Below are positions 1 through 64,000 of a stretch of DNA of 64,000 nt, one piece after another. The DNA lies in contig OZ024742.1 in the NCBI GenBank assembly GCA_964016885.1, positions 4,486,647 through 4,550,646 on the forward strand, given 5' to 3'. The notes beneath the pieces were generated by a model that did not search any database, was not told where the DNA came from, and saw only the letters and a program-made list of their open reading frames with translations. Every line of letters starts with the position of its first letter. Positions within the stretch are counted from its first letter, which is position 1. A program made the translations under genes and the position numbers. The stretch comes from Eledone cirrhosa. Taxonomy: Eukaryota; Mollusca; Cephalopoda; Octopoda; Eledonidae.

Positions 1-298
1 AACCATATTTATTTCATTACATATATTTCAAGGATATCATATTAAAAATATGGTATGCCCTCTTCAGATAAAATACAATATATAAACAGTTTTATAAATA
101 AATTTGACATACCTTAGAATTTTTACAACTTCCATTTAAAAAGTTGTTATAACAACTTTTTAAATGGAAGTTGTAAAAATTCTAAGGTATGTCAAATTTA
201 TTTATAAAACTGTTTATATATTGTATTTTATCTGAAGAGGGCATACCATATTTTTAATATGATATCCTTGAAATATATGTAATGAAATAAATATGGTT
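1..298. repeat. 298-bp perfect palindrome (foldback element core)
   Basis: Positions 1-149 are the reverse complement of 150-298 with no spacer; the axis lies in GTTGTTA|TAACAAC. The left arm begins at the window edge, so the element probably continues leftward. Sequence just after the right arm (299-420) matches, in reverse complement, the left flank of related copies at 16288-16480 and 19225-19500, so the complete element is longer than the palindrome seen. No protein is encoded. It is a non-autonomous foldback element or a head-to-head duplication of a dispersed repeat. A collapsed or artefactual assembly junction at the contig edge is the alternative. Confidence 0.9.
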
Positions 299-416
299 TT
301 ATAAATGTAGTTTCCATTTGTTTTATATCGTAAAATACTCCAAAACTTGTTGAGTGCTTTTATATCAGTTATAAAATATTTACTCGTTGTAACCCAACAA
401 TTTTAAATAAAACTTT

Positions 417-420
<4 letters not shown>
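299..420 (-). mobile_element. Flank of the foldback repeat family
   Basis: This stretch is the reverse complement of the first part of the related copy near 19230-19340, including the segment about bases around GTTGAGTGCT and the ATTTACTC block. It ends in a long (TA)n tract, as do the other family members. No coding potential was seen. Confidence 0.6.
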
Positions 421-515
<95 letters not shown>

Positions 516-553
516 GTATATATATATATTATATATATATATATAATATATAA
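420..553. repeat. (TA)n microsatellite
   Basis: About 85 bp of pure TA dinucleotide followed by interrupted TA-rich sequence to about 553. It borders the foldback element, and TA arrays flank most such elements in this window. Confidence 0.95.
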
Positions 554-597
554 CAAAGGAGAGGCACAAAAACAAAGAAAAGAATATATATATACAG

Positions 598-800
598 TGA
601 AGGCGCATGGCTGAGTGGTTGTGAGGTTGTGCGTTCGATTCCCGGACCGGGTGATGCATTATGTCCTTGGGAAAGAGACTTTATTTCACGTTGGTACATC
701 TACCAGGAGTTGCGACCGATAGATAGTATTAGCAATTAGAAAGACCAATAGAAACATTGTTTCCTCGGTCCAATTTGACGAAAGTTGATCGAGTGTTTAT
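598..800 (+). mobile_element. tRNA-derived SINE, cephalopod type
   Basis: The head resembles a tRNA gene with an A-box-like TGGCTGAGTGG at about 608 and a B box GTTCGATTCCC at about 633. The body contains CACTTTATTTCACGTTG-like sequence (here GACTTTATTTCACGTTGG), characteristic of tRNA-related cephalopod SINEs as I know them. It would be transcribed by RNA polymerase III and moved by a partner LINE. The 3' limit is approximate because the body decays into AT-rich sequence. Confidence 0.75.
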
Positions 801-965
801 ATACATATATTGCTCTACGCGTATACATAAACTGGCATATTATGAATTCATGCATTTCTTTTTTATTTTACATAGCTTTATGTAGTTTATTGTAATAAAT
901 CTCGTATTTTTGAGCTATTATCCTTCACCAACCTTTATCTGTTTTCGCATTTGAAACCGAATTAC

Positions 966-1040
966 TATATATATATATATATATATATATAAGTAGAAGT
1001 TGTATTTAATATCATTATATTTATATATATATATATATTA
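966..1040. repeat. (TA)n tracts with a foldback-family fragment
   Basis: Two TA runs (about 967-991 and 1023-1038) bracket AAGTAGAAGTTGTATTTAAT, which matches the start of the repeat near 19221. This is a small remnant of the same dispersed family. Confidence 0.6.
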
Positions 1041-1060
1041 AATAGATGATGGATAAATCG

Positions 1061-1682
1061 GTATTTATGCTTTTGACATCAAATGAATATCTAGGATGAA
1101 ATAAGAAAGTTTTCACCTTGTAATTTTGGTCTTCATTACGTATTGCACTTATATAGACATTCTTGTTGCTATTCTGCTAGAGATGAAAGTATAATCCCAT
1201 AAAGTTCAAGAATTCAATGATCTTACATATTTTAATATATTATACCTCAGTAGATATATCTTACTAAGAGGCACGCTGTTGGGGAGGTATTCTCGCTTAC
1301 ATTTACATATAAAGATTGACATGGAATCGACTGACATCGGCTTCGATGAAGGCGAGTGTTCCAGCTGTTTGATAAACGGAATAGCCTACTCAAGAAATAA
1401 TGGAATTAATGTGCAAGTGACAGAGCATTCCAAAGACTCTTCAAACATTAATGTAATCCTCGGGTATATTCAGCGTGACACTGACATTTGAATTACAGGA
1501 AGATTTTATCTGACGGGCTTGAAAACAGCTTGACTCAAAAATCTAGTGAATGACATTTGCGCAAAACGCCGCGCGGTAAATCAAGAAACCAAGGATCTTT
1601 ATTTTGAGAACCGAAATCCTTAACTATCCAGCAAGGCTGCGACAATAATACACACATACACACACAACGTTGATTTTATGCT
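1061..1682. other. Unassigned non-repetitive stretch
   Basis: Mixed-composition sequence without a recognisable repeat or domain. A 70-codon frame at 1279-1491 begins at a non-ATG codon, has no motif I recognise, and is no longer than expected by chance. Confidence 0.5.
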
Positions 1683-1885
1683 TTCTGATTTAGGCACAAA
1701 GCCAACAATTGTGGGGGGAGTCTATTAAATCTAGCCCAATATGTACTTTATTTTATCGAACTTGTAGGGTTAAAGGCAAAGCTAACCGCGGCAGAATTTG
1801 AACTCATAATGTAATGGGTCGTAAATCTATGCCACGAAGCATGGTGTCCAACGCTTTACCTAGACTGCCAATCCACCACCATTGC
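1683..1885 (-). mobile_element. tRNA-derived SINE, minus strand
   Basis: Read on the minus strand this has a tRNA-like B box (AGAATTTGAAC on the plus strand at 1793-1803), then a CCTTTAACCCT...CGATAAAATAAAGTAC body and the end block GGCTTTGTGCCTAAATC. The same body recurs at 2431, 31968, 32212, 40765 and 63462, which defines the family in this window. This copy carries many substitutions and so looks old. Confidence 0.8.
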
Positions 1886-2094
1886 CTTTCACATATATGA
1901 GAATTATTGCTTAACTTCCAGCATTTGCGAAGATTTTTCTAAAATATTTTTATATCGGCTGCAGTTAAACAATTACAGTAAAAGAATAAAGGAATTAAAT
2001 ATATGAGTGTATTTCTTGCTACTATAAGTAGATAGATTGACATTAAATGGTTTTATCGTGAAATACCTATGACAATTATCGTTCTTATTTCAAT

Positions 2095-2222
<128 letters not shown>

Positions 2223-2430
2223 AAATGTAAGTGTGTGTAAGTATTCCAGATTCAATGAAATAAATATTACAGAGTTTAGCACTCGTTTCGGTTTCATGAA
2301 AGGAATACGTCGAAGTATCAGCTATAGGGTTAGAGAGAGAAAGAGAGGGGTATAGACAGAGAACATAAAGATAGATTTGTATATATATATATATAATATT
2401 ATTTATGTCCCGTGTATGAACATAAATAAT

Positions 2431-2490
2431 TGTTTCTACTTTAGGCACAAGGCCAGCAATTACTCAGTTCATTACTGGTACTTTATGTAT
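2431..2490 (-). mobile_element. Truncated SINE 3' end
   Basis: TTTAGGCACAAGGCCAGCAA followed by a TACTTTAT block matches the body end of the SINE family on the minus strand; the tRNA-like head is missing. Both sides carry a TGAACATAAATAAT direct repeat (about 2416 and 2490), a candidate target-site duplication. Confidence 0.7.
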
Positions 2491-2590
2491 GAACATAAAT
2501 AATATAATAATATATCAGCTATCATCTCTGATTGAGCAATGTTTTCCTTTTTCCTTTTTCACACTTACAGATATTTACTACACACACACT

Positions 2591-2591
<1 letters not shown>

Positions 2592-2643
<52 letters not shown>
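2592..2643. repeat. (TA)n microsatellite
   Basis: About 52 bp of pure TA repeats. Confidence 0.95.
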
Positions 2644-2647
<4 letters not shown>

Positions 2648-2899
2648 ATCGTGACATCTCAGCTATCTATTTATTTCAATTAAATAGATTTCAATTACGC
2701 TACCACACCACACTGCAGCGCTCCTTCTATTATTATACTATTTAATGGTAGTCTGGCTGCGTGACCGGAATTACACTTTTGTGATTGATTGCATTTCAAA
2801 TGTTTTACACAAACAACGATAGGCTTTTTTCCTTTTTTCTGTTTTCTCGTTCTGTTGATGCTGACACCAATAAATTTATAATTCTAAAGTAACCAATAT

Positions 2900-3061
2900 C
2901 TGTAGGCGCATCATGGCACAGTGTTTTGAGGTGTTCGCTAGGCAACCACGTGGTTTCGGATTCAGCCCTATTGTGAGACACCTTGGACAAGTAACTTCCG
3001 CTATAATCTTGGGTTGACCTATGTTGTATTGTGTGAGCGAAATTTGGTACAGAAACCCATC

Positions 3062-3146
<85 letters not shown>
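2900..3146 (+). mobile_element. tRNA-derived SINE with (TG)n tail
   Basis: The head starts GTAGGCGCATCATGGCACAG, includes ACCACGTGGTTTCGGATTCAG with a B-box-like segment, and continues CACCTTGGACAAGTAACTTC. This order is the one I know from widespread octopus and squid SINEs. The copy ends at about 3060 and runs into (TA)n then about 75 bp of (TG)n. Such microsatellite tails are usual for these SINEs. Confidence 0.8.
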
Positions 3147-3149
<3 letters not shown>

Positions 3150-3169
3150 CTGTGTATGTTTCTGTGAAG

Positions 3170-3548
3170 AAACTCAACTACTACTATCATGACTACATAC
3201 CTATCTCTATATATACACAAGAATTCATTCTCCAATCCCCTTCTTAGCAAGGAAGATGGAAAAAACACTTACCCCAACGCTTAATTTTAAATCTTTAATT
3301 TTTAGTTTTTAAATCTTATTAATTCTTTTTAATTGTAATACCCAACATTTGATAAGATGAATTTTAATAATACATCGAAACCGGTAATACTTTATATACT
3401 TTATTTACTTTTTATACATGATAAAACTCTTTTTTAAAAGAAGTGTCCGTCTCATTTTTCAATGTCATTTTGACGAATCAAAGACAGGATAAAAAAGAAA
3501 AACAGGCCCTAAAATATATTTTCCAACTTCACCTTATCTTTCTCTCTG

Positions 3549-3560
<12 letters not shown>
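3170..3560. repeat. Dispersed repeat A, copy 1
   Basis: The order ACACAAGAATTCATTC, AGCAAGGAAG, TTTTAAATCTTTAATTTTTA, ATACATCGAAACCGGTAATA and TTTTGACGAATCAAAGA is repeated with about 80-90% identity by eye at 15300-15660. It ends in CT/TA/TG microsatellite in both places. No protein domain was recognised; it could be the 3' part of an unidentified element. Confidence 0.75.

Positions 3561-3592
<32 letters not shown>
3544..3592. repeat. (TA)n(TG)n microsatellite
   Basis: Short compound dinucleotide tract at the end of dispersed repeat A. Confidence 0.9.
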
Positions 3593-4631
3593 GTGTCGAT
3601 TGTCTCAAGAGTTCAGGTTTGTTTTTAGGGTTTGCAGATATAAGCAAGAATAAATGAAAGAAGGAAAGTAAATAAAAATACAAATATAGGTATAAACAAT
3701 ACCTTCTATTTTCATCAAGTCACCCAAAACACGCGAAATCGAACATTCCGCTTAACATGGCAAAAAGAACTATAATATCGGATCCGATTAAACGTAACCA
3801 AAGACTGAATGAACAGAAAAGTATCCGAAGAGCCTTCCTATTTTGGCATAATCACCATCGGAATAAAAAAGGATAACATATAAATATCCAAGTGCCAGTG
3901 ACAACAAAAAACAAAACTATAAAACATTTAAATGTTGTTTCAACACTTAACCATGCCGTTCATCTGATAATGATAAAGAAGAAGAGAGTCACTTATTTTT
4001 ACTTTCTATATCCAACAGTTACCCAAAGGTTTTTCTTATTTCATCAATAGCCTTTCTATTATTATAGGAACAACCAAGAAGCCCATTTTGAAATTACATA
4101 TACATGGATTTCCAGAAATTCTAATAAAAAATGTCTAATCAAAAAAATGTATATAAAGGATAACAGTTTCCATAACAACACAATGTGATATCTCTTTCAG
4201 AATATTATTGGCGGGTGTAAATGTTAAACACCCAGTTAAAATTATTATAGTTATAACAATCTCTATTGTGGTTCTATTCAGAATTTCTGAGATAAATTCT
4301 TGTCATTTTTCTTTTGTTGATATTCGTGTTGTTCCTATTGCTACTGCTGCTGTTGTTGTTATTGTTGTCAATGATAATATAGCAACTGTTATTGAAGTCG
4401 TCCTTGTTGTTATTGTTATAAATGATAATGTAGTTTCTATTATTGTAGTAGTCCATGTTGTGGTTGTTTTTGTTTTCGCCTATATCAGGAACTGTTATTT
4501 ATGTACAAATTACACCACACTGTCAGAACAACTACAGAAATAATTTACTGCAGTAATGAAAACAAAGCATGATATTTCAGAAATACCCTCAAGCTGTATT
4601 TTTCTCCCATTTTCCTGCTTTCCCTTGTTAG
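3593..4631. other. Unassigned AT-rich stretch
   Basis: No recognisable gene or element. 4300-4460 is an imperfect GTT/ATT trinucleotide-like region that gives Val-rich and Asn-rich frames on the two strands. These are compositional artefacts. Confidence 0.5.

Positions 4632-4719
<88 letters not shown>
4632..4719. repeat. (TC)n microsatellite
   Basis: About 88 bp of uninterrupted TC repeats, a pure polypyrimidine tract. Confidence 0.95.
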
Positions 4720-4721
<2 letters not shown>

Positions 4722-6000
4722 ATTATTTCTATATTTCTCTGTCCTACTATTCAGTCTTCTACAAGATGGTAGCTTCTGTTTCTATCTTTCATCCCTAATA
4801 TGCTACTCATTTCTCCCCGATTTTAAATATCTCTCTCCTAATTATGGAACATAATTTAAACCCTTAAACATGTCATGTGATTGTCGTACTTGTTGACTCC
4901 TGTTGTTGTTGGTGGTGTTGTTCTTCTTCTTCTCCATCTCGGTGTTCTTGCCCCTCCCCTATCTTTAATATCTCCTCCTACTATTCCAAAGAGCCACCAA
5001 GGTGTCTCTACAGCTTCACTCATTTGTTATTAATCGCCATCAGATATCCTTCAAATCTCACATTACCCTTTCAAAGAACAAACATGAAAGTACATATATA
5101 TATATATCCAGGGAGTGTAACTTGGAGTTACTGTAGATTCACCCGGGTGAGCACTCCATTTTTAGGTTCACTTCTGTGTCGAGGTGTAGAGCTAGACAGT
5201 GAAATAAGATAACAATGACGATTGCTTAATGTTAATGGAAAAATGAATATATGAATGTATTCAGTTTCCCATTAACATTACAAGACAAAACCTATATATT
5301 TGTTAGCATAAGTATGCATCTGTGTATATATATGTTACTAGATATATTAATTCTTTATAATTATCTCCAAATTATTTTGTCGAGCAAAAATTGGCCAAAA
5401 CTGCTACTATAGTAACGGTCCGGCTGCTGTCTTCTTAACAAACCACTCTTCACTGATTGACCTCGATGTCACGTGACTGATTCTTTTGAATTTGCCACCG
5501 ACGCTGTAGGCAGTGATTTTTTCAATGGCTTGGAATTTAGTCCACGCTTTGCTTTTTCCCATCCACTGAATTATTTTTGTATAAGTTCCCTGTGTCCACG
5601 TATTGCCTGGAAACTTAGCTGAGAATAGACTTCCCTGATGACGAAAGGCTTCTCCGTACGTTTTTTCGGAAAATATGTTTATTCCCTTTCATAAACTAAT
5701 TAGTTGGAGTCACATTTTAGTAAGTAAGTTAATTTTATAATTTTCTTATTTTACGTCTCTCATATATATATATACTTAATACATTAACAGAGAAACCTTT
5801 TAGCGATACTCTGACCAACCCCCATCTCACTCAACAAACATTAGGATATACCTGAGTATAATCCCAATTATACGTTTGGGGTGCTAACTATATTCTATTT
5901 CGTGGATAGTCGGCTGTATTATTTTATATGAGACATAATAAATAAATCTCTCTTTCCATGCGATCGTTTCGTTATAAAATTTCTACAAGGTGGGAAAATA
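4720..6000. other. Unassigned stretch
   Basis: No domain or known repeat recognised. A small inverted repeat AATGTTAATGG / CCATTAACATT (about 5227-5281) and short TA runs near 5095 and 5763 are the only structure seen. Frames here are short and without motifs. Confidence 0.5.
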
Positions 6001-6109
6001 ATGTCCAAGTTTATTGTGTTGTATCAGATGAAAGAATGGTATTTAACTAATGTATTGGTACGCGATGGGGCCCACCCACAGCCCCGGCGGCAGAATGGAG
6101 AAGGCGTTT

Positions 6110-7141
6110 TCCGGAGGATGACAAGGGAGACGCGTTGGAAAAGCCACTCCAACTCGCGGGGCTCACACCTGCGGCTGGTCAGCTCAGCGCCTATGGTGGT
6201 GAGTAAGAAGGTAGCCCTGGGGCCGAGGACACCAGAAGTTTCCACTGCCAGGGGAACAACCGCAAACCTGTCGGAGAGTGACCGGTATTTGAGGAGTTTG
6301 GCCCTTCAGCCCGACGTGCAGCAGAACCTGGGTCAGTCGCAGACTGCACCAGGTTGCGGCTGCAGAAAGTGTCGGTGCAAGTGGAATCCCAGATGAGGGG
6401 TTTGCCACCGCGGAACGGGAAGATGGTCATGCCATCTGGCCTTTTGACGTCCCCTCGATCCAGCCCCACCGGCTCGAGCTGGGAAGGGAAGCCTGCAGCG
6501 TCCAAGCCATGCTTAATGACCTCGTTGAAGGCAGTATGGCGTGGAATGCGGCCGGCACTGTGGTGACAGGAAAGCGGGTGGAGGCTAAAAGCGTCCACGA
6601 TGGAACCGCAGCGACATTGGTGTGGCTGGCAGATCCGGAGGCCGAGCCTCAGGGAAACGCCGATTCGCAGGCTATGGTTGTCTAGCTGCGTGCCAGTGGA
6701 GAAGGAGGGCAGAGCATTGAACCAGGCACCACTGTGGGGTTTGGAGGCCGCACGAAAACAAGCAAGGCGGTGCTGGTCGAGCTGGCGCGTGAGCCTGTCT
6801 GAGGCCAGGCTGCACTGGATGGCATCCCAAGTGCGTTGGGGGGACTTGACGTCAACAGGGGGAGAAGGAGGAGGGACGTCTACTGGGCTAAGTCCCAGCC
6901 GGTCCCACGTCTCACAGGCGGCCTCACGTTCTCTGAACACAAAGAGTTCTGTTGTGTTTTTTGAAGAACCCTGCTGACGGGGACGCAGCACGAGGTTACC
7001 GATGAAAGATACGCCGGAAAAGCTAGTGAGATCGGGGACCGCAGGCCTAGGCCGCCATACCTGAGCGGTAAAGTTGCCTGTTGCCACCCTATGTCGTGAA
7101 ACTTGACGTTTCATATCCCCTCGGCTGCGGCTCGGACACAA
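6110..7141 (-). pseudogene. C-terminal CCHC and restriction-like endonuclease of the RLE LINE
   Basis: The frame 7141-6191 carries PHQCRCG...HPLSCHHSAG (zinc-binding CxC...C/H cluster, about 6560-6610) followed by KRPDGMTIFPF...LIWDSTC. The PD and WD residues about 16 apart match the PD-(D/E)XK-like nuclease of R2-type elements. A frameshift near 6240 moves the last 45 or so residues, which end with a SWLFQRVS-like segment (here LEWLFQRVSLVIL), into another frame down to about 6110. The domain would cleave the genomic target for integration. Family membership is well supported; activity is not expected. Confidence 0.8.
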
Positions 7142-7259
7142 GTATCGAGGTCAGCGAGGAGAGATGTCTGGGTGTAGCATGGAGCGCTGCGGAGTGTATA
7201 GAGGAGATTCTGCATGGCGAAGCAGTTCCTCGGCAGAAAGAGAGCTGGGTGGCCGTCTA

Positions 7260-8724
7260 TCAAGCCCAGTCGGCTCGTGAGAGTCTGTAGCTGTTAAAAC
7301 CTGAACCTGATGGTGGAGCGGATGGCCGGCGGATGGATCGGTGACCCGAGGATGAGGATATCCTCTTTAGGGTCACCTGAACCTGGCGGAGAATGAACCG
7401 CACGTCAAAGACGGAGGCTGCAAAGCTCGCAGCATCGAGGCTGACGTTCACCACCTCCGACTTGGCCGAGTTGACCTGGAGGCCGATTCCCGCCAGGGAA
7501 GGAATCACCGATTGAAGGTCTTGGCAGATCGTCCGTACGGGCCCGCCCAACGTAGCATCATTCAGATACCAAACATTGAGAGGGGCCGTGATACTCCGGG
7601 CGATATGGTCAATACCAAGGGCGAACAGGAGGGGTCCCAAACGGTCGCCCTGTTGGACCCCAGTAGCCGAGGGTATGAACGTAGCAGCTAGGAGCATTCT
7701 CGGGGTTCCATATCACAGGTAGGACAGCGGGTAGGCAGAGGGGGCTCGCCTCGAGCAGATGATCCCGGCAGGCCTCGAGCAGATGATCCCGGCGTAAAGA
7801 GTTAAAGGCATTCCTCATGTCAAGCTTGACAATGAGATGCCTGGAGTCCCTGGATGCCGGTACCGATGGGCAGCTGCTGAAGAACTGCCTGATTGCATGA
7901 GAGGCTCCCTCACAGCCACCGGACACGCCGACACCCAGTTGCACCGGACTAAACTCCTCAACCAGTTCGTGTGTGACGGACTTGCAGATCACCTTGGCCA
8001 GCCTCCGGAAGACATTGCCCAGAGCAATGGGGCGTATGCCACCCTCTTTCTTCCTGAGAGCGGTGAGGCTGGCCGAAAAAAAGGAGGCCTCGGGCGTAAG
8101 GGTCGAGGGCACCATGAATGAGCCTATTGGTGAGCGCTACAATTGCACTCAGAAGGCGGCGCCCGGCCTCAGCGGAGAGGGGGGATGTCAACTCCTTGAG
8201 GTGGCCTGGTCGGAGACCATCAACACCTCCGCAGCTGCTAGCTGGGAAGGACCTGATGGCCGACATGATATCTGCATCAGTAGCCACAAGGAGCAGGTGG
8301 GGGTCGAGTGGGGGTATGGGTCTGAGATCAGTGGGTGGCTCAGGGTGTTTGAGCCGCAGAGCAGCCAGGATCTCCTCGGTTGGTTGGAGGACAGTGTCCT
8401 GTGAGGCAACAACTCTGACTGCGTCCGAGACATCACCCATGATAAGCTTTGCGTTTACCCTGTCACGTATACGCTTGGCGCTGGCCTCGGGGTTGAGGAT
8501 AGGGGGTGCCTGGCGTCCCTGGGCACGCTTGGAATCGGCGCTCGCCCAAATGACGAGACATTGGCCTTGACGAAGGCTGCTGTTGACCGGCCGCCCCGGT
8601 CAGCGCCAGAGCTGGGGAGGCCGAGGGCGAGTGGGGCGAAATAGAACAGCCGCTCCCAGTCACTGGCTCGATTAGAGTCCAGGGCGCTCTCAATCGAGGA
8701 AGCGAGGGCATCGGCTACCGGCAC
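7260..8724 (-). pseudogene. Reverse transcriptase of the RLE LINE, frameshifted
   Basis: Read downstream on the minus strand: CGGVDGLRPGHLKEL (about 8230), GGIRPIALGNVFRRLAKVI (about 8040), LIVKLDMRNAFNSL with the first catalytic Asp (about 7825), GVQQGDRLGPLLFAL (about 7645) and the box normally ending in DD, here WYLNDATLGG (about 7575). The segments lie in three frames. A 24-bp tandem duplication near 7747-7795 doubles the residues RDHLLEAC. The second catalytic Asp position reads Leu-Asn-Asp, where YLDD would be expected. The enzyme would copy element RNA at a nicked target. This copy cannot be functional. Confidence 0.85.
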
Positions 8725-8796
8725 CCGTGCCGCTCTCGGGATCCTGAGTGGGATCTTCCGGAGCCGCCTGAGCCGAGCGATGTTGACCAGCGAGGC

Positions 8797-9138
8797 TCAG
8801 GCGTCAGGCAAGCTCGCTGTCCCATCTGGTGGTGTGCCAGACGGCTGTGGCTGGGAAGACGTGGGGAAGAGGCAGCTCCTGCACCTCCACGCTGCGAGGG
8901 CATTGGAAGCTCGACGAGTCAAGCCAACGCAGGTGAGGTGGTGGAAGCAGCCGCACACCAAACAGTTCCGGCCCCTCTTCCGTTTGTTAGTGGTGCCGCA
9001 AGTGTTGCAGGTGTCGATTTGGAGGGGTGGTGGATGGGGCGTGGGGCCGGGGACTGGGGCACCGAGTGGAATCAGGGGTGCGTGGCTGGTGTGTGTGGGT
9101 GGAAGGGAAAGTGCTGGTAAGAGGGCAGCATAGCTCAC
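8797..9138 (-). pseudogene. N-terminal PHD-like zinc finger of the RLE LINE
   Basis: The minus-strand frame has a proline-rich start and then Cys/His spacing that fits a PHD (C4HC3) finger: CNTC, then NCLVC, HHLTC, and WRCRSC with the conserved Trp two residues before the seventh Cys. PHD fingers bind histone tails in chromatin proteins and also occur in the first ORF of some LINE families. The frame ends at a stop at 8797, and coding similarity seems to continue in other frames toward the RT. It could be a separate small ORF or the amino end of a single polyprotein. Zinc-finger assignment by eye; moderate certainty. Confidence 0.6.
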
Positions 9139-9140
9139 CT

Positions 9141-10020
9141 ATATATATGGAGGTGCCAGAAAACGAGAGCGAAAAGGGGCTGCATGGAGGGGGAGACACA
9201 GGAAGGTAGAATGGCAGTAAAAGAATGAGTGAATGGATGTACACAAAAAAGGGGGGGGGACTAGGAGTTGTTCCCAGCGGATACGCTGTGTGTGTGTTTA
9301 TATGACAGACTAATATACACTTTATTTATCAACTTGGATGGTCCATGGTGGAAGGACACGGAAAAAATGGGAGATTTCCTTGATAATGGATAGAAATCCG
9401 AAACATTTTGTGACTAATAAATTGCTAAGGTAACTTGGAATGACTCTTCCATCCTCCGGGGAAACGCCTTCTTCATCCTGTCCGCTGGGCCCATGGGGGG
9501 GGGGGAGCAGTACGTGGGACCCATTTGCTCATAATAGAGAGAGATGGGGAGGCCGAGAGAGATGTAGCTGATGACATTGGGAGTTCGGTTCTTCTGTATT
9601 CGGACTTGGCGTGTAAGGATGAAATGATTCATAATTACTTATAACTAGTCTTAAAGTTGTCCTCGTTACAAACTACATACGGTTTTATTTGGACTTTCTT
9701 ACTCGTTTCTTCTACTCTCACTTTTGGCTCATCTCTCTTTATCTATCTATCTATCTATCTCCCCCTCTCTCTCTTACTATCTATCTATCTATCTATTTCC
9801 CTATCTATTTCCCTATCTATCTATCTATCTATCTTGATAGAGTGAGACACGCTTCACATCGGCTCTGCTATTCTATCGGAATTTACCCTTACTATAGTAA
9901 GTACCAGTGAATTTTTTCAGTGCAACACATTTGGAACTCTTACCCCTGTTATTTGGGGAAACATTTTTACATTTACCCTCTTTTTAGGGGGTAAAATAAA
10001 TAACTATTTTTCTGTAAAAC
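9141..10020. other. Unassigned stretch with imperfect (TATC)n
   Basis: No gene recognised. 9732-9834 is an interrupted (TATC)n tetranucleotide tract. 9900-9960 holds a TTTACCC direct-repeat-rich patch before the LINE at 10036. The frame at 9657-9845 is encoded mostly by the microsatellite. Confidence 0.5.
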
Positions 10021-10035
10021 TTCTTTCTTGGACGC

Positions 10036-10984
10036 ATGGCGGGAAAGATGGCAGATATGTCTGCCATTAGCTCTGCCACGCCCCCTAAGTCTGAAGAACA
10101 AAAAATGGATACAACAAAACTAGACAACGAAACAAACAAGGAAAATGAAAAAACAAATGTTACGGAAAATGAGCAAACGGAAAACAAACACACAGAAAAT
10201 GAGAATACAAAAAACAACAAGGCAACTTTCGCCCAGACAACCAAAAAATCTATAATATATACACCTATTGACTTGACTGCCGCCAGAGAAAAACTGGCAG
10301 AAGCAAAAAAGCACATAGTCTTGGGGGAGAACGGAATGTTTTCCATTAATTCCCCCCCCCCCCCCATAATTCAAGAAAACGAGACTAGAAAACACTGTTC
10401 TGTTTAGAACAATTCTAAACCACACGAGAAAGCCAGCACAGCCCAGCCAAATGGAGATAGAGTTAGTCATAAAAGACTATATGAAGAATATTCTCTTCAT
10501 ACGAAAGGACCGACTCTATGGCAGCATTTCTGTTTTAACAAAAGACAAGGAAACAGCACAGAGGCTTTCCCTAAGCCCACTCTCAACAACAGCATACAGT
10601 TTCTATCCCTCCTACATGGGTAGAAGAACTCAGAGAGTCAAAATACAGACACTGCTGTCCACAATGGACTTCTGGTAGGCTATTGCTGGCTTCATAGACA
10701 TGGGCGAGGACACAGTGTTGTCAATGGGGAAGGCATCTGGAGATGCGTTCCTGGGAATGGGCCTCGACCTACTAGTCCAAATGAGGCCCGAAAGAATAGC
10801 GCAAATCCCGGATCGCATCTGGCTGGATGACCTCACCCCAATATATATAATTGTAGAGGGGAGAAGACCAGCATGCTATTCATGCATGGAAAGGGGACAC
10901 GTTAAGGCTAGCTGCCCGAATCGTATCCCCCAAAAAGGGGCAGTTAGCCTTAACGTTACTCCATCGATTCGACCTGGTCGATAG
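10036..10984 (+). pseudogene. ORF1 protein of Tx1/L1-like LINE copy 1
   Basis: It starts at ATG with MAGKMADMSA and has an acidic, Asn/Lys/Glu-rich low-complexity N-terminus. A change of frame around 10350-10450, near a poly-C run, moves into KNILFIRKDRLYGSISVL. A TAG at 10676-10678 replaces a Trp present in copy 2. Beyond it the same frame continues to the zinc knuckle CYSCMERGHVKASC (C-x2-C-x4-H-x4-C) at about 10873-10914. ORF1 products of such LINEs bind element RNA. The frame runs into the deletion junction near 10960. Confidence 0.8.
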
Positions 10985-13877
10985 ATTTCGACTAGATTTT
11001 CCAACTGTGCCAACCTGGACCTGGGCAAACCGCAGTGGTCAATCTAGATCGTACCTAGATAGGTTTTTGGTTAGGAGTAAGGATAGGGACGTATTTAGTT
11101 GTCCAGAATTGCTCATGGTTGGCTATTCAGATCACAAATTAGTGACCTGCGTGGTCAACCTTGATAGAACGCATAGACAGAGTCCCGGTTACTGGAAGAT
11201 GAACTTGTCCTTGCCGGCAAAGGAAGCTTACACGAACCGGATTAGTAGCTTAGTTAAGATGCGGTTGATGGGAGCGATCGTATACAGCAGGTGGTGGGTA
11301 TCTCTAAAGAGAGAGATTAAAGTAAGTTCGATAGGTTACAGTAAGGAACTAGCGGCGAATAGAAATAGGAGGGAAAGGGAGTTAACAGATAAACTAGAAG
11401 AGGCGATTAGGAGCGGAGACGTGGCCAGAATGTTAGCGTCGAGAACGGCGTTGAGCCAGTTCTTTGACGCGAAGCACGAAGGCTGCGTTTCCGAAGTAAA
11501 ATACGTGCTTTAGGAAACGAGGGGACCAAAGCTGTTAGCTGGGCCCGCGTGACAGAAGCCAAGAGTGGGATTAAATCCACCATTCGGTCTTTGCGAGACC
11601 AGGATGGACGGGTGATCCTTGAACCTGAGCGGATGTGCGAGGCCTTTCAAAGGCACTTTGCTCGACTGTTCGGAGGGGGCGGGGGGCCGGACGGGGATGT
11701 GGACTTCGGTCCATACCTCGACGGTCTACCGCGTCTTTCGAGCGGCGAAGCGGAGTGCTGCGAAAGGCCGATCACAGCCACTGAAATCGGTGAAGCGCTC
11801 AGCCAATGCAGCAGGCGCAAATCTCCGGGTCTCGATGGTCTACCATACGAACTTTATTTAGCTATGCCGGTCTTGTTCTCCGAACTCCTCGAGGCTGGCA
11901 ACAGAACGGGAGAATTCCCTGTTCTGTGACCAAGGGCGTAGTTACGCTAGTGAGGAAGGACGAGAGCAAGGGGGACGACTTAAGTAACTTTAGGCCCATA
12001 ACTCTGCTGAATGCAGAGTTACAGATTTTGCCAAGGTGTTGGCGAAGAGGTTGGCGCTTGTGGTGGGTGGTATGGTGGGAGACGCGCAGACATGCGCTAT
12101 CCCGTCCAGATCCATTCACGACAACCTCCACCTCATGCGATACATCGTAGAGAGGGTTGGGAACGAACCCGGCTTTGGTGGGGCCCTGATCAACTTGGAT
12201 CAATCTAAGGTTTTCGATAGGGTCGATCATGGTTACCTGGATGCGGTGCTAGCGGCGGCGGTCTTCGGACCCGTTTTCAGGGGCTGGATTTCTGCCATGC
12301 ACAGTGGCAACGTCTGCTCTAGGGTTAAAGTAAACGGCTACCTCTCGGTGCCGTTTAAAATTACCCGGTCCATCAGGAAGGGGTGCCCCCTCTCCTCCCT
12401 TCTGTACGTATTGGCTCTCGAGCCACTGCTGCGGAAGTTGGAGTTGCTGCGGGGCATACCCCTGGAACCGGGATTGCACAAAGCGGTCTCGGCCTATGCC
12501 GACGACGTAACAGTAATGGTGGCGGACGCCTCGGAAATCGGGGTGATCGCCACCCTACTGGAGGAATACGAAAGGCTGACGGGGGCTAGGCTGAACCGGG
12601 ACAAGTCAGTCGGTTTGCAACTCGGAACGTGGAGGGGCAAACCGATGCCGTTAGACGGTTTCGTCGGGCGGTGGACGGAGGGCCCGGTGAAGCTGCTCGG
12701 GGTCTGGTTCGGACCGGACCTCCAGGTGGAGAAGAATTGGGGCGAGGTGACGAGCAGGGTGTTGGCGCTGACCCAGAAGTGGGCCAAGTGCAAACTATCA
12801 CTGAAAGGTCGGGCGGAGGTGACGAACGCTTACATAGCGTCCGTCATCTACTACCGCCTGACCGTCGTGCCTTGCCCAAAGGAAACGCTCACCATCATGG
12901 AGCGCATGCTCTTCCAGTTCCTCTGGAAGAAGCGGCCTCCCATGGTGAGGAGATCCATCTGCTGCCAGCACCCTTCGAAAGGAGGGCTGGGTATGCCGTG
13001 GCTGTTGATGCGTAGGCACGCATTGAGGCTACGGCATCTACAGGTATTCCTCACCGGTCAGCCGGTGTGGGCCCCGTTTGTGAGGCGAGCCTTCCCACAG
13101 CTCGTCTCGCTCACCGAGCTGCAATCGTGGGTGAAGCAAAGACCGAGAAAACTGGGCAACTGGCACACCGAGTGTACCCAGGCGCTCATGGCTCTCTGGC
13201 AAGCGGACCCGACTATCAGTGGAGAATCCACCTCGACATTCTATAGAGGGCTGGTGGCTAGCAGGGGCGACGACACCCTTGGAGAGTCGCTAGGCATGGA
13301 GGAGGACGAACTGGCCAGCCTGTTCGGTAGAACTTTCGGCCCGGGACCCATGGACAACTTCCAGAGGTCCCTAGCCTGGCAGTGATACCGGGGGGCTCTG
13401 CCCGTTCGAGAAAAGCTCTACAGACGCGGGCGCCCGGGCAGGGATCCCGCGAAAAAGATCTGTCCCAGATGCGTGCGCGACGATGAAACCGTTGCGCACG
13501 AACTAGTACACTGCCCGGGCGTTGCCGATCTGTGGGGCTACGTCGAACGATTGCTATCGCGTGTGGCGCCGATTCGATTGGCCGCCGAGTCTGTGGTGAA
13601 CATCAAGCCGCCTCCTCCCTTCAGAAATGAAGCAGAGGCGGTCTTTCTGTGCGTAATAGCCATGATGAAAGAGGTTGTGTGGTGGACGCGCCTGAAAGGT
13701 CTGAGGTTGGGTGACTTTGTCTTCGGCCAACACCTTGTTTACTTCTTCCGATACCACTTCGGAAGAAGGATCAGGATGGAGAGAGAAGTGCTTGGCCCCA
13801 GACAGTTTTATGAAAGGTGGGTGAAAGAAGCGAGAATGGCTCGTGTAAATGGGCCTTCTCTCTACATTGTTCTGTAG
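10963..13877 (+). pseudogene. ORF2 (partial endonuclease, RT, CCHC) of LINE copy 1
   Basis: It begins inside the endonuclease: DFPTVPTWTW, SYLDRFLVR and YSDHKLV (SDH catalytic box, about 11125). RT boxes follow: SPGLDGLPYELY (about 11825), NFRPITLLN (about 11985), ALINLDQSKVFDRVDH (about 12185), GCPLSSLLYVLALEPLL (about 12385) and YADD at 12495-12506. A C-terminal CPRC...H...C motif lies at about 13460-13520. Frame changes occur near 11513-11549 and 11930-12036, and a TGA at 13383-13385 replaces a Cys seen in copy 2. The enzyme would nick and copy RNA at the target (target-primed reverse transcription). The catalytic YADD is intact, but the frame is not. Confidence 0.9.
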
Positions 13878-14105
13878 GTGAAGAAGTGAAGAGGAAAGGG
13901 GGAGCGCCTCCTCTCTGGGCTTCCCCCGCGAAAAGGGTTGCACACTTTTCGGGGTATGTGCAATCCCCAACACGCCCCCTCCCTTTTGAGGACTTTTTAT
14001 TATTATATTATTCTTATTGTTATGCCTTTTTCTTTACTCGCATTTATGTAAACTCCCCCCTGTGTATTTGTCCCTTTCTCTTGTGCCCTAGTGGCAAATA
14101 AAGAA

Positions 14106-14168
<63 letters not shown>
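13878..14168 (+). repeat. 3' UTR and (TCTA)n tail of LINE copy 1
   Basis: After the ORF2 stop there is about 220 bp of UTR with a C-rich segment, then AATAAA at about 14097 and about 64 bp of TCTA repeats. The tail is a tetranucleotide microsatellite rather than poly(A). Confidence 0.8.
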
Positions 14169-14169
<1 letters not shown>

Positions 14170-14280
14170 CAATTTATCTATCTCAATTCTCTTCCGATTG
14201 GTAATTCTAACCTATTTGCATTGTACGACTTTCTAAACTTACAAACTTTTCATTTTCATATTCAAACAAACTATCACAAT

Positions 14281-14402
14281 CTATATATATAATATATATA
14301 ATATATATATATGTGCGTGTGTGTGTGTGGGGGTGGTGTCTGTGTGTCTGTGTTACTCCGTTGCTTCATTTAATATATATATCTATCTATATATATATAT
14401 AT
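14281..14402. repeat. TA/TG microsatellite cluster
   Basis: Interrupted (TA)n, a short (TG)n, then (TA)n again. Confidence 0.85.
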
Positions 14403-14403
14403 A

Positions 14404-14607
14404 TTGACCATCCATCGCCAACAAATCCGAGACGTAAACACAAGAAAAATCCCCTTAATTAGCCACATTGCAGATTGTGCAGGTATGACCCTACCCAACT
14501 TTAAAATCTCCCCCCTTTACAAGTGCCCCGATTCTTTCACTCAACAACAAAGAATAAAGAAAGAAAAACTATTTATTAACAAATTTAAACTAAAATTAAA
14601 TATGTAA
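14404..14607 (+). pseudogene. Possible C-terminal end of a PLE/GIY-YIG-type protein
   Basis: A 67-codon frame contains ISHIADCAGMTLPNFKISPL, then KCPDSFTQQQRIKKEKLFIN and ends KFKLKLNM. The pattern of a partner-binding His/Cys, then a basic stretch and a short Lys/Leu terminus resembles the end of GIY-YIG proteins in Penelope-like elements. It starts abruptly after (TA)n and has no RT beside it, so it is at most a short 5'-truncated insertion. Tentative. Confidence 0.4.
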
Positions 14608-15025
14608 TCGCTCCCATTAGATCCTCCCACCACATACACACCACGAAATAAGAGAGAAAGAATTGCTCATTCACATATTTTACAAAATTTCCTGATTGAA
14701 AACCACCACTGATGCTCTGCTCTGTTTTTTTTTAAATATCCCTCCACAAAGGGTCCTGTGACACACAATCTGAGACCCCCCCCCCCTCACACACACGCAC
14801 ATGTGTGTATTTTTATATGTACACTCTCACATTCTACACACTCCCTAAATCCATATTCCAAAAATAGAATTTCTTTTACAACCCTACTGTTGCCATAGAA
14901 TTTGTCTCTAACTTACAATCCCCCACTCGCCACCCACATCTCAACTCTTGACCAGTCAACACAATTGAGATACATATTTACAGAATATTTCCTTTGTCCC
15001 TAAAAACAATTTTGTCCTGTGAAGA
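14608..15025. other. Unassigned stretch
   Basis: C-rich, A-rich sequence with a 13-C run near 14777 and ACAC tracts. It may be the untranslated tail of the fragment ending at 14607. No motif seen. Confidence 0.4.
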
Positions 15026-15302
15026 AACACACCTACCACCACTGCTGTTACTACTACTACCACTGCTGTTACTACTACTATCACTGCTGCTGCTACTACC
15101 ACTGCTGCTGCGGCTGCTACTACTACCACTACTGCTGCTACTACTACTACTACTACTACTACTGCTGTTACTCTACTACTACCACTGTTGCTACTACTAC
15201 CACTGCTGCTGCTACTACCACCACTGCTGCTGCTACTACCAACACTGCTGTTACTACAACCACCACTGCTGCTGCTACTACCACCACTGCTGCTGCCACT
15301 AT
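15026..15302. repeat. Imperfect (CTA)n/(CTG)n trinucleotide minisatellite
   Basis: About 275 bp of ACT/GCT/ACC triplets with larger blocks such as CTACTACCACTGCTGCTG repeated at roughly 15-30 bp. It gives open frames of Leu, Tyr/Cys, Thr/Ala and Ser/Gly in several directions, all of them repeat artefacts. Confidence 0.9.
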
Positions 15303-15648
15303 CATGACAACACACCTCTCTCTATATACACAAGAACTCATTCTTCAGTCTCCTTCACAGCAAGGAAGTTGAAAAATAAATTCCCTCTTAATTTTAAATC
15401 TTTAATTTTTAGTTTTTAATTCTTATTACTTATTTGATAAGAGGAATTTTAATAATACATCGAAACCGGTAATACTTTATATACTTTATATACATTATAA
15501 AACTTTTTTTTTTAAAGATTTGTCCCTCTCATTTTTTCCATAATCTCATCTTTTCAGTAATGTCACTTTGACGAATCAAAGAAAGGAAAAAATAGAAAAA
15601 ACAAACCCTCAAATATATTTTTCGTGCTATTTCTTTCCAACTTCACCC

Positions 15649-15660
<12 letters not shown>
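15300..15660. repeat. Dispersed repeat A, copy 2
   Basis: Same block order as 3170-3560, including ACATCGAAACCGGTAATACT and TTTGACGAATCAAAGA. It ends in (CT)n(TA)n. In both copies a CTACTA-type tract precedes the repeat, though it is far longer here. Confidence 0.75.

Positions 15661-15716
<56 letters not shown>
15653..15716. repeat. (CT)n(TA)n microsatellite
   Basis: About 20 bp CT followed by about 42 bp TA. Confidence 0.95.
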
Positions 15717-15721
<5 letters not shown>

Positions 15722-16290
15722 AGAAAAAATGGGGAGAAGAATACTGCAGGTTGCACATGGATAACATGTAATAAAATAAGTCCCTCATCAGTGATTTGCC
15801 GACGATCATAGATATTTCATTGCATTAAAAATCATATACCTCACGTCGGTGCAATAATAACTAAATTAAGTTATTAGGACAATTAAAACGCGTAAAGCGA
15901 GTGAGACAAGATAACAACAAGGATAGCTAACCGTGGAAAGAAGGAGACAAGCTTCATAGTTATTCTGTTAGCATAAGCTAGGTGAATATATGAGCGCTTA
16001 GAAAAAAGACCTTTCAGCAGCGAATTCAAATGTGAGAGAGAGAAAATGATTTCGTCGCGAACGGGGTGAAGTGAGAAGAGGAGAAACAGTGACTGAGTGA
16101 GGAAGAGTTAACGGACGTGACAGAGGGGGCGAAAGAAAGTAGGAGAAACAGAGAGAGCGAGGGAGCAGTAAGAGAGAGAGAGAGAGAGAAAAAAACAGAA
16201 TCGCAGTATAGGTAAATATATGTGTGAAAAAATGGGGAGAAGAATACTGCTGGTTGCACATGGATAACATGTAATAAAATAATATATATA
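15711..16290 (+). repeat. Dispersed repeat D with flanking direct repeats
   Basis: GAAAAAATGGGGAGAAGAAT...GGTTGCACATGGATAACATG occurs at 15722-15775 and again at 16226-16281, a direct repeat of about 55 bp enclosing about 450 bp. The part 15775-15880 (GTGATTTGCCGACGATCAT, ATTTCATTGC, CGGTGCA) is shared with 30100-30260 and, in reverse, with 35985-36100 and 36600-36700. The enclosed sequence is GA-rich near 16030-16190. No protein domain seen. Confidence 0.75.
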
Positions 16291-16480
16291 CAATGATATT
16301 AAATAAATGGAAACTATATTTATAAAACCATATTTATTCTATTACATATATTTCAAGGGTACCAAAAACTTTGGTACGCTTTCATCAAATAAAATACAAA
16401 GTGTGTTTTATAAATTTTGACATAGCCAAGGAACAAACCTTAACGGTTGAAATTTTCCTTAGATGGTGGACTTACTTTAA
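16288..16480 (+). mobile_element. Foldback repeat family copy (one arm)
   Basis: It matches the left-arm sequence at 1-150 plus its flank: AATGGAAACTATATTTATAA, ACCATATTTATT, ATTTCAAGG and AGATAAAATACAA-like blocks in order. The palindromic second arm is absent here. It runs into repeat E at about 16471. Confidence 0.75.
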
Positions 16481-16963
16481 TTTTCAGCAAACAGGAGGAG
16501 ATAAAGCTGACAAGGCCTTGTTTCGCATTTATTGATGCTTTGCTGAAAATTAAAGTAAGTGAGTGTGTCACTACTCTAAAACAATAGCATAAGGTCTTTT
16601 AATTAAGCATACAGTGTATTGCAAAATACACTATATATACATTCATATATATATATAGCTATTTCAGAGCACCAATTCTAATTTTCAATTTCTGCTTGAC
16701 CGGCAACCGCTCTGTATAATCAGTTCCTGATTATTTACTAGAATTCTATAAGAACCAAACATCCATGATTTCAGAAATCAGGAGGAGTAGTTGGCTTTGA
16801 TAAGCATCAATAAATTCGAAACAAGGCCTTGTCAGCTTTATCTCCCCCTGTTTGCTGAAAATTAAAATAAGTGAGCCTGTCACTACTCTAAAACAATAGC
16901 ATAAGGTCTTCGAAATGCTTTTAATTAAGCATACAGTGTATTGCAAAATACACTATATATACA

Positions 16964-16980
<17 letters not shown>
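16471..16980 (+). repeat. Dispersed repeat E, two tandem copies
   Basis: AGCTGACAAGGCCTTGTTTC, GTCACTACTCTAAAACAATA, AAGCATACAGTGTATTGC and CACTATATATACATTCATAT occur at 16500-16650 and again at 16790-16980. A third copy lies at 24380-24650. In the first copy a 20-bp inverted repeat (CTTACTTTAATTTTCAGCAA and its complement) bounds 16471-16559. No coding frame was recognised. Confidence 0.8.

Positions 16981-17021
<41 letters not shown>
16966..17021. repeat. (TA)n microsatellite
   Basis: About 55 bp of TA between repeat E and the inverted repeat that follows. Confidence 0.95.
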
Positions 17022-17023
<2 letters not shown>

Positions 17024-17715
17024 AGTTAATATATATTAATATATGATAAACACATACGTGTTTGTATTGTAAGAGACAAAGTTAGCTAGAATGAAATAAA
17101 CTAATTAAAATGAATACAATTTGTCTGTCTCGATATAAGTCAATAAAGACAAGCAAAAGCCGTGATTCCTGGACAAATTTAAATTTAAAAATCCAAACCT
17201 GCTCCGTAGATGAATTTGAACCTCGAAACCTAAATATGTTTCGCAACGATGGTATAAAAATTGAAATATAAAAAAATTGAAATATACAAAGTGAAATATT
17301 CAAATCTTCCGGGAGTATGGGATGGCTAGTATAGCTGGTTATACCACGTGTGAATCAGTCCTGCAAAATTTTTGGAGGTGACATGTACTAATTTTACTGG
17401 ATTCCTGTTGATAAGCACAGATTTGAATATTTCACTTTGCATATTTCAATTTTTTTATATTTCAATTTTTATACCATCGTTGCGAAACATATTTAGGTTT
17501 TGAGGTTCAAATTCATCTACGGAGCAGGTTTGGATTTTTAAATTTAAATTTGTCCAGGAATCACGGCTTTTGCCAATATAAGCTTGTCTTTATTGACTTA
17601 TATCGAGACAGACAAATTGTATTCATTTTAATTAGTTTATTTCATTCTAGCTAACTTTGTCTCTTACAATACAAACACGTATGTGTTTATCATATATAAA
17701 TATATATTAACTTGT
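17021..17715. repeat. Large inverted repeat, arms about 290 bp
   Basis: 17021-17307 and 17419-17715 are near-perfect reverse complements with a 111-bp loop. The arms contain blocks such as CAGACAAATTGTATTCATTT and CATCGTTGCGAAACATATTT. The right arm plus loop is also present as a direct copy at 17861-18357. Outer ends lie in TA-rich DNA. It is foldback-type, non-autonomous and non-coding. Confidence 0.9.
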
Positions 17716-17860
17716 ATTTCACTGCTCGGAAATGCTTCTTTCTTTGAGCTGATTAATTGTAAATGACTTTGAGTTTAAACTCTAAATATAATATAATATT
17801 ATTGCTCCTTCACTGTAGAGCTAATTTTTAATCCCATATAAACGGCTGTTATTTCTAGCA

Positions 17861-18348
17861 CCGGGAGTATGGGATGGCTAGTATAGCTGGTTATACCACG
17901 TGTGAATCAGTCCTGTAAAATTTTTGGAGGTGAAATGTACTAATTTTACTGGATTCCTGTTGATAAGCACAGAAGATTTGAATATTTCACTTTGTATATT
18001 TCAATTTTTTAATATTTCAATTTGTATACCATCGTTGCGAAAGATATTTAGGTTTCGAGGTTCAAATTCATCTACGGAGCAGGTTTGGATTTTTAAATTT
18101 AAATTTGTCCAGGAATCACGGCTTTTGCCAATATAAGCTTGTCTTTATTGACTTATATCGAGACAGACAAATTGTATTCATTTTAATTAGTTTATTTCAT
18201 TCTAGCTAACTTTGTCTCTTACAATACAAACACGTATATGTTTATCATATATTAATATATATTAACTTGTATTTCACTGCTCGGAAATGCTTCTTTCTTT
18301 GAGCTGATTAATTGTAAATTACTTTGAGTTTAAACTCTAAATATAATA

Positions 18349-18357
<9 letters not shown>
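17861..18357 (+). repeat. Direct copy of loop plus right arm of the inverted repeat
   Basis: CCGGGAGTATGGGATGGCTA at 17861 repeats 17309 exactly, and similarity continues to TAATATAATATTAT at about 18357 (offset 552 falling to 545). The two copies differ by a few substitutions and short indels, which suggests a recent tandem duplication. Confidence 0.9.

Positions 18358-18414
<57 letters not shown>
18355..18414. repeat. (TA)n microsatellite
   Basis: About 60 bp of TA. Confidence 0.95.
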
Positions 18415-18415
<1 letters not shown>

Positions 18416-18418
<3 letters not shown>

Positions 18419-19167
18419 CAAATAACGAAACGAAATTAAATTTCGTTTCGTTTGTAACTCACTTTTGTATGACTGACGCTTAAACAATTAAGTTAAAAAT
18501 GTACATCTACATATGCATACTGAAATACTAGTGTGTATATGAATACACACACGTATACATATGTAGGTGTACCAAGTCTTTCACTGGTCGCTTTACAGTG
18601 AGCGGCCCAGCTATTCTGTATGTAAACACACAGACAAACCGGTTTTTAGAGTCATACTGGTTTTCGGGGGAACACCTTCCCTCTATTCTCCAGAAATTGT
18701 TTAAGCGTCAGTCATACAAAAGTGAGTTACAAACGAAACGAAATTTAATTTCGTTTCGTTATTTGTTTTTATCGTCTCCGCTGAACCGGTGCGTACTCAC
18801 ACTCTATGCAAATTAGTCTGCCCACTACTAATTTTCATAGAAAAAGCATATAACGATATGTGCTTTTACAATTCTCCAGAAAGGCCGGTAGATAGGTAAA
18901 TATTGCTGATGAGTTGTAACAACAACGAAACTAGTTCAATATTCCTTGTCTGGCTTTCTGGAGAATAGAGGGAAGGTGTTCCCCCGAAAACCAGTATGAC
19001 TCTAAAAACCGGTTTGTCTGTGTGTTTACATACAGAATAGCTGGGCCGCTCACTGTAAAGCGACCAGTGAAAGACTTGGTACACCTACATATGTATACGT
19101 GTGTGTATTCATATACACACTAGTATTTCAGTATGCATATGTAGATGTACATTTTTAACTTAATTGT

Positions 19168-19168
<1 letters not shown>
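18416..19168. repeat. Nested inverted repeats, arms 213 bp and about 74 bp
   Basis: Arm 18483-18695 pairs with 18956-19168 (213 bp each, centre 18825). A second inverted pair, 18416-18489 with 18696-18769, overlaps it. Each short arm contains the small palindrome AAATTAAATTT flanked by ACGAAACG and its complement. The single-copy middle (18770-18955) recurs at 38294-38500. The family is shared with 37912-38760. Non-coding. Confidence 0.9.
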
Positions 19169-19199
<31 letters not shown>

Positions 19200-19220
19200 A
19201 TATATATATATATATATATA
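19169..19220. repeat. (TA)n microsatellite
   Basis: Two TA runs separated by TATAAACTA. Confidence 0.9.
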
Positions 19221-19500
19221 AGTAGAAGTGGTATATAATTTGTTGGAAGTCCGACAAACATAAATGTTTATAACTGATTTAGAGCACTCAACAGTTTACT
19301 GGAGTAAATATTCAATGATATTAAATAAATGGAAGCTATATTTATAAAACCATATTTATTTTATTATATATATTCCAAGGGTAACCAAAACAACATTGGT
19401 ACGCTTTCATCAGATAAAATACAAAGTTTGTTTTATAAATAGAGACATACCAATGAAAATCATACCTTATCGGTTGGAAATTCACTGGATAGTGGAAATA
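19221..19500 (+). mobile_element. Foldback repeat family copy
   Basis: It contains in order the AGTAGAAGTGG start, GAGCACTCAACAG, AAATGGAAGCTATATTTATA, ACCATATTTATT and GGTACGCTTTCATCAGATAA blocks that match 299-420 (reversed), 1-150 and 16288-16480. Only one arm is present. This is the longest left flank of the family visible in the window. Confidence 0.75.
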
Positions 19501-20340
19501 TATTAGGGATTATTCAAACTTATGTGTGAATATGCAAATGAATATGTAAATAATTGAAAAACAACCGTTTATTTAAATGACACTGGTGAAAGAGAGAGAG
19601 AAAAAATATTAGTGGATAAAGATAAAAAATATTACGAGAGAGATAGAAAGAAGAAATTAACAAGAGGATGAATAAAACTCATATAACGTTAATTTGGGGT
19701 AAATATATTCTAAGTATATATCTAATAGTACGTGTATTTACGATTAATTAGTTGTTTAAAATTATTTTCTAATATAATATTTTCTGTTATAAGTAGATAG
19801 AAAAATAAATAGATAGAAAAATAGATAGAAAATAACTAAATAAATAAATAAATAGATAAATAAATAAATAAATAAATAGATAATAGATAAATAGATAAAT
19901 AAATGAATAGATGGGTATATCGTGTTATAGATAATTGTTTTAATGAGTTATGAGGGATATTGGTTTTGTATTTAATATAAGTAAATATTAAGTTAAATTA
20001 AATTAAGTTAACTGAATTAATAAGAATATTTATATTTATATATTTTAAAATGGGAAGATACGGAAAAAACTCCAGCATTGTTTATTTATTCGTTAGTATG
20101 AGACTATTTTGTCAAAATAAGTCTAAATGTTAAAGATATATTTAGCAGAATTAGTTAGTGTTTATAAATCTAATAAAAGATATTGAAAAAATATTAAAAT
20201 TTGGAGAACATTTTTTTAAAATAATTTATAAGAGATAAGTAATTTTTAAAAAATAAGTAATTTTTAAAGATAGATAAAAAATTAAAGAAATAAAAAATAA
20301 AAAATAAATAATTAAAAATTATTAAGATTAAAATTACAAT
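19501..20340. other. AT-rich stretch with (AAATA)n-like tracts
   Basis: Very A/T-rich; 19800-19920 has interrupted AATA/GATA tetranucleotide repeats. From about 20340 the sequence may be the 3' untranslated tail of the minus-strand PLE that follows. No coding frame seen. Confidence 0.5.
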
Positions 20341-20427
20341 TAAAATTAAAATTTAAAGTATGAAAATAATTTCCTCAACACACAATTTGCAGAATCTAGA
20401 TAAAGCTGTGTTTCGGTATGTGGGTGC

Positions 20428-20975
20428 TCACGAAATTATTTCCCAAGTTAAAGAATAGTCCATATTTTTGCATTTTAAGTTCCATATCAGGTTTGAAAGA
20501 GAAGTTGAAGATTTTTTATCAATTCTTTGGAAAGAGCATTTGTGATTATTCCAGCGACTTTTAAATTCTGTAGAACTTACACCTACATAGTTAAATATAT
20601 TATCACTGGTTTTAACTGTACATTTATAGACCACGTCCTTATCTAAACACTTATTTTGTAAAGGACAGTTTAATTTAAGTCTACAGTTACATTTTGCGGA
20701 GTTGTTCTTATTCAGAACGGTACTATTATGTTGGATATTGCTAGAGATATTACTGCTATTTTGGTTATTTTGGTTAGGGTTTAAATTTCTATTATTGATT
20801 CTATTTATATTTTGTGCTATGTTCATAGTTGTAGAGTAGGATAGTTTTATAGTATGTCTGTTAAAGATTGAGTGGTATATGTGGGCTTTAGGAAAACATT
20901 TATCTAGTGCTTTAAAGAATAGTTTTGCTAAAGGTGTTTTAACGCTTAATGAGAATGGTGGTGATGCCAAATAAT
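20428..20975 (-). pseudogene. Penelope-like element 3' end with GIY-YIG domain
   Basis: The minus-strand frame reads FPKAHIYHSIFNRHTIKLSY (linker after the RT), an Asn-rich spacer, then the Cys cluster CNCRLKLNCPLQNKCLDKDV, VYKCTV, NYVGVSSTEFKSRWNNH (GIY-YIG core with Tyr-Val-Gly and downstream Arg) and a C-terminal NLIWNLK. GIY-YIG nuclease domains after the RT are the hallmark of Penelope-like retroelements. Only the end of the protein is present, so this is a 5'-truncated insertion. Its frame is unbroken over 180 codons, suggesting a fairly recent insertion. The Cys-cluster style is shared with 33815-34276. Confidence 0.8.
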
Positions 20976-21075
20976 ATTTCTAGTTCTATTTCTTCTGTTA
21001 GTTTTAGAGTTTAAGTTAGATTTTTTAGTGTAATTGTGATTAATAGTAGGGTTATTTGCCTTATCACTGTTGTCG

Positions 21076-21076
<1 letters not shown>

Positions 21077-21110
<34 letters not shown>

Positions 21111-21325
21111 CGTGTGTGTGCGTGTGTGTGGGATGGGGTGTAAATATGGGGCTAGATGCTCTATCAAGTTATAAATTGGGTGTTGAGTTCTAGTCTATTA
21201 TTGATTGGTGGTTGTTTTTTGTCTATAATTAGTGCTTCCTTAATTCTAAGATTGCCGAGGTTTCTTTCCTTAGTTTCTATCCTAACTGTTATGGTTTTTT
21301 CGGTGTTTTTGTATTTAACTATATA
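21077..21325 (-). mobile_element. Inverted 3' tail of a PLE
   Basis: On the minus strand this encodes the last 50 or so residues (KNTEKTITVRIETK, NNRLELNTQFIT) and then a (CA)n tail, matching 22724-22960 on the plus strand almost base for base. It abuts the 5' side of the plus-strand PLE. Short inverted partial copies upstream are a known arrangement for Penelope-like elements. Confidence 0.85.
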
Positions 21326-21429
21326 CAAAGATCCCGGACATGACTGCAGCCCAGATCGAAAAAACAGACCAACTCTATCTGGTTCGACATCTGTAAGAGA
21401 AGACAACTCCCAAATAAAGTTAAGCTCAA

Positions 21430-22871
21430 CTACACCACTAGAAATAGCAGACTGCCCACTTTCTACCACCTCATCAAGACCCACAAGAATAGTAATAAGA
21501 CACAAATAAGACCCATCGTCTCTAGCATAGAAGGACCTTTATACAAAATTTCCTGGCTCCTCTCCCAGGCCCTCAAGCGTCTACCCTCCACCTTTCCCGG
21601 GCACGTCAGTAGCTCCGACGAAGTCATACGTAGACTACACCAACTCCAACCAGAACAACTTAAACTAAATAGATACGCTTTTAGCATCGACATTGTCTCC
21701 CTCTACACTACAGTCCCCGCTCATCCAGCTGTCGATTTATTGACAGACTGCGTGGTCGCAGAGGACATCCACTGCTACGGCCTCCTTCCGACGGACATAC
21801 ACCAGTGGACAACACGTACTTCACCTTCCACCACCACACATACAGACAGACAACAGGATTACCCATGGGATCCAGCCTATCGGGCCTGTTGGCCATCACC
21901 TATATGAACCAGCTAGAATGCCGAGCCCTCAACACCTGCCATCCCCATACCTTCTTCACCCGATATGTAGATGACATACTCATCCTTACATCATCCCGTG
22001 AGGAGGCGGATAAAATATGCACAACATTCTCCAGCATGGATGCCAGTATAAAGTTCAGCATGGAACACCCCGATGACCGCGGATCCCTATCCCTACTGGA
22101 CTTCCAACTCAGGGTAACAGAGGAAGGCAACATCCATGCTTGCCACTATAAAAAAGCCGCCATCAGGGACCTGTTCGTACATTTCAGATCTACCCTCCCA
22201 GCCAGCGCTAAGTTCGGATACATAAGGAACGAATTACACGTATCCGGAACAAATGCACCGACGCTAGAGACCGAGACACACACACCACACATTTCCTGGA
22301 AGTACTCTAACTGAACGGATACACGACATCCACCACAAACCGTGCCAGAAAGAACAGAGGACACCACACCCGAGGCACTAACACTTGCTTCCTGAAGCTC
22401 CCACACTTCAGTGACGAAACAACAACAGCCATCCGCAGAGCTAGCAGACGAGAGGGACTAGATATCCAACTGGCTCACGCAGTTCCTTCTCTACGCGGAG
22501 AGCTAACCAAAAGACACTCCACCAGACATGACAACCGTTGCGGGCTAGCCAACTGCCCCATCAACGACACAGACCTATGCCACCAGGCTTACGTCGTATA
22601 GAGACTAGAGTGCGACAAATGCAGCAACTTCTACGTAGGTAGCACCACCAGACCACTCCACATAAGAATAAAAGAACACCTCAATACTAACGCTTCCTCA
22701 TTTAAGAAACACCTAGTTAAATGTAAAAACACCGAAAAAACCATAACAGTTAGGATAGAAACTAAGTAAAGAAACCTCGGCAATATTAGAATTAAGGAAG
22801 CACTAATTATAGACAAAACAAAACCACCAATCAATAATAGACTAGAACTCAACACCCAATTTATAACTTGA
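21430..22871 (+). pseudogene. Penelope-like RT plus GIY-YIG, frameshifted
   Basis: In order: LPTFYHLIKTHK and RPIVSSIEGPLYKISW (about 21450-21550), YAFSIDIVSLYTTVP with the catalytic Asp (about 21680), then a frameshift near 21790, GLPMGSSLSGLLA (about 21857), RYVDDILIL (YVDD, about 21962) and LLDFQLRV (about 22095). A stop at about 22312 and another frame lead to CFLKLPHFSDE (22383 on), CGLANCPI, CDKCSNFYVGSTT with a GIY-YIG-type core, ending NTQFIT and TGA at 22869. A TAG at 22599-22601 interrupts the domain. The enzyme would reverse-transcribe element RNA. The N-terminal part before 21430 is lost at the junction with the inverted tail. Broken copy. Confidence 0.85.
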
Positions 22872-22950
22872 TAGAGCATCTAGCCCCATATTTACACCGC
22901 ATCCCACACACACGCACACACACACGCACGCACACACGCACGCACACACA

Positions 22951-22981
<31 letters not shown>

Positions 22982-23410
22982 GCTTACACCTCCTCTTATT
23001 CTCTCTCACACACACACATACACACACAAAGACCAGTTGTAACACGAGATAACATCTATTCCCCACATTTACGTATAGACACTCACACTCTTCTCACAGT
23101 CACACACACACACACATACTTACACCTCACACATTCTCCCACACACTTAAACAGGCATGTACAAAAAAAACCTTTAAAGGGAGACGACTCTTTATCCACC
23201 TAACCGTAACTCTTTGACATTAGAGATAGAACAGATTCTCTATACCATTTCCTGTCAGCATGACTTGGCAAGGTATTTAGAACACTGGTTTAACCGCTTA
23301 ACTTCCCTCCGAAGAAGAGATATTATCTCGAAAATTAAGGACATTTAAGTAAATCTAAGGTAAAAGACTAATTGTCAACAATATCTTTTGCATTTGCATT
23401 CTTTATTCTG
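22872..23410 (+). mobile_element. 3' tail of the PLE with (CA)n(CG)n and UTR
   Basis: After the stop come (CA)n and a (CG)n run (about 22908-22983), then CACACA-rich DNA and unique sequence to about 23400, where (TA)n begins. The segment CCGAAGAAGAGATATTATCT, then CGAAA, near 23309 resembles the 'gaagaaggg...cgaaa' blocks often seen after RT-type reading frames. The 3' limit is inferred. Confidence 0.5.
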
Positions 23411-23442
23411 CATTGTTTTGGCTTTATTATATATATACAAAC

Positions 23443-23475
<33 letters not shown>
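23443..23475. repeat. (TA)n microsatellite
   Basis: Short pure TA tract. Confidence 0.9.
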
Positions 23476-23477
<2 letters not shown>

Positions 23478-23639
23478 GGAAACAGTGTCTCTTAGGGTAT
23501 TTCCGTTAGTTAAAGTATTTACCGGTCGCAGATCTTCGCTGAAGGAGGAGGGATTTGAAACAACCCTAACCGCAAGCCAAACTGGAACCCTAGAAAATAT
23601 AGCACAAAGCAACTCATTCGGCACTCTAACAATTACGAC

Positions 23640-23770
23640 AATCTATGGCTCGTGGTTAAATATTTATCGATCCTAATAGGATAAAAAGCGAAGTCACCTT
23701 CTGCGGAATTTGAACGCAGAATGCAATGAGCCAAACACCAACTACTCAACCAATACGAGAACGTGACTAA
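23640..23770 (-). mobile_element. SINE fragment, minus strand
   Basis: GGAATTTGAACGCAGAATG (reverse-complement B box) next to AGCGAAGTCACCTTCTGC and a TTTATCGATCCTAATAGGAT body segment matches the head half of the SINE family defined at 1683. The 3' half is degenerate. Confidence 0.6.
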
Positions 23771-24096
23771 TCAAAGTGGAAGATATGACGTCATTAATAA
23801 AGCGATAAATGCAATAATGATCTTCTACGGATTCAATAATTGTAAATTGATTCTAAGTTTGTTTAGTGAGGGTCTTCTTATCGATAACTCTATGGTAAAT
23901 CTTTATATCGAGAATTGATAATCCATCAAACATTGTAACGGCAAGATTTTGTGTGTGTGTGTATGCAAGTGTTTGTGTGTGTGTGTGTCTGTTTTGTGCA
24001 AGTGGGTGTGTATGTGTGTACATCGTTTTATTCATTTTATGTGCTTATACATAAATATATATACAGACATATGTATACATACACATATAGGTAAAA

Positions 24097-24137
24097 GCTT
24101 TGAGAATTGTGTTTATATATATATATACATATATATA

Positions 24138-24211
<74 letters not shown>

Positions 24212-24231
24212 AACACAATTCTAAAAGCTTT
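24097..24231. repeat. Inverted repeat enclosing (TA)n(TG)n
   Basis: AAGCTTTGAGAATTGTGTTT at about 24098 and AAACACAATTCTAAAAGCTT at about 24210 are near-complementary and enclose TA and about 75 bp of (TG)n. The stem lies outside the microsatellite, a small foldback element whose loop may have expanded. Confidence 0.8.
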
Positions 24232-24379
24232 TAGAGGTGTACATTATAGAGCTTCTCTTGTCATAGTTAGCTTGCAGGAGAAAACTTGCTGCGCATCTCT
24301 TCTAAGGAAATGGCGGTTCAATTTTCACTATAGACCCGGCTAAAAGCTGGGATCGTTCTACACACACACACATATATAT

Positions 24380-24650
24380 ATACTAGAATTCTATAAGAAT
24401 ATAACATCAGTAATCTCAGTAGACAGGAGGGTAGTTAGCCTTGATAAGCTTCAACAAAAGCGAAACAAGGCCTTGTCGGCTTATCTCCCCTGTTTGCTGA
24501 GATTAAAGTAAGTGAATTTGTCACTACTCTAAAACAATAGCATACGGTCTTCAAAATGCTTTTAATTAAGCATAAAGTGTATTGCAAAATACATTATATA
24601 TACATCCATATATATATTGCTATTTCAGAGCTCCAATTCTAATTTATATA
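24380..24650 (+). repeat. Dispersed repeat E, copy 3
   Basis: AAACAAGGCCTTGTCGGCTT, GTCACTACTCTAAAACAATA and TATTGCAAAATAC blocks match 16500-16980. It includes the CTAGAATTCTATAAGA start also seen at about 16739. Confidence 0.8.
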
Positions 24651-24756
24651 TATACATATATATACACTTGTGCATGTAGGTGTCTATTATATACATATGT
24701 GTGTGTATATATACATATATATACACACACAGATTTGTGTATGTATATATAAATAC

Positions 24757-24766
<10 letters not shown>

Positions 24767-24788
<22 letters not shown>

Positions 24789-24794
24789 TGAGAG

Positions 24795-24868
<74 letters not shown>
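24767..24868. repeat. (GA)n and (GATA)n microsatellite
   Basis: GA repeats interrupted by about eight GATA units, then about 40 bp of GA. Confidence 0.95.
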
Positions 24869-24873
<5 letters not shown>

Positions 24874-24970
24874 GTCCCCAAAAAATGTATACACACTTCA
24901 ACATGTATATACAATTCAAATGTATAAACACTTCAAATAAGTGCATACATTTTGGGGGGACACCCTGTAT
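24868..24970. mobile_element. Small mariner-like MITE
   Basis: About 100 bp with terminal inverted repeats GGGTGTCCCCAAAAAATGTA and the complement of TACATTTTGGGGGGACACCC. AGGGTGTCCC-type ends are typical of Tc1/mariner transposons. The inside (repeats of CACTTCAA) has no transposase, so it is a non-autonomous derivative. It sits directly against the (GA)n tract and is followed by TGTA. Confidence 0.75.
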
Positions 24971-25387
24971 GTATATATCGTTGAATAAGTATTCCATAAA
25001 TATAACTGTCACATATGTTACCGGAGTGAAATAATATCACAATGTCGCAGCCTTCCAGCAATCCTCTAACCCAATCCAATATAATTCCTTCGTATATTGT
25101 AATATTTAAGTAAATTGAAAAATCGCTGGAATGAAAATAATATATTTCTAGTGGTTTAGCTGAGAAATTAGGTTAATGATTTTCGTTTCAGGTTTTGTGG
25201 TTGTGTTGGAGCTGTTCAAACTTTAATTTAAAGAAAAATATTTCGATTTTTAAGAAATATTTTAGTTTCATATTATTTAGGTGTGTACTATATGGAATTT
25301 GCCTTGGAACCTGCAGTGTGCAGGGTATTAAGATATGTTCACTCAATGTCACTATCACCCGTCGAGAAAGAGAGAAACTGATGCGAC

Positions 25388-25547
25388 TTTCTTCTTCTTC
25401 TTCTTCTTCTTCTTCTTCTTCTTCTTCTTCTTCTTCTTCTTCTTCTTCTTCTTCTTCTTCTTCTTCTTCTTCTTCTTTATTTATTTATTTTTCTTCCTTT
25501 TCTTCTTTTTCTTTTTTTTATATCTTTTCTTTTTCTTTCTCTTGTTC
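25388..25547. repeat. (TTC)n and polypyrimidine tract
   Basis: About 30 TTC triplets followed by irregular T/C-rich sequence. The minus strand is polypurine and could form triplex DNA. Confidence 0.95.
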
Positions 25548-25763
25548 TTTTTATTTTTATTTTTATTTTTATTTTTATTTTTATTTTTATTTTTATTTTT
25601 ATTTTTATTTTTATTTTTATTTTTATTTTTATTTTTATTTTTATTTTTATTTTTATTTTTATTTTTATTTTTATTTTTATTTTTATTTTTATTTTTATTT
25701 TTATTTTTATTTTTATTTTTATTTTTATTTTTATTTTTATTTTTATTTTTATTTTTATTTTTA

Positions 25764-25794
<31 letters not shown>

Positions 25795-25827
25795 TTTATT
25801 TTTATTTTTATTTTTATTTTTATTTTT
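25547..25827. repeat. (TTTTTA)n hexanucleotide array, about 46 copies
   Basis: Nearly perfect 6-bp repeats with one single-base loss near 25790. On the minus strand it is (TAAAAA)n and lies just downstream of a minus-strand LINE remnant, so it may have grown from a poly(A)-like tail. Open frames (FYFYFY, KIKIKI) are artefacts. Confidence 0.95.
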
Positions 25828-25924
25828 CCTTTTCTTTTTCCTTTCCTTTTTCTTTTTTCTTTTTCTAATTTTTCTTTTAATTTTCTTTTTCTTTCTTTTT
25901 CTTTTTTTCTTTTTCTTCTTCACC

Positions 25925-26290
25925 CACATATTCCTGGGAGGGTCGCGGGAGGAGAGCCCTCAAACTCTCCTTCTAACGATACTTGTCAGAAGCAACCCTT
26001 TCCATTTCGACCAGCTGGATTCCCAAGCGAGAAGAAGTGAGTTCATAGATGTATTCTAACCATCTTGCTTGAGGTCTAACCCTGGGTCTCCTGTCGTTTG
26101 GTTTTGTCTGTAAAATATGTCCAGAGATTCTTTCCTGATACATTCTAACCACATATCCGTAATATCGGAGCTGTGATCTCTTAATTCAGAGACGTGATGG
26201 CCCTACCTGGATCGACTCTCTGCTCTCCGAGCTACGCAATCTATCGAGTAACGTGACCTTCTCTGAAAATAATTGTACAGCAAGCTGGGT
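25925..26290 (-). pseudogene. Probable LINE RT C-terminal remnant
   Basis: Translated on the minus strand in shifting frames it gives MWLECIRKES, then a QTTGDPGL-like stretch and GNPAGRNGKGCF, resembling the region after the RT where many LINEs have a basic 'R-x-WYGHV...GRP...RW' segment. Several stops and frame changes are present. Identification rests on overall pattern only; a processed non-LTR 3' end is the best explanation given the A-rich repeat that follows on that strand. Confidence 0.4.
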
Positions 26291-26929
26291 ATTGGTAAAA
26301 AAATTTAGTATCTTTTGAAACATAACTTTTACTTTGCTAGTATTGTGCAGAATCAATATAGATCATTTGGTTAGTGTATAGATCAAGTTTATTAGATTTT
26401 TGACTGGTTTATCGAAATATATTTTAGATACACCATAGTAGTTACTAAAATAATATGTTTTAGATTGACATAAGGCCATTGATTTTGGTTGTGATTCTAG
26501 TTGATTAAATTAACACAGAACTTGTCTGCTTCGTATTTTATAGAAACAATGAATATGAAAGATGAACAAGATAAACATCGACCTCGTCTGTATTTATAAA
26601 CAAAAAAGGTTAAAGATTACATAAATAAATGTCTGAAAGTCTCTTCCTTACACATCCACATTTACAACACCGTGTCAATAACTGTGTAAATAGTCGCTGA
26701 AACTCCTGGAAATACGACACAAATCGTTCACAAATCCCAACCTAAAATCTTTATAATGTTGTCAAGGAACATTGTTTGAAGAAACTACGAGATGGCCATA
26801 GCTGGAATGAGTTTTATCTTAAATTTGATTTATCTTGGAAGTAAACAACAACAGCTATTCCAATTATTAAAGTGTATTCTCTAGTGAGGGTGAAACTAGT
26901 GTACTCTATACATTATGGGACATGGGTGG
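26291..26929. other. Unassigned AT-rich stretch
   Basis: No repeat, domain or RNA structure recognised. Confidence 0.5.
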
Positions 26930-27330
26930 TGGCTCAGAGATGATTTCATCATTATTTGATACATATCTAGGGATGAAGGTATGGATGGATGGATGGTCCT
27001 GTAACTTCCGAGGGAGTCGTAGGGGAACCGTACCAACGTATGGCGTTTCTAGGGCATTTTTAAAAATCTGGCGGAGCTCCTCTCCTCTCCTCTCCGGGTC
27101 TTAATACAGCAGATTTCTTCCAGAGAAAGATAGAGAGTGAGAGAATGAAAGTGAGAAAGAGAAATTGAAGAATCGACACCCAGTACTTGACTAGGATTTT
27201 TTATGGACCTCGAATGGATGAAAGACATAGTTGATTTTGGCAGGATTTGAGCTCAGAAAGCAAAGGGCCAAAACGAATTCCGCAAAGCATTCTATCTGAA
27301 TTTCTAACGACTGACAATTCGCTGCCAACA
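26930..27330 (-). mobile_element. Long SINE or SINE composite, minus strand
   Basis: The tRNA-like head half (GGATTTGAGCTCAGAAAGCA, GGCCAAAACG, AAAGCATTCTATCTGA) lies at about 27240-27325. It is preceded on the plus strand by ACCCAGTACTTGACTAG, a TTCTTCCAGAGAAAGATAGA block and TCCTGTAACTTCCGAGGGAG. The same blocks recur in the same order at 28690-28910, 28975-29315 and 29330-29560. Four related copies within 2.6 kb. Confidence 0.7.
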
Positions 27331-28689
27331 GGGAAGTAAGTATTATAGATTTCAATCCTCTTGAAAATATAGGTACGGAGGAAATGAAACTCTGCACTTC
27401 AATCTATAAAGTAACACCCAATTCTACCTTAATTCACAGCCTACATTCCTAAAAGACATATTGGAGCCTTAATTTACAGTTAACACTCCTAAAAAAAAAC
27501 AGATTGGATACTGGTGTCCAAGGATCACTATTCGTAATATCACACAAAAAACATAATTACTCCCAACACACTCGTCTCTCCTCCGCTCATCACTCATGCT
27601 GTGGTCAGCCCAACATCGAGGCCTCACACTACACATCGTCTTTCTCACCAGAATTTCCGGCATCTGTAACTCTCTCCTCACTCGTGTATTACGCAAAGAA
27701 GTGGATTTAGACAACAATGCTATCAGTCTCTCCGATCTTGGAGGAGAAGTTAGGAAAGCCATGAGCCCTGTCCTTTCTATCAAGCAAACCCCTTCAGTCC
27801 TTCACTCCCAGAACCTTGGCTATCTGGAACTGCATTCATACCCATACCGTTCCTAAAAGACTGGACCTGCAACAGGACATCAACAACATGGATCGCTCTG
27901 TTGTCGGTGGGGGTCTGTGAAATACGACTTTTTCCAGATCTACCAAATAATAATACTGCATGCACACACTTTTCAATTCAGCAGTGATACAGAACAAGTG
28001 CAAGTAAAGAAATCCCTGGATACAATTTAACCAGCTACATTGATATGTGTGATTGTTGATAACTAAATGTCTTATGAGCTTAAAAATGTACAATTTCCCA
28101 ACATCTCTTGCAATATATATGCCACATCTACTTCGATTTTGTCACATCTGTCTATTTCTTTTGTTATTGGGGGTATGTTCTAGGCTATTAGAACCTATAA
28201 ATGTAGAATAATAGGATATATTTACGAACTGACAGAATGAACTAGGAATATCATTTAAGATGTCTGTAATATAAAAATGGTTGTGTTAATTAATACCTAG
28301 AGTCTAATTAAATATATACGATAATTCTTTTGATATAAGAAACATTTTTCAATTGTAAGATTTCAAAGTCATATATTATTGAATTATGTCAACAACAATT
28401 CTGAACTTTAGTATAATATAATCAGAGAAACATTAGTAATATTCAGGTTTTAAACTACGGGGGGGGGGGGGGGGTACTGTGCTTAATATCGGGTATAGAC
28501 TAAGAAAAACATAATTTCTTTAGTCTGTATTATTTTCTTTCAACTAAATATAATTCAACATTGTCTTGTCTTACCTTGTCTTACCTTACCTTGCTCCCCC
28601 AAGGCAAGGTAAGGAGTCATATGGGTACCATACTCACCTACACTATATTTTGGCTGTTTTTAAATTTGGTGGAGCCCAAACCTTTCGCG
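27331..28689. other. Unassigned stretch with poly-G and a small hairpin
   Basis: No gene recognised. 27596-27856 is open for 86 codons without a motif I know. 28458-28475 is a run of about 17 G. 28579-28612 forms a hairpin (CCTTACCTTG ... CAAGGTAAGG). Confidence 0.5.
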
Positions 28690-28910
28690 TTTAACCATAG
28701 TTGGTTTCTTCCAGAGAGAGACAAACAAGCACCATAAATATTGAGCAAACAATCAACCCCACCATTAAACTGGTACTTTATTTATCGACAAAATTATGAA
28801 AGCTAAGTTGATCTCGGTAAAATTATAATTCAGAGTTCAATATGCCGGAACGAATGCGATAAGGCATTCTAACCGACGCTTTAACGATTCTGCCAATGGC
28901 TGCCTATAAT
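28690..28910 (-). mobile_element. SINE, minus strand
   Basis: It contains TTCTTCCAGAGAGAGACAAA, a CTGGTACTTTATTTATCGAC body and a degenerate head with GCATTCTAACCGACGCTTTA. It belongs to the family at 26930-27330. Confidence 0.7.
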
Positions 28911-28974
28911 ATATAAATATGGCTTTATTTTAACTATTTCATATTATATTAAATATTTGTATTGTAATTATGTA

Positions 28975-29315
28975 TGAACCTGTGCCCCATGAAGTTATAG
29001 GGCCATCGTCATGGTATTCGATATCTCTGGCATTTTAAATCTGGTGGAGTCTCTAGGTGACATATGACATTTCATTTCAAGCTTGGTGGAGCCTATCCCC
29101 TCTCCAGGTCTGAACAGATTCGATTTATTCCAGAGAAGGACAGAATGTGAGAAAAACATATAGACGATGAATCAATTCCCAGTACTTGACTGGTACTTTT
29201 TATTGACCTAGAAAAGTAAAGTTAACCTTAGCAGGATTTAAACTCAGAGCGCAGAGGGCCGAATACAACAAAGCATTCTATCCGACGGTCTAACCACTGC
29301 CAATTTGCCGTCTCA
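28975..29315 (-). mobile_element. SINE, minus strand
   Basis: It carries GTCTGAACAGATTCGATTTA, a TTCCAGAGAAGGACAGAA block, CAGTACTTGACTGGTACTTT and the head AGGATTTAAACTCAGAGCGC, then AAGCATTCTATCCGACGGTC. This is the most complete of the local group. Confidence 0.75.
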
Positions 29316-29329
29316 GTATTTGTATTGAT

Positions 29330-29426
29330 ATGACCCTGTAACTCCTGATGGGATCGTGGAGGAACCATATTGACCAGGTTTGAACACAGTAGATTTCTTC
29401 CAGAGAAAGATAGAAAGTGTGTGTGC

Positions 29427-29489
<63 letters not shown>

Positions 29490-29560
29490 GACCCAGTACT
29501 TGACTGGTGCTGAATTTATCTACTTCGAAAGGATGAAAGGCAAAGTTGACCTCGGAGTAT
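29330..29560 (-). mobile_element. Head-truncated SINE with internal (GT)n(GA)n
   Basis: It begins like its neighbours (ACTCCTGATGGGATCGTGG, TTCTTCCAGAGAAAGATAGA) and ends CAAAGTTGACCTCGGAG without the tRNA-like head. A (GT)n(GA)n microsatellite has expanded inside at 29417-29487. Confidence 0.7.
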
Positions 29561-30099
29561 TTGTATTACGAATAAATAACTAAGCTGAAACGTTGCTAAA
29601 ATCGCTCTGTTAAATCACAATCTGCAATCTCAGAAATAAACATAATATTACATAATATTTCCTTGTCACACACACACCTTTAGATCTGTGGATTTTAACG
29701 ACTGGAATGTTATTCATTGCAGGTTTGTTTCAATAGAGCATATCTGGAGATTAACAACGACAGAGTTAATGTATGTGACGTGAGGAAGGGTTAACATTAT
29801 ATTGCATCCATCATTGTTTACTAACATGGCAACATGTTTCATGCGATAATATTTAAAGAAAATCCTTACATCAAACCTGTTGCTGTAAAACACACTTGAA
29901 ATCCATTATCTACTTTAAATAAGAAGTTTTCTCGTATTGAGCCATTGGTTGGTGGAGCATTCCATCAATTCTACTTTCCTACTCACCACTCACCACTACA
30001 CTATACATAAACAGAATATAAGGTTGGTATATATATAAATAAGTATATATAAATATATATATATATGTGTGTCTGTCTGTGTGTATATATATATATATA
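29561..30099. other. Unassigned stretch
   Basis: AT-rich sequence ending in (TA)n and TG-rich microsatellite near 30050-30100. Nothing recognised. Confidence 0.5.
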
Positions 30100-30262
30100 T
30101 ATAAAACATGAGAAGAAAGAAGAATACTGCGTGGTTGCACATGGGTTACATATGATAAAAATAGTTCTTCGTCAGTGATTTGCCAACCATCATTGATATT
30201 TCATCGCTTTAAAAATCATAAACCTCCGGTTGGTGCGAGCATTTACTATAAAAAGCTATTGG
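30100..30262 (+). repeat. Dispersed repeat D copy
   Basis: GAAGAATACTGCGTGGTTGC, CAGTGATTTGCCAACCATCA, ATTTCATCGCTTTAAAAATC and CGGTTGGTGCGAGCATT match 15722-15880 in order and orientation. Confidence 0.8.
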
Positions 30263-30299
30263 GACAAGTAAATCGCGTAAAGCGAGTGGGACAAGTAAA

Positions 30300-30302
<3 letters not shown>

Positions 30303-30356
<54 letters not shown>
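30303..30356. repeat. (TA)n microsatellite
   Basis: About 54 bp of TA inside the repeat D neighbourhood. Confidence 0.95.
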
Positions 30357-30432
30357 CGAAGGAAATGTGGTAAGGAAACAGGTGGACCATAACGCACCAA
30401 AGTACTCAATACTTAGGGTAGTAGAGTGGGTA

Positions 30433-30548
30433 ATAGGAACCAGTAAGACCCCGACAGCTGAGCTCAAGCCGTTTCGACGGCTAATTCAGGACTGAATTAG
30501 CCGTCGAAACGGCTTGAGCTCAGCTGTCGGGGTCTTACTGGTTCCTAT
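30433..30548. repeat. 116-bp palindrome
   Basis: Arms of 57 bp (30433-30489 and 30492-30548) are perfect complements with a 2-bp spacer at 30490-30491. The arms contain CAGTAAGACCCCGACAGCTG and GCCGTTTCGACGG. It is GC-rich for its surroundings and lies between TA tracts. Confidence 0.95.
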
Positions 30549-30648
30549 ATATATATATATATAGTAATAATAATAAAATTGAAGACTAAAATCCAAAGAG
30601 GGCTCGATAAGGAAAATATATATCAAATATATAAGAACCGAAGAGCAA

Positions 30649-31096
30649 ATATTTATTAATATAACAGATTAAAGTTTAAGCAAAGAATCGCTGCTTTCAC
30701 CCTTAACGGGATCTTCTGAAACTAACAAAGTCAATCTGTAAACGCAGAACTGGATATTTCAAAAAACGTTGCAACCGGAGGAAGACAGGAAGACGATACT
30801 TTGGTTCATGGTGACGTTCGCTGGCAAAGAACGGGAAAAAACGAATAATACGTCATTAATAGGAGCGGTGAAAAACAATTACGCGCAAAGACAGAACCAC
30901 GTTTATGGTATAAAAGAGGTCGTAGATTAATGTTAACGTCACCATGAACCAAAGTATCGTCTTCCTGTCTTCCTCCGGTTGCAACGTTTTTTGAAATATC
31001 CAGTTCTGCGTTTACAGATTGACTTTGTTAGTTTCAGAAGATCCCGTTAAGGGTGAAAGCAGCGATTCTTTGCTTAAACTTTAATCTGTTATATTA

Positions 31097-31104
<8 letters not shown>
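30649..31104. repeat. Inverted repeat, arms 170 bp, loop 116 bp
   Basis: 30649-30818 and 30935-31104 are reverse complements (centre 30876.5), with blocks such as TTTCACCCTTAACGGGATCT and GGAAGACAGGAAGACGATAC. The loop (30819-30934) has no coding capacity. The outer ends abut TA-rich DNA on both sides. Foldback-type MITE. Confidence 0.95.
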
Positions 31105-31143
<39 letters not shown>

Positions 31144-31580
31144 TGTGTGTGTGTGTATAATATATATTATATATATATATTATATATGTTCGTGCCTATG
31201 TCTATGTGTGTGTACATATATAGATATGGGTGCATATATGTATGTGGGTGTGCGTGTATATATATATATATATATATGAGTAGGCTTCGATATGTGCCTG
31301 TGTACGCGCGGGCATATGTATATGTATGTATGCGTGTATATATGTGTATATATATATATTTACATATATATGTGTACATGTGGGTGTATATATGTGTTTG
31401 CATGTGCCCATGTATGAGGGTGTGAATATATGTATGTGTACGTGTATGCGCACGCGTGTGCGCGTACGTGCGGGTGTGTGTGTACATGTCCGCAGAAATA
31501 CGTGTGTGATCAGGAGTTATGAGTGTCTGTGTGTGAGCACACGTATGTGTGGGTGTGTGTATGTCGAGGTACGGGCAAAC
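31105..31580. repeat. TA/TG-rich cryptic microsatellite region
   Basis: (TA)n at 31105-31140, then about 430 bp of irregular TATG, TGTG and TATA repeats with GC-containing interruptions. Frames here are His/Tyr/Ile/Thr-rich artefacts. Confidence 0.8.
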
Positions 31581-31960
31581 TCGGGACAGGCAAGGCAGAT
31601 TACAACCCCCTGCCCACGTAGCAGTAATTCTGGCGACAGAATTAAGGTGAGAGACAGCTGAATGGAAATAGACAGTGGGCAGTTTTGAATGGTCAAACAT
31701 ACAGATGATGACTCGAACTCTTGACCAATGGATGGGCCACGTAAACAGGATGATGACAGATGGAGGAAACTCAAAGGGACAGAATACATCAGACAGAAGA
31801 TTTGCTTCGAAGTAACTAGACGTATCTGAGGAACTTGCGAATCCAGAGTGAGGTTCGATCCACGAATAGATCGCACCTCGAACTGTTCGCCGGAGAAACA
31901 ATTCTAGTACGTTAATACATTGTGTTTCGATGCATCACTGATTTTTCGTTTTCTATATTA
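31581..31960. other. Unassigned stretch
   Basis: Moderate GC. GACTCGAACTCTTGACCAAT at about 31712 could be a reverse-complement B box, but no other SINE block accompanies it. Confidence 0.4.
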
Positions 31961-31967
31961 TTATTAT

Positions 31968-32166
31968 TTGGATTAGCAGTATCGGTAGAGGGTTGGACGC
32001 CATACTTTGAAGCATAGAGTTACTTCCCTTTATGATCTGAGTTCAAATCCCGCCGAGGTTGACTTTGCCTTTCATCCTTACAGGGTCGATAAAATAAAGT
32101 ACCAGTAATGCACTGGAATAATTGCTGGCCTAGTGCCAAAAGTAGAAACAATTATTATTATTATTA
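31968..32166 (+). mobile_element. tRNA-derived SINE with (ATT)n tail
   Basis: The head has GGATTAGCAGTATCGGTAGA, GTCGGACGCCATACT-like sequence and the B box GAGTTCAAATCCCGCCGAG (about 32038-32056). The body TTTCATCCTTACAGGGTCGA, then AATAAAGTACC, ends GCCTAGTGCC, followed by (ATT)n. This is the best-preserved head in the window apart from 63462. Confidence 0.85.
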
Positions 32167-32180
32167 TATATATATATAAT

Positions 32181-32877
32181 AAATGTAATCTGAGTTTTTT
32201 CGGATATTAATAATTGTTTTTATTTTAGGCACAAGGCCAGCAAATTACCCAGTACATTACTGATACTTTATTTTATCGACCCCGTAAGGATGAAAGGCAA
32301 AGTCAACCTCGGCGGGATTTGAACTCAGATCTTAAAGGGACGTAACTATGCTGGAAAGCATGGCGTCCGACCCTCTACCGATACTGCCAAACCTCAATAA
32401 CATTCAATTCGTTTGCAATTTTGCAAACAAGCCTCAATTTTATAGCCATGTCAGTAGAATGAACATTTCATTCTTGCTTTTGTGTTGGCACGCGATCAGG
32501 ACTGCAGACACTAATGTTCTGGGTATCACCCTTCATCAGTACAGCTCACTGTTCACCTGCCAAACTGTCAGGGTAGTGGAAATATATGCTATTTTCAAAA
32601 ATACGCAGTGACTGATCGGCCCGATTTGCATATTAGCGACTGGCAGATCAGTAAGATCTGCATATTAGCAGATCCACTGATCAGCCAGATTTGCATATCA
32701 GCAGACTGGCCAGTCAGTTTCCTGTATAAGAGCGATAAATGGCCGGCTTTGCCAACACATTTAGCAAGAATGAAGTGTTCATTCTACTGACATGGCTATA
32801 AAATTGAGGCTTGTTTGCAAAATTGCAAACCAATTGAATGTTATTATTAATATTCGAAAAAAACTCAGATTACATTT
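32181..32877. repeat. Inverted repeat, left arm split by a SINE
   Basis: The right arm 32751-32877 is the complement of 32397-32489 plus 32181-32212. Joined, the left arm would be continuous with the right-arm order, so the intervening about 185 bp is an insertion. The loop (32490-32750) contains repeats of GATTTGCATAT, AGATCTGCATATTAGCAGAT (a short palindrome) and TGATCAGCC. Non-coding foldback element. Confidence 0.9.
32212..32396 (-). mobile_element. SINE inserted in the foldback left arm
   Basis: On the minus strand it has the head TGGCAGTATCGGTAGAGG, the B box GAGTTCAAATCCCGCCGAGG and the body through GGCCTTGTGCCTAAAAT. It is close in sequence to 31968 but opposite in orientation. AATAA on both sides is a possible short target-site duplication. 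Confidence 0.85.
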
Positions 32878-32884
32878 CTTGTAT

Positions 32885-33800
32885 TCAGTCATGTAGAGCG
32901 AAATGTTCTTTTATATGTATATATATATATATATAAAATTTCAGGTTATCAATAATGTAGTGATAATATATCGTTACGTTAGAGATGAACAGCGTACGTG
33001 TAGGTTTGCTCAACGAGTATAAATTATTTTCCGGAGAAAATGTAGAAAAGATGAATATAAAATGAAAGTGCTTTTTTTTTAAAAGGAATTTATTAGGTAT
33101 TGACATATGTTTCTGTAACAGACGGAATACCTATGTATCGCTGCTTGCGTAACCATATAATGTTAGCAAGTATTCGATAGCAAATGTATAATCAGTTGTC
33201 ACTTCTTCAGAGATATTGGATAAATTGGATAAAATCAGAAAAATTGAAGTATTTATATTAGTAATAGAGGAAGAAGAGAGGGGATAGTATATGACAGATG
33301 GTAATTCAATTTACTGCTAAACAAGTATATAAAGGGTTTCTAATGAGAATACCATGAGTAAATGGTTCATTTTATCTAAATAAGAATTTTTGGGAGTGCC
33401 AATTTTAATCTCTACTTGACCAACTGGACAGTGGACAGGGCTGGTCATTTGGTGTAGTAGTACTAATTATAAAGTGTCAATTGGGGAAGGGGGAGATTTC
33501 GATTGCTACTGAATAACATCACTGCTAGTAGCCAGATGGTATGTGCATTAGGGAATTGAATTAAGAAATCAGAAATCTCATTTTATCTATAGCAGTTTAT
33601 ATTAAATGGTAAATAATAGAAGAGTTGATAGAATTAAGACTAATAGAGAATGTTAATATCTATTTTGACAACCAAACGGAGATAGAGACGGGCGTTCAAT
33701 CCTGGTGGTATTTATAATATGAAAATGTAGATTTTAAACGATGGTTACAGTATAACGATCGCTCTATTCTGTTATTTAATAAAATGTTTTTGGATTTCAT
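32885..33800. other. Unassigned AT-rich stretch
   Basis: A short (TA)n near 32920 and otherwise unique AT-rich sequence. 33780-33815 is probably the 3' tail of the minus-strand PLE. No frame worth calling. Confidence 0.5.
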
Positions 33801-33814
33801 AATACAAAATAATT

Positions 33815-34440
33815 CTACATTACATAATTTACAAAATTCCTGTCCGTGGGATTATGGGGGGGGGGGGGGGGGGCAGCCGCTATTATATCCCATTTAAGGT
33901 GAAATTGTTGGTTATTTTCACGCAGCTGCCAAGCCTTGTCTGCGAGTGTTGTTACATAACGCTGGTTTTCATGTTTTATCGAGTAACGATGTCTATAAAG
34001 GCGTGATTTGAAGGAGGTGGCTGTAGATCCCACATAGTACCACTTCTGTCTATCCGATTCGATAGTACATTTGTATACGATGTTGCGTTCAAGACACTGA
34101 TTGTTCAACGGACACATTCCTGGTTGGGCACAGTTGCAATTATAATTTTGCGTTGTTGTATTGTCATGGATGGGTTGATGAGGTTGCTTAGGTAGGACAG
34201 GATGTTGTTTGTTGTTTTGTGATGTTATAGCTAATGTTTTACGTGTATTGTTATGTGTTGGAAGGCGTTTATACAACCGTTTTGCGTTAAGCTTTTTTAT
34301 ATGTTGTTCAATATTAGGGGCGGTTGAATATGAAAGTCGAATAGTGTTAGGGTTTAAGATTTTATTATATTTATGTGATGTTGGAAAGTGTTTTTAACTA
34401 ATCGAAAGAATTGTGAGGGTAGATTGGTTTTAATAGTGTT
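33815..34440 (-). pseudogene. PLE 3' end with GIY-YIG domain, minus strand
   Basis: From 34440 downward the frames encode a linker with NTIRLSYSTAPNIEQHIK, a frame change near 34270, a polar spacer, CNCAQPGMCPLNNQCLERNI, VYKCTI, YYVGSTATSFKSRLYRH (GIY-YIG core) and FHLKWDII. A run of about 18 G at 33856-33873 encodes a poly-Pro insertion near the C-terminus. The element lacks its RT on this strand. It sits head to head with a plus-strand RT fragment starting at 34510. Confidence 0.8.
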
Positions 34441-34509
34441 GTTTTAGACCGGGTTGTACCAAATATACTCTTTACATCGCCTTCTGTTTGGTGGTGTGCG
34501 ACTATTATT

Positions 34510-35676
34510 GTGTCAGCATACGCCTCTAAAATGGAAAGGCACCAATTGGATATGTCGTTAAAAAACATACCTATTCAGGCAAAAAGGGAATATATTCTAG
34601 GTATGATACGAAGGACCAATGATTTTATTCGACGAATCAGATGGAAAACATTCCATTTTGACAAAAGCCGTATAAACCAAACATCGGATCTTAACAAGGA
34701 TAAATTTGGATTTAAATCTTACAAGAACCCACCCTCAAACCCACTTTTGGATGCATTTGAACAAGACCTAATGGATATGATCATGGAGATCAAATTTACA
34801 AAACGGAAGAACAATAAACTACAGAATGACATCACGGCACTGCTCAATAATCTAAAAAACGCCAATGGAATTATTGTTAGAGCAGACAAAACATCAAATG
34901 TATATACCATGGATGTGGACACTTACAATAACTTCATCCGTAAGGAATTGCATAAAAAATACAAGAAAACTAATGAAGCTACACTTAAAAACATCAACAA
35001 CTCGGCATGTGAAATTGTTAAAAAACTTTGTATTGACGATAGAACGCAACCCTTAAAACCAGCTATACCATCCTTCAACCTGAAGGACCACAAGGTAAAC
35101 TTCGATACTAACCCTAATATTAGACTTATATGCCCCTCTAAATCTGATATAGGCAAAATTAGCAAATATATACTAGACAGAATTATCCCCCAAGTTAAGG
35201 TTAAAGTAGAAATTAAACTATGGGGTAACACTCATGAAGCAATAAGATGGTTTAATAACATTACTGATAAGAAAAAAATCAAAATTTATTCAGTTTGATA
35301 TTGATGAATATTATTCCTCAATTTCACCTGATACTCTACATGAAGCTCTTTCGTTCGCTAAGGCTAATTCCGACCTTACGGATGCTGAAATTAAAATTAT
35401 TATGGAAGCGAGGAAAACTATAGTTAAATTCGATGATAGCTACTGGGTTCGCAAAGTTAGACCTTCTAATTTTGATATTACTATGGGTTCTAATGATTCG
35501 GCGGAAGTAACAGATCTTGTGGGAACTTATATCACCCACAGACTACAAGGAAAATTCAAGGATCTCCACGGTGGAATCTACCGTGATGATGCGCTCCTAT
35601 TAGTTAAGCATATGAATAACCAGAATTTAGAAAGGATGCGTAAAAATATCAGAAAGCTTTTTAAGGAACCTTTTCT
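34510..35676 (+). pseudogene. PLE-type reverse transcriptase fragment
   Basis: Plus frame 34510-35298 starts at MERHQLDMSLKNIPIQAKRE (ATG near 34531) and continues FKSYKNPPSNPLLDAFEQDL, IIVRADKTSNVY, KDHKVNFDTNPNIRLICPSK and KKIKI. A frameshift near 35283 leads to FIQFDIDEYYSSIS (catalytic Asp), KFDDSYWVRK, FDITMGSNDSAE and GIYRDDALLLV (YRDD). It stops at KLFKEP where another repeat begins at about 35677. Similar RTs with YRDD and a later GIY-YIG domain occur widely in invertebrates as I recall them. The N-terminus looks complete; the C-terminal part is missing. Confidence 0.75.
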
Positions 35677-36698
35677 CGCGGGCATTTGGCCAAGCCGGTA
35701 TGAATTTTTTTCTCTCTCTCTCGTCTGCGACTTCACAGAACTTATGTTTACCGAATTCGCAGACCAGACACCTTCTTCCTCCCGTTAGACCTGTGCGAAA
35801 TTCCTTCCTTGCTCACATTTCAACCAGGTTTGATGGTCTTTATTCTCTCGTTCACGATTCCACCGAATTTATATTCATAGAAATCTGGGACTTGTTTCTT
35901 CTTCATCACTTTCTGTTGCTTAAACCATTTTGTTTGTTTACCCTAGCGTCCCCCTTATTTACGTGTCCCAACGACTTTTTTTAGCCGTTGCTCGCACCAA
36001 CCTGAGGTATATGGCCTTTAATGCGACGAAATGCCTACGACTGTTGGAAGGCCACTGATGAGGACAAACTTTTCATATGTAACCCATTTGCAGCGCCGCA
36101 GCTCCATTATTATCATATTTACACATATATTTTTTTCCTCCGCTGCCACCAGTCTGTTTCGTTCTTTGTGTCTTTACCCTTTCTAGCAGTCTCTCTCTCT
36201 CTCTGTTAGCCTCTTCATCACCTTTCACTCACTCACTCTCTGTCACTACCTCTCCTCCTCCCCTTTCTTCCCGTTTGACCTGTCCGTAATCCTTTTCTCG
36301 CGGGTACTTTGCCTAGCCGGTATGAATTTTTTTTCTCTCTCTCTCGTCTGCGACTTCACAGAACTTATGTTTACCGAATTCGCAGACCAGACCCCTTCTT
36401 CCTCCCGTTAGACCTGTGCGAAATTCCTTCCTTGCTCACATTTCAACCAGGTTTGATGGTCTTTATTCTCTCGTTCACGATTCCACCGAATTTATATTCA
36501 TAGAAATCTGGGACTTGTTTCTTCTTCATCACTTTCTGTTGCTTAAACCATTTTGTTTGTTTACCCTAGCGTCCTCCTTATTTACGTGTCCCAACGACTT
36601 CTTTTAGCCATTGTTCGCACCATCCTGAGGTATATGGCCTTTAATGCGACGAAATGCCTACGACGGTTGGAAGGCCACTGATGAGGACAAACTTTTTC

Positions 36699-36700
<2 letters not shown>
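35677..36700. repeat. Direct duplication, about 0.6-kb period
   Basis: CTCGTCTGCGACTTCACAGA, TTTATTCTCTCGTTCACGAT, TAGAAATCTGGGACTTGTTT and GCGACGAAATGCCTACGAC occur at 35718-36050 and again at 36344-36665 with few differences. The last about 100 bp of each unit is repeat D in reverse orientation. The first unit interrupts the PLE RT. Frames inside are short and shared between copies; no known protein. Confidence 0.9.
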
Positions 36701-36730
<30 letters not shown>

Positions 36731-36731
<1 letters not shown>

Positions 36732-37885
36732 AACGGAAAAAATGAAACGAAATTTCATTTCCCACTCTTAGTACGGCTGTTACTTAAATATAAGTATGTA
36801 CACGTACATACATATATGTATACAGACGCACAGTAGTATGTATATATATATACATACATGCACACATATATATATATGTACGTATGGATTCACCGAACAT
36901 TTATTATAATGCTCGGTGTGTTTGTAAACAAACATCCCGTATTAAGCCGTAGTGTCCAGCAACCATCGTTGCTCGTTTGTTCAACACTGACAAAGGAACG
37001 CTGTACTAGTTTCAAGCTTATTAGCTATCGTCAGCAACGTATACCTTCCTGCCAGATTGTTGAACGTATATACTTACCTTATGCATATTAACAGCTGAGA
37101 AGCCCAATTTGCATATCGAGTGGGTTAATCGGCCGGGTGCACCGAGATGTTTGTTTACAAACACACCGAGCATTATAATAAATGTTCGGTGAATCCATAC
37201 GTACATATATATATGTGTGCATGTATGTATATATATATACATACTACTGTGCGTCTGTATACATATATGTATGTACGTGTACATACTCATATTTAAGTAA
37301 CAGCCGTACTAAGAGTGGGAAATGAAATTTCGTTTCATTTTTTCCGTTTATCGTTTTCGGTGCACCCGGCCGATTAACCCACTCGATGTACGCGTACATA
37401 CATATATGTATACAGACGTACAGTAGTATGTATATATACATACATACACACATATATATGTACGTATGGATTCAGCGAACATCTATTATAATACTCGGTG
37501 TGTTTGTAAACAAACATCCCGTAATAAGCCGTAGTGTCTAGCAACCATCGTTGCTCGTTTGTTCAACAGTGACAAAGGAACGCTGTACTAGTTTCAAGCT
37601 TATTAGCTATCGTCAGCAACGTATACCTTCCTGCCAGATTGTTGAACGTATATATTTACCTTATGCATATTAACGGCTGAGTAGCCCAATTTGCATATCG
37701 AGTGGGTTAATCGGCCGGGTGCACCGAAAACGATAAACGGAAAAAATGAAACGAAATTTCATTTCCCACTCTTAGTACGGCTGTTACTTAAATATATGTA
37801 TGTACACGTACATACATATATGTATACAGACGTACAGTAGTATGTATATATACATACATACACACATATATATGTACGTATGGAT
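36731..37885. repeat. Three alternating copies of a foldback arm
   Basis: 36731-36935 and 37147-37349 are near-perfect inverted arms. A third copy in the first orientation follows, split as 37389-37515 and 37725-37885. Between them CATCGTTGCTCGTTTGTTCA and CGAGTGGGTTAATCGGCCGG occur as direct repeats (about 36963 and 37547; about 37118 and 37699), with a reversed CGGTGCACCCGGCCGATTAA at 37358. Each arm contains the small palindrome GAAATTTC inside ATGAAACGAAATTTCATTT. Non-coding. Confidence 0.9.
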
Positions 37886-37911
37886 AATTATATATATATA
37901 TATATATATAT

Positions 37912-38220
37912 AATTAAGTTAAAAATGTACATCCACATATGTATACTGAAATACTAGTATGCATATGAATACACACACGTGTACATATGTAGATGTACCG
38001 AGTTTTTCACTGGACACTTTACTGTGAGTGTCCAGCTCCTCGAAAACCAGTATGACTCTAAAAACCGGTTTGTCTGTGTGTTTACATACAGAATAGCTGG
38101 ACACTCACAGTAAAGTGTCCAGTGAAAAACTCGGTACATCTACATATGTACACGTGTGTGTATTCATATGCATACTAGTATTTCAGTATACATATGTGGA
38201 TGTACATTTTTAACTTAATT
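37912..38220. repeat. Inverted repeat, arms 126 bp, loop 57 bp
   Basis: 37912-38037 and 38095-38220 are complements (centre 38066). The arms contain GTACATATGTAGATGTACCG and TGTCCAGTGAAAAACTCGGT. The family is that of 18483-19168; here most of the loop has been deleted, leaving ACCAGTATGACTCTAAAAAC. Confidence 0.9.
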
Positions 38221-38753
38221 GTTTAAGCGTCAGTCATACAAAAGTGAGTTACAAACGAAACGAAATTTAATTTCGTTTCGTTATTTGTTTTTATCGTCTC
38301 CGCTGAACCGGTACGTACTCACGCTCTATGCAAATTAGTCTGCCCACTACTAATTTTCATAGAAAAAGCATATAACGATATGTGCTTTTACGATTCTCTA
38401 GAAAGGCCGGAAGATAGGTAAATATTGCTGATGAGATGTAACAACATCGAAACTAGTCCAATATTCCTTGTCTGGCTTTCTGGAGAATAGAGGAAAGGTG
38501 TTTCCTCGAAAACCAGTATGACTCTAAAAACCGGTTTGTCTGTGTGTTTACATACAGAATAGCTGGACACTCACAGTAAAGTGTCCAGTGAAAAACTCGG
38601 TACATCTACATATGTACACGTGTGTGTATTCATATGCATACTAGTATTTCAGTATACATATGTGGATGTACATTTTTAACTTAATTGTTTAAGCGTCAGT
38701 CATACAAAAGTGAGTTACAAACGAAACGAAATTTAATTTCGTTTCGTTATTTG

Positions 38754-38760
<7 letters not shown>
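38040..38760 (+). repeat. Tandem duplication with 466-bp offset
   Basis: 38041-38294 is repeated at 38507-38760 almost exactly (AAACCAGTATGACTCTAAAA to GTTATTTGTTTTTAT). The second copy then runs into (TA)n instead of the CGTCTCCGCTGAACCGG that follows the first. Confidence 0.9.

Positions 38761-38848
<88 letters not shown>
38758..38848. repeat. (TA)n microsatellite, about 90 bp
   Basis: Pure TA repeats ending at TATATGAAAACAGG. Confidence 0.95.
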
Positions 38849-38852
<4 letters not shown>

Positions 38853-39782
38853 ACAGGGAGAAAATGACGATTATTAGGAAGAAAAATATTTTTTTTCCCT
38901 TTTTATTTCTTTCTCTCTTTTTTCTGGGTTAGGAAATGATTAAAACGAAATATTTTACTTTGTGTGAAGTGTGAAGGTATTAGCTGATTTATTTATTAAT
39001 TAACAATGGCATTTATTTATTTCTTTATATAATTAATAATTGTCTATTACTGGTTTCAGAATTTTTATGCATTATCAAATGATAATAATATGTATTGGTG
39101 TAGAATGTTGGTGTTGGACATGTTAAAGAAATGATGCAGAAAGAATAAAGTTATTTACAAACAAGGTTTATGAAGTGAAAAGAAAAAAAGGGTCGTAATG
39201 TGGAGCATAATAAGTCAATGTGAAAGAAAAATAATGTTATTTACAGGCATAGTTCTTGAAGATAAGCAGATCAAAATGTGTTAATATAGCAAGAGTGCTT
39301 AGTTGATTCATGATGGAGGCAAATGGTGGATATATATATATATGGTGTATATATATATATATGACAATCTCCAACGTGTACGAGAGAAAGGAATGTAAAT
39401 AATCTCTCAGTCGTCTTGTTCTATCTAAGAATATTTCAAACGATTACTTATATTTTCTAATTAGTCACTTTCTCAAACCAGTTCTATGTTTTCCTCGTAA
39501 AAATGGCTGATTAACTTACAAGGACTTTCATCTGTAAAACTAAAACCATCTTATATTCATAATCTAACATAATCTAATGATATAACTCCTAAACCATTTA
39601 AGATTTACTTTATGCTGCTGTTGTTGTTACTATTGCTTTTTATTTTATTTTTTCCAGTCTCCTTTCGTTTTTTGTTTGTTTGTTGTTGTTTTTTTTTTTA
39701 TTTGCTTGTGTTTAGCTTTTTAGTCTTAAATCTGAAGAAACATCTGTTATCAGATTTGTGGTTATATTAACACTAGATACAG
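38849..39782. other. Unassigned AT-rich stretch
   Basis: T-rich and A-rich unique sequence with short TA runs at about 39331 and 39351. No gene, repeat family or RNA seen. Confidence 0.5.
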
Positions 39783-40137
39783 CTATATATATAAAACTGA
39801 GGTTGTCTGTCTGTCTAATAAAAAGGTCGGCACCCATCTCCTCCTAAACCGTACGTTCAAATTTCGGTGAAATTGCTACACTTATAGATGAAGGTCTGGC
39901 GGAGACATCGGTCCAAGAAAATTTCAAATCGACCCCCACCAAGTGCAAAAATCGAATTTGTAATGTATTGATTTTTCAGTTCAAATGTATAAAACATTTT
40001 TGACCGATAATCTCCGCCGGACCTTCATCTATAAGTGTAGCAACTTCACCGAAATTTGAACGTACGGTTTAAGAGGGGATGTGTGCCGACCGTTTTTGTA
40101 GACAGACAGACAGACAACCTCAGTTTTATATATATAG
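39783..40137. mobile_element. MITE with about 130-bp terminal inverted repeats
   Basis: 39783-39913 and 40002-40137 are imperfect complements. The termini read ATAAAACTGAGGTTGTCTGT and its complement and lie in TA dinucleotides. GTACGTTCAAATTTCGGTGA and GAAGGTC...GGCGGAGA blocks are shared by the arms. About 355 bp, no transposase. The arms differ by several substitutions and indels, so it is older than the palindromes nearby. Confidence 0.85.
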
Positions 40138-40764
40138 ATGTTACGAATATACGACGCGTGCAAAAGTATAAAAATACATACATGAGATTTTCATTTAGAA
40201 GCAACGATTTTAAACGACAGACAGATAACGCATTTATTTTTTTTTTTCATGTCCATCCAATTTCTTTCTTTCAAAATAACTGATAGTTTGGTTACGCTGA
40301 TGTTTTTCTCGGAGGCAAGTGTTGCAATGTTTAAATTTTCGATTTTTGTTAATAGATTACCAGAGCAGTTTTTATCCCCAGCATCCTCTTTTGTTTTAAC
40401 ATTCGGGTTATGGTTATGTTTTCATAACTTAATAAGGCTTACTGTTGGTTGAGGGAATATTAATCAAAAGTACCACATTAAAGTCTACACTGTAGACTCT
40501 ACAGTTTTTAAGCCAAGAAAGGAACTTTAGATTGTAACTTTAACACAGCTACTGAGCAGCCCCGAGCAACGCCGGGCTTTACTGTTAATATATGATATAT
40601 TTATTCCCATGAGCTCCGCATACTTTCGCTATCCTAATTGACACACATATGTAATTGTGCAACGTTTCGATCAAACTTGAATCCTCGGAATTTCGATGTA
40701 ACCTTCCTAGCTATTCGTCTTTGCTATCTACATCATAATACTGTTATGTTTCCCATAATAGTTT
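40138..40764. other. Unassigned; contains a CCCGAGCAACGCCGGGC hairpin
   Basis: Mostly unique AT-rich sequence. At about 40560-40578 CCCGAGCAACGCCGGGC forms a short GC hairpin of the kind found at the ends of some Helitron-like and other invertebrate elements. The expected CTRR end was not found, so no call is made. Confidence 0.4.
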
Positions 40765-40975
40765 CTGACTTAGGGACAAGCCCAACAATTTACGGTAAAG
40801 GGAAAGTCGATTAAATCGACACCAGTGAGTTACTGGTACTATTTTATCGAAAGGCAAAGCTAAGCTCGGGGGGTTTTGAACTCAGAATGTCAAGGGCTGT
40901 AACTATATGCCGCGAAGCACGCTGTCCGGCGCTCTCTGCAAGCTTTAGACTTGTCCACTATCAATTAGAATGTTA
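40765..40975 (-). mobile_element. SINE, minus strand
   Basis: The TCTGACTTAGGGACAAGCC end, GTCGATTAAATCGACACCAG, TGGTACTATTTTATCGA, a TTTTGAACTCAGAATG B-box region and CGCGAAGCACGCTGTCCGGC match the family. It retains the TTAAATCGAC palindrome also seen at 63617. Confidence 0.8.
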
Positions 40976-41684
40976 AATTATATCAGGGACTTTAGATAGG
41001 TAACTGCAGGATACTTTATAGTAAAATACATTGAGATTACATTTTAGTCATATTCCTACGAACAACACTTCCCCCAGAAAACATATTTCAACAAGATTTA
41101 ACTATTTGTTCAATGCCCATTGTATCAAGTTACATTATATAAAATCATATATGTAAATATATTATTAATATCAACCTGTGTTTGCAGATGTTGTGCAATG
41201 AAAAGTATAATCTTCCTAAATAATTAATCTACTTTTTTATTCGTTCCTGTTAAACAAAAATAAGAAAAATAACAATGTTGAAAATATATCGTGTCTCATG
41301 GACTTATCAAATTATCAATGAGGTAGTTCCGTTGTTTCTCGAGAAAAACTGCTATAATTTGGTAATATTTTGGGTGGAAACGCAATTTGAGTCTAAAAGC
41401 TTTTATAATATAGAAATTTAAAATGTCATTTTTTTTATTGAAGAGAATAGTTATTAGTGGGAAATAATAGAATGGATCTCTGTCGGTTTCGACGATGATT
41501 GCTCTCGTTGTACGTTTAACGGAGCAGCCTCTTCGTGAAATGAACATGCAAGCGACAGAATATATTGCAACAAGTATTAAATCCTGGCAGCGGGGTTTCA
41601 ACTCTGGATGTTCAGAGCCGGAGAAGATACCACAAAATATCCCTCTCATCTGTTTAACAAACCATCAAACTACTAACCATGGAC
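40976..41684. other. Unassigned stretch
   Basis: AT-rich. Around 41590 GGCAGCGGGGTTTCAACTCT could be a decayed reverse B box, but nothing else supports a SINE. Confidence 0.4.
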
Positions 41685-41792
41685 TGTTACTTTATTTACC
41701 AACACCGAAAGCATGAAAGGAAAGGTTGACCTCGGCAATATTTGAACTCAGAGCACAGTGAATCAACTGCGACTGCCAATTCGCCACTTGTT
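41685..41792 (-). mobile_element. Degenerate SINE fragment, minus strand
   Basis: GACTGTTACTTTATTTACCA, AAAGGTTGACCTCGGCAATA and TTTGAACTCAGAGCACAGTG follow the family order, but the head ends early in CTGCCAATTCGCC. Confidence 0.65.
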
Positions 41793-42260
41793 ACAGTGTC
41801 ATTAATTTAGTTCTCCGATAATTTGTATTGTATTCCTGTCCTTCCACATTATTCCCAGCATTCATTGGTTTATAACTCCTGGTCATAAATAAATTATTTA
41901 TCTTAAAGGAATATTTTATTAGTAGAAATGTCCTCTCATTCACACACATAATTCGTGAATGATAGAAGACCTCATTAATGTTATCCACCAGATTTCGCTG
42001 AACCATATTGTTAATTTACTCAACGAATTCAAATGCATACGTTGTCCTGTTTGTTGTGTCGGTTATTTAAATGTGTAATGCACTGTGGTCGTGGATATTT
42101 TATATTTTAAAAAATTGATGAATTTATGGAAACAGCAAACACAACGTGTTCAACCAATATGTTTACTTGTTCGTTGCTGTTCGTTTAAACTTCGACCAAA
42201 ACTTGCTAGTGATATTTTATTACATTAACTAAGAAATTTCATTTTAATTTATATATATGT
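41793..42260. other. Unassigned AT-rich stretch
   Basis: No repeat or gene recognised. Confidence 0.5.
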
Positions 42261-42261
42261 T

Positions 42262-42530
42262 AAAACGAATGATTTAGTGGTTAGGACGTTGGACTCACTG
42301 CAAGATGGAGCAGTGTACCACCTCCCTCTATCTCTCTTTACTGGGAGCCAGGAAATGGATTGTCGTGAAGATTGTAACGGTCGACACCGTGATGTTACCC
42401 ACTCATTTCTTCTCAAGTCCTTGTCTTCTTTTTACCTGAACTATTCCTGGGATGATGCTCACACCGTCAGATCTTGTCACGTGACCGTATCATCACATTT
42501 TAGTTTTCGTTACAGTGGTTAACAGATCGT
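42262..42530 (+). mobile_element. Possible tRNA-derived SINE
   Basis: TTTAGTGGTTAGGACGTTGG resembles an A-box region and is similar to the head at 42866. The B box is degenerate (ATGGAGCAGTG). The rest (GTCACGTGACCGTATCATCA) is unassigned. An 81-codon frame across it has no motif. Confidence 0.4.
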
Positions 42531-42587
42531 CTTTATTGTTGCCCAGATATTGTCTGGTTGTTGTGTGAATATTTTCGTTGCTTATGT

Positions 42588-42668
42588 ATAGGAAGATGCC
42601 TATAATTTCTTCTATAGGAAGATGCGTATAATTTCTTCTATAGGAAGATGCCTATAATTTCTTCTGTA
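42588..42668. repeat. 26-bp minisatellite, three copies
   Basis: Three direct copies of ATAGGAAGATGCCTATAATT followed by TCTTCT; the middle one has G for C in GATGCGT. Confidence 0.95.
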
Positions 42669-42865
42669 GTGTTTCATATTTCAAAACTGAATACATTTTA
42701 TCAATGTATGCATAATAAGTGGGTGTTCTCCTGGGGAAGAATCCATTCGTTATTTTTACATAAGATTCTTTACTGATTAAGAAACCATTTTGGTATTTCA
42801 AGATAAAGTAGTTTGAAAAATGAAGTTTAACATCCAGAAAAAAACATTAATGCAATGTCCTTGAA

Positions 42866-43020
42866 GGCGAGGTTTGGTAGTTAGGATGTTCAGCTCACGA
42901 CAGGAAGATCATGTGTTCGAATCCAGGTGGCAGAAAAATAAACTCTATCTGCAATTCTAAGGACCAGCCTTGTCACGCCCTGTAGCAGACTGAATGTCCT
43001 TCAGAAATACGTTAATGATA
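42866..43020 (+). mobile_element. tRNA-derived SINE
   Basis: It has an A-box-like TTTGGTAGTTAGGATGTTCA and a good B box TGTTCGAATCC at about 42914. The body CTATCTGCAATTCTAAGGAC with CACGCCCTGTAGCAGACTG is unlike the main family, suggesting a second SINE subfamily. Confidence 0.65.
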
Positions 43021-43029
43021 TAGGTGTAT

Positions 43030-43125
43030 GGCACCGACGGAGATCCCCTCTCTCACACACACGACACCGACGGAGATCCCCCCCCCACACACACACATGG
43101 CACCGACGGAGATCCCCCTTCACAC
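43030..43125. repeat. About 38-bp minisatellite, three copies
   Basis: Three copies of GGCACCGACGGAGATCCCC (the second lacks GG) separated by CACACA and C runs of varying length. Confidence 0.9.
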
Positions 43126-43631
43126 ACAATACCTTATCCAGATCATTCCCACATTTTCAATATCTCTCAGCTAAAGTATTTCATATTTTCTTATTGCTTT
43201 TTGTTTTCGGTTTCCTTAATCCCCCCCACCCATCTTCTCAGCTATTATTTTATTCATAAATCGAAAACCTGAAATCAACCCCAAAAGTATACCAACATCA
43301 TAATTATCTGAACTGTTTTGTAGTATTCATTTATTTAGTACTTGAATAAAGTTTACTAATGTGACTATTTAGAATACATTTTTTTTAATTCACAGTTTTG
43401 TATAAACAAGTTTTCTAACACTCTCTAGGGACTTGTCGTTAATTTTCAAGTCATTTTCTTCTGTTAATCATTTGAGAGGATATGTAATCATGTCATCCAT
43501 AATTCACAATTTCAATTCCTTTCTGCTTTGTTCTATACTTACGGCTATATATTTCATTAACACTGCTAACAATCAGTAGCCAACATTCTCTATTAATTTA
43601 CCTGACAATCTATTCCAATCCTTCATGCTGA
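43126..43631. other. Unassigned stretch
   Basis: C-rich then AT-rich unique sequence preceding the LINE. A 5' UTR of the LINE could lie here but has no visible mark. Confidence 0.4.
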
Positions 43632-44980
43632 ATGTTGAATGTTTTTATCTATCTAATCTCAAACAAAACACGAACAACGACTCAACTTTCACAAGGCGTA
43701 ATTGAGTTGGCTTTAAAAAATGCCTTAAAAGACATTGTTTTTATTCAGAAGGGTAGACTCTACGGGAGTTTATCCATTCTAATGAAAGACCAATTGACGG
43801 CACATAAATATTCTGTGTCGCCAATTGTGTCACTGCTGTTCACCTTTTCCCCCACTTTTTACACAGGGAAAAGGACACAGAAAATAAACATCCAAAGTAT
43901 CACACCAAATATTGACATTTGGTGGGTACTATGTGGATTTTTAAACCACGAAACAGACTATATAATATCGGTAGATAAGTCCTCCGGCGACCTGTTCAAC
44001 GGAACTAGCCTGGAAGTTCTGGTCCAAATGACACCAGAACGAACAGCTAGGATTCCGGAACGTGTGTTGCTGGATGGACTTATATACATAAACATTTCGG
44101 TCGAGGGTAGGCGGCCCTCATGTTACCCCTGCTCAAGCAGGGGTCACCTGAGAGCTTCCTATCCTCGGCTAACTAGCCAGAAAAAGCACTACTGCCAACA
44201 CCAGCACAATAATCACCACCACCACCACCACAACAACAACAACAACAACATAAAAAATAGTGACAACAAAACAAACGACAAACACAGTCCCACCCAACTC
44301 CTCCCCCACACATAACAGCTCCCCAAAACGTACCCCTCCCCAACAACACGGATGAGGCCTCATCATCGTCACACAGTGACGATGAGGGAGAGCCTTTCCG
44401 ACCAGTAAAAAGAAAAAGGAAAAAAGAAAAGACAAACAAAAATGCAACAAACACACAAACACCAACACAAGCGACGCAAACAGCACAAACAAAAACACCC
44501 CCTCCTGAAATCAAAACACCGACTACAAAACGTAAACACACACAAGAACCACAGACAAAAAGCAATCCAATACAACAAAAATGTTACACTTACATAAATA
44601 CTAACAATAAAACTTTAACAGACACCATATATATAAACCCTTCGGTGGAAACCGAAGGGAAAACTTTTACACACTCTTCGGAGAATCCTAATCTTAAAAT
44701 GATTATGACCTCCATGTACACACATAAAGAGTTAAAAGAAAAATTTCCTAATGACGTAGGTAACCCCTGCGTCAAACCCTACAATCGAGTCCTGTTAAAA
44801 TGTCCCCTCCCCCACCCCCGTCCCACCAGACAGCCCCTCCCCACCAAACATCTCTGTCCCCACCCCTCCAGAGACCACCACCCCACCAAACAACCCCTCC
44901 AACACCCCCATGGAAATTGTGCAGCCTGGTCCCCAGGAGACGAAGAGGTGAGTGATTTCTTTTCCTCTTCTGTTAACTTT
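43632..44980 (+). pseudogene. ORF1 protein of LINE copy 2
   Basis: LKDIVFIQKGRLYGSLSILM, NIQSITPNIDIWWVLCGF, SVDKSSGDLFNG and VEGRRPSCYPCSSRGHLRAS align with copy 1. The knuckle has C-x2-C-x4-H but Tyr where the last Cys should be. The frame beyond is His/Asn-rich from a (CAC/CAA)n tract and stops at 44315. A Pro/Thr/Lys-rich region in other frames continues to the ORF2 start at 44992. The N-terminal acidic segment of copy 1 is not evident upstream. Confidence 0.75.
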
Positions 44981-44991
44981 TCAGCACCAAC

Positions 44992-47900
44992 ATGGCCAAT
45001 ATAAGAGTTGGATGTGTGAATGTACGCGGCCTGGGGATGCCCTGGAAACAGGGTAAACTCTTAAACGACCTCAGGTCGCACAGCATGGATGTTGTAGCCA
45101 TTTGCGAGTCCAGGATCCACAGCGAGCGACAACTGACCCCCATCTTCGACGATTTTGAGATCTACGCATCTCTCTGTCCGCCGGGAGGTGGGGGCGGGTT
45201 GCCGTTTTGCTGCGGGAACACCTGGACCTCGTAACACAGACGGTACATCTGGACCCGGGGGGTCGACTGGTGGTCCTAGACGTTGACGGTAGTGAAGGTG
45301 GAGCCTTCAGGCTGGTGGCCGCATATGCCCCATCCGGGACACCGAGGCCAGACTTCTCCAAACATCTAGATACTTTTCTGGGAACGTCCCGCTCCCTGCT
45401 GTTAGTGGGGGACTGGAATGGAATCCTAGATGCACGTTGGGACGATGTGGTAACATGTCCCGATAGAAGGGGGTGTAACAGACTCAAACAGTTAATCGGC
45501 CGATTTGACTTGGCCGATAGATATCGACTAGATTTTCCGACTGTGCCACTGTGGACGTGGAGTAATCGTAGCGGAACATATAGATCGTACCTAGATAGGG
45601 TTCTAGTTAGAAATAAGGATAGGAACATGTTAAGCTGTCCACAAATGTTCATGGTTGCCTATTCAGATCACAAATTAGTGATCTGCTTAGTCAACCTTAA
45701 CAAATCCCATAGACAGAGACCCGGCTACTAGAAGCTGAACTTGTCGTTACCGACATGCAAAGCCTACAGTAGACGGATTAGCACTTTAGTTAAGCAGCAC
45801 TTGACGGGGGCCATTGTCAACAACAGATGGTGGTACTCTCACAAGAGGGCAGTTAGATTAGACTCGATAGGTTTTAGTAAAGAATTAGTGTTAGATAGAA
45901 ATAAAACTGAAAAGGAACTGGTAGATAAAGTAGAAAAGGCAACTAGGAGTGGCAACGTAGCCAGCGTGCTAGCGACGAAACGGCCTTGGACCAGTTCTTC
46001 GACGCAAAGCATGAAGGCTGCGTTGTCAGAAGCAAAATACGTGCTCTGGGAAACGAGGGAGCCAAAGCTGTTAGCTGGGCCCGAGTGACGGAGGCGAAAA
46101 GTGGCAACAGTCCACGATTCGGTCTTTGAAGGACCAAGATGGACGCGTGATACGTGAGCCGAAGCAAATGTGCGCGGCCTTTCAGCAGCACTTTACTCAA
46201 CTGTTCGGGCAGGGCGGCGCGCCGGGAGGGGCTATGGATTTCGCTTCATACCTCGACGGCCTACCGCGATTCTCGGACAGCGAGGCGAAGTTCTGCGAAA
46301 GGCCGATTTCGGCCGCTGAGATAGGGGACGCTCTGAGCCAATGCGGCAAACGCAAATCTCCAGATCTCGACGGTCTACCCTACGAATTTTACGTAGCAAG
46401 GACTTGTTCTCCGGTTGTCCTGGAAGCGGTCTACTGCAACTGGCAGCAGAACGGGAGAATTCCCAGTTCTGTGACCAAGAGCGTAAACACGTTAGTCAGG
46501 AAGGACGAGAACAAGGGGGATGACATAGGCAACTTCCGGCCCATACTTCTGCTCAACACAGAGTTACAGTTTTGGCCAAGGTGTTGGCAAAGAGGGTGGC
46601 GTTTGTCGTGGAAAATCTGGTGGGAGAAGCGCAGACATGCGCAATCCCGACCAGGTCTATACACGACAACCTCCACCTCATGCGATACATCATAGAGAGG
46701 GTAGGGTGTAAACCCGGCTTCGGTGGGGCCCTGATCAACTTGGATCAGTCTAAGGCTTTCATTAGGGTTGACCATCGTTACCTGGATGCGGTGATCGAGG
46801 CGGCAGGCTTCGGTCCCGTGTTCAGGGGCAGGATTGCTGCAATGCACAACAGCAACATCTGCTCAAGCGTCAAGGTGAACGGCTACTTCTCGGAGCCGTT
46901 CCATATCACGCGATCCATCCGACAGGGATGCCCTCTCTCCTCACTTCTGTACGTACTGACTCTCAAGCCACTACTGCGGAAGTTGGAGCTATTGCAGGGC
47001 ATCCCTTTGGAACCGGGACTGCGAAAAGCGGCGTCGGCGTAGGCCGACGACGTGACAGTAATGGTGTCGAGCACCTCGCAAATCGGGGAGATCGGAACCT
47101 TAGTGGAGGAATACGAAAGTTTCACAGGAGCGAAGCTGAACCGGGATAAATCCGACGGTTTGCAGCTCGGAACGTGGAGAGGCAAACCGATACCTTCCGA
47201 TGACGTTGTCGGACGCAGGACGGAAGGACCGGTAAAGCTGCTCGGAACGAGGTGACGGCCAAGGTGTTTGCGCTCACCCAGAAGTGGGCCGAGTGCAAAC
47301 TATCCTTGAAAGGTCGCGCGGAGGTGGCGAACACTTTTATAGCGTCCGTCATCTACTACAGCTTGACCGTTGTGCCTTTGTCCAGCCAAAACGCTCACCA
47401 AAATGGAGCGCGCGCTCTTCCAATTCCTTTGAAGAAACGGGCTCCTTTGGTGAGAAGATCCATCTGCTGAAAACAACCTTCAAACGGAGGGCTGGGGATG
47501 CCATGGCTGACGATGCGCAAACACTCGTTCAGGCTGCAGCACCTCCACGTATTCCTCACCAGACACCCGGTGTGGGCCCCGTTCGTGAGGCGAGCCTTCC
47601 CACGACTCGTCTCGCTGACCGAGCTGCAGACCTGGGTTCAAGCAAAGACAGAGGAAAATAGGCGACTGGCACATCGAATATGCTGAGGCGCTGACAGTCC
47701 TCTTGCAAACGGACCCGGCGATCAATGGAGACGCCACTTCGAAATTCTATAGAGGGTTGGTCCGCAGCAAGTGCGACGACACGCTCGGAGAAAATCTAGG
47801 CGTAGAGGAGGACGAACTGGCCAGTCTGTTCGGTAGGACCTTCCGCCCGGGACCATTGGACAACTTCCAAAAGTCCCTGGCCTGGCAGTGCTACCGAGGA

Positions 47901-48000
47901 GCCCTACCAGTTCGAGACAAGCTCTACAGACACGGGCGCCCGGGTAGGGACCCTTCGAAAAAGATCTGTCCGAGATGCGTGAGCGACGAGGAAACCGTCT
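44992..48000 (+). pseudogene. ORF2 (endonuclease and RT) of LINE copy 2
   Basis: It starts at ATG: MANIRVGCVNVRGLG with the catalytic Asn, AICESRIH (Glu), then after a frameshift near 45200 LLLVGDWNGILD (Asp/Asn, about 45410), SYLDRVLVR and YSDHKLVI (about 45660). A TAG at 45729-45731 replaces a Trp. RT boxes: SPDLDGLPYEFY, ALINLDQSKAFIRVDH, GCPLSSLLYVLTLKPLL. The YADD Tyr codon is a TAG at 47040-47042. A further TGA lies at 47468-47470. Frame changes occur near 46090, 46560, 47250 and 47690. It would encode target-primed reverse transcription but is clearly dead. Confidence 0.9.
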
Positions 48001-48111
<111 letters not shown>

Positions 48112-48190
48112 GAGAGTGAGAGAGACAGAGACATGTTTATACTACTTCGCCTCTTCTGGTGTTCATTTTCTCTTTTCCTTAGCTGAATCT

Positions 48191-48535
48191 ATTATATATA
48201 CATCTTATGTTATACATAACTATCATATTATACATACATCTCATATTATACATACATCTTATATTATATATACATCTTATATTATACATACATCTCATCT
48301 TATATATACATCTTATATTATCTATACATCTCATATTATATATACATCTCATATTATGTATACATCTCATATTATACACAGATCTCATATTATATATACA
48401 TCTTATATTATACACACATCTCATATTATACACACATACATACATCTTATATTATACATACATCTTATGTTATACATACATCTCATATTATACATACATC
48501 TTATATTATACATACATCTTATATTGTGTAATTTT
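48191..48535. repeat. 18-bp minisatellite, about 18-19 copies
   Basis: Tandem units of CATCTCATATTATACATA with T/C and A/C variants (CATCTTATATTATATATA); one junction near 48435 has an extra 8 bp. The unit length is a multiple of three, so the translations (HLILYI, TSYIIY) stay open. It lies 50 bp before the 45-bp array but shares no obvious sequence with it. Confidence 0.95.
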
Positions 48536-48587
48536 GACTAATGAACCAAAAGACAACAATTATTATAACAATCTTGATACATTTTAA

Positions 48588-51500
48588 GACAAATATCTCC
48601 TTTCTCTGGATTACTTGGTCTAACGATATTACCAGATATATCTCCTTTCTCTGGGTTACTTGGTCTAACGATATTACCAGATATATCTCCTTTCTCTTGG
48701 TTACTTGCTCTAACGATATTACCAGATATATCTCCTTTCTCTGGGTTACTTGCTCTAACTATATTACCAGATATATCTCCTTTCTCTGGGTTACTTGCTC
48801 TAACGATATCACCAGATATATCTCCTTTCTCTGGGTTACTTGCTCTAACGATATTACCAGATATATCTCCTTTCTCTGGGTTACTTGGTCTAACGATATT
48901 ACCAGATATATCTCCTTTCTCTGGGTTACTTGCTCTAACTATATTACCAGATATATCTCCTTTCTCTGGGTTACTTGGTCTAACTATATTACCAGATATA
49001 TCTCCTTTCTCTGTGTGACTTGCTCTAACGATATTACCAGATATATCTCCTTTCTCTGGGTTACTTGGTCTAACTATATTACCAGATATATCTCCTTTCT
49101 CTGTGTTACTTGCTCTAACGATATTACCAGATATATCTCCTTTCTCTGGGTTACTTGCTCTAACGATATCACCAGATATATCTCCTTTCTCTGGGTTACT
49201 TGCTCTAACGATAGTACCAGATATATCTCCTTTCTCTGGGTTACTTGGTCTAACGATATTACCAGATATATCTCCTTTCTCTGGGTTACTTGCTCTAACT
49301 ATATTACCAGATATATCTCCTTTCTCTGGGTTACTTGGTCTAACTATATTACCAGATATATCTCCTTTCTCTGTGTTACTTGCTCTAACGATATTACCAG
49401 ATATATCTCCTTTCTCTGGGTTACTTGGTCTAACTATATTACCAGATATATCTCCTTTCTCTGTGTTACTTGCTCTAACGATATTACCAGATATATCTCC
49501 TTTTCTCTGGGTTACTTGGTCTAACTATATTACCAGATATATCTCTTTTCTCTGGATTACTTGGTCTAACTATATTACCAGATACATCTCCTTTCTCTGG
49601 GTTACTTGGTCTAACGATATTACCAGATATATCTCCTTTCTCTTGGTTACTTGGTCTAACGATATTACCAGATATATCTCCTTTCTCTGGGTTACTTGGT
49701 CTAACGATATTACCAGATATATCTCCTTTCTCTTGGTTACTTGGTCTAACGATATTACCAGATATATCTCCTTTCTCTGGGTTACTTGGTCTAACTATAT
49801 TACCAGATATATCTCCTTTCTCTGGGTTACTTGGTCTAACTATATTACCAGATATATCTCTTTTCTCTGGGTTACTTGGTCTAACTATATTACCAGATAT
49901 ATCTCCTTTCTCTCGGTTACTTGGTCTAACTATATTACCAGATACATCTCCTTTCTCTCGGTTACTTGGTCTAACTATATTACCAGATACATCTCCTTTC
50001 TCTCGGTTACTTGGTCTAACTATATTACCAGATACATCTCCTTTCTCTGGGTTACTTGGTCTAACTATATTACCAGATACATCTCCTTTCTCTCGGTTAC
50101 TTGGTCTAACTATATTACCAGATACATCTCCTTTCTCTCGGTTACTTGGTCTAACTATATTACCAGATACATCTCCTTTCTCTGGGTTACTTGGTCTAAC
50201 GATATCACCAGATATATCTCCTTTCTCTGGATTACTTGATCTAACGATATTACCAGATATATCTCCTTTCTCTGGGTTACTTGGTCTAACTATATTACCA
50301 GATATATCTCCTTTCTCTGGGTTACTTGGTCTAACTATATTACCAGATATATCTCCTTTCTCTGGGTTACTTGGTCTAACTATATTACCAGATATATCTC
50401 CTTTCTCTGGGTTACTTGCTCTAACGATATTACCAGATATATCTCTTTCTCTGGGTTACTTGGTCTAACTATATTACCAGATATATCTCCTTTCTCTGGG
50501 TTACTTGGTCTAACTATATTACCAGATATATCTCCTTTCTCTCGGTTACTTGGTCTAACTATATTACCAGATATATCTCCTTTCTCTGGGTTACTTGGTC
50601 TAACGATATTACCAGATATATCTCCTTTCTCTGGGTTACTTGGTCTAACGATATCACCAGATATATCTCCTTTCTCTGTGTTACTTGGTCTAACTATATT
50701 ACCTGATACATCTCCTTTCTCTGGGTTACTTGCTCTAACGATATTACCAGATATATCTCCTTTCTCTGGGTTACTTGCTCTAACGATATTACCAGATATA
50801 TCTCCTTTCTCTGTGTTACTTGGTCTAACGATATCACCAGATATATCTCCTTTCTCTGGGTTACTTGGTCTAACTATATTACCAGATATATCTCCTTTCT
50901 CTGGGTTACTTGGTCTAACTATATTACCAGATATATCTCCTTTCTCTGGGTTACTTGGTCTAACGATATTACCAGATATATCTCCTTTCTCTGGGTTACT
51001 TGGTCTAACTATATTACCAGATATATCTCCTTTCTCTGGGTTACTTGCTCTAACGATATTACCAGATATATCTCCTTTCTCTGGGTTACTTGGTCTAACT
51101 ATATTACCAGATATATCTCCTTTCTCTGGGTTACTTGGTCTAACTATATTACCAGATATATCTCCTTTCTCTGGGTTACTTGGTCTAACGATATTACCAG
51201 ATATATCTCCTTTCTCTGGGTTACTTTGTCTAACGATATTACCAGATACATCTCCTTTCTCTGGGTTACTTGGTCTAACTATATTACCAGATACATCTCC
51301 TTTCTCTGGGTTACTTGGTCTAACTATATTACCAGATACACCTCCTTTCTCTGGGTTACTTGGTCTAACTATATTACCAGATATATCTCCTTTCTCTGGG
51401 TTACTTGGTCTAACGATATTACCAGATATATCTCCTTTCTCTGGGTTACTTGGTCTAACTATATTACCAGATATATCTCCTTTCTCTGGGTTACTTGGTC

Positions 51501-54500
51501 TAACTATATTACCAGATATATCTCCTTTCTCTGGGTTACTTGGTCTAACTATATTACCAGATATATCTCCTTTCTCTGGGTTACTTGGTCTAACTATATT
51601 ACCAGATATATCTCCTTTCTCTGGGTTACTTGGTCTAACGATATTACCAGATATATCTCCTTTCTCTTGGTTACTTGCTCTAACGATATTACCAGATATA
51701 TCTCCTTTCTCTGGGTTACTTGGTCTAACTATATTACCAGATATATCTCTTTTCTCTGGGTTACTTGGTCTAACTATATTACCAGATATATCTCCTTTCT
51801 CTCGGTTACTTGGTCTAACGATATTACCAGATATATCTCTTTTCTCTGGGTTACTTTGTCTAACGATATTACCAAATATATCTCCTTTCTCTGGGTTACT
51901 TGGTCTAACTATATTACCAGATATATCTCCTTTCTCTCGGTTACTTGGTCTAACGATATTACCAGATATATCTCTTTTCTCTGGGTTACTTTGTCTAACG
52001 ATATTACCAGATATATCTCCTTTCTCTGTGTTACTTGGTCTAACGATATCACCAGATATATCTCCTTTCTCTGGGTTACTTGGTCTAACTATATCACTAG
52101 ATATATCTCCTTTCTCTGGGTTACTTGGTCTAACGATATTACCAAATATATCTCCTTTCTCTGTGTTACTTGCTCTAACTATATTACCAAATATATCTCT
52201 TTTCTCTGGGTTACTTGCTCTAACTATATTACCAAATATATCTCCTTTCTCTGGGTTACTTGGTCTAACTATATTACCAGATATATCTCCTTTCTCTGGG
52301 TTACTTGGTCTAACTATATTACCAGATATATCTCCTTTCTCTGTGTTACTTGCTCTAACTATATTACCAGATATATCTCCTTTCTCTGGGTTACTTGATC
52401 TAAGTATATTACCAGATATATCTCCTTTCTCTGGGTTACTTGGTCTAACTATATTACCAGATATATCTCCTTTCTCTGGGTTACTTGGTCTAACTATATT
52501 ACCAGATATATCTCCTTTCTCTGGGTTACTTGGTCTAACGATATTACCAGATATATCTCCTTTCTCTGGGTTACTTGGTCTAACTATATTACCAGATATA
52601 TCTCCTTTCTCTGGGTTACTTGCTCTAACGATATTACCAGATATATCTCCTTTCTCTGGGTTACTTGGTCTAACTATATTACCAGATATATCTCCTTTCT
52701 CTGGGTTAGTTGGTCTAACTATATTACCAGATATATCTCCTTTCTCTGGGTTACTTGGTCTAACGATATTACCAGATATATCTCCTTTCTCTGGGTTACT
52801 TTGTCTAACGATATTACCAGATACATCTCCTTTCTCTGGGTTACTTGGTCTAACTATATTACCAGATACATCTCCTTTCTCTGGGTTACTTGGTCTAACT
52901 ATATTACCAGATACACCTCCTTTCTCTGGGTTACTTGGTCTAACTATATTACCAGATATATCTCCTTTCTCTCGGTTACTTGGTCTAACGATATTACCAG
53001 ATATATCTCCTTTCTCTGGGTTACTTGGTCTAACTATATTACCAGATATATCTCTTTTCTCTGGATTACTTGGTCTAACTATATTACCAGATACATCTCC
53101 TTTCTCTGGGTTACTTGGTCTAACGATATTACCAGATATATCTCCTTTCTCTTGGTTACTTGGTCTAACGATATTACCAGATATATCTCCTTTCTCTGGG
53201 TTACTTGGTCTAACGATATTACCAGATATATCTCCTTTCTCTTGGTTACTTGGTCTAACGATATTACCAGATATATCTCCTTTCTCTGGGTTACTTGGTC
53301 TAACTATATTACCAGATATATCTCCTTTCTCTGGGTTACTTGGTCTAACTATATTACCAGATATATCTCTTTTCTCTGGGTTACTTGGTCTAACTATATT
53401 ACCAGATATATCTCCTTTCTCTGGGTTACTTGGTCTAACTATATTACCAGATACATCTCCTTTCTCTCGGTTACTTGGTCTAACTATATTACCAGATACA
53501 TCTCCTTTCTCTCGGTTACTTGGTCTAACTATATTACCAGATACATCTCCTTTCTCTGGGTTACTTGGTCTAACTATATTACCAGATACATCTCCTTTCT
53601 CTCGGTTACTTGGTCTAACTATATTACCAGATACATCTCCTTTCTCTCGGTTACTTGGTCTAACTATATTACCAGATACATCTCCTTTCTCTGGGTTACT
53701 TGGTCTAACGATATCACCAGATATATCTCCTTTCTCTGGATTACTTGATCTAACGATATTACCAGATATATCTCCTTTCTCTGGGTTACTTGGTCTAACT
53801 ATATTACCAGATATATCTACTTTCTCTGGGTTACTTGGTCTAACTATATTACCAGATATATCTCCTTTCTCTGGGTTACTTGGTCTAACTATATTACCAG
53901 ATATATCTCCTTTCTCTGGGTTACTTGCTCTAACGATATTACCAGATATATCTCTTTCTCTGGGTTACTTGGTCTAACTATATTACCAGATATATCTCCT
54001 TTCTCTGGGTTACTTGGTCTAACTATATTACCAGATATATCTCCTTTCTCTGGGTTACTTGGTCTAACTATATTACCAGATATATCTCCTTTCTCTGGGT
54101 TACTTGGTCTAACGATATTACCAGATATATCTCCTTTCTCTGGGTTACTTGGTCTAACGATATCACCAGATATATCTCCTTTCTCTGTGTTACTTGGTCT
54201 AACTATATTACCTGATATATCTCCTTTCTCTGGGTTACTTGCTCTAACGATATTACCACATATATCTCCTTTCTCTGGGTTACTTGCTCTAACGATATTA
54301 CCAGATATATCTCCTTTCTCTGTGTTACTTGGTCTAACGATATCACCAGATATATCTCCTTTCTCTGGGTTACTTGGTCTAACTATATTACCAGATATAT
54401 CTCCTTTCTCTGGGTTACTTGGTCTAACTATATTACCAGATATATCTCCTTTCTCTGGGTTACTTGGTCTAACGATATTACCAGATATATCTCCTTTCTC

Positions 54501-57500
54501 TGGGTTACTTGGTCTAACTATATTACCAGATATATCTCCTTTCTCTGGGTTACTTGGTCTAACTATATTACCAGATATATCTCCTTTCTCTGGGTTACTT
54601 GGTCTAACGATATTACCAGATATATCTCCTTTCTCTGGGTTACTTTGTCTAACGATATTACCAGATACATCTCCTTTCTCTGGGTTACTTGGTCTAACTA
54701 TATTACCAGATACATCTCCTTTCTCTGGGTTACTTGGTCTAACTATATTACCAGATACACCTCCTTTCTCTGGGTTACTTGGTCTAACTATATTACCAGA
54801 TATATCTCCTTTCTCTGGGTTACTTGGTCTAACGATATTACCAGATATATCTCCTTTCTCTGGGTTACTTGGTCTAACTATATTACCAGATATATCTCCT
54901 TTCTCTGGGTTACTTGGTCTAACGATATTACCAGATATATCTCCTTTCTCTGGGTTACTTGGTCTAACTATATTACCAGATATATCTCCTTTCTCTGGGT
55001 TACTTGGTCTAACTATATTACCAGATATATCTCCTTTCTCTGGGTTACTTGGTCTGACGATATTACCAGATATATCTCCTTTCTCTTGGTTACTTGCTCT
55101 AACGATATTACCAGATATATCTCCTTTCTCTGGGTTACTTGGTCTAACTATATTACCAGATATATCTCTTTTCTCTGGGTTACTTGGTCTAACTATATTA
55201 CCAGATATATCTCCTTTCTCTCGGTTACTTGGTCTAACGATATTACCAGATATATCTCTTTTCTCTGGGTTACTTTGTCTAACGATATTACCAAATATAT
55301 CTCCTTTCTCTGGGTTACTTGGTCTAACTATATTACCAGATATATCTCCTTTCTCTCGGTTACTTGGTCTAACGATATTACCAGATATATCTCTTTTCTC
55401 TGGGTTACTTTGTCTAACGATATTACCAGATATATCTCCTTTCTCTGTGTTACTTGGTCTAACGATATCACCAGATATATCTCCTTTCTCTGGGTTACTT
55501 GGTCTAACTATATCACTAGATATATCTCCTTTCTCTGGGTTACTTGGTCTAACGATATTACCAAATATATCTCCTTTCTCTGTGTTACTTGCTCTAACTA
55601 TATTACCAAATATATCTCTTTTCTCTGGGTTACTTGCTCTAACTATATTACCAAATATATCTCCTTTCTCTGGGTTACTTGGTCTAACTATATTACCAGA
55701 TATATCTCCTTTCTCTGGGTTACTTGGTCTAACTATATTACCAGATATATCTCCTTTCTCTGTGTTACTTGCTCTAACTATATTACCAGATATATCTCCT
55801 TTCTCTGGGTTACTTGATCTAAGTATATTACCAGATATATCTCCTTTCTCTGGGTTACTTGGTCTAACTATATTACCAGATATATCTCCTTTCTCTGGGT
55901 TACTTGGTCTAACTATATTACCAGATATATCTCCTTTCTCTGGGTTACTTGGTCTAACGATATTACCAGATATATCTCCTTTCTCTGGGTTACTTGGTCT
56001 AACTATATTACCAGATATATCTCCTTTCTCTGGGTTACTTGCTCTAACGATATTACCAGATATATCTCCTTTCTCTGGGTTACTTGGTCTAACTATATTA
56101 CCAGATATATCTCCTTTCTCTGGGTTACTTGGTCTAACGATATTACCAGATATATCTCCTTTCTCTGGGTTACTTTGTCTAACGATATTACCAGATACAT
56201 CTCCTTTCTCTGGGTTACTTGGTCTAACTATGTTACCAGATACATCTCCTTTCTCTGGGTTACTTGGTCTAACTATATTACCAGATACACCTCCTTTCTC
56301 TGGGTTACTTGGTCTAACTATATTACCAGATATATCTCCTTTCTCTCGGTTACTTGGTCTAACGATATTACCAGATATATCTCCTTTCTCTGGGTTACTT
56401 GGTCTAACTATATTACCAGATATATCTCCTTTCTCTGGGTTACTTGGTCTAACGATATTACCAGATATATCTCCTTTCTCTGGGTTACTTGGTCTAACTA
56501 TATTACCAGATATATCTCCTTTCTCTGGGTTACTTGGTCTAACTATATTACCAGATATATCTCCTTTCTCTGGGTTACTTGGTCTAACGATATTACCAGA
56601 TATATCTCCTTTCTCTTGGTTACTTGCTCTAACGATATTACCAGATATATCTCCTTTCTCTGGGTTACTTGGTCTAACTATATTACCAGATATATCTCTT
56701 TTCTCTGGGTTACTTGGTCTAACTATATTACCAGATATATCTCCTTTCTCTCGGTTACTTGGTCTAACGATATTACCAGATATATCTCTTTTCTCTGGGT
56801 TACTTTGTCTAACGATATTACCAAATATATCTCCTTTCTCTGGGTTACTTGGTCTAACTATATTACCAGATATATCTCCTTTCTCTGGGTTACTTGGTCT
56901 AACGATATTACCAGATATATCTCCTTTCTCTGGGTTACTTGGTCTAACTATATTACCAGATATATCTCCTTTCTCTGGGTTACTTGGTCTAACTATATTA
57001 CCAGATATATCTCCTTTCTCTGGGTTACTTGGTCTAACGATATTACCAGATATATCTCCTTTCTCTTGGTTACTTGCTCTAACGATATTACCAGATATAT
57101 CTCCTTTCTCTGGGTTACTTGGTCTAACTATATTACCAGATATATCTCTTTTCTCTGGGTTACTTGGTCTAACTATATTACCAGATATATCTCCTTTCTC
57201 TCGGTTACTTGGTCTAACGATATTACCAGATATATCTCTTTTCTCTGGGTTACTTTGTCTAACGATATTACCAAATATATCTCCTTTCTCTGGGTTACTT
57301 GGTCTAACTATATTACCAGATATATCTCCTTTCTCTCGGTTACTTGGTCTAACGATATTACCAGATATATCTCTTTTCTCTGGGTTACTTTGTCTAACGA
57401 TATTACCAGATATATCTCCTTTCTCTGTGTTACTTGGTCTAACGATATCACCAGATATATCTCCTTTCTCTGGGTTACTTGGTCTAACTATATCACTAGA

Positions 57501-60500
57501 TATATCTCCTTTCTCTGGGTTACTTGGTCTAACGATATTACCAAATATATCTCCTTTCTCTGTGTTACTTGCTCTAACTATATTACCAAATATATCTCTT
57601 TTCTCTGGGTTACTTGCTCTAACTATATTACCAAATATATCTCCTTTCTCTGGGTTACTTGGTCTAACTATATTACCAGATATATCTCCTTTCTCTGGGT
57701 TACTTGGTCTAACTATATTACCAGATATATCTCCTTTCTCTGTGTTACTTGCTCTAACTATATTACCAGATATATCTCCTTTCTCTGGGTTACTTGATCT
57801 AAGTATATTACCAGATATATCTCCTTTCTCTGGGTTACTTGGTCTAACTATATTACCAGATATATCTCCTTTCTCTGGGTTACTTGGTCTAACTATATTA
57901 CCAGATATATCTCCTTTCTCTGGGTTACTTGGTCTAACGATATTACCAGATATATCTCCTTTCTCTGGGTTACTTGGTCTAACTATATTACCAGATATAT
58001 CTCCTTTCTCTGGGTTACTTGGTCTAACGATATTACCAGATATATCTCCTTTCTCTGGGTTACTTGGTCTAACTATATTACCAGATATATCTCCTTTCTC
58101 TGGGTTACTTGGTCTAACGATATTACCAGATATATCTCCTTTCTCTGGGTTACTTTGTCTAACGATATTACCAGATACATCTCCTTTCTCTGGGTTACTT
58201 GGTCTAACTATATTACCAGATACATCTCCTTTCTCTGGGTTACTTGGTCTAACTATATTACCAGATACACCTCCTTTCTCTGGGTTACTTGGTCTAACTA
58301 TATTACCAGATATATCTCCTTTCTCTCGGTTACTTGGTCTAACGATATTACCAGATATATCTCCTTTCTCTGGGTTACTTGGTCTAACTATATTACCAGA
58401 TATATCTCCTTTCTCTGGGTTACTTGGTCTAACGATATTACCAGATATATCTCCTTTCTCTGGGTTACTTGGTCTAACTATATTACCAGATATATCTCCT
58501 TTCTCTGGGTTACTTGGTCTAACTATATTACCAGATATATCTCATTTCTCTGGGTTACTTGGTCTAACGATATTACCAGATATATCTCCTTTCTCTTGGT
58601 TACTTGCTCTAACGATATTACCAGATATATCTCCTTTCTCTGGGTTACTTGGTCTAACTATATTACCAGATATATCTCTTTTCTCTGGGTTACTTGGTCT
58701 AACTATATTACCAGATATATCTCCTTTCTCTCGGTTACTTGGTCTAACGATATTACCAGATATATCTCTTTTCTCTGGGTTACTTTGTCTAACGATATTA
58801 CCAAATATATCTCCTTTCTCTGGGTTACTTGGTCTAACTATATTACCAGATATATCTCCTTTCTCTGGGTTACTTGGTCTAACGATATTACCAGATATAT
58901 CTCCTTTCTCTGGGTTACTTGGTCTAACTATATTACCAGATATATCTCCTTTCTCTGGGTTACTTGGTCTAACTATATTACCAGATATATCTCCTTTCTC
59001 TGGGTTACTTGGTCTAACGATATTACCAGATATATCTCCTTTCTCTTGGTTACTTGCTCTAACGATATTACCAGATATATCTCCTTTCTCTGGGTTACTT
59101 GGTCTAACTATATTACCAGATATATCTCTTTTCTCTGGGTTACTTTGTCTAACGATATTACCAAATATATCTCCTTTCTCTGGGTTACTTGGTCTAACTA
59201 TATTACCAGATATATCTCCTTTCTCTGGGTTACTTGGTCTAACGATATTACCAGATATATCTCTTTTCTCTGGGTTACTTTGTCTAACGATATTACCAGA
59301 TATATCTCCTTTCTCTGTGTTACTTGGTCTAACGATATCACCAGATATATCTCCTTTCTCTGGGTTACTTGGTCTAACTATATCACTAGATATATCTCCT
59401 TTCTCTGGGTTACTTGGTCTAACGATATTACCAAATATATCTCCTTTCTCTGTGTTACTTGCTCTAACTATATTACCAAATATATCTCTTTTCTCTGGGT
59501 TACTTGCTCTAACTATATTACCAAATATATCTCCTTTCTCTGGGTTACTTGGTCTAACTATATTACCAGATATATCTCCTTTCTCTGGGTTACTTGGTCT
59601 AACTATATTACCAGATATATCTCCTTTCTCTGTGTTACTTGCTCTAACTATATTACCAAATATATCTCCTTTCTCTGGGTTACTTGGTCTAACTATATTA
59701 CCAGATATATCTCCTTTCTCTGGGTTACTTGGTCTAACTATATTACCAGATATATCTCCTTTCTCTGTGTTACTTGCTCTAACTATATTACCAGATATAT
59801 CTCCTTTCTCTGGGTTACTTGATCTAAGTATATTACCAGATATATCTCCTTTCTCTGGGTTACTTGGTCTAACTATATTACCAGATATATCTCCTTTCTC
59901 TGGGTTACTTGGTCTAACTATATTACCAGATATATCTCCTTTCTCTGGGTTACTTGGTCTAACGATATTACCAGATATATCTCCTTTCTCTGGGTTACTT
60001 GGTCTAACTATATTACCAGATATATCTCCTTTCTCTGGGTTACTTGGTCTAACGATATTACCAGATATATCTCCTTTCTCTGGGTTACTTGGTCTAACTA
60101 TATTACCAGATATATCTCCTTTCTCTGGGTTACTTGGTCTAACGATATTACCAGATATATCTCCTTTCTCTGGGTTACTTTGTCTAACGATATTACCAGA
60201 TACATCTCCTTTCTCTGGGTTACTTGGTCTAACTATATTACCAGATACATCTCCTTTCTCTGGGTTACTTGGTCTAACTATATTACCAGATACACCTCCT
60301 TTCTCTGGGTTACTTGGTCTAACTATATTACCAGATATATCTCCTTTCTCTCGGTTACTTGGTCTAACGATATTACCAGATATATCTCCTTTCTCTGGGT
60401 TACTTGGTCTAACTATATTACCAGATATATCTCCTTTCTCTGGGTTACTTGGTCTAACGATATTACCAGATATATCTCCTTTCTCTGGGTTACTTGGTCT

Positions 60501-63258
60501 AACTATATTACCAGATATATCTCCTTTCTCTGGGTTACTTGGTCTAACTATATTACCAGATATATCTCATTTCTCTGGGTTACTTGGTCTAACGATATTA
60601 CCAGATATATCTCCTTTCTCTTGGTTACTTGCTCTAACGATATTACCAGATATATCTCCTTTCTCTGGGTTACTTGGTCTAACTATATTACCAGATATAT
60701 CTCTTTTCTCTGGGTTACTTGGTCTAACTATATTACCAGATATATCTCCTTTCTCTCGGTTACTTGGTCTAACGATATTACCAGATATATCTCTTTTCTC
60801 TGGGTTACTTTGTCTAACGATATTACCAAATATATCTCCTTTCTCTGGGTTACTTGGTCTAACTATATTACCAGATATATCTCCTTTCTCTGGGTTACTT
60901 GGTCTAACGATATTACCAGATATATCTCCTTTCTCTGGGTTACTTGGTCTAACTATATTACCAGATATATCTCCTTTCTCTGGGTTACTTGGTCTAACTA
61001 TATTACCAGATATATCTCCTTTCTCTGGGTTACTTGGTCTAACGATATTACCAGATATATCTCCTTTCTCTTGGTTACTTGCTCTAACGATATTACCAGA
61101 TATATCTCCTTTCTCTGGGTTACTTGGTCTAACTATATTACCAGATATATCTCTTTTCTCTGGGTTACTTTGTCTAACGATATTACCAAATATATCTCCT
61201 TTCTCTGGGTTACTTGGTCTAACTATATTACCAGATATATCTCCTTTCTCTCGGTTACTTGGTCTAACGATATTACCAGATATATCTCTTTTCTCTGGGT
61301 TACTTTGTCTAACGATATTACCAGATATATCTCCTTTCTCTGTGTTACTTGGTCTAACGATATCACCAGATATATCTCCTTTCTCTGGGTTACTTGGTCT
61401 AACTATATCACTAGATATATCTCCTTTCTCTGGGTTACTTGGTCTAACGATATTACCAAATATATCTCCTTTCTCTGTGTTACTTGCTCTAACTATATTA
61501 CCAAATATATCTCTTTTCTCTGGGTTACTTGCTCTAACTATATTACCAAATATATCTCCTTTCTCTGGGTTACTTGGTCTAACTATATTACCAGATATAT
61601 CTCCTTTCTCTGGGTTACTTGGTCTAACTATATTACCAGATATATCTCCTTTCTCTGTGTTACTTGCTCTAACTATATTACCAGATATATCTCCTTTCTC
61701 TGGGTTACTTGATCTAAGTATATTACCAGATATATCTCCTTTCTCTGGGTTACTTGGTCTAACTATATTACCAGATATATCTCCTTTCTCTGGGTTACTT
61801 GGTCTAACTATATTACCAGATATATCTCCTTTCTCTGGGTTACTTGGTCTAACGATATTACCAGATATATCTCCTTTCTCTGGGTTACTTGGTCTAACTA
61901 TATTACCAGATATATCTCCTTTCTCTGGGTTACTTGCTCTAACGATATTACCAGATATATCTCCTTTCTCTGGGTTACTTGGTCTAACTATATTACCAGA
62001 TATATCTCCTTTCTCTGGGTTACTTGGTCTAACGATATTACCAGATATATCTCCTTTCTCTGGGTTACTTTGTCTAACGATATTACCAGATACATCTCCT
62101 TTCTCTGGGTTACTTGGTCTAACTATATTACCAGATACATCTCCTTTCTCTGGGTTACTTGGTCTAACTATATTACCAGATACACCTCCTTTCTCTGGGT
62201 TACTTGGTCTAACTATATTACCAGATATATCTCCTTTCTCTCGGTTACTTGGTCTAACGATATTACCAGATATATCTCCTTTCTCTGGGTTACTTGGTCT
62301 AACTATATTACCAGATATATCTCCTTTCTCTGGGTTACTTGGTCTAACGATATTACCAGATATATCTCCTTTCTCTGGGTTACTTGGTCTAACTATATTA
62401 CCAGATATATCTCCTTTCTCTGGGTTACTTGGTCTAACTATATTACCAGATATATCTCCTTTCTCTGGGTTACTTGGTCTAACGATATTACCAGATATAT
62501 CTCCTTTCTCTTGGTTACTTGCTCTAACGATATTACCAGATATATCTCCTTTCTCTGGGTTACTTGGTCTAACTATATTACCAGATATATCTCTTTTCTC
62601 TGGGTTACTTGGTCTAACTATATTACCAGATATATCTCCCCTCTCTCGGTTACTTGGTCTAACGATATTACCAGATATATCTCTTTTCTCTGGGTTACTT
62701 TGTCTAACGATATTACCAAATATATCTCCTTTCTCTGGGTTACTTGGTCTAACTATATTACCAGATATATCTCCTTTCTCTCGGTTACTTGGTCTAACGA
62801 TATTACCAGATATATCTCTTTTCTCTGGGTTACTTTGTCTAACGATATTACCAGATATATCTCCTTTCTCTGTGTTACTTGGTCTAACGATATCACCAGA
62901 TATATCTCCTTTCTCTGGGTTACTTGGTCTAACTATATCACCAGATATATCTCCTTTCTCTGGGTTACTTGGTCTAACGATATTACCAGATATATCTCCT
63001 TTCTCTGGGTTACTTGGTCTAACTATATTACCAAATATATCTCTTTTCTCTGGGTTACTTGCTCTAACTATATTACCAAATATATCTCCTTTCTCTATGT
63101 TACTTGCTCTAACTATATTACCAGATATATCTCCTTTCTCTGGGTTACTTGATCTAAGGATATTACCAGATATATCTCCTTTCTCTGGGTTACTTGGTCT
63201 AACGATATTACCAAATATATCTCCTTTCTCTGGGTTACTTGCTCTAACGATATCACCA
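48588..63258. repeat. 45-bp satellite array, about 326 units
   Basis: Head-to-tail units of exactly 45 bp: GATATATCTCCTTTCTCTGG, then GTTACTTGGTCTAACGATAT, then TACCA. 14,671 bp divided by 45 is 326.0. Only three single-base indels were seen: +1 near 49501 and -1 near 50446 and 53951. Variation falls on a few positions: ATA/ACA, CCT/CTT, GGG/TGG/CGG/GTG, GGT/GCT/TGT/GAT, ACG/ACT, TTA/TCA and GAT/AAT. Higher-order periods of 34-45 units are visible. Both edges are sharp, with AAATATCTCC at the left and CACCAGAGAC at the right. No transposon ends were seen. Confidence 0.99.
51335..62190. repeat. Higher-order repeat landmarks in the 45-bp array
   Basis: Three consecutive units with ACATCT, ACATCT and ACACCT, the first preceded by TTTGTCTAAC, mark seven positions; GATACACCTCC starts at 51335, 52910, 54754, 56284, 58264, 60289 and 62179. 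Spacings are 1575, 1844, 1530, 1980, 2025 and 1890 bp, or 35, 41 (less 1 nt), 34, 44, 45 and 42 units. The order of other variants between landmarks is also largely conserved. Confidence 0.9.
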
Positions 63259-63387
63259 GAGACTTTATACATGCTATTGGTTAACAAAATATTTTGTTCC
63301 AACTTAACACCAGCTCAATTAACAGTTTGTTACTTCGTTTTCATTATTGCTGTTATTTCGCCTTATTGGTTAGCGTGTTGGGTTTAG
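54187..63387 (+). other. 3,066-codon open frame within the satellite, probably not a gene
   Basis: The frame repeats ISPFSGLLGLTILPD about 200 times and leaves the array to end LACWV at 63387. It begins at GTG; in-frame ATG codons arise only from rare unit variants (about 56229 and 63095). A second plus frame (YISFLWVTWSNDITR) and one minus frame (GNIVRPSNPEKGDIS) are also open over long stretches. Most unit variation changes the amino acid in this frame, and only ACG/ACT is silent. No signal peptide, splice context or promoter is evident. Open because 45 is a multiple of 3 and the unit has no stop in this phase. Confidence 0.15.
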
Positions 63388-63461
63388 AAGAGTTTGAGTT
63401 CGAATCCGGGATCATTTCTGTTCTTTCTTCTTTTTTAGTTTTCTTTATATTATTATTATTT
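63259..63461. other. Unique right flank with a tRNA-like SINE head
   Basis: Unique sequence follows the array. At 63366-63412 GGTTAGCGTGTTGGGTTTAG and the B box GAGTTCGAATCCGGG give an A/B-box pair about 30 bp apart, fitting a truncated tRNA-derived SINE head on the plus strand. Confidence 0.5.
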
Positions 63462-63675
63462 ATGGTGTATTGGCAGTATACGTAGAGGGTCGGACGCCAT
63501 GCTTTGACGCATAGAGTTACGGCCCTTTATGATCTGAGTTCAAATCCCGCCGAGGTTAAATTTGCCTTTCATCCTTACAGAGTCGATAAAATAAAGTACC
63601 AGTCACGCACTGGGTCGATTTAATCGACTTTCCCCTCCCCCCAAATTACTGGCCTTGTGCCTATATAAGAAACCC

Positions 63676-63716
<41 letters not shown>

Positions 63717-63717
63717 G
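63462..63717 (+). mobile_element. tRNA-derived SINE with (TTA)n tail
   Basis: Complete-looking copy: the head TTGGCAGTATACGTAGAGGG, the B box GAGTTCAAATCCCGCCGAGG, the body TTTCATCCTTACAGAGTCGA, AATAAAGTACCAG, GGTCGATTTAATCGACTTTC and the end TGGCCTTGTGCCTATATAAG, followed by about 40 bp of TTA repeats. With 31968 it is the best reference for the family in this window. Confidence 0.9.
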
Positions 63718-64000
63718 GCGACCTACATAGGAAATCGTATTATCGTGAGCTCCGCAAAGATTTGTTGTTTTCAGTTGTTTAAAATTGCCATTTACGGAAA
63801 ATCTTTATTGTTAACTGTATATAAGTGCACATACATTGTTTTCTGAAAAGGACACTCAAAAAGATTGGGGCCTTGAGCCCAAAATTTAAACTTTTATAAT
63901 TATCAAACAAAAATTTCTTTGAAAAAATCATGGACGACTCACTGTCACACCTTCCTCACAAACTAACACCTCACACCGTACCAGCATTGTAAATATTACT
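63718..64000. other. Unassigned right end
   Basis: Unique AT-rich sequence; a GGGCCTTGAGCCC palindrome lies at about 63868. Nothing else recognised. Confidence 0.5.

Follow-up and report, generated by a model that had tools for sequence, protein, structure and literature searches.

Nested whole-unit block duplications in a 14.7-kb array of 45-bp units in Eledone cirrhosa

Two kinds of tandemly repeated DNA are the closest described counterparts of the locus reported here: higher-order-repeat satellite DNA, of which primate alpha satellite is an example, and the variant-repeat minisatellites. Passages of one paper on satellites describe that higher-order repeats arise by the joint amplification of adjacent monomers, and that homogenisation tends to be more efficient for the central repeats of an array than for repeats nearer its ends (PMC5615363). 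The array of Eledone cirrhosa resembles higher-order satellites in that its adjacent units differ from each other by several percent, whereas its multi-unit blocks are 99.8–99.9% identical, and its centre is more homogenised than its ends, in line with the trend given in those passages. It is unlike alpha satellite in the length of the unit, which is 45 bp here and about 170 bp there, and in the size of the array, which is only 14.7 kb. The blocks comprise 35–78 units, compared with the 2 to 34 monomers that the same passages give for human alpha satellite (PMC5615363).

With variant-repeat minisatellites the array shares a short unit, strand asymmetry (64% pyrimidine on the plus strand), and variant units that are interspersed along it. 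Unlike them, it is AT-rich and is built of nested blocks instead of a simple variant mosaic. Interspersed variant units would permit variant-repeat mapping, as in Jeffreys-type minisatellites, and the array is long for a minisatellite. The array belongs to a common type of satellite DNA, and the history of its growth can be read clearly.

The array was delimited by TRF and unit segmentation in the window, that is, in the whole stretch of 64,000 nucleotides that was analysed:

48593..63260, consensus on the plus strand ATATCTCCTTTCTCTGGGTTACTTGGTCTAACTATATTACCAGAT: 45-bp tandem array, 326 units, 14.7 kb

TRF reported it with a period of 45, 326.0 copies, 95% matches, 0% indels, and a score of 26226. 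The initial annotation had described about 326 units over 14.7 kb with a 45-bp period, three single-base indels, and substitutions at a handful of positions, and had proposed that the array be checked with a tandem-repeat finder and a tabulation of unit variants. This description was borne out by both. Wrap-around alignment to the cyclic unit consensus recovered three length changes and no others, each of 1 base: one base is inserted at 49501, and one is deleted at 50445 and again at 53954. The bounds required adjustment, since the start had been placed at 48588, which is 5 bases early, and the end at 63258, which is 2 bases early.

Among the 326 aligned units, 47 distinct sequences were tabulated, the most frequent of which accounted for 102 units, and the mean pairwise difference between units was 4.9%. 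The substitutions were concentrated in nine columns of the unit. Column 33 was the most variable (G in 140 of the 326 units), columns 2, 8, 16, 17, 25, 26, 38, and 43 each varied in more than 20 units, and the remaining columns were invariant or varied in fewer than 10. Altogether, 28 distinct substitution alleles were counted, including one at the last base, on the array boundary, and two that are adjacent within one unit. The folding of one and two units on both strands was no better than that of shuffled sequences (z from -0.66 to -0.84), and a reading of the unit as structured DNA was therefore dropped. The array consists of head-to-tail units of near-constant length without a coding signal, as is expected of a satellite or minisatellite.

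When the array was treated as a string of unit types, it proved to be ordered and not a random mosaic. The unit variants recur in a fixed order in blocks of 35–45 units (about 1.6–2.0 kb). Runs of at least five identical consecutive units formed 65 diagonals, the longest of which extended over 35 units (1,575 bp) at a lag of 45; in 100 shuffles of the unit order, the mean was 1.35 such diagonals, and the longest run never exceeded 6 units. This ordered higher-order organisation, absent from the initial annotation, is the main feature of the array. Its edges and blocks are as follows:

48593..49538: left edge, 21 units beyond the large duplicated blocks
49539..53047: copy A of the 78-unit block (3,509 bp)
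53048..56556: copy B of the 78-unit block (3,509 bp)
51383..53002: c1, a 36-unit copy of the higher-order repeat, within 78-unit copy A
54802..56376: c2, a 35-unit copy of the higher-order repeat, within 78-unit copy B
56377..58356: c3, a 44-unit copy of the higher-order repeat, with a 10-unit tandem duplication; its first 4 units overlap the end of copy B as drawn
58357..60381: c4, a 45-unit copy of the higher-order repeat
60382..62271: c5, a 42-unit copy of the higher-order repeat
62272..63260: c6, a partial and diverged copy of 22 units, right edge of the array

Copies A and B of the 78-unit block lie in direct succession. They share 75 paired units, 68 of them identical, with 8 substitutions between them (99.8% identity) and 3 unpaired units on each side. 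The block of about 35 units is the later part of the 78-unit block and recurs rightward in an expanded form of 42–45 units (c3, c4, and c5). The expansion is due to the 10-unit tandem duplication, which in c3 is seen as units 173–182 being identical to units 183–192; the drawn block boundaries are off by one unit, so that the net gain reads as 9. Further differences among the core copies are gaps of 1–3 whole units, and the core copies are mutually 99.8–99.9% identical. The copy at the right edge, c6, is 98.8% identical to c5 over 22 paired units, and 20 units of c5 are left unpaired. Thus, the blocks are more alike than the units are among themselves, which is the property that distinguishes higher-order-repeat satellites.

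The two ends of the array differed from its core. Stretches of 360 bp (8 units) were compared with their best match elsewhere, and in the core this match had 0 mismatches at 54% of positions, with a mean of 0.84. At the left edge, the first 14 starting positions had 2–11 mismatches over 360 bp, and at the right edge the last 7 had 4–16; shuffling of the unit order gave a mean of 9.0. Unique units were also concentrated at the ends: 9 of the 15 lay within 14 units of an end, against 1.3 expected, with the cut of 14 units picked after seeing the data. A cut-free test gave the same picture, the mean distance of unique units to the nearest end being 48.7 against 81.0 (P = 0.0026). The units with a private point allele (n = 10) showed no significant closeness to the ends (P = 0.17), which suggests that the edge effect is partly due to old variants that were never amplified. 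The combination of two divergent ends with a homogenised core is as predicted by unequal exchange.

The length constancy of the unit, which had been regarded as remarkable in itself, was reconsidered in the light of the block structure. The deletions at 50445 and 53954 have identical 40-base surroundings, are separated by 3,509 bp (one base short of 78 units), and occupy the same position in the two 78-unit copies. Most simply, therefore, they represent one event that was copied by the 78-unit duplication. This leaves two independent indels against the 28 substitution alleles, and the premise of an exceptional constancy holds poorly: the share of indels is low, but in our judgement it is neither striking nor clearly unusual. 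Each of the two independent indels alters a short homopolymer by a single base (T3 to T4 and C2 to C1) and is slippage-like. Since the copying of the blocks was recent and involved whole units, the constant unit length needs no selection or other special constraint.

These results make it very likely that the locus is a non-coding minisatellite or satellite array that grew by the duplication of blocks of whole units, through unequal exchange or an equivalent process. The 45-bp unit would have been amplified first and would then have gathered point mutations. Subsequently, several tandem duplications, always of whole units, copied blocks of some 34 to 78 mutated units, probably through unequal exchange between sister chromatids or homologues whose copies were misaligned. 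When misaligned arrays undergo unequal exchange, whole units are copied at several scales, as here, and an indel travels with them. Equivalent homology-driven alternatives would be break-induced replication or the reinsertion of a rolling-circle product, and in one assembled haplotype the three processes have the same look. The length of 45 bp would have been kept because copies were made in register and too little time has passed for the blocks to gather many indels. The divergence of 0.1–0.2% between blocks implies a duplication that is recent in a relative sense. A sequence-specific function of the array is very improbable.

From the length constancy and the limited, recurring variants, the initial annotation had suggested repeated local gene conversion or unequal exchange rather than slippage. 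Of these, unequal exchange, or an equivalent homology-based process, agrees with the whole-unit duplications (gaps of 1–3 units and blocks of 10, 35–45, and 78 units) and with the divergent ends. The same whole-unit block duplications and divergent ends argue that slippage was not the main engine of growth. The suggestion of gene conversion fared less well and is weakly indicated. In a count made by hand and after seeing the data, about 12 independent substitutions distinguished the core block copies. Half of them (6 of 12) were switches to alleles that recur elsewhere in the same column (columns 2, 16, 26, and 33), and the other six, including one in an unpaired unit, were new alleles. The chance that at least 6 of 12 random mutations would reach a known allele was P = 0.002 with the 17 recurrent alleles of 135 possible ones as the reference set and P = 0.023 with all 28 alleles. 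These switches are a weak hint that short-tract conversion may occasionally have spread single variants between blocks; mutational hot spots would give the same pattern.

A different explanation of the constant unit length is that 45 bp corresponds to 15 codons and is held by selection for the reading frame of a repeat protein. Three frames of the unit are indeed free of stops (two on the plus strand and one on the minus strand), and stop-to-stop frames reach 3,212 aa on the plus strand and 1,550 aa on the minus strand. However, any unit without stops yields long open frames as a matter of course, and the reading frame shifts at 3 sites of the array. Stops interrupt plus frame 1 in unit 9 and the open minus frame in units 221 and 266. 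The 28 substitution alleles are distributed over the three column phases as 7, 11, and 10. Small excesses of synonymous alleles appeared in several of the six frames but were significant in none, and the lowest value (P = 0.11) belonged to a frame with stops in every unit; the observed and expected numbers were 5 and 7.9 in frame +1, 6 and 5.8 in frame +3, and 7 and 6.2 in the open minus frame. Searches for protein relatives gave none at E = 0.001, either with 416 aa from the open minus frame as the query (150 candidates) or with 400 aa from frame +1 (49 candidates). Pfam gave no match for frames +1 and +3, and the names returned for the minus frame (Arg_tRNA_synt_N, PsbH, and FerI) came from weak matches summed over the repeats, with no stretch passing alone. 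Thus, the maintained open frame and synonymous excess of a protein-coding repeat exon were not found in the array, and with the frame shifts, the stops, and the lack of protein relatives we dropped this explanation as extremely unlikely.

The block structure itself might have been created or multiplied by the assembler, so that the true array would be shorter or differently ordered and the 2.0- and 3.5-kb duplications would be artefacts. Almost identical copies, such as those of the core, are where assemblers fail. On the other hand, private substitutions, the 10-unit duplication, and gaps of 1, 2, and 3 units set the block copies apart, and the sequences flanking the array on the left and on the right are different; an artefact is therefore improbable. 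Two further explanations concern the origin of the array. Its surroundings contain the following features:

45501-47998: LINE remnant left of the array, with a reverse transcriptase match and, just upstream, an endonuclease match
48190..48525: 18-bp tandem array, unit TATTATACATACATCTCA, 18.2 copies, found by TRF
63432..63672, plus strand: SINE-like element near the right end of the array, found by blastn

The LINE remnant is 78.8% identical to a second copy at 10965-13492. The two copies cease to be similar where a palindrome of the form (TC)n(TA)n(AG)n begins (47998-48131), and the 18-bp array follows it. The SINE-like element appears tRNA-like from its sequence, and its four longest matches in the window are 73.6–88.4% identical (blastn). 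ARAGORN detected no tRNA genes in the window, and no RNA genes were found there at the Rfam gathering threshold. As parts of a paper on a cuttlefish genome state, decapodiform genomes have almost no SINEs, whereas octopuses expanded theirs (PMC13218726); a SINE content of 1.8% in O. bimaculoides and of only 0.01% in O. minor, also an octopus, is given in another source (PMC6279123). The presence of several SINE-like copies within 64 kb would therefore lean towards an octopod genome.

Given these remnants of transposable elements, the array might be the tandem core of a mobile element, for example a Helitron-like or foldback element, that moved here as a unit. Mobile elements with tandem cores are known in molluscs. 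However, comparison of the 300-base flanks of the array with each other revealed no significant similarity in either direct or inverted orientation (P = 0.63 and 0.77 in shuffling tests), a comparison that very short terminal repeats or target-site duplications would escape; in a scan of the left flank within itself, the 25 pairs listed, of 57, all belonged to the microsatellite palindrome. The 45-bp unit likewise had no significant match outside the array: decayed units were absent from the two flanks (P = 0.74 and 0.92), and relatives in the rest of the window did not rise above chance, their score being reached in 23 of 60 shuffles. A mobile origin seems very unlikely. The higher-order structure also resembles centromeric satellites in form, and the array could be one piece of a satellite that is abundant in the centromeres or the heterochromatin of the species. 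This is unlikely too, since it is only 14.7 kb long and sharply bounded, and lies amid dispersed LINE and SINE-like remnants. Exact unit patterns had 0 matches in bacterial, archaeal, and viral sequence collections, which carry little weight here because they are not animal genomes, and six pieces of 16–24 bases from the unit or the SINE-like element had no match in the papers searched.

The growth of the array by whole-unit block duplication does not change the general understanding of satellites; its interest is that of a clean natural record of satellite growth. The relative order of the point variants, the two indels, the 10-unit duplication, the blocks of about 2 kb, and the 3.5-kb duplication can be read from one sequence. 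There is a slight chance that the locus represents a cephalopod satellite family that is spread through the genome and has nested higher-order blocks of 34–78 short units, larger in unit number than the classical alpha-satellite blocks, possibly prone to recombination and differing between individuals. Among the listed titles and beginnings of abstracts from open-access literature, we found no report of higher-order satellite repeats in cephalopods; the locus could therefore serve as a marker with which unequal exchange and conversion may be compared in cephalopod pedigrees.

Two copies of a non-LTR retrotransposon with RVT_1 were present in the window, 10965-13492 and 45501-47998, and blastn within the window aligned them over 2,545 bp at 78.8% identity. 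A (TC)n(TA)n(AG)n palindrome marked the end of the latter copy's likeness to the former, and the arms of this palindrome were complementary at 97% over 59 bases and at 92% over 63 bases.

13386-13877, sub-threshold zf-RVT match (Pfam), region of the 10965-13492 copy
45159-45731, Exo_endo_phos match (Pfam), region of the 45501-47998 copy
47998-48131, (TC)n(TA)n(AG)n microsatellite, near-perfect inverted repeat

A scan of the window for open reading frames provided two further frames, which, judging by eye from the motif, we take to resemble the GIY-YIG endonuclease ends of Penelope-like elements; a Pfam search at a cut-off of 0.001 gave no match for either.

20428-20979 (-), open frame
33815-34393 (-), open frame

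Exact duplications were among the matches listed in the window self-comparison, and TRF detected a hexamer array. The two inverted repeats (18483-19168 and 30649-31104) are perhaps foldback or MITE-like.

18483-18696 / 18955-19168, inverted repeat, 214 bp, exact
30649-30818 / 30935-31104, inverted repeat, 170 bp, exact
38037-38294 / 38503-38760, direct repeat, 258 bp, exact
25484-25914, TTTATT hexamer array, ~72 copies

Copies of a SINE-like element were among the matches listed by blastn within the window, with 73.6-88.4% identity to the copy adjoining the right end of the 45-bp satellite array (63432-63672).

1682-1878, SINE-like copy
31942-32116, SINE-like copy
32247-32390, SINE-like copy
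40755-40935, SINE-like copy
63432-63672, SINE-like copy

The presence of these putative SINEs is consistent with an octopus-like genome.
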